A stretch of 26,493 bases of DNA from a virus. The stretch lies in the IMG/VR virus record IMGVR_UViG_3300031673_000407, positions 1 to 26,493 of that record; one strand, written 5' to 3'. The notes beneath the pieces were generated by a model. It ran no database searches. It worked only from the letters and a program-made list of their open reading frames with translations, and had not been told where the DNA came from. The position numbers and the translations under genes are program-made. This document shows positions 1-26,493 of the stretch, piece by piece; position 1 is the stretch's first letter; each line of letters begins with the position of its first letter.

Positions 1-1134
1 CTGCTGGAACGCAGGCTGGAAGCCTTCCTCCGAGCCCCACACGAGATTCATGCCGAAACCGTAGGATCCCCCGTACAGGTCATCACGACATGGAATGTCA
101 AAACCAGGCCAACGGGACTGGAGAGCCTCGACACCACCCTCCGTCTCTTCGGTCAGCTCGTCTTCGATCTCGGTTGCTACAGGCGTCACGTAGTAGACCG
201 CCACGACTCGGCTCTCCTCCACGTCCTCCGTGTACCGATACTGGTCGGTTGCCTGCATCAACCGGTCCTGCGGAAACGCCCCCGTCTGCATGTACTGGCG
301 TAGGATGTAGGGGAACTCCGGATCGTCCTCGAAGAGACGCAACGGGTCATTGAAATGATAAAAAGACTCCTCACCTATCAATCCGTACGGATCATCTGGA
401 TCAGCCTCTATCTCCCGATCACCGTACGAAAGAAGATCAGAGAGAGCATCCAGTATTTCCTCATCGCTGGACTCTACGGTGAGGCCCGCGTTGATCAGCT
501 CCCCCAGATGCGCCTCCATCATGTCCCAGACCATCTTCTCCGCGTCGTAATCGGTCTGAGGAGAGTAACCGGACATGTCCAGCGCAACGACAACGGGGTA
601 GTCGGTCACGAAGTATTCGCCGTCCGCGCCCTGCTCCGTGTACGAAGCGTTCACGCGGCCCACGGCGTAACTTGCGGCAATCTCCATGCTGCCCGTCGTG
701 TGGAATCCCGGGTACTCGACGACACCCCCGTACTGTTCGCTCGAAGGAATAGGAGGCTCCGCCATGAACTTGGCGATCCTCTTCATACCAGCAGCTGTGA
801 TGCCGTGAAGTTTCATCAGGCCTCTTCGTCCTCTTCGTCCTTCGTCTGATTCTCCCCCGTCCCCCTCGGCCTTCGCCTGATCCTCCATGTCGCTCAAGCG
901 ACTGTAGTAATCGGGGAACTCGACTAGATGATCGAGAGCGATCTCCAGGGCTAAGTCAGGGTCGTCAGTGTGCTCCATCTCGACCTGGATGCCTTTGTAC
1001 ACCTGCTTCAGACAGTGCTCGGAGGGCATAGACTCGTCGCCGTATCCGCCAGGTATCTGGTCGTCAGCGACGCTGCGCTTCGTCGTGAATGCAGCGATGC
1101 GACCGAGCGCCAGATTTGAGAGACCTTTTTTCAT
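1..1134 (-). CDS. Twin-leader protein: DUF5661-like domain plus second leader and long C-terminal domain (partial, runs off left edge)
   Basis: The frame is open for 378 codons from the ATG at 1134 (ribosome site TAGGAG) to the window edge. Residues 1-17 are a leader (MKKGLSNLALGRIAAF). Residues about 24-88 have the look of DUF5661, with an EMEHTDDP...DHL.EFPDYY.RL pattern. A basic linker (GRRGRRG) follows, then a second, different leader starts at residue 107 (ATG at 816, MKLHGITAAGMKRIAKF). The rest is acidic and contains FHTTGS..IAASYAVGR, faintly like the second motif of ADP-ribosyltransferases. Compared with the near-copy at 1815-2549, this gene has one extra base near 843. Without that base the first protein would stop at a TGA overlapping the ATG at 816. 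So this is either a recent fusion by a 1-nt insertion or a sequence error, and the second half may also be translated from 816. Function unknown; the open frame is certain, the domain labels are tentative. Confidence 0.8.
   Translation of the reverse strand, partial: MKKGLSNLALGRIAAFTTKRSVADDQIPGGYGDESMPSEHCLKQVYKGIQVEMEHTDDPDLALEIALDHLVEFPDYYSRLSDMEDQAKAEGDGGESDEGRRGRRGLMKLHGITAAGMKRIAKFMAEPPIPSSEQYGGVVEYPGFHTTGSMEIAASYAVGRVNASYTEQGADGEYFVTDYPVVVALDMSGYSPQTDYDAEKMVWDMMEAHLGELINAGLTVESSDEEILDALSDLLSYGDREIEADPDDPYGLIGEESFYHFNDPLRLFEDDPEFPYILRQYMQTGAFPQDRLMQATDQYRYTEDVEESRVVAVYYVTPVATEIEDELTEETEGGVEALQSRWPGFDIPCRDDLYGGSYGFGMNLVWGSEEGFQPAFQQ
816..819 (-). promoter_or_regulatory. Possible internal start (ATG at 816) opening the second leader
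   Basis: The ATG at 814-816 opens a full copy of the shared leader and is preceded by AAGAGGCCTG, a plausible ribosome site. In the ancestral frame inferred from the paralogue at 2216-2549 it would overlap the upstream TGA as TGATG, a usual coupled start in this genome. Confidence 0.45.
844..1134. repeat. 291-bp direct repeat, copy 1 (leader plus DUF5661 coding segment)
   Basis: This segment aligns without gaps to 2259-2549 with roughly 25 mismatches counted by eye (about 91% identity). The similarity begins at the start codon and ends at the acidic linker, so the duplicated unit is a protein module rather than a whole gene with its ribosome site. The differences cluster around 990-1035. Confidence 0.9.
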
Positions 1135-1145
1135 GATAGCAACTC

Positions 1146-1601
1146 CTACCCTTCAAACGTTCCAAAACCTTCATCTTCGACCCTTATCTGTTCAGCGGGA
1201 ATAGGCTCCGTCGCGTAGAAGTCGCAACTATGCCCTTGGTACGACAAAGGGTCCATTTGGAGATTGTCGATCTGTTCCGGAGTCAACTCGACTCGAAGGA
1301 TAGCTGCGTCCTCCTCCGCTTGTTCCGCCACCATCACCTGCCACTCGATTGCATTGTTCCAGTCAGCGCTCAAGAAGATGCGACCTGACGATTCAGAGGG
1401 GGTACCAAAAGTAGAACCGCTACCGACGACCAAACCCTCACGCAGTATCCGGTCTACCAACCGAAAAGGCGTGGCGTGGTAGAGCACGTTGTCCCCTCCA
1501 GCATCTTCATCATGACAAACACCAGAGTCGAGAACCTCTCTCGGCGTGATCATTGCAGCGATCCTCTTCATACCGGAATCTGAAATGCCGTGGAGTTTCA
1601 T
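1146..1601 (-). CDS. Leader-bearing ADP-ribosyltransferase-like protein
   Basis: A 151-residue protein starting at an ATG behind AAGGAGAAGG. Residues 1-15 are the shared leader (MKLHGISDSGMKRIAAM). The body resembles an ADP-ribosyltransferase/KptA-like fold: a first strand with YHAT (41-44), helix and LREGL (53-57), a second strand IFLS (75-78) followed by a helix with Ala84, strand ILRVEL (101-106), and an ending FYATEPIPAEQI (128-139), which matches the usual 'ipp..I' close of such domains. The catalytic set cannot be confirmed by eye. If active it would modify a host protein or nucleic acid using NAD. T4 Alt is a precedent for an ADP-ribosyltransferase carried in the head. The start of the neighbouring gene at 1134 lies 11 nt downstream of this stop. 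Confidence 0.72.
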   Translation of the reverse strand: MKLHGISDSGMKRIAAMITPREVLDSGVCHDEDAGGDNVLYHATPFRLVDRILREGLVVGSGSTFGTPSESSGRIFLSADWNNAIEWQVMVAEQAEEDAAILRVELTPEQIDNLQMDPLSYQGHSCDFYATEPIPAEQIRVEDEGFGTFEG

Positions 1602-1791
1602 CGTTTTGCCTTCTCCTTAAACCTTTGGTTCGATGGGTACCTAGGTGCCCGGTAGACTTATAAAGAAAATCATCTAAAAGATCTCCATGGCCTTCCATAA
1701 ATTCCATCTCGTAATCATCATATATACTTTGTCCTTGGACAGCTTTGGAGATTCTATGTATGCCGTTGTCCGAAATTCCATGAAGTTTCAT
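1510..1791 (-). CDS. Small leader-bearing protein, probably truncated, overlapping the next gene
   Basis: The ATG at 1791 (behind CGAGGATTG; a TTG at 1794 is also in frame) opens a clear leader, MKLHGISDNGIHRISKAV. About 45 further residues are acidic and of unknown function. The frame then runs 92 nt into the ADP-ribosyltransferase-like gene and encodes only an out-of-frame reading of that gene's leader. No other gene here overlaps that far in this region, so the original C-terminus was probably lost by deletion or frameshift. The body is also more AT-rich than its neighbours. It may still be translated; I regard it as a decaying member of the leader family. Confidence 0.45.
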   Translation of the reverse strand: MKLHGISDNGIHRISKAVQGQSIYDDYEMEFMEGHGDLLDDFLYKSTGHLGTHRTKGLRRRQNDETPRHFRFRYEEDRCNDHAERGSRLWCLS

Positions 1792-1814
1792 CAATCCTCG
1801 TACTCCGCGCTGCT

Positions 1815-2549
1815 CTAGCCCAGCGGCACGGAGCTGTTGGTAGAGATTTCTCCTGAGATTGCAGTCATTTCAGCTTGCCAACCAGACGAAAACGCATTGT
1901 AGGTTTGTTCGTCCATTAAGGTCACGTCTACGTCTATGCCGAGATCAGCCATAAGTTCAAGAATGTTAGCTTCGTTCGCGGCCTCTTGTACCGCGAACTT
2001 AGCTGCGAACCTTGCTACGTATATGGCCGTCTGCACGGGATCGATGGCCTGCGCAGGAGCAGCACCTGTCGCAGGATCGACACCTGTCGCAGGATCGACA
2101 CCTGTCGCAGGATCGACACCTGTCGCAGGATCGACACCTGTCGCAGGATCGACAGCCTGGCCCATTCTCCTGGAGATTCTCCGTATTCCCTGATTCGTTA
2201 TTCCACCAAGTTTCATTTGGTCCTCCTCGTTTTCGTCCTCTTCGTCCTCTTCGTCCTTGTCTGATTCTCCCCCGTCCCCCTCAGCCTTCGCCTGATCCTC
2301 CATGTCGCTCAAGCGACTGTAGTAATCGGGGAACTCGACCAGATGATCGAGAGCGATCTCCAGGGCTAAGTCGGGGTCGTCTGTGTGCTCCATCTCGACC
2401 CGGATGCCCATGTAGATTTGGCGAAGACAGTGCTCCGAAGGGAGCGAGTCGTCGCCATATCCGCCAGGTATCTGGTCGTCAGAGACGCTGCGCTTCGTCG
2501 TGAATGCAGCGATGCGGCCCAGCGCCAGACTTGAGAGACCTTTTTTCAT
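1815..2549 (-). CDS. Twin-leader protein: DUF5661-like domain, acidic linker, second leader, VDPATG repeats
   Basis: 244 residues. The first leader is residues 1-16 (MKKGLSSLALGRIAAF). Residues 24-87 are DUF5661-like (EMEHTDDPDLALEIALDHL, then PDYYSRL). Residues 95-111 are an Asp/Glu linker. A second leader starts at Met112 (MKLGGITNQGIRRISRRM), followed by five copies of VDPATG and a C-terminal region of about 90 residues rich in Ala and Glu, predicted helical. The second leader has its own strong ribosome site (GAGGAGGACCAA before the ATG at 2216), so a short product of about 132 residues may be made as well. The first half is a near-duplicate of the gene at 844-1134. Function unknown. Confidence 0.85.
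   Translation of the reverse strand: MKKGLSSLALGRIAAFTTKRSVSDDQIPGGYGDDSLPSEHCLRQIYMGIRVEMEHTDDPDLALEIALDHLVEFPDYYSRLSDMEDQAKAEGDGGESDKDEEDEEDENEEDQMKLGGITNQGIRRISRRMGQAVDPATGVDPATGVDPATGVDPATGVDPATGAAPAQAIDPVQTAIYVARFAAKFAVQEAANEANILELMADLGIDVDVTLMDEQTYNAFSSGWQAEMTAISGEISTNSSVPLG
2063..2152. repeat. Tandem repeat, five 18-nt units
   Basis: Five perfect or near-perfect 18-nt units encode VDPATG five times in the minus-strand gene at 1815-2549. Units are a multiple of three, so gain or loss changes linker length without breaking the frame. There are no spacers, so this is not a CRISPR array. Confidence 0.95.
2214..2228 (-). promoter_or_regulatory. Strong internal ribosome binding site before Met112 of the twin-leader gene
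   Basis: On the minus strand GAGGAGGACCAA precedes ATG (2214-2216), an ideal spacing. The purine-rich codons of the acidic Glu/Asp linker create the site, so a second, in-frame product starting at the second leader is plausible. Confidence 0.5.
2259..2549. repeat. 291-bp direct repeat, copy 2
   Basis: Partner of 844-1134, gapless with about 25 differences by eye. It ends exactly at the start codon at 2549; the upstream leader regions of the two genes are unrelated. Confidence 0.9.
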
Positions 2550-2559
2550 TCTGTCCCTC

Positions 2560-2991
2560 CTACTTCGGATAGAAGCACGCGGCCCAGCTGGAGTAGTCTT
2601 CCATCATGAAACCGTGCTGCTCCGCGAGCTGCTTCAGCTGGCCACGGTACACGTCCGAAAGACTAGGCTCGTCAGACTCGGGACTGAGAATGTCGTACCC
2701 TGACCCCTCGTAGATCAAAGAAACGCAGTCCATGTTGAGCATACCCTCGGAACCAAGAAACTCAGCCGTCTTCTCCGGAGGCCAAACCTCCACCTCAGCC
2801 AGCGGTTCGCCGTACTTTTTCCAGAAGTCTCGGGGGTCCTCGTCATCCTCCGGACCCATGAGGTGCTCGTTGGTTTCCTTCACCCACCGCTGGAGATCCT
2901 CCATGAGAGCCGCCTCTTCCGGAGTGGTCTCACGTCCGCCAACTGCCTGAGCCAGCCTACGGATACCTGCATCTGAAATTCCCTTTTTCAT
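2560..2991 (-). CDS. Leader-bearing protein of unknown function (143 aa)
   Basis: The start at 2991 follows GGTAGGAGGACAGA. Residues 1-19 are the leader (MKKGISDAGIRRLAQAVGG). The remainder is acidic with many aromatic residues (DFWKKYGEPLAEVEVW at about 53-68, SSWAACFYPK at the end) and shows no motif I recognise. No signal peptide or membrane segment is visible. It sits between two other leader genes with short gaps of 10 nt or less, consistent with one late operon. Apart from the leader it has no similarity to its neighbours. Confidence 0.8.
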   Translation of the reverse strand: MKKGISDAGIRRLAQAVGGRETTPEEAALMEDLQRWVKETNEHLMGPEDDEDPRDFWKKYGEPLAEVEVWPPEKTAEFLGSEGMLNMDCVSLIYEGSGYDILSPESDEPSLSDVYRGQLKQLAEQHGFMMEDYSSWAACFYPK

Positions 2992-3000
2992 TCTGTCCTC

Positions 3001-3408
3001 CTACCGTGGCCGTTTCTTTCCTGAGAAGGTCTCCGGTCCAATGTTGCTGTACTGAGACCTGATGGCGTCTGTAATCCTGCTGTAGACGTCCTCGTCGCTC
3101 TCGATCTCGTCGTATGTCCAGAGACGGACGTTCTCAAGGAGTACCCCGTCTTCTTCCTGATGCACCCTCTCGACGGTAACATCCCCGTGCGCGCCTCCGA
3201 TGTCAACATACGTGTCGTAGGACCCCTCATGCGGCTGAAGACCTTGGTACCGGACAGAGGGAACCAGGTACCTACCCTCTTCCTCCTGAACGACCTCACC
3301 TTCGAAGATGGCCGAATCCCAGACCTCGGGGTCTAACTCAGCCTGAGCACCCTCAAGCCATTGAGCGACCCTGTGAAGACCTGAAGCTGGTATCCCTTGA
3401 AGTCTCAT
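3001..3408 (-). CDS. Leader-bearing protein of unknown function (135 aa)
   Basis: The leader is a more diverged form, MRLQGIPASGLHRVAQWLEG. The body (residues 30-110) alternates short beta-type stretches (GRYLVPSVRYQGL, YDTYVDIGG, GDVTVERVHQEEDGVLLENVRLW), suggesting a small beta-rich domain, and ends in a basic tail (GKKRPR). I recognise no family. The ribosome site is weak (TATGGTGAA), and the start lies just after the stop of the structural gene at 3410, so translation may be coupled. Confidence 0.78.
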   Translation of the reverse strand: MRLQGIPASGLHRVAQWLEGAQAELDPEVWDSAIFEGEVVQEEEGRYLVPSVRYQGLQPHEGSYDTYVDIGGAHGDVTVERVHQEEDGVLLENVRLWTYDEIESDEDVYSRITDAIRSQYSNIGPETFSGKKRPR

Positions 3409-3409
3409 T

Positions 3410-4501
3410 TCACCATACTAAACTCAAAGGTTCAACCGTGTCAATAACACGAATCTTGAAAGTTTGACTGACGATGATGTACGCAAACGGGTCAGAGTTC
3501 TTCCATTCTGTAGCCACATAACGGCTGCCAACCCGGGCGCCATCGAGAATCTCAATGAAAGTGTACTCGCCTTTGATCAACTCCTGAAGACTGCCCAGTG
3601 TAATCCGTGGGTCGAACAACCCCAGACCCGCCGTCCAGTACTCCATGCCGTTCTCGAACGGAATGTCGCCGTACTCCTGCTTCTTGTACCCAGTCGACGG
3701 GGGCTCGCGCATCACGAGAATCCACGGGCCCATCCTGTACTCGCCGGTCACGCCCTCGCGGCTCAAGTCGATAGCCGCGTACCGAGCGCGAACGATCTCG
3801 AAGAAGGGGGACAAGGCAACGGCGTCAGAACGAGTCAGCGTCGCGCGGAAACGGATAGTACCCGACGCGGGGTTGGCGGACACCAGATTGCAGATCTCCG
3901 ACCAGGTCGTTCCGCTGTCCAACGAGTACTCGATCACAACGGACGTGGTGTAGGTGGGATCACGGGTAAACGCCTGGAAGTCAACCTCCCATGAGGAACC
4001 GACCGCCGTGCGCTCGAACACCTTGTCGCCACTCTCGATGGTCCCCGTCAGTGCGCCAGCCACCAGCTCAATCTTGGCGGACTTGAACCCGGAAGACAGC
4101 CGAACACTCGTCAAGGTGATGTCTGTGTCCGTCGTGCCCATCCACAGTGTGTTGTACCCGAACTTGAGATACCCCGGAACAACACCCACGCCGTGACACG
4201 CCGAGCACTTTCGGTCGGCCATCTGGTTGGATTCCTTGTAACAGCCGCACTTGGGACCGTCAGTCGCTCCTTGCCAAAAGTTTGCGCGAATACTACCGGC
4301 TAGGATCTGTTCGGTGAGAAGTGCGCGTTGACGGGCCTGCTCCTGCATGCCGTTGATGTGCTTGTAGATGTCGGGAGCCCAGTACCCTACAGCTAGTTGG
4401 CCCACGCCATGGCAACCTTCGCGAATAGCGCCGCAAGCGCTCTCAATCGAGTCGCCGCTGTCGCCACTGTCGCCGTTCCCCGGTGGTGTACACTCAGCCA
4501 C
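3410..4501 (-). CDS. Virion structural protein with Cys-rich zinc knuckle
   Basis: I favour a GTG start at 4501 (363 aa), which overlaps the upstream HTH gene by 8 nt; the frame is open further upstream but reads through that gene. An N-terminal helical part is followed by a knuckle, CGCY...CSACHGVGVVPGYLKFGY, of the CxC...CxxC.G.G type seen in some large-phage structural proteins. The remaining 240 residues are beta-rich, with sandwich-like stretches (VVIEYSLDSGTTWSEI, GTIRFRATL), and end in EPLSLVW. It is likely a virion component, possibly at the head-tail joint or baseplate. Assignment rests on composition and context, not on a named homologue. Confidence 0.65.
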   Translation of the reverse strand: MAECTPPGNGDSGDSGDSIESACGAIREGCHGVGQLAVGYWAPDIYKHINGMQEQARQRALLTEQILAGSIRANFWQGATDGPKCGCYKESNQMADRKCSACHGVGVVPGYLKFGYNTLWMGTTDTDITLTSVRLSSGFKSAKIELVAGALTGTIESGDKVFERTAVGSSWEVDFQAFTRDPTYTTSVVIEYSLDSGTTWSEICNLVSANPASGTIRFRATLTRSDAVALSPFFEIVRARYAAIDLSREGVTGEYRMGPWILVMREPPSTGYKKQEYGDIPFENGMEYWTAGLGLFDPRITLGSLQELIKGEYTFIEILDGARVGSRYVATEWKNSDPFAYIIVSQTFKIRVIDTVEPLSLVW

Positions 4502-4700
4502 AAATACGCCTGTCCATCCACTCAAACACACACTTACGCATAACCTTGTGTGGAGTGGATTCTCCGCTCTTCCAGCGGGCAACTGTCGGAAGGCTAACGT
4601 CGAGAGCGCGAGCGACTTCCTCGTCAGAGATATCGATCAGCTTTACACCGAGAGCAAACAGCTCCTGGAAGCCATCGTCTGCGGGTACGAGATATAACAC
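4494..4700 (-). CDS. Small helix-turn-helix DNA-binding protein
   Basis: A GTG start at 4700 sits 4 nt after AGGAGG, giving 68 residues. Residues 24-50 (ISDEEVARALDVSLPTVARW, then KSGESTP) are a clear helix-turn-helix of the XRE/Cro type, with the recognition helix at SLPTVARW. There is no other domain, so it may act as a dimeric repressor or activator. Its place inside a late structural operon is unusual; late expression could serve to switch off earlier transcription, but this is inference. The longer reading to 4772 overlaps the upstream gene and lacks a ribosome site. Confidence 0.75.
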   Translation of the reverse strand: MLYLVPADDGFQELFALGVKLIDISDEEVARALDVSLPTVARWKSGESTPHKVMRKCVFEWMDRRICG

Positions 4701-4708
4701 AAGTCCTC

Positions 4709-5122
4709 CTATCCAAACTGCAAGGCCATCTGAAGCGCCTCGTCCGTATTGTATCCTTCTTCGTGCCACCATACAATGTCAGTATTCTCGAAATCATTGA
4801 TGGACATGCCGATGGCTTCGAGCTTTGCCGCCAGCTCGTCCGCCCACGGTTGCATGTCCATGCGTGGCAGCACGATGCGCTTGGCGTCGTCCCACCAACC
4901 CGCCACCTTCTGAGACTCCTCAATGAGTTCGAGAGTCTCTATGTCAAGCTCCTCACCGTCCAGGTACTGATCCGCCAGAACACCGGCAATCCAATCTCCA
5001 TAGCCAGCCGCCATGAGAATATCGGAGATTCGCGAGCGTTCGCGCTCACGCTTCGTCCAGAAGGCTTCGCGTTGGGAAATAGCGATGCGGCGGATAGCAG
5101 AATCTGGGAGGGTTAGGATCAC
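4709..5122 (-). CDS. Protein with degenerate leader, unknown function (137 aa)
   Basis: A GTG start at 5122 overlaps the stop of the previous gene (TAGTG). The N-terminus, MILTLPDSAIRRIAISQRE, lacks the Lys/Arg and Gly of the consensus leader but keeps its ending (P-D-S-A-I-R-R-I-A). The rest is helical and acidic, with two Trp pairs (GWWDDAK, VVWWHEEGY-like near the C-terminus) and no motif I recognise. This is the most diverged leader in the window, useful for judging which positions matter. Confidence 0.75.
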   Translation of the reverse strand: MILTLPDSAIRRIAISQREAFWTKRERERSRISDILMAAGYGDWIAGVLADQYLDGEELDIETLELIEESQKVAGWWDDAKRIVLPRMDMQPWADELAAKLEAIGMSINDFENTDIVWWHEEGYNTDEALQMALQFG

Positions 5123-5454
5123 TAGAGCGCCTCGTCCTGAGAAAAAGACTGAGCAACCTCATCTAGCTGCGCCTGCAATTCGGGATCTTCAGGCTCAATG
5201 TTCACTTGAGTTTGATCCCCGCTCGTGTAGGTATACCGGACACCGCCCTCTCCGTACTTCACAACGAGTACGTCATTTACCGCCAATGCAAACTCCCTGA
5301 CCTTATCCTTGTCCTGGTTTCCGGGAAAGTTCATGCCACCAAGCGAGATAGGCGGCCCATAAAACTCAGGCCCAAACACAACAGCGACCCTCGGGTCCGA
5401 CTCCTGCGCCTGAGCGATCCGCCGAACACCTTCATCTGAAATTCCACGTTTCAT
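5122..5454 (-). CDS. Leader-bearing protein of unknown function (110 aa)
   Basis: The start at 5454 follows TAGGAGAAGCTG. Residues 1-16 are a consensus leader (MKRGISDEGVRRIAQA). The body has a Gly/Pro-rich stretch (VVFGPEFYGPPISLGGMNFP at about 25-44), two probable beta strands (NDVLVVKYG, VRYTYTSG) and an acidic helical C-terminus. No family recognised. The 68-nt gap upstream holds only a 17-codon reading frame (5464-5517), which I do not call. Confidence 0.8.
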   Translation of the reverse strand: MKRGISDEGVRRIAQAQESDPRVAVVFGPEFYGPPISLGGMNFPGNQDKDKVREFALAVNDVLVVKYGEGGVRYTYTSGDQTQVNIEPEDPELQAQLDEVAQSFSQDEAL

Positions 5455-5522
5455 CAGCTTCTCCTACTGGTCAGTATTCTGGCCAGTACACGACATAGTG
5501 CGCGCTATTCTGTTCATTGGCC

Positions 5523-5693
5523 TCATCTTCGCTCCAGCAATTCTTCAAGCAGCTCGTCGAGAGGTTTGCCATTGCCGTTGTCGTACTCGGTGATCAATTG
5601 CTGCCACTTCCCGTCGTCGAAAAGGTTGGACAAACGTTGGTTGTCCTTTTCAGCAGGATCGAAGAGATCGGCTTCTATTCGCTCAGAATCCAT
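5523..5693 (-). CDS. Small acidic protein (56 aa)
   Basis: I place the start at the ATG at 5693 (MDSERIEADLF), 4 nt after the stop of the upstream structural gene; the longer reading to 5810 lies wholly inside that gene. The product is highly charged and helical, ending in LDELLEELLERR, and lacks the shared leader. It could be a small assembly factor or chaperone, but nothing in the sequence proves this. The ribosome site is weak (CGAG), so coupling to the upstream gene is likely. Confidence 0.6.
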   Translation of the reverse strand: MDSERIEADLFDPAEKDNQRLSNLFDDGKWQQLITEYDNGNGKPLDELLEELLERR

Positions 5694-5697
5694 GTGA

Positions 5698-6603
5698 TTA
5701 ACTCGACATGAACAAGTTACGAAAAAGGGCCCCAGGTGGCGCTGAAGAGAGGAGCATTGAAAAGGACATGTCAATTCTCGCTTCCAATGCAATCGTCCCG
5801 CTGTCCACAAAATGCCTCTTGAAATTTGGTATTGCAGCGTCCAACTCCGCCTTCAAATGACCAAGGTATCCAGCCAATGGCTGGGCATGAGCCAAAACGA
5901 AACTGTGATTTGAATCCGAGTAGTTAGGAACGTCCGTATCAATAGAGAAGAGGAGCTGCGAAGTAATCGCCTGATACAGTGCCGCCTTGAGCAAGATGTT
6001 GGAATACGTCTCAATTGGAAAGTAATCCAATGTCGTGAACGATGGATACGGCTGCGCCTCATTGATTAGATGCAATCCCATCTTCAGGAACATCGCCAGC
6101 ATGCCATCGGTGTAACCAATGTAGCAATACTTCTCCGGAAGATTGGGCTTCACAGTTTTGTCGAGCAACAGCCGCAGCGGAGGAAACAGCGACAGCGTCC
6201 TGGGCGACACCACTTCAACCACTTGCGTCCGGTAAACATCCTCAGCCTCGACGTTCTGCCGGGCATGCCAGTTGAAGAGTACCGACCTCGTTGTATCGGT
6301 TTCGTCCGTCTCGGTTCCAAACTTCAAGTAGTACTTACCCGTGGTCTGCTTCTTGATCCTACGATCCGCAGGTGCCTGTGTAGGCCAGTACGACTCCGTA
6401 TAGATCGAAGTCCCCGCAACGGTCATCACTTCCAGCTCCAGCTCCCCGTTCGGTTCTCCATCAGAGCCCATCGTCGCATCTATATCGATGGCCGCGCCAC
6501 TCACGTCCTGAAGTTTGATGTCCACACGACGCAGGGAGTCCAGGCGAACAAGTTCGATCATGTTCGCGACGCTCGGCGCTTCTACTCCAGGCTGAATGAT
6601 CAT
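5698..6603 (-). CDS. Probable virion structural protein (301 aa)
   Basis: Translation starts at 6603 directly behind a short gap. The N-terminal third (residues 20-110) is beta-rich (VDIKLQDVSGAAIDI, GELELEVMTVAG, GKYYLKFG), the middle carries VEVVSPRTLSLFPPLRLLLDK, and the C-terminal half is helical with IDTDVPNYSDSNHSF. This mix resembles uncharacterised structural proteins of large phages, probably head-tail joining or tail components. No enzymatic motif is visible. It lies among other virion genes. Confidence 0.62.
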   Translation of the reverse strand: MIIQPGVEAPSVANMIELVRLDSLRRVDIKLQDVSGAAIDIDATMGSDGEPNGELELEVMTVAGTSIYTESYWPTQAPADRRIKKQTTGKYYLKFGTETDETDTTRSVLFNWHARQNVEAEDVYRTQVVEVVSPRTLSLFPPLRLLLDKTVKPNLPEKYCYIGYTDGMLAMFLKMGLHLINEAQPYPSFTTLDYFPIETYSNILLKAALYQAITSQLLFSIDTDVPNYSDSNHSFVLAHAQPLAGYLGHLKAELDAAIPNFKRHFVDSGTIALEARIDMSFSMLLSSAPPGALFRNLFMSS

Positions 6604-6606
6604 GGT

Positions 6607-6993
6607 CTAGGTCCCTAGGATGATAACGACAGCCTCGCCAACATCCACGACACCCGCCGTCAATTCCAGGGCAGTAATGCTCCCGCCCATGATCATGACG
6701 AAACCTTCGGCAGCCAGGGCGAATATGTCAGAACCGCCATTGAGCTTGTACGTGATGGCCTCGTCCACGCCGATGTACAGAAAATCTCCATCGGTCAACG
6801 AACCGAAGTTCACTGTCTGTACAGCGCCTGCCGCGATCCTGTACTCGAACTTCGTCTTCTCGTAGTACGTGAGCTGTGGGCCCGTCGTGGACGTGGGCAA
6901 GGTTGTCGGTGTTCCAATGAGGACCGGCGTCGTGCTCCCACCCGGGGCGTTGGGCATGGTCATTGTTCCTGCAACTGTTAGCGTCGATGACAT
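6607..6993 (-). CDS. Small beta-rich probable virion protein (128 aa)
   Basis: The ATG at 6993 follows AAGGAGTGAGAA. The protein is rich in Thr, Gly and Val with few charges: a Pro/Thr-rich N-terminal 40 residues, then alternating strands (VQTVNFGSLTDGDFLYIGV, AITYKL, GFVMIMGG, AVVIILGT). That profile fits a small decoration, fibre-base or tail-associated protein. No family recognised. Confidence 0.6.
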   Translation of the reverse strand: MSSTLTVAGTMTMPNAPGGSTTPVLIGTPTTLPTSTTGPQLTYYEKTKFEYRIAAGAVQTVNFGSLTDGDFLYIGVDEAITYKLNGGSDIFALAAEGFVMIMGGSITALELTAGVVDVGEAVVIILGT

Positions 6994-6996
6994 TTC

Positions 6997-7455
6997 TCAC
7001 TCCTTGCCATACGCGTCAGCCAACGCGTAGCTTATACCTACTGAAAGTCCGGCCCCCACAACGAGTCCTACACCCGTCCAGAGAATCGGGGACCGATACC
7101 ACTTCTTCGTTTCAGCGAGCTGCTTCTCATAGTACTCGGCCTGGGCTTCAGTGACGACCACCTGATCTTGAAAAGCTTTCTGCCACTTATCCGAAATCTG
7201 CTCCGTAACCTCAATATCCTGCCGCAAGAGAACAACGAATTCCTGCTGTCTCGCGATCTTCAACTCGTACAACCCCATCTCCTTGCGCAGGAGAGGGATG
7301 CCCCTCAGGTCCTTCAGCATGCGCGTAGCGGCGTCGTCGGGGAACCAGTAGCCTGCTACCCCCTCGTGCTCCAGCTCGACGCTCTCGGGCTCTTCAGCGA
7401 GCGCCTGGGGCGACATAAGAGTGAGCAGGAAGACTATGGGGAGGAAGATGCGCAA
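6997..7455 (-). CDS. Exported coiled-coil protein with C-terminal membrane anchor, spanin-like
   Basis: A TTG start at 7455 gives a typical signal peptide (MRIFLPIVFLLTLMSPQALA, cleavage after ALA). Residues 45-118 form a long coiled coil with EEVQ-type heptads, followed by WYRSPILWTGVGLVV and a C-terminal transmembrane helix (about 121-145). An exported coiled coil between two hydrophobic ends resembles proteins of phage lysis cassettes that span the periplasm, but no lipobox Cys is present, so a classical o-spanin is not supported. The ribosome site is modest (GGGGATC), and the TTG abuts the stop of the preceding gene. Confidence 0.65.
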   Translation of the reverse strand: MRIFLPIVFLLTLMSPQALAEEPESVELEHEGVAGYWFPDDAATRMLKDLRGIPLLRKEMGLYELKIARQQEFVVLLRQDIEVTEQISDKWQKAFQDQVVVTEAQAEYYEKQLAETKKWYRSPILWTGVGLVVGAGLSVGISYALADAYGKE

Positions 7456-7821
7456 CTAGATCCCCGTCCTGTAGTAATCGTCGACCCCGCGCTCTTCGAT
7501 GGCCTGAACCGCATCCATGATAACCTCCAGAGGCTCGTCCTCCATGTTATCCCAAGCACCGAAGCCCTCAGCGTCGTTGATGTGCCACTCCTCAACCCCG
7601 TACTCCTCAACGAACGCATCGATCTCTGCCTGAACCTCTTCCAGAGATTTCCCCTTCAGCTCGATGAACACCACGGCGTAGGTCCCCTTGGGCACGCGCC
7701 CGACCACGCGTATCTGAGGATCGACTCTCCTCCACGACTCTTCCCCCGGCATCTCGTAGTCGTCGTCGCCCATCACCTGCGCGATCCTCCGCATACCCTC
7801 ATCTGAAATTCCGTGTCTCAT
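7456..7821 (-). CDS. Leader-bearing protein of unknown function (121 aa)
   Basis: I start at the ATG at 7821; the frame is open to 7926 but that part lies inside the upstream gene. Residues 1-16 are a consensus leader (MRHGISDEGMRRIAQV). The body has strand GTYAVVFIELKG, helix SLEEVQAEIDAFVEEYGV, strand EEWHIND and a final helix EVIMDAVQAIEERGV: a compact alpha/beta domain perhaps of ferredoxin-like topology. Function unknown. It sits between two membrane-protein genes of the possible lysis group. Confidence 0.8.
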   Translation of the reverse strand: MRHGISDEGMRRIAQVMGDDDYEMPGEESWRRVDPQIRVVGRVPKGTYAVVFIELKGKSLEEVQAEIDAFVEEYGVEEWHINDAEGFGAWDNMEDEPLEVIMDAVQAIEERGVDDYYRTGI

Positions 7822-7822
7822 T

Positions 7823-8173
7823 TTAGTACCCCAATCTTTTGAATTCATCGAGCTTCTCTTTCGAAGAGAGCCTGTCCACTTCGCTGCGAGAACGCTTGAC
7901 CGTGTCCTTGAGCTTCTCGATCGCAACGTCTATCCCCTCAATATCTGTTTCGACCGACCCCTCGCGCTCACGAATCATCTCACGCCGGCCTTCGAGCCTG
8001 CCGATCTCACGCTGTGCTCGCTTCACGGTGAGCTTGTGCTGCAGGATCTGGCTCTTTCCCAGCTTCCCCGAGTACTGCGCGGCCAGAACAGCACCGATCA
8101 CGATGGCGGCGCCGCTGACGAACCACTTCCAGTTCGTACGGACAAACCGCCAGGCTCTCTTCAACCAGGTCAT
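7823..8173 (-). CDS. Membrane-anchored coiled-coil protein (116 aa), inner-spanin-like
   Basis: An N-terminal basic segment (MTWLKRAWRFVRTNWKW) leads into one transmembrane helix (FVSGAAIVIGAVLAAQY, residues 18-34), then an 80-residue charged coiled coil to the C-terminus. This N-in topology with a periplasmic coiled coil is the architecture of Rz-type inner spanins, and it lies near a holin-like gene and the exported coiled-coil gene at 6997. Other membrane-tethered roles are possible. The ATG overlaps the stop of the upstream gene (TGATG). Confidence 0.62.
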   Translation of the reverse strand: MTWLKRAWRFVRTNWKWFVSGAAIVIGAVLAAQYSGKLGKSQILQHKLTVKRAQREIGRLEGRREMIREREGSVETDIEGIDVAIEKLKDTVKRSRSEVDRLSSKEKLDEFKRLGY

Positions 8174-8511
8174 CAGTACTCTTCTCCACCTTCCATGAAG
8201 TCTTGAAACTCCATGTAGCTGTCCAAGCTCATCTCCTTGGCAATCGTGAACTGCACCTTGAGGGCTAGATCAGGACGTCCCAACTCCCCATCAGAAACGC
8301 GAACCTCGGTCTCGTCCCCACGAGGAGCCTCTACGTGTATGGTAGCGAGAGGGTAGGTCTGCTCCAGGAAGTCCTGAATCTCCTCATCAGCAATAGCGGG
8401 TTGTAGGTCTCTCCCCGGCCACACCCACAGCTCGCGAATCTCGCTCTCCTCCTGAGCTTGAACAACCTTCGCGATCCTGCGTATGCCTTCGCTGGTGATT
8501 CCGCGCCTCAT
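8173..8511 (-). CDS. Leader-bearing protein of unknown function (112 aa)
   Basis: The ATG at 8511 follows GATGGAGGTTTCGA and overlaps the upstream stop as ATGA. Residues 1-16 are the leader (MRRGITSEGIRRIAKV). The body contains WVWPGRDLQP, a helix IQDFLEQTYPLATIHVE and a strand ALKVQFTIAKEM, ending in an acidic tail (MEGGEEY). No family recognised. Confidence 0.8.
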   Translation of the reverse strand: MRRGITSEGIRRIAKVVQAQEESEIRELWVWPGRDLQPAIADEEIQDFLEQTYPLATIHVEAPRGDETEVRVSDGELGRPDLALKVQFTIAKEMSLDSYMEFQDFMEGGEEY

Positions 8512-8732
8512 TCGAAACCTCCATCTACCGAGATATCCCACATCTGCATGATATGGTCCAGGTTGGCGTTCGCCTCCTCGAAGCTCATGGCCTTGATCAG
8601 CTCGTCCACCAGGTCTTCGGCACCCATGTGCTGCAAGATGAGGTCCACCTTGGCGAACGTCTTCTCATCCGAGGCAGCTTCGAGGTTCTTGGCAATTCGG
8701 TACATACCGTTGTCTGTGATTCCGCGTTTCAT
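8508..8732 (-). CDS. Leader fused to a small helical phage domain (74 aa)
   Basis: The ATG at 8732 follows CCAGGAGGTGTACTAGA; the longer reading to 8765 has no support. Residues 1-16 are the leader (MKRGITDNGMYRIAKN). Residues 24-70 (ILQHMGAEDLVDELIKAMS, then ANLDHIMQMWDI) resemble a short helical domain that I recall as common in phage and bacterial hypothetical proteins, where it occurs without this leader. If so, this is direct evidence of a leader added to a pre-existing domain. Confidence 0.8.
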   Translation of the reverse strand: MKRGITDNGMYRIAKNLEAASDEKTFAKVDLILQHMGAEDLVDELIKAMSFEEANANLDHIMQMWDISVDGGFE

Positions 8733-8733
8733 T

Positions 8734-9240
8734 CTAGTACACCTCCTGGCTACGATCCCGTTCATCCATTTCCGTAATCACAAGAACCCGGTCAGTCGCC
8801 TCGTTGGCAACTTCTTCGATGTTCAATAGCACAACCCCGTACTTCTCTGACATGGCATGGGACATCATGTCTAGCTGGCTCTCTAGCTCGTCGCGAAGCT
8901 CCCTAATGAAACCAGCCTCGTCCAATTCCGCCTGAGACGTAAGAACGTTGTGTAGGTCTCGCGCTCCGTAGCTCACGAGATCGTCAATGTACTCACCAAC
9001 CTCGACGACTACCGCGTCCTCCGCGTCCACGTCCGACATGTCGATCCCGCGCGTGCGCAGTACCTCTTCGACCGCACTCGTGAAAAGGTAACGCGTCGCG
9101 TCCGACAAGGCGCTCACAAGAGCCTTGTACAAAGAGTCATCAGGAAACGCAGGCCCCTCTTGCGCCCAGTCGGGTGTCATCTGCGACTGCACGAGAGTCG
9201 CAATCCTCCGCATACCCTCATCTGGAATTCCACGTCTCAT
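8734..9240 (-). CDS. Leader-bearing helical protein (168 aa)
   Basis: The ATG at 9240 overlaps the upstream stop (ATGA). Residues 1-18 are the leader (MRRGIPDEGMRRIATLVQ). The remainder is almost entirely helical and acidic (for example YLFTSAVEEVLRTRGI at about 49-64, then EVGEYIDDLVSY and ELRDELESQLDMMSHAM), with no Cys, signal peptide or membrane segment. It may form a helical bundle. Function unknown. It is the first leader gene transcribed after the capsid block. Confidence 0.82.
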   Translation of the reverse strand: MRRGIPDEGMRRIATLVQSQMTPDWAQEGPAFPDDSLYKALVSALSDATRYLFTSAVEEVLRTRGIDMSDVDAEDAVVVEVGEYIDDLVSYGARDLHNVLTSQAELDEAGFIRELRDELESQLDMMSHAMSEKYGVVLLNIEEVANEATDRVLVITEMDERDRSQEVY

Positions 9241-9560
9241 TCTTCTTCTCCTCTGCTCTCGGCCAACGCCAAGAGCTTGGCCTTACTCGCAATCCCCCTC
9301 GTCACACCCTTATAGATCAACGCCGAAAGCTGCCCCAATGCTCCGCCAATCAGGATCTTCTCCTGCAGCGTGGCGACCGGCAGGAGAAAACCTCCGGCAA
9401 CCCCCAGCACGAGTGGGATGAACGGTAACAGCCGCATACCGACATGATGAGCGCGGAAGAATGTCTTGAAGCTGTTCTTCAATCCCTGAGTCACGCCGGC
9501 CACGACTACGGGAAGCGCAGCAAACGCTCCATAATCTTTAACAAAATCGAGAATTTCCAC
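9237..9560 (-). CDS. Holin-like membrane protein (107 aa)
   Basis: I choose the GTG at 9560 (behind TAGGAGACGCT) over the ATG at 9614, which lies inside the upstream gene. The protein has about three hydrophobic segments: AFAALPVVVAGVTQGL, LLPFIPLVLGVAGGFLLPV and ILIGGALGQLSALIYKGV, then a charged C-terminal tail with ESRGEEE. Size, number of helices and the charged tail fit a class I holin. No endolysin is seen in the window, so the lysis assignment rests on shape and on the two coiled-coil membrane genes downstream. Confidence 0.6.
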   Translation of the reverse strand: MEILDFVKDYGAFAALPVVVAGVTQGLKNSFKTFFRAHHVGMRLLPFIPLVLGVAGGFLLPVATLQEKILIGGALGQLSALIYKGVTRGIASKAKLLALAESRGEEE

Positions 9561-9568
9561 AGCGTCTC

Positions 9569-10024
9569 CTACACCGCGTCGGACACGGTCTCTGTCGTGA
9601 AGATGACCTTGCACACCACAGTTGTCCCGGCCCCTATGTTGTTGTAGAGGTGGAGAGCGCGTGCAAGTCCGTAGTTTTCCCGCACAGTTGCACCGTCCCG
9701 CCAGCGATCAGCAGGCAGATGGTTGGCATCCGTAAAAATCCGCTGAGGAAGTGCTGAGGCCGCCGCCAGATTGACTGAAGCTCCCTGCTGCACACCGGTG
9801 TCAAGAGTGGGCCCGTAGACAACGGCATCCTGATCCCAGCCTCCGCCGTAAAACAGAGAGCACACCAGGTTCCCAGCACCTGCTGGAAGCGCCACCCCGC
9901 CAGTAGACGGCGCGACGGTGATCGTCAGGTTCTGGAGGGTCTCGCTGCAAGGTGCGTCCGCGATACGCACCTCTTGGCCGAAAGGCAACACGACGTTTAC
10001 TTCGCGAGTTCTTGATCTTCCCAT
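9569..10024 (-). CDS. Probable small virion protein (151 aa)
   Basis: The ATG at 10024 follows AAGGAGTTAAACA. The protein is beta-rich with low charge: NVVLPFGQEVRIAD, LQNLTITVAPSTGG, NLVCSLFYGGGWDQ, TTVVCKVIFTTETV. The profile suggests a single beta domain such as a head fibre, decoration or tail-associated protein. No family recognised. It lies between the RRXRR-bearing protein and the holin-like gene. Confidence 0.6.
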   Translation of the reverse strand: MGRSRTREVNVVLPFGQEVRIADAPCSETLQNLTITVAPSTGGVALPAGAGNLVCSLFYGGGWDQDAVVYGPTLDTGVQQGASVNLAAASALPQRIFTDANHLPADRWRDGATVRENYGLARALHLYNNIGAGTTVVCKVIFTTETVSDAV

Positions 10025-10116
10025 TGTTTAACTCCTTGGACGCAGGTGTCCTGTGGTACAGAGTACCATAATTTACAGTGGGGATCCTAAAATTGATGAC
10101 CGGGTTCGGAGGAGAT
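10025..10116 (-). promoter_or_regulatory. 92-nt intergenic region with small inverted repeat
   Basis: This gap holds a perfect 6-bp stem (TGGTAC / GTACCA, loop of 3) and an AT-rich patch (GTAAATTATGG), then the ribosome site of the gene at 10024. It might carry a weak promoter or operator; no clear -35/-10 pair and no poly-T terminator is visible. Confidence 0.3.
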
Positions 10117-10959
10117 CTACGGATTTCGCTTGTCAAGCTGATCGTTGGCCCACTTTTTCACCTCGGGGTAGAAGCCTTTTCCCAGCAGAAACTCGAAATC
10201 ACCCCGGGTCAGCGAGTCGTCGGAGTTCAGCTCATCCAGCTCATAGAGCATTTCGTTCACGCTCATGCGATCATCCTCCTTCACGTCGGCGCCGACATTG
10301 GAGCACAGACCAGCCACTCGCGCAGTGATCTTGTCCTGGGGATCGGGGGGCAGCGCTGCGTGCTCCGCCTCGATCTCTTCGAGAGTCTGACGAGACTCCC
10401 CCATCGGCCTGGTGTAGGCGCGCTTGTTCTGGAGATCGGACTGATGCCGCTGGGCCTCGTCCATGACCTGCTCCATGGACTTGCCTTCGAGGGCCGCAAG
10501 CTTCTTGTAGTAGTCCAGGTAGTCCTCCTCCTCCATGAGAACGAGCACCGGGGGACGCCGGTTGACCAGCTTCTTCAGGTCCGTGGAACCCTTGATGTCG
10601 ACGAACGACATGAGCTGCGACAGGTTGAGCGGCTTCTTGCCACGGGGCAGCAGCAGCGACTCCACGACACCGTGGCCGGTGGAGTACTGCATCGATACCT
10701 GATTGTTGCTCCGGTTCTGCACGTAGACGTCGCGCTCCTCGCGGAAATACTCGGTAAAGTTCGTGATTACGGGCACATAACGGTTTTCCATCTTTTCCTC
10801 CCTGGGATCTCTCGCCAGTTTAACAATGAAGGGCTTGTCTTTCACGACGAGCGCCTTCCCACTTTTTACAAGTTTCCTAGCCCTGGCGGGATGCGTATAC
10901 GACAGAATCCTGTCCTGTGAGTCCAATACCGGAACTCGGGATCCTGTCGTACGCGCCAT
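10117..10959 (-). CDS. Virion-region protein with N-terminal RRXRR/PLMP-like domain (280 aa)
   Basis: Residues 9-48 (VPVLDSQDRILSYTHPARAR, then KLVKSGKALVV and PFIVKL) match the RRXRR/PLMP pattern known from the N-terminus of IscB-type proteins, though the LMP residues themselves are replaced. No RuvC or HNH motif follows, so it is not a nuclease. From Met57 the protein changes: two beta stretches (RYVPVITNFTEYF, DVYVQNRSNNQVSMQYS), then helices to the C-terminus. Position directly after the major capsid gene suggests a head-associated structural protein. Met57 has a much better ribosome site than Met1, so two products may be made. Confidence 0.72.
   Translation of the reverse strand: MARTTGSRVPVLDSQDRILSYTHPARARKLVKSGKALVVKDKPFIVKLARDPREEKMENRYVPVITNFTEYFREERDVYVQNRSNNQVSMQYSTGHGVVESLLLPRGKKPLNLSQLMSFVDIKGSTDLKKLVNRRPPVLVLMEEEDYLDYYKKLAALEGKSMEQVMDEAQRHQSDLQNKRAYTRPMGESRQTLEEIEAEHAALPPDPQDKITARVAGLCSNVGADVKEDDRMSVNEMLYELDELNSDDSLTRGDFEFLLGKGFYPEVKKWANDQLDKRNP
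10787..10806 (-). promoter_or_regulatory. Strong internal ribosome binding site at Met57 of the RRXRR-bearing gene
   Basis: On the minus strand AGGGAGGAAAAG stands immediately before ATG (10789-10791), in frame. The first ATG at 10959 has only AAAGGTCACCTGG. Translation from Met57 would give a 224-residue protein without the RRXRR-like domain. Confidence 0.55.
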
Positions 10960-11029
10960 CCAGGTGACCTTTGGTGTGCCAAGGCGTTAGCCTCACCTCC
11001 CGCCCTTTCAGACGGGGTTTGCCAGTTCA

Positions 11030-11059
11030 GGCAGCGTAGAGCGGGAGCCCTACGCTGCC
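11030..11059 (-). terminator. Strong stem-loop just after the major capsid gene (attenuator or processing site)
   Basis: A perfect 10-bp stem (GGCAGCGTAG with CTACGCTGCC) encloses a 10-nt loop, starting 13 nt after the capsid stop codon. There is no run of T after it, so it is not a standard intrinsic terminator. It may attenuate read-through or protect the 3' end of the capsid message, as would help make capsid protein in excess. Confidence 0.7.
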
Positions 11060-11072
11060 ATCACCAGATCTT

Positions 11073-12344
11073 CTACTTCTCGCCCTTCGCGCAGGCGCGA
11101 GCGTTCGCGATCACGAAACCTACCATCTCGATGAACGCCCAGCCCTTGACAGTCTCCTGGTGGGAGTACTTGTTGTAGGGCTCGCTGAACAGCTCGATGC
11201 GGATCCCCATCTCGCCCATGTAGTCGGCGCCGGTGGTCGCGTAGAAGGTCCCCGGAGGGATGACTTCCTCGACACCGGTGCCAGCGGCGGTCAGGATCTG
11301 CGCGTTGAGGACGTTGCCGATGTAACCCGCGAGGATCAACTCGCGCTCGGTCACGGGATCGACAGCAGTCGACATCGTCTTCACGATGTCAGACAGCTCG
11401 GCCCTGGAGATGAGGAAGTTCTCCACCATCAACCTGTGCCGCTCGACCTGGAACCTGACGTCCTCGAAAGCCCCGATGCCGAGGGTCGCGAACGTGGTCA
11501 CTGCGTTGTCCGTCTGGGCCGCCTCGTCGATGAGCGAGATGGCAGCCTTGTCCTCCTGAAGCTCGATCTCCTGGCGGGCCGTATCCTGCGCCCGGTCAAG
11601 AACATCGAAGTTCATTTGGTAGATGTCCATGATGTCGATGGACGGGAACGAAGTGACCTTCCACTCCGGAGGAGTGATCCACTTCGTTTTGATGCGCGAC
11701 TCGGGGGACTGGCCGTCCTGCCCCACAACCCACGCCGTCGAACGGATGTCCAGCGGGATACGGAACAGCTCGGCCTGCGCCAGCTTCCGGACCCGATAGA
11801 CCTTGCGCGCAAAGCCCTCGTAGTCGAGGATCGCCTTGATCGGGAGCGCCAGCTCCTGACCGACGATGTGGAAGCCCTGACCAGTGGGATCCTGGAGCGC
11901 CGCGCCGAGCACGTCTCTCCGAGCTTCCTTCGAGATACCCTCGGACTCAGTGTCGGGGCGGTAGAAGGAGAGCGCCTGAGCGTTCTTCTTCGTCACCTCG
12001 TTCATCAGTTGATGAATCTGAGTCATGGCATCGCGCTTGTCCCACGCGTTGGTCTCACCGCGCTTGTCGAACATGCGCCGGTCGGTGCGACCCGCAGTCC
12101 TCCCACGTGAAGTCGGGGAGTCATACCGCTGGGGGTTGAAGGTTCCATCACCCTGACGGAGGCTCTCGTCCTGCTTGCTGGCAAAACGACTCCGGGGGCG
12201 AACCGCCATACGCTCCTGCGCATTGGGCTGCGGGGCAGCCTGACGCTGGGCCTGACGGTTCGTGGCCTGACCACCCTGCGTCCTCCGAGCGGACTGCGCG
12301 GAAACGGGGCGGCGATTCTTGCTGATGTCTCTATACGGATTCAT
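11073..12344 (-). CDS. Major capsid protein, HK97-fold
   Basis: 423 residues, ATG at 12344 behind AAAGGAGCATAGCG. The N-terminal 90 residues are disordered, basic and Gln/Arg-rich. From about residue 145 come features of the HK97 fold: HIVGQELALPIKAILDYEGF, the E-loop/P-domain stretch around VTSFPSIDIMDIYQMNFDVL, a long helix RQEIELQEDKAAISLIDEAA, and a C-terminal A-domain with ERELILAGYIGNVLNAQIL and VKGWAFIEMVGFVIANARAC. It forms the icosahedral shell. Context (protease, scaffold-like, decoration, capsid) supports the call. The basic N-terminal extension may be cut off during maturation. Confidence 0.88.
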   Translation of the reverse strand: MNPYRDISKNRRPVSAQSARRTQGGQATNRQAQRQAAPQPNAQERMAVRPRSRFASKQDESLRQGDGTFNPQRYDSPTSRGRTAGRTDRRMFDKRGETNAWDKRDAMTQIHQLMNEVTKKNAQALSFYRPDTESEGISKEARRDVLGAALQDPTGQGFHIVGQELALPIKAILDYEGFARKVYRVRKLAQAELFRIPLDIRSTAWVVGQDGQSPESRIKTKWITPPEWKVTSFPSIDIMDIYQMNFDVLDRAQDTARQEIELQEDKAAISLIDEAAQTDNAVTTFATLGIGAFEDVRFQVERHRLMVENFLISRAELSDIVKTMSTAVDPVTERELILAGYIGNVLNAQILTAAGTGVEEVIPPGTFYATTGADYMGEMGIRIELFSEPYNKYSHQETVKGWAFIEMVGFVIANARACAKGEK

Positions 12345-12359
12345 CGCTATGCTCCTTTC

Positions 12360-13136
12360 CTAGGCGCTCAGGTGGCCGACGTAGTTGACGCCCAAGAAGG
12401 GATCGTCCGCAGTCGGAACCTGGAAAACACGACCAACAAACGGTCCAGCTCCACCCTTGGTCACGAGTCCCGTCAGGACGTCACCGGAGGTACCAGCCGT
12501 AAGGGCGTTGTTGACCTCGTAGGTCTGGGACGGGTCGTACTGAGTTGTGAAGATGATTGACCAGTCGTTGATGACGGTGATCTTGCCGTCCTGGATGTCG
12601 ACGTCGTTCTGGAGGTTCCAGAAGTTACGGCCCTCAAACTTGAGTTCCGCTTCCGTAACCTGGTACGCGTAGTCGCAACCCACGATCTCGCCGTCTGCGG
12701 GACTACCACCAGCCACGATACGGACTACGGTACCATTGACGTAGTTCGCGGTGTAGTGAACGGCCTCGGTGTAGCTCACTCCCGTGGTGAGGTTCCACAC
12801 ACGAATTCCGCCAGTCGCGCCCGGCGTCCTGAGAGCCGCATGCGCGAGGTTTGTGGCGGCAATTCCGTTGAGCTGGATTTGCTCGCCAATGACTGACGCA
12901 AACAGGGTGGTAGCCTTCGTGTACTTCGTGAATCCGAAGGGGAGCGTCACGCCACCGGTGCCGCAGATCTCAACCTGCTGGCTGGCGTTCAACTGCACGA
13001 GCATGCCGGCCCTGAACGTGGTCAGGGGGGCAGCAACGTACGTTCCCAGATTCCGAGTGTACACGGAGCGAATCAGGTCAATCCCGATTGCGCGGCTCGA
13101 AACCCTGAAAGCTTCGAACTGAGGTGAAAATGCCAT
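12360..13136 (-). CDS. Probable head decoration or minor capsid protein (258 aa)
   Basis: The ATG at 13136 follows GGAGAGGTAGGAA. The sequence is beta-rich with few charges: TFRAGMLVQLNASQQVEICG, GFTKYTKATTLF, a central GIRVWNLTTGVSYTEAV, and C-terminal GRVFQVPTADDPFLGVNYVG. The pattern 'AG.l........v....g...' followed by a temperature-like 'GF...' segment is common in decoration or stabilisation proteins encoded beside the capsid gene. Direct position between scaffold and capsid genes supports a head role. No named homologue is claimed. Confidence 0.66.
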   Translation of the reverse strand: MAFSPQFEAFRVSSRAIGIDLIRSVYTRNLGTYVAAPLTTFRAGMLVQLNASQQVEICGTGGVTLPFGFTKYTKATTLFASVIGEQIQLNGIAATNLAHAALRTPGATGGIRVWNLTTGVSYTEAVHYTANYVNGTVVRIVAGGSPADGEIVGCDYAYQVTEAELKFEGRNFWNLQNDVDIQDGKITVINDWSIIFTTQYDPSQTYEVNNALTAGTSGDVLTGLVTKGGAGPFVGRVFQVPTADDPFLGVNYVGHLSA

Positions 13137-13174
13137 TTCCTACCTCTCCTTCTCTTGTTTCCGCGTTCGCAGCA

Positions 13175-15175
13175 CTATAGGCCTTGAGCCCTATTGAGTC
13201 GATTCATGCGACGACCCAAGTGGGTGCTTCCTCCAAGCGCACTGCGAAGAGCGGTAGTTTCCATGTTCTGTACGGGGCTGGATGCAGGAGCCCCTCTGTT
13301 TCCGTCTATCTCGAAATTCCCCTCAGCGGCCTCGCGCCTGACGCGGTCGGAACGCTGGGAAGAACGTCGATCACCTGTCGAAGCGATGCGGTCAACCGGC
13401 AGTGGAACCAAGGCCTTCAGATCGGCCTCGGCATCCGCCAGATACGCATCGTCTCTTCCCATAAGGTCAGCGCTCTTTTCCAGAAGCGCCTTGATGAAGT
13501 TGTCGTGACCCTCGCTCACGATGAGTTCGGTCAGATCGATGGCAGCGGCCAGGTCCATGCCGCTGAATGCGTCGCCGTTGCTGAACAGGATGTCGGGGTC
13601 CGCCAGGACATCGACAGCCGCAACCTTGAACGGGTGCTCGTCGTGGTTGAGGAGCATGCGGGTGGCCGCAACGCGCATGGCCTTGGTGAACTTGCGTACG
13701 AACGCTTCCTTCTCCTCCAAGACCCGTGTAGCAGCACGCTGCTCGTAGAGCTTCTTGAAGTTGGTGTGCGCGTTCCGAATCACGTCATCACCAGCCGAGA
13801 GCACATCGCCCTCACCGGTGCCGTGCTGCTCCTGGGAGTTGGTGCTGGCGTCATCCTTCGAGTCCATCGAAGGCTTATTCGGTTTCATCTCGGCGCTGAC
13901 ATTCTCGGCGTCGTCCAAGATGTCGTCCTTGGCTTCCTTCAGCCGACGCTCGTACTCCAGACGAGCACGCCGCAGTACGGCCTGGCGCCGCGCGGTCACG
14001 GTGTCGGGCTTCTCGCGAGTGTCGGTATCGTTGTCTTCTAGCACTGTGGTCTCGTCAGCCTCGTGCTTGTCCTGGGTATCCGTCTCTTCATCGGCGGTGA
14101 CAGGATCGTTCTCGGGCGGAACCTCTTCTGCGTGGTCCAGCTCGACGTCGTCATCGACACCGGCGATCAGCAGCTTGGCGTTACAGAACGCTGCGGCCTT
14201 GGCAAACCCCTCGTAAACCGCTAGACCGTAGATCCGGTTGGCGAGCCTGCGAAGGGCTTCACGGTTGGTGCGAAGCTCCGGAGACGGAATCGCGTGAAAT
14301 ACGGGACCATGGTCCTCATGCTGCGCAACGAGAGTTCCACTCTTGGTGATAGCGATCTTGATCTTCTTAGCTCTGGCCGACATCGTTGTGTCCTCCGAGG
14401 CCATCGAGGGGCCTTCCGTGTCGTCGCTGTCTTCGAGGCCCATTTCGTCGGCAGTTACAGGCTCGCCGTCGCCGTGAGCCTGCTCTTGCAGGTCAGAAAT
14501 GTCTCCATGGTCTTTCGCCTGAGCGCGCCGCACGAGAGCCTCACGCTCCTTCTTCAGCTCGTCCAGGCCCTCGGGTGGACCCTTGGGCTTGTCACCCATC
14601 GGGGGCTTCTTATCGCCCATCGGGGGGCCCTTGGGCTTGTCACCCTTCAGTCCGTCGTCGGGTCCGTCCGAAGGACCGTCCATCGGGGGCTTGCCGTCCA
14701 TCGGTCCGTCCATCGGGGGCTTCTTGTCGCCCATCGGGGGGCCCTTGGGCTTCTTATCGCCCATCGGGGGGCCCTTGGGCTTGCCGTCCATCGGTCCGTC
14801 CATCGGGGGCTTGTCCATCGGCGGCTTGTCACCGCCCAGCTCCATCCCATGCTCCCCAGCCTCCTCGTCCTCCGACTCGTGCTCCTCATGCTCTTCGTGA
14901 TCGGACTCCCCGCCCAGGTCACCCTCGGACTTCATGAAGTCTACGAGAACGCTGTACGCGGTATCCGCATCCGGAGCCTTCTCCAGCTCCATGAGGACTT
15001 GCTCGAAACCAGCTGGAGCCGACATGGCGGTGCGGTTGAGCACCGACCGGCGAACGAGATCCATCGTCTGCTTCTCGATCTCCGCTTGCTCCGTGGTCGA
15101 AAGCTTGATCTTGCCCTGGCTGTGAAGATCAGCAACCGTCTTGAAGAGTTGGTACCGCTGAGTAAAAGTTGACAT
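13175..15175 (-). CDS. Scaffold or head-core protein with acidic and Pro/Gly/Met/Asp repeats (666 aa)
   Basis: The ATG at 15175 follows TTAGGAGAACGGTTG. Residues 1-85 are helical. Residues 87-108 are almost all Glu, Asp and His. Residues 116-203 are low-complexity repeats of KPPMDGPMDG and KPKGPPMGD units. The rest alternates acidic linkers with helical parts, ending in a basic tail (SGLGRRMNRLNRAQGL-like). Place between the prohead protease and the capsid gene, and a charged, repetitive, mostly helical sequence, fit an internal scaffold or core that the protease would degrade. It is larger than most scaffolds, so it could also be a lasting internal protein. Confidence 0.7.
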   Translation of the reverse strand: MSTFTQRYQLFKTVADLHSQGKIKLSTTEQAEIEKQTMDLVRRSVLNRTAMSAPAGFEQVLMELEKAPDADTAYSVLVDFMKSEGDLGGESDHEEHEEHESEDEEAGEHGMELGGDKPPMDKPPMDGPMDGKPKGPPMGDKKPKGPPMGDKKPPMDGPMDGKPPMDGPSDGPDDGLKGDKPKGPPMGDKKPPMGDKPKGPPEGLDELKKEREALVRRAQAKDHGDISDLQEQAHGDGEPVTADEMGLEDSDDTEGPSMASEDTTMSARAKKIKIAITKSGTLVAQHEDHGPVFHAIPSPELRTNREALRRLANRIYGLAVYEGFAKAAAFCNAKLLIAGVDDDVELDHAEEVPPENDPVTADEETDTQDKHEADETTVLEDNDTDTREKPDTVTARRQAVLRRARLEYERRLKEAKDDILDDAENVSAEMKPNKPSMDSKDDASTNSQEQHGTGEGDVLSAGDDVIRNAHTNFKKLYEQRAATRVLEEKEAFVRKFTKAMRVAATRMLLNHDEHPFKVAAVDVLADPDILFSNGDAFSGMDLAAAIDLTELIVSEGHDNFIKALLEKSADLMGRDDAYLADAEADLKALVPLPVDRIASTGDRRSSQRSDRVRREAAEGNFEIDGNRGAPASSPVQNMETTALRSALGGSTHLGRRMNRLNRAQGL
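14567..14830. repeat. Imperfect tandem repeats coding for Pro/Gly/Met/Asp/Lys-rich segment
   Basis: Interleaved imperfect units code for KPPMDGPMDG, GKPKGPPMGDK and related blocks on the minus strand (residues 116-203 of the scaffold-like protein). The DNA repeats are long enough for slippage or recombination to change the copy number. Confidence 0.9.
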
Positions 15176-15186
15176 CAACCGTTCTC

Positions 15187-16104
15187 CTAACGCGCCGAAA
15201 GCGCTGAGTTAATCAGAGCAGCCAAGGGCTCGGGAATTGTGTTCGCGTGTCGAGCGGTGAACGACAGGATCTCGCCCACCTCGGAATCAGTAAAAGACGA
15301 AGCCGAGGGGTGCATCGCCGCCATTCGTAGAATGCTATCCTGGATCTCAGCGGACTTGTCAGCCGGATCATCCACTGCCGACTCCTCGGCGAAGACGGTG
15401 CCCTTGCACCATTCAAACGCCGCCCGCCGCCCACCACCTTCGAGGGGGTATGCAACGCGGGAGTGCTTCGCGCGGATGTGATCACAGAATTGAATCGTAT
15501 TGAAAGCTACCTTGTTGCAAACGGAGCACTCGGTGTTCTCCACATCGCAACCCATCGAGAACCGGTACACCGACCCGTTCTTGTAGGCCTCCGCCAGGTG
15601 CGGATCCTTGGACATGTCCACCGCGATCAGAGTCTCAACAAACTCGTCGAGAGTCGCGTCCTTACCCGTCGCGTCGAACACTGCGCGCTTCACGCGATCA
15701 TCGGCCTGGTTCTGATCGTTGAAGTGCGAGTCGATCAAGACTCCCCGGGCCAGCGCGTAGTTCTGCGCGTTGTGGTTGACGAAGTGCGGCTTGAGGTTGA
15801 AGGTGCTGTAAACGCGACGACCCAGACGTGGATCAAACCGCAGCAGCTCCTCGCGCTGGAAGCCGTCCATGTTCTCATTGGGGCGATCAGCGGAAACCGC
15901 TCGGGTAGGGATCAGCAAGTAGTCTCGTGGATCACGGGAAATCTTGTAGGTGTCAGCGACAGAGTCAAGCGCGGCCTCCACGCTGATGAGACTACCACCG
16001 TCCATATAGATTGAAGAGACCCTACGATCCGATACCTTACGCCAGTCGTTGTCGATCCCGGCAACCCCAAGTACATCAACATTCGCTGTTTTACGAAAGG
16101 TCAT
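15187..16104 (-). CDS. Prohead maturation protease
   Basis: 305 residues. The pattern is that of phage head-maturation serine proteases: NENMDGF (76-82), a histidine in FVNHNAQN (His111), ALARGVLIDSHF (117-128), ETLIAVDMSKDPHLAEAYKNG (157-177), and the nucleophile region RFSMGC (Ser183). His111 and Ser183 are the likely catalytic pair. A cysteine cluster follows (Cys186, Cys193, Cys196, Cys207, His209), probably zinc-binding, as is common in this type. It would process the scaffold, the capsid protein and perhaps the leader-bearing proteins. The ATG at 16104 has no obvious ribosome site, unusual for this genome, and lies behind the largest AT-rich gap. Confidence 0.85.
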   Translation of the reverse strand: MTFRKTANVDVLGVAGIDNDWRKVSDRRVSSIYMDGGSLISVEAALDSVADTYKISRDPRDYLLIPTRAVSADRPNENMDGFQREELLRFDPRLGRRVYSTFNLKPHFVNHNAQNYALARGVLIDSHFNDQNQADDRVKRAVFDATGKDATLDEFVETLIAVDMSKDPHLAEAYKNGSVYRFSMGCDVENTECSVCNKVAFNTIQFCDHIRAKHSRVAYPLEGGGRRAAFEWCKGTVFAEESAVDDPADKSAEIQDSILRMAAMHPSASSFTDSEVGEILSFTARHANTIPEPLAALINSALSAR

Positions 16105-16189
16105 AATTCAATTACAGTAGTCCATTACTTAAACGTAATTATACGCCCACTGTATGTAGGGATCTTAAAGGGACAGATTTAGTGAATAT
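16105..16189 (-). promoter_or_regulatory. AT-rich gap before the capsid block, candidate late promoter
   Basis: The 85-nt gap upstream of the protease gene contains TATAAT (minus strand, 16143-16138) about 34 nt before the start codon. No clear -35 hexamer stands at the usual distance, so a phage-specific or activator-dependent promoter is more likely than a simple sigma70 one. Nearly all other gaps in this window are under 15 nt, which makes this a natural transcription start for the capsid genes. Confidence 0.45.
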
Positions 16190-16513
16190 CTAGGACAGAT
16201 ATTGCTGGATTATCGAATGAATACCGGGGTCTGCATTGATCGTGGTACCTACATCGCCTAACGACCAAAAGCCGTCACATAGGCGATCAAGCACGTTTTT
16301 TGCCCAATCGTAGTCTTCCGGGCCCGCGTGGATCGCGCGTAGAACCCCCTGATCGTCTTCACGAACAAGCTCCACGCCGAGCTTCGCACACATCGCGTCG
16401 AAGGCTACCTGAAAAGAAGTGACCTTGGATCGACAGTAGAGTACCTGATCGACGTGATCATGAAAAACCACGGCGACCGGCACCTCTTCCCTATTGACTA
16501 CGAAATACTTCAC
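16190..16513 (-). CDS. Hypothetical protein (107 aa)
   Basis: A GTG start at 16513 overlaps the stop of the 37-residue gene upstream (GTGA). The N-terminal half has strand-helix elements (KYFVVNREEVPVAVVFHDH, then SFQVAFDAMCAKLGVELV), the C-terminal half is mixed. No motif or membrane segment recognised. It is the last gene before the AT-rich gap that precedes the capsid block. Confidence 0.65.
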   Translation of the reverse strand: MKYFVVNREEVPVAVVFHDHVDQVLYCRSKVTSFQVAFDAMCAKLGVELVREDDQGVLRAIHAGPEDYDWAKNVLDRLCDGFWSLGDVGTTINADPGIHSIIQQYLS

Positions 16514-16623
16514 TGCTTGGGTTTCGGCTCGGGCTTCGTCTCCGGCTTCTTCTTCTCGTCATCGGTCTTGGGGGTAAAGGGTTTGCCCGTTACGGGCGCA
16601 TCGCCTGTTTTTTTGAATGTCAT
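16510..16623 (-). CDS. Lys/Pro-rich microprotein (37 aa)
   Basis: A perfect ribosome site (TTTAGGAGGATCGAG) precedes the ATG at 16623. The product starts MTFKKTGDAPVTGKPFTPK and ends in a Lys/Glu/Pro tail, so it is probably disordered. It overlaps both neighbours by 4 nt (ATGA upstream, GTGA downstream), which supports real translation. Its first six residues resemble those of the prohead protease (MTFRKT). Function unknown. Confidence 0.7.
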   Translation of the reverse strand: MTFKKTGDAPVTGKPFTPKTDDEKKKPETKPEPKPKQ

Positions 16624-16898
16624 CTCGATCCTCCTAAATACACGTCACCGTTGTCGTCACACTTCTTATCCTCATACGGCGCGATCTGCCTTCTGTAAAG
16701 CTCTTGCTTCGCGCACTCCAGCACACCGATCACCTCGTTGTACGTCGCATAAGACTCGCCCTTGTCCTGGACATATCGAGTCAAAATACTGGTCAACAGA
16801 TAGTTCAAATCTCCAGGACTTTCGCAAAGCTCAACAAAAGCCGCCCATGACTGTTTTCCAAAAAACTTCTTCCGATCCTCTTTCTTGATATACGGCAC
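16620..16898 (-). CDS. DUF6899-like protein (92 aa)
   Basis: I choose the GTG at 16898, 6 nt after GAGGAGG, since the family begins PYI.xEDR; the ATG at 16916 adds six unrelated residues. Typical family features are PYIKKEDRKK (2-11), SPGDLNYLLTSILTRY (about 26-41), ESYATYNEVIGVLECAKQEL (about 48-67), then YRR and PYEDKKCDDNGDV. This is a widespread small phage and plasmid family of unknown function. The gene overlaps the start of the 37-residue gene by 4 nt and, unusually, the gene upstream by 68 nt. Confidence 0.85.
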   Translation of the reverse strand: MPYIKKEDRKKFFGKQSWAAFVELCESPGDLNYLLTSILTRYVQDKGESYATYNEVIGVLECAKQELYRRQIAPYEDKKCDDNGDVYLGGSR

Positions 16899-16986
16899 CC
16901 AAAACCTCCTCTTCATCCTTAGCTACCACAAACCAATCTTCATCGGGATCTTCAGTAGCACACCAATACAATTTACAATTACTCAT
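16831..16986 (-). CDS. Small protein (51 aa), probably C-terminally truncated
   Basis: The ATG at 16986 follows AAGGGAGATCAAA. The N-terminus (CKLYWCATEDPDEDWFVVAK) recalls a family of small phage proteins with YWV.T.D.DEDWF.VA, in which a longer helical part normally follows. Here the frame runs out-of-phase into the DUF6899-like gene after about 30 residues and stops at 16831, so the usual C-terminus seems to be missing. The start overlaps the methyltransferase stop by 8 nt. Confidence 0.62.
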   Translation of the reverse strand: MSNCKLYWCATEDPDEDWFVVAKDEEEVLGAVYQERGSEEVFWKTVMGGFC

Positions 16987-18268
16987 TTTGATCTCCCTTT
17001 ACCGTAGCCTCAGTACGCTCCATAGCAGTCCTGAAACTCTCCATTTCCTTCTCTATACCCTTACACCTAAACCCTTCCTCGTAGGCTGCTAGCATAGTTG
17101 TACCAGACCCTACGAAAGGATCTAGCACAATGCCATTAGGTGGGGTTACCAACCTGATAAGATAACGCATGAGTTTGATAGGTTTGACCGTTGGATGGTT
17201 GCACTCTACCTGTTTATTTATGGTTCTTTCCTTCTTTGAAGCCTTGGCGCAATAGAAAAAGCGACTAGCGCCCCCCTTATCTTTGTACTCTGGTTTCTCA
17301 GTTACGGAACCCTGAGCGCCACCCCCAAAAAATCTCCCACCTTTGTTACCAGACTCTCGTGGGTTTCCAACCCACGGAGATGACCGATCCCCACTCTGCT
17401 CGTCTAGTATCCTGATAGCGCAATCCTCATGACAACCCCAATCCTCTACTGTTTCTTTGCCGTCTTTATCTGTATACCCACACTCCCTACCTAAAGTCCC
17501 TGTCTCCCCATATATACTACGCTCCATCTTCTTACCTGATGGCTCATATGCCTTAGCATGCTTCCCTCTAGGAACCTCAACCCTCTTCACCCCCTTCTCC
17601 TTACACTCAGGGTGGTGGCTGAATATTACGTTGGCGGGGAAGCGGCCTTTTGGGTTATACGCACCGCCGATTCGATTACCGTCGGCCCCGCCGAAGCCTA
17701 TTTTGTTACTCGGGGAATAATTATCCCAGTGATTTTGTTTACCTTCTAAACCCACCCTACACCCATCTACATTGATCCCGCCCGTCCCGTGCTCTAGTAT
17801 GTTCTTAGCTATCGTCTTTTCGCTTAGGGGCTTCCTGGCTAGCGTAATTGGCTCCATGGAGGGTTTTAACGCAGTCCCAAATCCTTCCCATTGTTTGGCT
17901 AGGTCTGTGGCTGGTATGGCCTTGCTCACATTTAGAGACTTTGGAAACCCACTTCCGTACATCCAACACATCATATCCCTAATCTCAAACCCAGCGTCCT
18001 CAATATTACAACACATCCTATGCTGTGTCCTGGTACCAGCGAACGCTAGTAAATGTCCCCCCGGTTTGAGTACCCTTAAAACCTCTTCCCATATACCTAC
18101 TGAGGGAACGTCATAATCCCACTTTTTCCCCATAAAAGATAATCCATAAGGTGGGTCCGTAACCACGCTATCTACTGAGTTATCTGGGAACGTCTTTAAC
18201 ACCTCTAGGCAATCGCCCCCGTAAAGCTGTAACCCGTGCTCTTTATTACCCCAGTAAGGTATTCCCAT
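16979..18268 (-). CDS. Beta-class DNA methyltransferase (N6-adenine or N4-cytosine)
   Basis: 429 residues, ATG at 18268 behind TAGGAGTAGTT. The catalytic motif DPPY is at 38-41, and the S-adenosylmethionine motif FVGSGTT at 385-391; this order defines the beta class. Between them lies VLRVLKPGGHLLAF (about 63-76) and a long, Gly-rich target-recognition region. HPTVKPIKLMRYLIRL before the FVGSG motif is typical of phage and restriction-modification methyltransferases. DPPY occurs in both N6-adenine and N4-cytosine enzymes. No restriction gene is adjacent, so it is an orphan enzyme probably protecting phage DNA or altering its regulation. Codon use (many CTA, AGG, ACC, GGG) and lower GC differ from the capsid genes, suggesting separate ancestry. 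Confidence 0.92.
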   Translation of the reverse strand: MGIPYWGNKEHGLQLYGGDCLEVLKTFPDNSVDSVVTDPPYGLSFMGKKWDYDVPSVGIWEEVLRVLKPGGHLLAFAGTRTQHRMCCNIEDAGFEIRDMMCWMYGSGFPKSLNVSKAIPATDLAKQWEGFGTALKPSMEPITLARKPLSEKTIAKNILEHGTGGINVDGCRVGLEGKQNHWDNYSPSNKIGFGGADGNRIGGAYNPKGRFPANVIFSHHPECKEKGVKRVEVPRGKHAKAYEPSGKKMERSIYGETGTLGRECGYTDKDGKETVEDWGCHEDCAIRILDEQSGDRSSPWVGNPRESGNKGGRFFGGGAQGSVTEKPEYKDKGGASRFFYCAKASKKERTINKQVECNHPTVKPIKLMRYLIRLVTPPNGIVLDPFVGSGTTMLAAYEEGFRCKGIEKEMESFRTAMERTEATVKGDQNE

Positions 18269-18602
18269 AACTACTCCTACTCTTAGGCTTCTCCCCCTCT
18301 ATGCTCAGCAAAACACCCAGTATTTCGTCTAGCCAACTCTTTGGTAGTTGAATCCACTCGAAGTCTTTCATTACCCTGGGCCAATCTGCCCTTACTCTTC
18401 CCCTATCGTCTACTGCCCCCTTAGCGTAATACTGGGCTATTTCCACAAGGTTACGCCTTTTGGTAGTCTTGTGTAGTTCCTTTTCCACAAATGCTAGGCT
18501 CTCCAAAACCCCAGCAGCCGAACACCTCATATTATACAGCTTCTGCCTAGCGTCCTCTATATGTTTCTCTACCTCACCTTTTTTGTTATGTATGCCTCCC
18601 AT
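18246..18602 (-). CDS. Hypothetical coiled-coil-like protein (118 aa)
   Basis: The ATG at 18602 stands about 15 nt after AAGGAGG. The sequence is basic and helical (KHIEDARQKLYNMRCSAAGV, then SLAFVEKELHKTTKRRNLV), followed by WPRVMKDFEWIQLPKSWLDE. It shares the AT-richer codon use of the methyltransferase and overlaps it by 23 nt, so the two probably moved together. Function unknown; an accessory to the methyltransferase is possible but unproved. Confidence 0.68.
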   Translation of the reverse strand: MGGIHNKKGEVEKHIEDARQKLYNMRCSAAGVLESLAFVEKELHKTTKRRNLVEIAQYYAKGAVDDRGRVRADWPRVMKDFEWIQLPKSWLDEILGVLLSIEGEKPKSRSSYGNTLLG

Positions 18603-18620
18603 ACCCTATCGATAGCCTCC

Positions 18621-18788
18621 TTAGTTCACTACCCAACCTAGCAAATCTCGCGGTCGTCCGATCCTAGAATGCACGACCTCTATTGTCCACGTTCTGCCAT
18701 TGAAGTCAAGCGTGTCTCCCACTGTTGCCTTTCGTACCCACCCGTACGTATACCAGTCATCACACCTGAGCTTACACTGGTGATACAT
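18621..18788 (-). CDS. Small protein (55 aa)
   Basis: The ATG at 18788 lies 2 nt after the stop of the Cys-rich gene. The product, starting MYHQCKLRCDDWYTYGWVRK, has many aromatic residues and a likely strand-turn-strand core (VGDTLDFNGRTWTIEVVHS). The pattern 'vGd.l...g..w.v..v' resembles small single-domain beta proteins of phages. The ribosome site is weak (TAGG), so coupling to the upstream stop is likely. Its stop overlaps a strong AAGGAGG used by the next gene. Confidence 0.6.
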   Translation of the reverse strand: MYHQCKLRCDDWYTYGWVRKATVGDTLDFNGRTWTIEVVHSRIGRPRDLLGWVVN

Positions 18789-18790
18789 GC

Positions 18791-18964
18791 CTAGTACACG
18801 TTCCCGCAGCGCATATTCGCAACCTGGTCCACGTGTATCTCCATGACTTCTTCTTCCGACATACCTTCGAACTCACAATAGCAGCACCCCGGACACCTTC
18901 CGCAGCACTCCGGCCTGTCGTCCTCGCACACCAGGTTTCCACATTCGCAACGCACTTCTTCCAC
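18791..18964 (-). CDS. Cys-rich zinc-binding-type microprotein (57 aa)
   Basis: The GTG at 18964 follows GGAGATAAAA. Ten Cys in 57 residues: CECGNLVC at 6-13, then CCGRCPGCCYC at about 20-30 and one near the end. This density and spacing suggest one or two zinc sites, or a metal-thiolate cluster. The last 25 residues are a helix (SEEEVMEIHVDQVANM). No ATG stands upstream in frame. Function unknown. Confidence 0.6.
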   Translation of the reverse strand: MEEVRCECGNLVCEDDRPECCGRCPGCCYCEFEGMSEEEVMEIHVDQVANMRCGNVY

Positions 18965-19021
18965 TTTTATCTCCAGCTTCTTCCACTGATCAGTAGAATT
19001 CCACTGATCACTTGAACTTCT

Positions 19022-20074
19022 CTACGCCAACCGCTCCCCGGTCTCCACGTCCCAGAACTTCCCGTCACGTTTCACCGCAGATCGACCGCCTACGTAGTAA
19101 ATCTCCTCGTCGTCCGTGGCCTGCACATCCATCGTAGCGGGCACTATCTTCTCCCGGGCAACCTCTTGAAGGAACTGCAAGGGCCCGTGAACCCCCACGT
19201 AGCTGTTATGCACCAGCAGCGTTTCCCCTTGAATAAACGCCACAACCCCTGACGAATCCTTCACGGCTGTCGTCTCGTTCAACAGGTAGTCTACCATATC
19301 GACGAACTTGATCACGGCATACGGCAGCTCCCCGGCGATCTTTACAATCTCCTCAAAGAACTCCACCGGAACGTTCAGTAAGGCGCCTTCCGCGCTATCA
19401 CGATCAAGGTGGCCGGTCAGAGGACCCACGTACCTCTCCCGCTGAATCACGGGAGACCATATGCACTCGCAGTAGGGATGTGGGACATCGCCTTCCGACC
19501 CCAGCAGCTCCAGGAGCGCCCGGGTCTCGTAGAACAGCCCGTCGTGGGCCTGACACAGCGCACAGGAGTCGTGCTGGCAAAACCTGACCCAGGGTATGCC
19601 CATGTCGTTGTACGCGCTCAGGACGGCAACGTGGGCCACCTTGTAGTAGTCTGTCGTGATGGTCTTGAGGTAATCGACGGTGTAGTAGTCGTCCTCGTCC
19701 ATCACCAGGTCTATTTCCTGCATGGGCACGTCACCGAGAGACGCCGAACGAATGGCAGAAAAGCCGAAGACGTTGAACGCAGCCCGCTTGGCCGCAAAGA
19801 ACAGCGCGGCGTACTGCTCGGGATCCAGCAGCTCGACCTTATCCAGCACGAACTCGTGACGGTCATCGTTCGTGGGAATGATGTGCTCGGTAGGTGGTTC
19901 GCGAAGGTCCTTGACGGAAGAGATATTCGTCAATTGTTCGGCAAACGATTGAGTGCCTTGACCAGGACGCTCCGAATCCGACGAGCCCCCGACGAAAAAG
20001 TCGTCATACGGCAGGAGGGGCTCCTCGACGGGCCATTCGTCAAAAATCTTCTGTAGCTCTGCTTCGTCAGTCAT
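19022..20074 (-). CDS. MuF-like minor head protein (350 aa)
   Basis: I start at the ATG at 20074 (MTDEAELQ), which overlaps the upstream stop by 8 nt; the ATG at 20140 lies inside that gene. The MuF signature is present: a helical region to about 160, then WVRFCQHDSCALCQAHDG (162-179) and PHPYCECIWSP (198-208). MuF-like proteins join the portal and head and enter the prohead. A C-terminal extension of about 140 residues follows (GVVAFIQGETLLVHNSYVGV, then WDVETGERL), with no motif I know; in other phages this position can carry toxins or enzymes. Confidence 0.8.
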   Translation of the reverse strand: MTDEAELQKIFDEWPVEEPLLPYDDFFVGGSSDSERPGQGTQSFAEQLTNISSVKDLREPPTEHIIPTNDDRHEFVLDKVELLDPEQYAALFFAAKRAAFNVFGFSAIRSASLGDVPMQEIDLVMDEDDYYTVDYLKTITTDYYKVAHVAVLSAYNDMGIPWVRFCQHDSCALCQAHDGLFYETRALLELLGSEGDVPHPYCECIWSPVIQRERYVGPLTGHLDRDSAEGALLNVPVEFFEEIVKIAGELPYAVIKFVDMVDYLLNETTAVKDSSGVVAFIQGETLLVHNSYVGVHGPLQFLQEVAREKIVPATMDVQATDDEEIYYVGGRSAVKRDGKFWDVETGERLA

Positions 20075-20273
20075 CTCGTTGCCCCACGTTGATAATTCTT
20101 CCAAGTACGTTGCCATCACGGTCTTGAAACTGTACCTCACCCCTCGGAACTCTCTCGCTCACGAGTATCGGGATACCGAAAAGCTCTCCAACCTTGAGCG
20201 GCTTCTCTTCAACCGGAATTACCGCATCGTACCTATGCAGCGTCCACTCCGGCATCTCAAAAGGGCCTATCAT
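20067..20273 (-). CDS. Small hypothetical protein (68 aa)
   Basis: The ATG overlaps the upstream stop (ATGA). The sequence is mixed with a probable beta core (HRYDAVIPVEEKPLKVGELF, GEVQFQDRDGNVLGRIINVG), which looks like a small barrel. No family recognised. It ends within the start of the MuF-like gene, to which it is translationally coupled. Confidence 0.65.
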   Translation of the reverse strand: MIGPFEMPEWTLHRYDAVIPVEEKPLKVGELFGIPILVSERVPRGEVQFQDRDGNVLGRIINVGQRDD

Positions 20274-20689
20274 TCCGAGTTCGCCTCGTACTTCAGCAAC
20301 CGCGCCTCAAGCTCCTCCAGAGAATCCCAGTCCTGAGATTTACGATATACGTTCTCACAACTACGACAGCAAGGGCGACTGAGCGAGATCTGCTCCTCTT
20401 CACAATGTGGGCACAGTCTTGTTGCTTCCGTGTTGGCTCCCGGAACGACTCCCGGAGCGAACTCTATCAAGTCACGATAGTCTTCAATAACGTCAGCAAC
20501 GGTATCGGGTGGCCCTATCATGCTCTTCGGATCGTAGCGATGGTCAGCTATCTCCTGCGCCATCGCCGCTACCATCCCGGACAGCACGTCACGCTCCCGA
20601 ATCGCCTCAACGAACGCTACGTAGGCTCGGCTGTTTTCGCCCAGCGTGAGCTTCACCGATTTCAAGGCCAATTCGAGAGTGGCGTTCAC
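20270..20689 (-). CDS. Helical protein with C-terminal zinc ribbon (139 aa)
   Basis: An N-terminal helical half (LELALKSVKLTLGENSRAYV) is followed by an acidic region and a four-Cys ribbon, CPHC at about 93-96 and CCRSC at about 106-110. The final 25 residues form another helix (SLEELEARLLKYEANSE). A zinc-stabilised fold is likely; a nucleic-acid or protein-binding role cannot be told apart. ATGA overlaps join it to both neighbours. Confidence 0.68.
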   Translation of the reverse strand: MNATLELALKSVKLTLGENSRAYVAFVEAIRERDVLSGMVAAMAQEIADHRYDPKSMIGPPDTVADVIEDYRDLIEFAPGVVPGANTEATRLCPHCEEEQISLSRPCCRSCENVYRKSQDWDSLEELEARLLKYEANSE

Positions 20690-21009
20690 GACTTCGCTTC
20701 ACTTTCACCCGCGAGGAGGACGCGGAGAAGATCCCTTGCTTCAAATATGGCAGCACCCTCCCCGCGCTCGTCTAACGCCTCCAGCGCGTACTCAGCCTGT
20801 TCCCGTATCGCCCTTATCGTCTTCTTCAACTCGGCGATGCGGGCGTCCTTTTCGTCAAGCAACTCTCGCACGTCGTCTCGTTGATAGTTTTCTGCCACAG
20901 ACACCTGTCGCAGTTGTTCAACAGCATCCGCTAGTTCACAGCCGCATCGGGCCATCGCACCATCGGCCCGCTGTATTGCCTTTTCCGTGTTGCTGCGCTG
21001 GTCACTCAT
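20686..21009 (-). CDS. Coiled-coil protein (107 aa)
   Basis: The ATG at 21009 follows GGAGGGGAAGTG; a GTG one codon earlier is less likely. Apart from a short N-terminus with ARCGCELADAVEQL the sequence is one charged helix with heptads (DEKDARIAELKKTIRAIREQ), then EGAAIFEARDLLRVLLAGE. Function unknown. It is one of several coiled-coil genes in this block. Confidence 0.68.
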   Translation of the reverse strand: MSDQRSNTEKAIQRADGAMARCGCELADAVEQLRQVSVAENYQRDDVRELLDEKDARIAELKKTIRAIREQAEYALEALDERGEGAAIFEARDLLRVLLAGESEAKS

Positions 21010-21344
21010 CACTTCCCCTCCACGCTGCTGTTGAGAACGGAAAGAACCGCGTGGGATACATTGGGGTACTCCCGCACCGCCTCGATCCTCATGTCCCGCT
21101 CCGCGAGCGCACCCTCCAACTTGGCAACGCGGGATTCGGCAGACTCAAAGCGACGCATCCATCGGGCGCACTGCTCCTGTAATTCCAAGTCCGCGTCTCT
21201 CCGCAACCGCTCGTTCTCTGTTTGCGAGGCGGCTAGGAGAGCACTCAAGTCACCGTTCTTTTTCGTGAGACAAGCGACACACCACGAGCCGGATTCGGGA
21301 TGCCTGAAAACCCACTCGTCTCCGTGCGCACACACCTTACTCAT
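21009..21344 (-). CDS. Zinc-finger plus coiled-coil protein (111 aa)
   Basis: Residues 1-26 (MSKVCAHGDEWVFRHPESGS, then WCVAC) hold a C-x2-G...C-x2-C site with His7, a small zinc finger that reappears in the gene at 23655 as CAHG...CKEC. The rest is a coiled coil with ESRVAKLE. A 28-nt stretch coding for this part (21113-21140) is identical to 25028-25055 in another gene. Function unknown. Confidence 0.7.
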   Translation of the reverse strand: MSKVCAHGDEWVFRHPESGSWCVACLTKKNGDLSALLAASQTENERLRRDADLELQEQCARWMRRFESAESRVAKLEGALAERDMRIEAVREYPNVSHAVLSVLNSSVEGK

Positions 21345-21450
21345 CGCGGGACCGCCTTTCTTCTTCTGCTCCTAGCCTGCACAGCTCGGCTAGCACAGCC
21401 ACCAAGGCCAAGATCGACCCTGCCAGCAACGCCAGTGCGATGTATACCAT
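21337..21450 (-). CDS. One-helix membrane microprotein (37 aa)
   Basis: The ATG at 21450 follows AAGGGGGAGTG. Residues 2-22 are hydrophobic (VYIALALLAGSILALVAVLA), followed by a charged tail (AEEERRSRDE). Overlaps of a few bases with both neighbours argue for real translation. Small single-helix proteins of phages can act as holin-like, superinfection-exclusion or membrane-modifying peptides; nothing here decides between them. Confidence 0.68.
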   Translation of the reverse strand: MVYIALALLAGSILALVAVLAELCRLGAEEERRSRDE

Positions 21451-22403
21451 CACTCCCCCTTCCGAATTCCGCGAATAACCTTTTTAGCCGTCCAGTCACG
21501 ACTTCCCAACATCCCTACAGCGTTCCATGTTTTTGCCAGCTCGGCAGCCATCTTGTCGCGTTCTGCTGCCAGCTCAACCACACGGACTTCGTGCGCGTTG
21601 CTTTGCTTGCCCATCGCGGCAGAGACTTCCTGCTCGATGGATAGCGCGGATTCGGCTTTCCTCGCGCGGTCAAGGAGCAAGTGCTGCCCCTCCGTGATCG
21701 CTGTGATGGTTTCCTCGCACCGCTCCACCTCCGCTTCCACCTCGGCCCGCTCACCCAGGAGCTTGATAGCCCGCCCGATAATTTGTTCATCGGTTTCCGT
21801 AAGATCCAGCCCAGACACAAACCCACCAACTATCGCAGTGTCTTCGGTTATCCGTTCCGGACTTGCCATTGCTTCGTCAAGTCGCGTAAGCAAGAAGTCT
21901 CGCGCGATCCACCCCTTGCGCAACCGGTCAATCTCCGCGTTGAGAGACTCAATCGCCTTCTTCAAAACTGGGTAGCAGGAACAATGCACCTCGTCCGAGT
22001 GCCCACACTCTCCCCGCATCGCCCTCTCTACAGAGTCGTGCCACTCGATCAACGCCTCCTGAAGCTCCGCCACCTTGCTCTCGGCTTCGTAGGTCAACGC
22101 GTTCCGATGCCGGAGCAGGTTCATGTACATGTCCTCGCGCTCGGATGCCTCCGACTCCAGCTCTGCAACGCGACGTGCCAGGTTGAGATCGTCACACCCC
22201 TCCGGGGAGTCCTCGCTACGATCGAAGCGCTCCTTCAGAATCGCCATCTGTCGCCCCAGCTCCTCATGGTCGTCAAGCAGCTCAGGAAGGGCTTCCAGGA
22301 TCTCCTCGATGATCTCAGAACTTTCAGCGCAGAGGCCGCTCTCCGCGAGATTCTCCTCGTAATCCTCCAAAAGCTCGCGGATGTAGATGGGGGAAAGGGT
22401 CAT
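21450..22403 (-). CDS. Long coiled-coil protein (317 aa)
   Basis: I choose the ATG at 22403 (behind GGGGAGGCA); the frame is open to 22520 but reads through the upstream gene. Nearly the entire sequence is helical and acidic with coiled-coil heptads (YIRELLEDYEENLAESGL, then RVAELESEASEREDMYMNLL). A Cys/His patch (CGHSDEVHCSC at about 134-144) interrupts it and could bind zinc. The C-terminus is more globular (WTAKKVIRGIRKGE). Function unknown. Confidence 0.7.
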   Translation of the reverse strand: MTLSPIYIRELLEDYEENLAESGLCAESSEIIEEILEALPELLDDHEELGRQMAILKERFDRSEDSPEGCDDLNLARRVAELESEASEREDMYMNLLRHRNALTYEAESKVAELQEALIEWHDSVERAMRGECGHSDEVHCSCYPVLKKAIESLNAEIDRLRKGWIARDFLLTRLDEAMASPERITEDTAIVGGFVSGLDLTETDEQIIGRAIKLLGERAEVEAEVERCEETITAITEGQHLLLDRARKAESALSIEQEVSAAMGKQSNAHEVRVVELAAERDKMAAELAKTWNAVGMLGSRDWTAKKVIRGIRKGE

Positions 22404-22675
22404 TGCCTCCCCGCCTTCCTTCGCTCCTCTTCCCAACCGCAGCAGCCCGAGGTGTTGCCGCCAGCCACGGCGATAAAAAAGCCCTTGGCGCAGTTGATGC
22501 CGCCGCCGTGATGCCTGCACGTCGGGCAGACCCAGCCGTCAGGTGTAGGTGCCTGCGCGGCGATAACCTCACCAATTGTTATCGGACGTCCTTGAACGTT
22601 CACCGTCACACAGCTGCCCTGTCGAACAGTCGTTACCGTGGTAGCCACGTATTGTGATTTTTCCACAAAGATCAC
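22400..22675 (-). CDS. Zinc-ribbon-like protein (91 aa)
   Basis: A GTG start at 22675 lies 1 nt after the upstream stop. The N-terminal half is beta-rich (YVATTVTTVRQGSCVTVNVQ). Residues 47-80 contain CPTCRHHGGGINCAKG and CCGW, enough Cys/His for a zinc site. Ends in a basic tail (EEERRKAGRQ). ATGA overlap with the long coiled-coil gene. Function unknown. Confidence 0.62.
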   Translation of the reverse strand: MIFVEKSQYVATTVTTVRQGSCVTVNVQGRPITIGEVIAAQAPTPDGWVCPTCRHHGGGINCAKGFFIAVAGGNTSGCCGWEEERRKAGRQ

Positions 22676-22676
22676 C

Positions 22677-23186
22677 TCAACACCCCTCGTCCGTGTCCAT
22701 CGCAGTCCTTACCGTGATACCACTGGCGTCACACAAGGCCTTGTCCCAGTCCGCCGCCTCATCAATATGCTCGTCTCGCGCCATTCTCAGCGCACCGCCG
22801 CCCCCGATAACTTCGCGCGTCGCCTCAAGAACCTTAGCCAGATCGTCACGCTCAGCCCGGAGGTCTCTGCACGCCTTGATGATATTTGCTGTGCGTGGCG
22901 GAGGTAACTCATCCTGATCAATACCCAGCGCATCCATCATACTCTCGCACAACTCGTACAAATGGAGCCGATGCCGCTCACGCTCCACCAGCTCGATGTT
23001 CCTCTCCGCCAACACCTCGGTCAACGCAACAAGGTTCTTGTCCTGGCAACCCTCCGTCGCGAGCCTCACGGCATAGGACAAGTTAGACCCGTACTCCTCC
23101 TCCAGCTCCTCGATGCGGGCAAGAGCCGTAGCAAGCTGCGCATGCACATCGGGTGTGTACTCAGAGGGATGATCGAAATCGTTCAT
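22677..23186 (-). CDS. Coiled-coil protein (169 aa)
   Basis: Helical throughout: an N-terminal coiled coil (QLATALARIEELEEEYGSNL), a middle helix with LVALTEVLAERNIELVERER, and a third with DLRAERDDLAKVLEATREV. One Cys near 47 and one near the end; no zinc site. ATGA overlap with the upstream gene. Function unknown. Confidence 0.68.
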   Translation of the reverse strand: MNDFDHPSEYTPDVHAQLATALARIEELEEEYGSNLSYAVRLATEGCQDKNLVALTEVLAERNIELVERERHRLHLYELCESMMDALGIDQDELPPPRTANIIKACRDLRAERDDLAKVLEATREVIGGGGALRMARDEHIDEAADWDKALCDASGITVRTAMDTDEGC

Positions 23187-23512
23187 TCGTCAGCGCTCCC
23201 GGACACGGCAAGGGCACCACGAAGAATCTGATTTCTCTCAGCACGCGCCTTGTTCATCTCGATACACAGGAAGTTCTCCGGTTCCAGCCCCAGAAGATTA
23301 TCAGTGTCAGTGGTGTCATCGATGTAGGCGGACAGAATCCGCTTCACCAAACCTGCATCGGGGGCCGCGTCCACCCAGATCTTCTCCCTCACGTGAAGGC
23401 GCGTCTGGTGAAGTTCCTCCTCCAAGCGCTCCACCTGAGCAATCGCGCACTCGTGGTGCTCCTTGTAGCAACCCTCCCAGTGTGTCGTACCTTCGTTATT
23501 CTTCATCGTCAT
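23183..23512 (-). CDS. Small coiled-coil protein (109 aa)
   Basis: I take the ATG at 23512 (MTMKNNEG); an in-frame TTG at 23527 and ATG at 23506 are alternatives, and the ribosome site (GGAAAC) is weak. The N-terminus has HWEGCYKEHHECAIAQVERL, which may bind a metal, then a coiled coil (EELHQTRLHVREKI). The C-terminal half is acidic. Function unknown. Confidence 0.6.
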   Translation of the reverse strand: MTMKNNEGTTHWEGCYKEHHECAIAQVERLEEELHQTRLHVREKIWVDAAPDAGLVKRILSAYIDDTTDTDNLLGLEPENFLCIEMNKARAERNQILRGALAVSGSADE

Positions 23513-23534
23513 TACCGTAGTTTCCAATCACCTA

Positions 23535-23645
23535 TCAAGGCAGCCCTCCAAGTAGCCACGTCATCAGGTAGACAACAATAATCATGGCCGCGAATACGGC
23601 CAACGATACCCCCTGGATCAATGCAATCGCCCACCACCTATCCAT
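23535..23645 (-). CDS. One-helix membrane microprotein (36 aa)
   Basis: The ATG at 23645 follows GTAGGTGAATCTG. A short N-terminus (MDRWW) leads into a hydrophobic helix (AIALIQGVSLAVFAAMIIVV) and the C-terminus YLMTWLLGGLP. It fills an otherwise empty gap between two genes. It is unrelated in sequence to the microprotein at 21337. A holin-like or exclusion role is possible but unproved. Confidence 0.65.
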   Translation of the reverse strand: MDRWWAIALIQGVSLAVFAAMIIVVYLMTWLLGGLP

Positions 23646-23654
23646 CAGATTCAC

Positions 23655-23942
23655 CTACGTGGCCAAGTACGCAGCGAGCAGCGCACGGAACTTCGTGCTG
23701 TCCTGGGGATAAAAATGCTTCACCTGATTATCCTTGTCTTCCTCACACTGTTCGATTTCCTCGATCCACGCCAGCAAGTCCCTCACAAAGTCAGCCCTCA
23801 GTTTACCACAGTTTCTCTCACAGACCGGACAAACCTCATCTCCAGCCTGGACTTTGGCTCGCCGAGCAGCACCCTCGGCCTCGCACTCTTTACACGGGCG
23901 CGCATCCCAGGTTCCGTGCGCACACACTGCGCGACTACTCAT
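23655..23942 (-). CDS. Protein with two zinc-finger-like sites (95 aa)
   Basis: The ATG at 23942 overlaps the upstream stop by 8 nt. Residues 7-20 (CAHGTWDARPCKEC) repeat the CAHG...CxxC finger of the gene at 21009. A second pair of cysteines (CPVCERNC at about 38-45) could form another site. The C-terminal half is helical (FVRDLLAWIEEIEQCEED). Function unknown. Confidence 0.68.
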   Translation of the reverse strand: MSSRAVCAHGTWDARPCKECEAEGAARRAKVQAGDEVCPVCERNCGKLRADFVRDLLAWIEEIEQCEEDKDNQVKHFYPQDSTKFRALLAAYLAT

Positions 23943-24387
23943 TATCGCCCTCTTTTAAAGAACCGAACATTAATTCATAAATAGAGATCCCACTACCGCC
24001 CTCTACGGTACGCCCCGCACCCATACACAACCGACACTCATCACACAAACATTGTAGATAGCCCCTGCTATTGATAGTCCCTGGCTTCCCGCACTCTTCA
24101 CACGTCTTGCTAGAAGCTATTTCAGCCTTGTCTAATATATCCTCTACTTCATCCTGATAATCATTCACGTAGATAGTTAAAGTCCCGTACTTCTCTTTTA
24201 CCTGGGTAAGGCGTAGGTGGGGTAAATCTAGCGCTGTTAGGTCCTCACAGACCTTGCGTAGGATAGGCTCCCAACCGTCTCCGACCTCACACCCCCAGCA
24301 CATACAAGTCTGGGTCATGGGCAAATCCTTCTCTCGGAAAAGGTCAGAGAAGTCCTTGTAGAGCGCCTCTTGTAGTTCTGGTGTCAT
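23935..24387 (-). CDS. Phage-type Cys-rich protein, widespread family (150 aa)
   Basis: The pattern is one I recall from many phage and bacterial genomes: MTPELQEALYKDFSDLF at the start, then CMCWGCEVGDGWEPIL (28-43), QVKEKYGTLTIYVNDY (about 82-97), and a C-terminal CEECGKPG...CDEC zinc ribbon. No function is established to my knowledge. Codon use is more AT-rich than in its neighbours, like the methyltransferase, which suggests recent arrival. ATGA overlaps the upstream gene. Confidence 0.75.
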   Translation of the reverse strand: MTPELQEALYKDFSDLFREKDLPMTQTCMCWGCEVGDGWEPILRKVCEDLTALDLPHLRLTQVKEKYGTLTIYVNDYQDEVEDILDKAEIASSKTCEECGKPGTINSRGYLQCLCDECRLCMGAGRTVEGGSGISIYELMFGSLKEGDNE

Positions 24388-24695
24388 AGCTCCTCCGTAT
24401 CGTGAGAGTCAAGCACGGAACGGAGATCATCGACAAGCTCTAGCAGCTCCGTGTTGTCGAAGTCCATCCCCCTACTTGCGTCCTCCGCGTCCACAATCCA
24501 CTCCTCAAACTCTGACAGCTTGTCGCTCACGGCGCGCACAACCTCCCGGTACTTGACGCATAGCTCTTCATACGCCAGCGCGAGGTTCGGAGAGGGCGCC
24601 TCGGGCCCGTCCTGGGACATCTGTGCGCAGCGTTCCCTCCGTAGACGCTCAGCCTTCTCGTACTTGGCGATATAATCAGCTTGTTTGTTGGTCAT
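24384..24695 (-). CDS. Helical hypothetical protein (103 aa)
   Basis: The ATG at 24695 overlaps the upstream gene by 20 nt, with GGTGGCAGCGA before it. The product is charged and helical (YIAKYEKAERLRRERCAQM, then LAYEELCVKYREVVRAVSDK), with an acidic C-terminus. No motif recognised. Confidence 0.65.
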   Translation of the reverse strand: MTNKQADYIAKYEKAERLRRERCAQMSQDGPEAPSPNLALAYEELCVKYREVVRAVSDKLSEFEEWIVDAEDASRGMDFDNTELLELVDDLRSVLDSHDTEEL

Positions 24696-24882
24696 TCGCT
24701 GCCACCTGTTTCTTCAAAGCATTCAGCTCGACAACGGCTTCGGCCCACATCTCTTTCCACTCGTCGCGGTCACGCATCGCAGCCGCCAAACACGGGTCGT
24801 GCTCTGAGCAGAACTCCTCGCCGCACCAATCGCACTTCACGCTGCAATCATCGTTGCCACAACCGCATTCGAACTTGCTCAT
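24676..24882 (-). CDS. Zinc-finger protein (68 aa)
   Basis: The first 32 residues hold two probable zinc sites: CGCGNDDCSVKCDWCGEEFC then EHDPC. Spacing is that of a small treble-clef or AN1-type finger. A helix follows (EMWAEAVVELNALKKQV). The ATG overlaps the upstream stop by 4 nt. Function unknown; nucleic-acid or protein binding is equally possible. Confidence 0.68.
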   Translation of the reverse strand: MSKFECGCGNDDCSVKCDWCGEEFCSEHDPCLAAAMRDRDEWKEMWAEAVVELNALKKQVAANDQQTS

Positions 24883-25586
24883 GACCCCTCGCTTTCTCGC
24901 GAGGCGAGTAGGGCGCGTACTTTGAAAAGAATCCCGTCGAATAGCCTCATGTATTCTGTCGGGATGCTCATCGGACCATTCACATCACCAAGAGGTTCTC
25001 GCCACCCCCTAAAACCCTCCATAACCTCCTCCAACTTGGCAACGCGGGATTCGGCGGATTCGGCGCGGGTGCGCTCCGTGTTCACCTCATCTACTAGTGA
25101 GCGCATGTCACCCTGGCTCATTTTGTCATACAACTTTCCAGCCTCTAGCCGGACTTCTAACCTGTTCGCCAACCGCTCGCACTCCGCTTGCGCGGCGGCG
25201 AGCTTTTCGCCGTATTCCTCTATGGTCGTCTCGGCCCAGGCTTTTATTGTGGACAGTATCTCTTGCGCGGCGGCGAGGGCGGACTCGGCGCGGTCGGCGC
25301 GGTCGGCTTGAACGGAAGCCCCTGAAAGATATTTGTCCACCGCAGCCTCGCGTTTATCAATCTCGTCACTCCAGCCTTTAGAGAGCTGCACGTTCTCCGC
25401 TTGCGATTCTGCCAGAGCGGCTCGGTAGTAGGACCAGCACCTCATTCCATCCCTAGGACCTATCCGACAATAACTATTGTCTCGTGTTGTAGTTGCCCAG
25501 TCTCGGGGAACGAACGACGGGCAGTCACGGGAGCACCGAGCCTCCCCATCCACAAACTTCGGTTTGATTTCACTCATATCATTCAT
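24879..25586 (-). CDS. Cys-cluster plus coiled-coil protein (235 aa)
   Basis: The ATG at 25586 follows GAGGAGGGCGAGC. The N-terminal 50 residues hold CSRDCPSF...YCRIG...MRCW, a four-Cys cluster. A long Ala/Glu-rich coiled coil follows (RADRAESALAAAQEILSTIK, and later AESAESRVAKLEEVM), with a short C-terminal domain. The AESRVAKLE part shares 28 identical nucleotides with the gene at 21009. This is the first gene after the portal gene. Function unknown. Confidence 0.7.
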   Translation of the reverse strand: MNDMSEIKPKFVDGEARCSRDCPSFVPRDWATTTRDNSYCRIGPRDGMRCWSYYRAALAESQAENVQLSKGWSDEIDKREAAVDKYLSGASVQADRADRAESALAAAQEILSTIKAWAETTIEEYGEKLAAAQAECERLANRLEVRLEAGKLYDKMSQGDMRSLVDEVNTERTRAESAESRVAKLEEVMEGFRGWREPLGDVNGPMSIPTEYMRLFDGILFKVRALLASRESEGS

Positions 25587-25601
25587 GCTCGCCCTCCTCA
25601 T

Positions 25602-25666
25602 ACCAGGATATACAGAAAGACCGTAGCACAGCGATCAGCAGAAGTCAAGGAGATTGTGAGAGGAGC
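25602..25666. other. Short gap between portal stop and next start
   Basis: About 80 nt separate the portal stop from the ATG at 25586. I see no hairpin with poly-T and no clear promoter; it holds the ribosome site of the next gene. Confidence 0.5.
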
Positions 25667-26493
25667 CTAGACCACACCTGTTGGTAAACCGCCGCCAGAA
25701 GGAGCTTCGATACTGTCGCCCATGGCACCGCCGCCATCGGCGCTGCCTGGCGGACGTGAGGCATCGTCCATACCCCCACCGCCTCCGCCCAGTTGTAGGC
25801 CACCAGCCCCACCTGCGCCCGGAGGTTTGGCGGCGGCTCCCGGAGGCTTAGCGCCAGATCCCGGAGCCCCGGGAGGCGTTGCCTGGGGTGGGGCGTTCTT
25901 TTGCTCATACTCCGCGAGCTGTGCCTTGCCCAGGGTCTTCTCCTTCATTTCCTCTTCCGTCTTGAACTCCTTGAGGCTCTTGTCCAGCTCGTCCTGCCAG
26001 TCGATACCGACAGGAGTTGCGACAGTGGCCTTGGAGAGCTTCAGGCCGAAGCCTTGCTCCAGCATTTTGTACGCGTTGAGGATGTCGAGGTCCACAGAGG
26101 GATCGAGCTTGTTCTTCCACTTGATGGTGGGCATCAGAATGAGATTTTGCTCCTGGATCTCCTGGGCCGTCCGCTTGATGCGGTACTTGTGGTTGACCTC
26201 GCTTGGAGAGGAGGTGGTCCATTCGTTGATCTCGGAGATGGGGCGGAAGAACTTGGGGTAAAGCCAAACGCTCTCCAAATGTTGTCGGAGGGATAGGAGA
26301 CGGCGAAGGAAGACCTGTAGTCCGCTCTTTGAGCTAGCATACGTGCTCTCCCCCGTCATGAACGCCTTGGATAACCCAAGGCCCAAGAGCTTGACGCGCT
26401 CGATGACGTCGTGCTCCTTGCTGATAGAAATAGCGCGGTCTTGATTACCCCAGCTTTCAAAGTTGACTCCGTAATGATAGATTAACCAAGAAT
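25667..26493 (-). CDS. Portal protein, C-terminal part (partial, runs off right edge)
   Basis: The frame is open for 274 residues from the window edge (no start in the window; the TTG at 26386 is just an internal codon). It reads IYHYGVNFESWGNQDRAISI and then KEHDVIERVKLLGLGLSKAF, followed by SKSGLQVFLRRLL, PTIKWKNKLDPSVDLDIL and GFGLKLSKATVATPVGIDW. This crown/wing pattern is that of large-phage portal proteins, which form the dodecameric DNA entry port. The last 85 residues are a Gly/Pro/Ala-rich tail (GGAGGLQLGGGGGGMDD), probably disordered. The terminase would be expected upstream, outside the window. Confidence 0.8.
   Translation of the reverse strand, partial: SWLIYHYGVNFESWGNQDRAISISKEHDVIERVKLLGLGLSKAFMTGESTYASSKSGLQVFLRRLLSLRQHLESVWLYPKFFRPISEINEWTTSSPSEVNHKYRIKRTAQEIQEQNLILMPTIKWKNKLDPSVDLDILNAYKMLEQGFGLKLSKATVATPVGIDWQDELDKSLKEFKTEEEMKEKTLGKAQLAEYEQKNAPPQATPPGAPGSGAKPPGAAAKPPGAGGAGGLQLGGGGGGMDDASRPPGSADGGGAMGDSIEAPSGGGLPTGVV

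Follow-up and report, generated by a model that had tools for sequence, protein, structure and literature searches.

Why do genes with different products begin with one and the same peptide of about 15 residues? The question is raised by the window, the whole stretch of 26,493 nucleotides of viral DNA analysed here (IMGVR_UViG_3300031673_000407), for which the first-pass annotation had counted 14 copies of such a leader. All of them (14/14) were confirmed in position, on the minus strand and with a start codon at each. The genes and open reading frames (ORFs) that carry them are given below, together with a holin-like gene that one of them overlaps.

8734..9240, minus strand: leader gene, 168 aa with an acidic body, overlapping the holin-like gene by ATGA; MRRGIPDEGMRRIAT
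9237-9614: holin-like gene (match to phrog_1299, E 0.003)
8508..8732, minus strand: leader gene, 74 aa, with a relative of its body at G008 45750; MKRGITDNGMYRIAK
8173..8511, minus strand: leader gene, 112 aa; ATGA overlap with the leader gene 8508..8732; MRRGITSEGIRRIAK
7456..7821, minus strand: leader gene, 121 aa; weak match to a McrBC-inhibitor family (phrog_3151, E 2.7e-4) and also to phrog_2059, anti-restriction (E 0.047); MRHGISDEGMRRIAQ
5122..5454, minus strand: leader gene, 110 aa; MKRGISDEGVRRIAQ
4709..5122, minus strand: gene with a degenerate leader and a GTG start, 137 aa; VILTLPDSAIRRIAI
3001..3408, minus strand: leader gene, 135 aa; MRLQGIPASGLHRVAQ
2560..2991, minus strand: leader gene, 143 aa; MKKGISDAGIRRLAQ
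1815..2549, minus strand: leader gene with a DUF5661 domain (PF18905, E 3.8e-14); MKKGLSSLALGRIAA
2216, inside ORF 1815..2549, minus strand: second leader, preceded by a ribosome-binding site of its own; MKLGGITNQGIRRISR
1510..1791, minus strand: leader ORF, possibly frameshifted, whose 3' end crosses the 1601 leader out of frame; MKLHGISDNGIHRISK
1146..1601, minus strand: leader gene, 151 aa; ART/KptA-like motifs recognised only by eye; MKLHGISDSGMKRIAA
1..1134, minus strand: leader ORF, a paralogue of the 2549 gene fused to the 816 leader gene and cut by the contig end; MKKGLSNLALGRIAA
1..816, minus strand: leader gene; body family also present in genomes G001, G005, G007 and G015; MKLHGITAAGMKRIAK

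The leaders at 816 and 2216 lie inside longer ORFs (816 within the one starting at 1134). Both are probably real starts, since AGGAGG stands just upstream of 2216 and a TGATG stop-start in the other frame is found at 816. The first-pass description of the bodies as otherwise unrelated is correct for most genes and fails for the pair at 1134 and 2549, which match at 67-69% over 117 aa. Relatives of the 816 protein occur in genomes of the clade described below, and none were found among annotated phages. Peptide-pattern searches of viral contigs confirmed no relatives of the 816 or 1601 proteins, AlphaFold2 gave unusable models for both (pLDDT 49 from three sequences and 38 from a single sequence, respectively), and a literature search on DUF5661 yielded nothing.

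The leader was detected without a supplied motif, through an unsupervised all-against-all comparison in which similar N-termini with dissimilar bodies were counted. The window gave 25 such pairs vs 0.2 in residue-shuffled N-termini, and 36 vs 0 at a looser threshold; in PaBG, Erwinia Y3 and Rctr197k the same test was near background (observed/expected pairs 6/3.2, 6/2.4 and 4/3.0, respectively). Even the degenerate leader at 5122 reached a profile score of 16, and the highest internal score in other ORFs was below 15 (about 241,000 residues scanned), full leaders at internal positions being only second starts in fused ORFs or mis-called starts. Amino-acid identity is 53% across 12 leader columns vs 10% in the body columns that follow. 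DNA upstream of the leader genes is unrelated except for purines resembling a ribosome-binding site, so the shared element runs from the ATG to about R-[IVL]-[AS]-x. Where two leaders encode an identical residue, 55% of the codon pairs differ synonymously. The codons and the unrelated upstream DNA thus bear out the earlier proposal that selection acts on the leader peptide. Some leaders in G001 are near-identical in DNA although their bodies differ, as might be expected if the leader had arisen through repeated duplication of gene starts and mattered little as a peptide, for instance as a favourable translation-initiation context. Such an origin is very improbable given the unrelated upstream DNA, the residues kept despite synonymous change, the retention of the motif between genomes that share 70-86% capsid-protein identity with the window, and the association of the leader with acidic bodies.

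The leader was found on 56 non-redundant ORFs in a clade of large uncultivated phages, with contigs of up to 212 kb, defined by a common major capsid protein. When three strict DNA patterns were compared with 2.9 million viral contigs, matches were confined to contigs of this capsid clade, and the same strict patterns had no match in about 85,000 bacterial and archaeal genomes. A wide occurrence in genomes without capsid genes, which the first-pass annotation had named as contrary to packaging, was thus not seen with these patterns. In PaBG, Y3 and Rctr197k (about 720 kb), the leader profile had no match at a score of at least 13 and the N-terminus comparison found no analogous leaders. Targeted literature searches found no description of this leader, and no phage of the clade was found to have a virion proteome on record. 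Restriction to a clade would, taken alone, fit any clade-specific partner as well as the head. Leaders are slightly more similar within a genome than between genomes (p 0.002; p 0.03 with duplicates removed), and in G015 a single divergent version, MKFFL[DN]NSNYKRIAEV, stands on two different bodies, both as expected for a lineage-specific partner.

The phage of the window itself encodes a prohead protease, recognised by profile, and a putative scaffold, in the following head module.

11073..12344, minus strand: major capsid protein (phrog_2522, E 1.3e-56), with a basic N-terminal arm that reads NPYRDISK in the window copy
13175..15178, minus strand: probable scaffold, judged by position and composition and conserved beside the protease; a single conserved island, EALVRRAQAKD, within a low-complexity stretch
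15187..16104, minus strand: prohead (head maturation) protease (phrog_18299, E 4.8e-32; invariant H107, H111 and S183)
25667..26491, minus strand: portal protein, partial (phrog_16240, E 1.3e-30)

In the window, the leader genes share the strand of the capsid gene and lie downstream of it; holin-like and weakly spanin-like genes stand between them, and some leader genes overlap a neighbouring gene by ATGA. In the window and G008, leader genes sit within the head gene block (a head/lysis block in the window). Proximity to the protease, which the first-pass annotation had proposed to test, is not general: G001 has its leader cluster at 164-170 kb and its capsid gene near 60 kb, the main clusters of G005 are distant from the capsid genes, and those of G003 are scattered over four places. 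These remote arrangements would suit a leader that recruits new proteins to a clade-specific structure or enzyme of the infected cell, such as a replication compartment, a transcription complex or a membrane site, rather than to the head; lineage-specific versions of the leader suit any common partner. We consider such intracellular docking unlikely, because of the head-block location in the window and G008 and because an antirestriction protein is most useful when already present at DNA entry. In addition, a tubulin homologue, the only marker of nucleus-forming phages looked for, was absent from the five records searched.

The bodies behind the leader point to early action in a host. A complete ArdA antirestriction domain (E 5.8e-34) begins at residue 28, after the leader, in a G008 gene that lies downstream of a capsid gene at a distance of about 4.5 kb. 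Other leader proteins carry DUF5662 from residue 22 (E 9.9e-26), DUF7249 from residue 21, a GNAT (acetyltransferase) domain from residue 33, HAD_SAK_1 (E 2.4e-17) or, by profile, a ParB-like domain; ART domains were read from motifs by eye only, not by profile. Leader proteins are mostly short (median 135 aa) and show no more than one recognised domain, although a few look multi-domain (e.g. G001 167469). Their bodies are strongly acidic (charge per residue -0.143 vs -0.033, p 1.1e-19) behind a basic leader (+0.14). On the evidence of these domains, the bodies are effectors, several of known counter-defence or host-modifying types. Several resemble enzymes potentially harmful to the producing cell, and the leader is in principle removable, so that it could serve to inhibit the effectors before its removal; the presence of the same leader on unrelated families, including ArdA, makes this highly unlikely.

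We propose, with a probability of roughly 0.7, that the leader is a capsid-targeting sequence which loads effectors into the head for injection with the DNA. This reading, already put forward in the first-pass annotation, is favoured by the capsid-clade restriction, the head/lysis context in the window and the effector domains; general nearness to the protease did not hold. This short basic peptide is probably a helix and would dock the acidic proteins on one shared partner in the assembling prohead; the scaffold or the capsid interior is the probable partner. Once packaged, the docked cargo would reach the next host together with the DNA, as early-acting effectors that may include antirestriction, acetyltransferase, phosphatase-like, ParB-like and probably ADP-ribosyltransferase proteins. 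Late expression, presence in heads, the docking partner and injection are steps that we infer.

The leader would be analogous, with no homology implied, to the capsid targeting sequence of T4 (IPI-III and Alt). Both are short N-terminal peptides common to different proteins, both systems have a prohead protease, and an antirestriction protein and an ADP-ribosyltransferase are among the targeted cargo of T4 (PMC9026906, PMC5694885). The two peptides have no visible resemblance, as judged without alignment, and putative cargo types are far more numerous here than cargo types in T4. The literature describes the internal proteins of T4 as basic (PMC9026906), whereas the leader bodies are acidic; this difference and the remoteness of the G001 leader cluster from the capsid gene were both counted against head cargo. 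In P1, an N-terminal signal of at most 30 residues in DarB brings antirestriction cargo, and also a reporter, into the head, but no N-terminal consensus was found for the Dar proteins (PMC9024508), whereas one consensus spans dozens of proteins here. SPN3US and phiKZ, also large phages but of another capsid clade, have many head cargo proteins whose N-terminal propeptides are removed by the prohead protease, some paralogues having identical N-termini (PMC5694885). Their propeptides are mostly longer than 100 residues.

If the leader is removed, the prohead protease may cut at the R-[IVL]-[AS] motif or directly behind it, and we regard this motif as a candidate cleavage site. No protease motif is common to all leaders, and in P1 DarB, which has an N-terminal targeting signal, cleavage is not reported in the portion of the source consulted (PMC9024508). 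A capsid-targeting leader that is never removed, serving as a packaging signal only or being active also in the new host, is thus conceivable but doubtful: the sharp end of conservation behind R-[IVL]-[AS]-x is what a processing boundary would produce, and the scaffold has a similar conserved island, R-x-A-Q. RIS/RFAS motifs are present at the capsid N-terminus, and most capsid proteins of the clade have an N-terminal arm reading NPYKRIA/NPYKRIS or a close variant; the resemblances of scaffold and capsid to the leader are weak. That the leader copies this arm, with cargo using the contact or protease recognition of the shell and acidic bodies lying among basic arms, is an improbable version of head targeting. 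Two other cleavage signals were considered and set aside. A short site ending in E, as in SPN3US and phiKZ, is not consistently present, AQE following some leaders and missing after others; internal sites in long leader proteins were unconvincing, RxA-type motifs being about twice background in only 3-8 cases.

Polyvalent proteins, which are predicted to be packaged in virions and injected, include ART, GNAT, ArdA and ParB-like domains (Iyer et al. 2017; PMC5512222, PMC9503650). This repertoire overlaps with that of the leader proteins (ArdA, GNAT and ParB-like by profile, ART by motif), but polyvalent proteins combine 2-15 domains per polypeptide, whereas here mostly single domains each carry the common leader. 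Rctr197k, the closest annotated relative, is without the leader and has similar domains fused in two polyvalent proteins, both of more than 2,000 aa; the domains in proteins of this size include GNAT, in one encoded between terminase and portal, and DUF5661. Effector domains would thus be held mostly in separate small genes here, with an address on each, and be fused in the leader-less relative, which suggests two solutions to one problem.

If head targeting is correct, one peptide would mark the injected proteome of a phage from sequence alone, as a recognisable targeting code on far more proteins than in T4. Such a short tag would be worth trying for loading proteins into phage heads. Each leader-bearing gene would be a candidate injected effector, most of them without a named family, and the leader would offer a direct route to new counter-defence proteins.

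The 26.5 kb IMG/VR fragment carries a run of head genes on the minus strand, and after the major capsid protein comes a block holding the leader genes:

Minus strand, portal, partial
15187-16104, minus strand, head maturation protease
13175-15178, minus strand, probable scaffold
12360-13136, minus strand, further head-region protein
11073-12344, minus strand, major capsid protein

All fourteen N-terminal leaders listed in the first-pass annotation were found, each at its start codon, and the head maturation protease does lie upstream on the same strand. The leader genes, downstream of the capsid gene and on its strand, have holin-like and weakly spanin-like genes among them, and some overlap a neighbour by ATGA. 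The gene directly 3' of the capsid gene (10117-10959) encodes an N-terminal RRXRR domain (PF14239, E 1e-9) and is kept throughout the clade sharing this capsid protein. In three related loci (L006, L010 and L014), the portal gene is interrupted, past residue 55-62, by ~1.4 kb that may represent an intein or homing element; the visible part of the window portal is uninterrupted.

Selection acts on the peptide, as had been proposed. Among 13 well-formed copies, residue pairs agree in 53% of cases over 12 leader columns versus 10% in adjacent body columns, 55% of identical-residue codon pairs in those 12 columns differ synonymously, and the upstream DNA is unrelated between copies. What is conserved is thus a ~14-16-residue peptide, with the consensus M-[KR]-x(1,2)-G-[IL]-[STP]-D-x-G-[LIMVF]-x-R-[IVL]-[AS], in which D and the second G are less strict. 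In a comparison of N-termini across all ORFs starting with ATG, with no motif given and residues 21-33 required to be dissimilar, the window yielded 25 similar pairs versus 0.2 in shuffles; the leader-less control phages PaBG, Erwinia Y3 and Rctr197k gave 6 versus 3.2, 6 versus 2.4 and 4 versus 3.0, respectively. A 12-column leader profile had no internal match of at least 15 in ~241,000 residues of other ORFs, and none of at least 13 at the start sites of these three phages.

Other shared or repeated sequences were seen. Two large PaBG ORFs (223921 and 227065) have the common N-terminus MLSLIPRLAPWPL and differ beyond it. In the clade genome G007 (IMGVR_UViG_3300005613_000019), many small proteins at ~78-88 kb start MKNLK[EK]EIRDQV and consist of RDQVWxQV-like repeat units; they form a further family that has an N-terminus in common, not related to the leader. 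Within window leader gene 2216, a tandem repeat (2050-2160) encodes VDPATG five times. An acidic repeat lies at 816-845, where the ORF starting at 1134 appears shifted relative to its paralogue 2549; an alternative frame would finish in TGATG at the 816 start.

The leader extends from the window to a clade. Twenty-three related loci were found with the capsid protein, on contigs up to 212 kb, and ~1 Mb of them contained 64 leader sites (56 non-redundant), counts that depend on a profile seeded with clade leaders; the unsupervised comparison and its controls are independent of it. Strict DNA leader patterns, which divergent forms escape, matched among all viral contigs only those of this clade, and one such pattern had no match in ~85,000 bacterial and archaeal genomes. 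The genomes G007 and G015, at 68-70% capsid identity, have homologues of the 816 body that start MKFFL[DN]xxNYK[KR]IAE, a version also carried by a second, different body in G015. Leader identity is 55% within genomes versus 50% between them (p 0.002; p 0.03 once identical cores are removed). Further acidic or head-region genes of G001 (53 kb, 56.8 kb and 99-100 kb) have degenerate leader-like starts, such as MKRGFLEGAEVRMAS before DUF5661, which makes the leader count a minimum.

Among the bodies, ArdA was recognized in G008 protein 44953, from residue 28 on (E 5.8e-34), and others matched DUF5662, HAD_SAK_1, DUF7249, GNAT and ParB-like profiles; window bodies matched DUF5661 and, weakly, a McrBC inhibitor. 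The ArdA, DUF5662, DUF7249 and GNAT domains start at most ~20 residues past the leader, which is therefore an extension added at the N-terminus. Putative ART-like motifs read by eye, e.g. VLYHATPFRLVDRILREGL in 1601 and FHTTGSMEIAASYA in 816, were confirmed by no profile or model. The 56 bodies are acidic in every genome (mean net charge per residue -0.143; 86% below -0.1), versus -0.033 and 12% for 92 conserved small non-leader G001 genes (p 1.1e-19, which overstates independence, some related or nested bodies being counted more than once). The leader itself is at +0.14, and the capsid N-terminus, over 60 residues, is basic, at +0.03 to +0.33. As to what the charge may mean, acidic cargo would stay free of packaged DNA, and proteins of the ArdA type are known to mimic DNA.

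The leader genes are close to head genes in the window and in the similarly arranged G008. In other members the layout differs: the G001 leader cluster is ~100 kb away from the capsid gene, that of G005 is near 85-101 kb, and G003 has leader genes at four places. Given these other arrangements, late expression can be argued, from position only, for the window/G008 type only.

In T4 and P1, antirestriction and ADP-ribosylating proteins are brought into the head by short N-terminal signals (PMC9026906, PMC9024508), and a signal of this type best fits what is seen here. Head targeting, as the first-pass annotation suggested, is the most likely function (probability about 0.7); for the cleavage it also envisaged, the chances are roughly even. 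R-[IVL]-[AS] closes the leader; in the scaffold a single island of comparable make-up is conserved, reading R-R-A-Q-E in several copies; and NPYKRIA/NPYKRIS stands at the start of many capsid proteins and at ~1.6% of other N-termini. Noticed post hoc, these resemblances may serve as leads only. The likeness of the leader to the T4 sequence is, so far, one of analogy.

Rctr197k, the closest annotated relative (capsid identity 62%), is without the leader and encodes two proteins of >2,000 residues: Rctr197k_045, between terminase and portal, with a GNAT domain, and Rctr197k_173, with InPase, DUF7178, 2H and DUF5661 domains. ParB-like, HAD-like and ART-like stretches were also seen by eye. These large proteins match the description of polyvalent proteins by Iyer et al., which are predicted to be injected (PMC5512222). 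In the clade, a comparable set of effectors seems to be distributed over separate genes that share one address.
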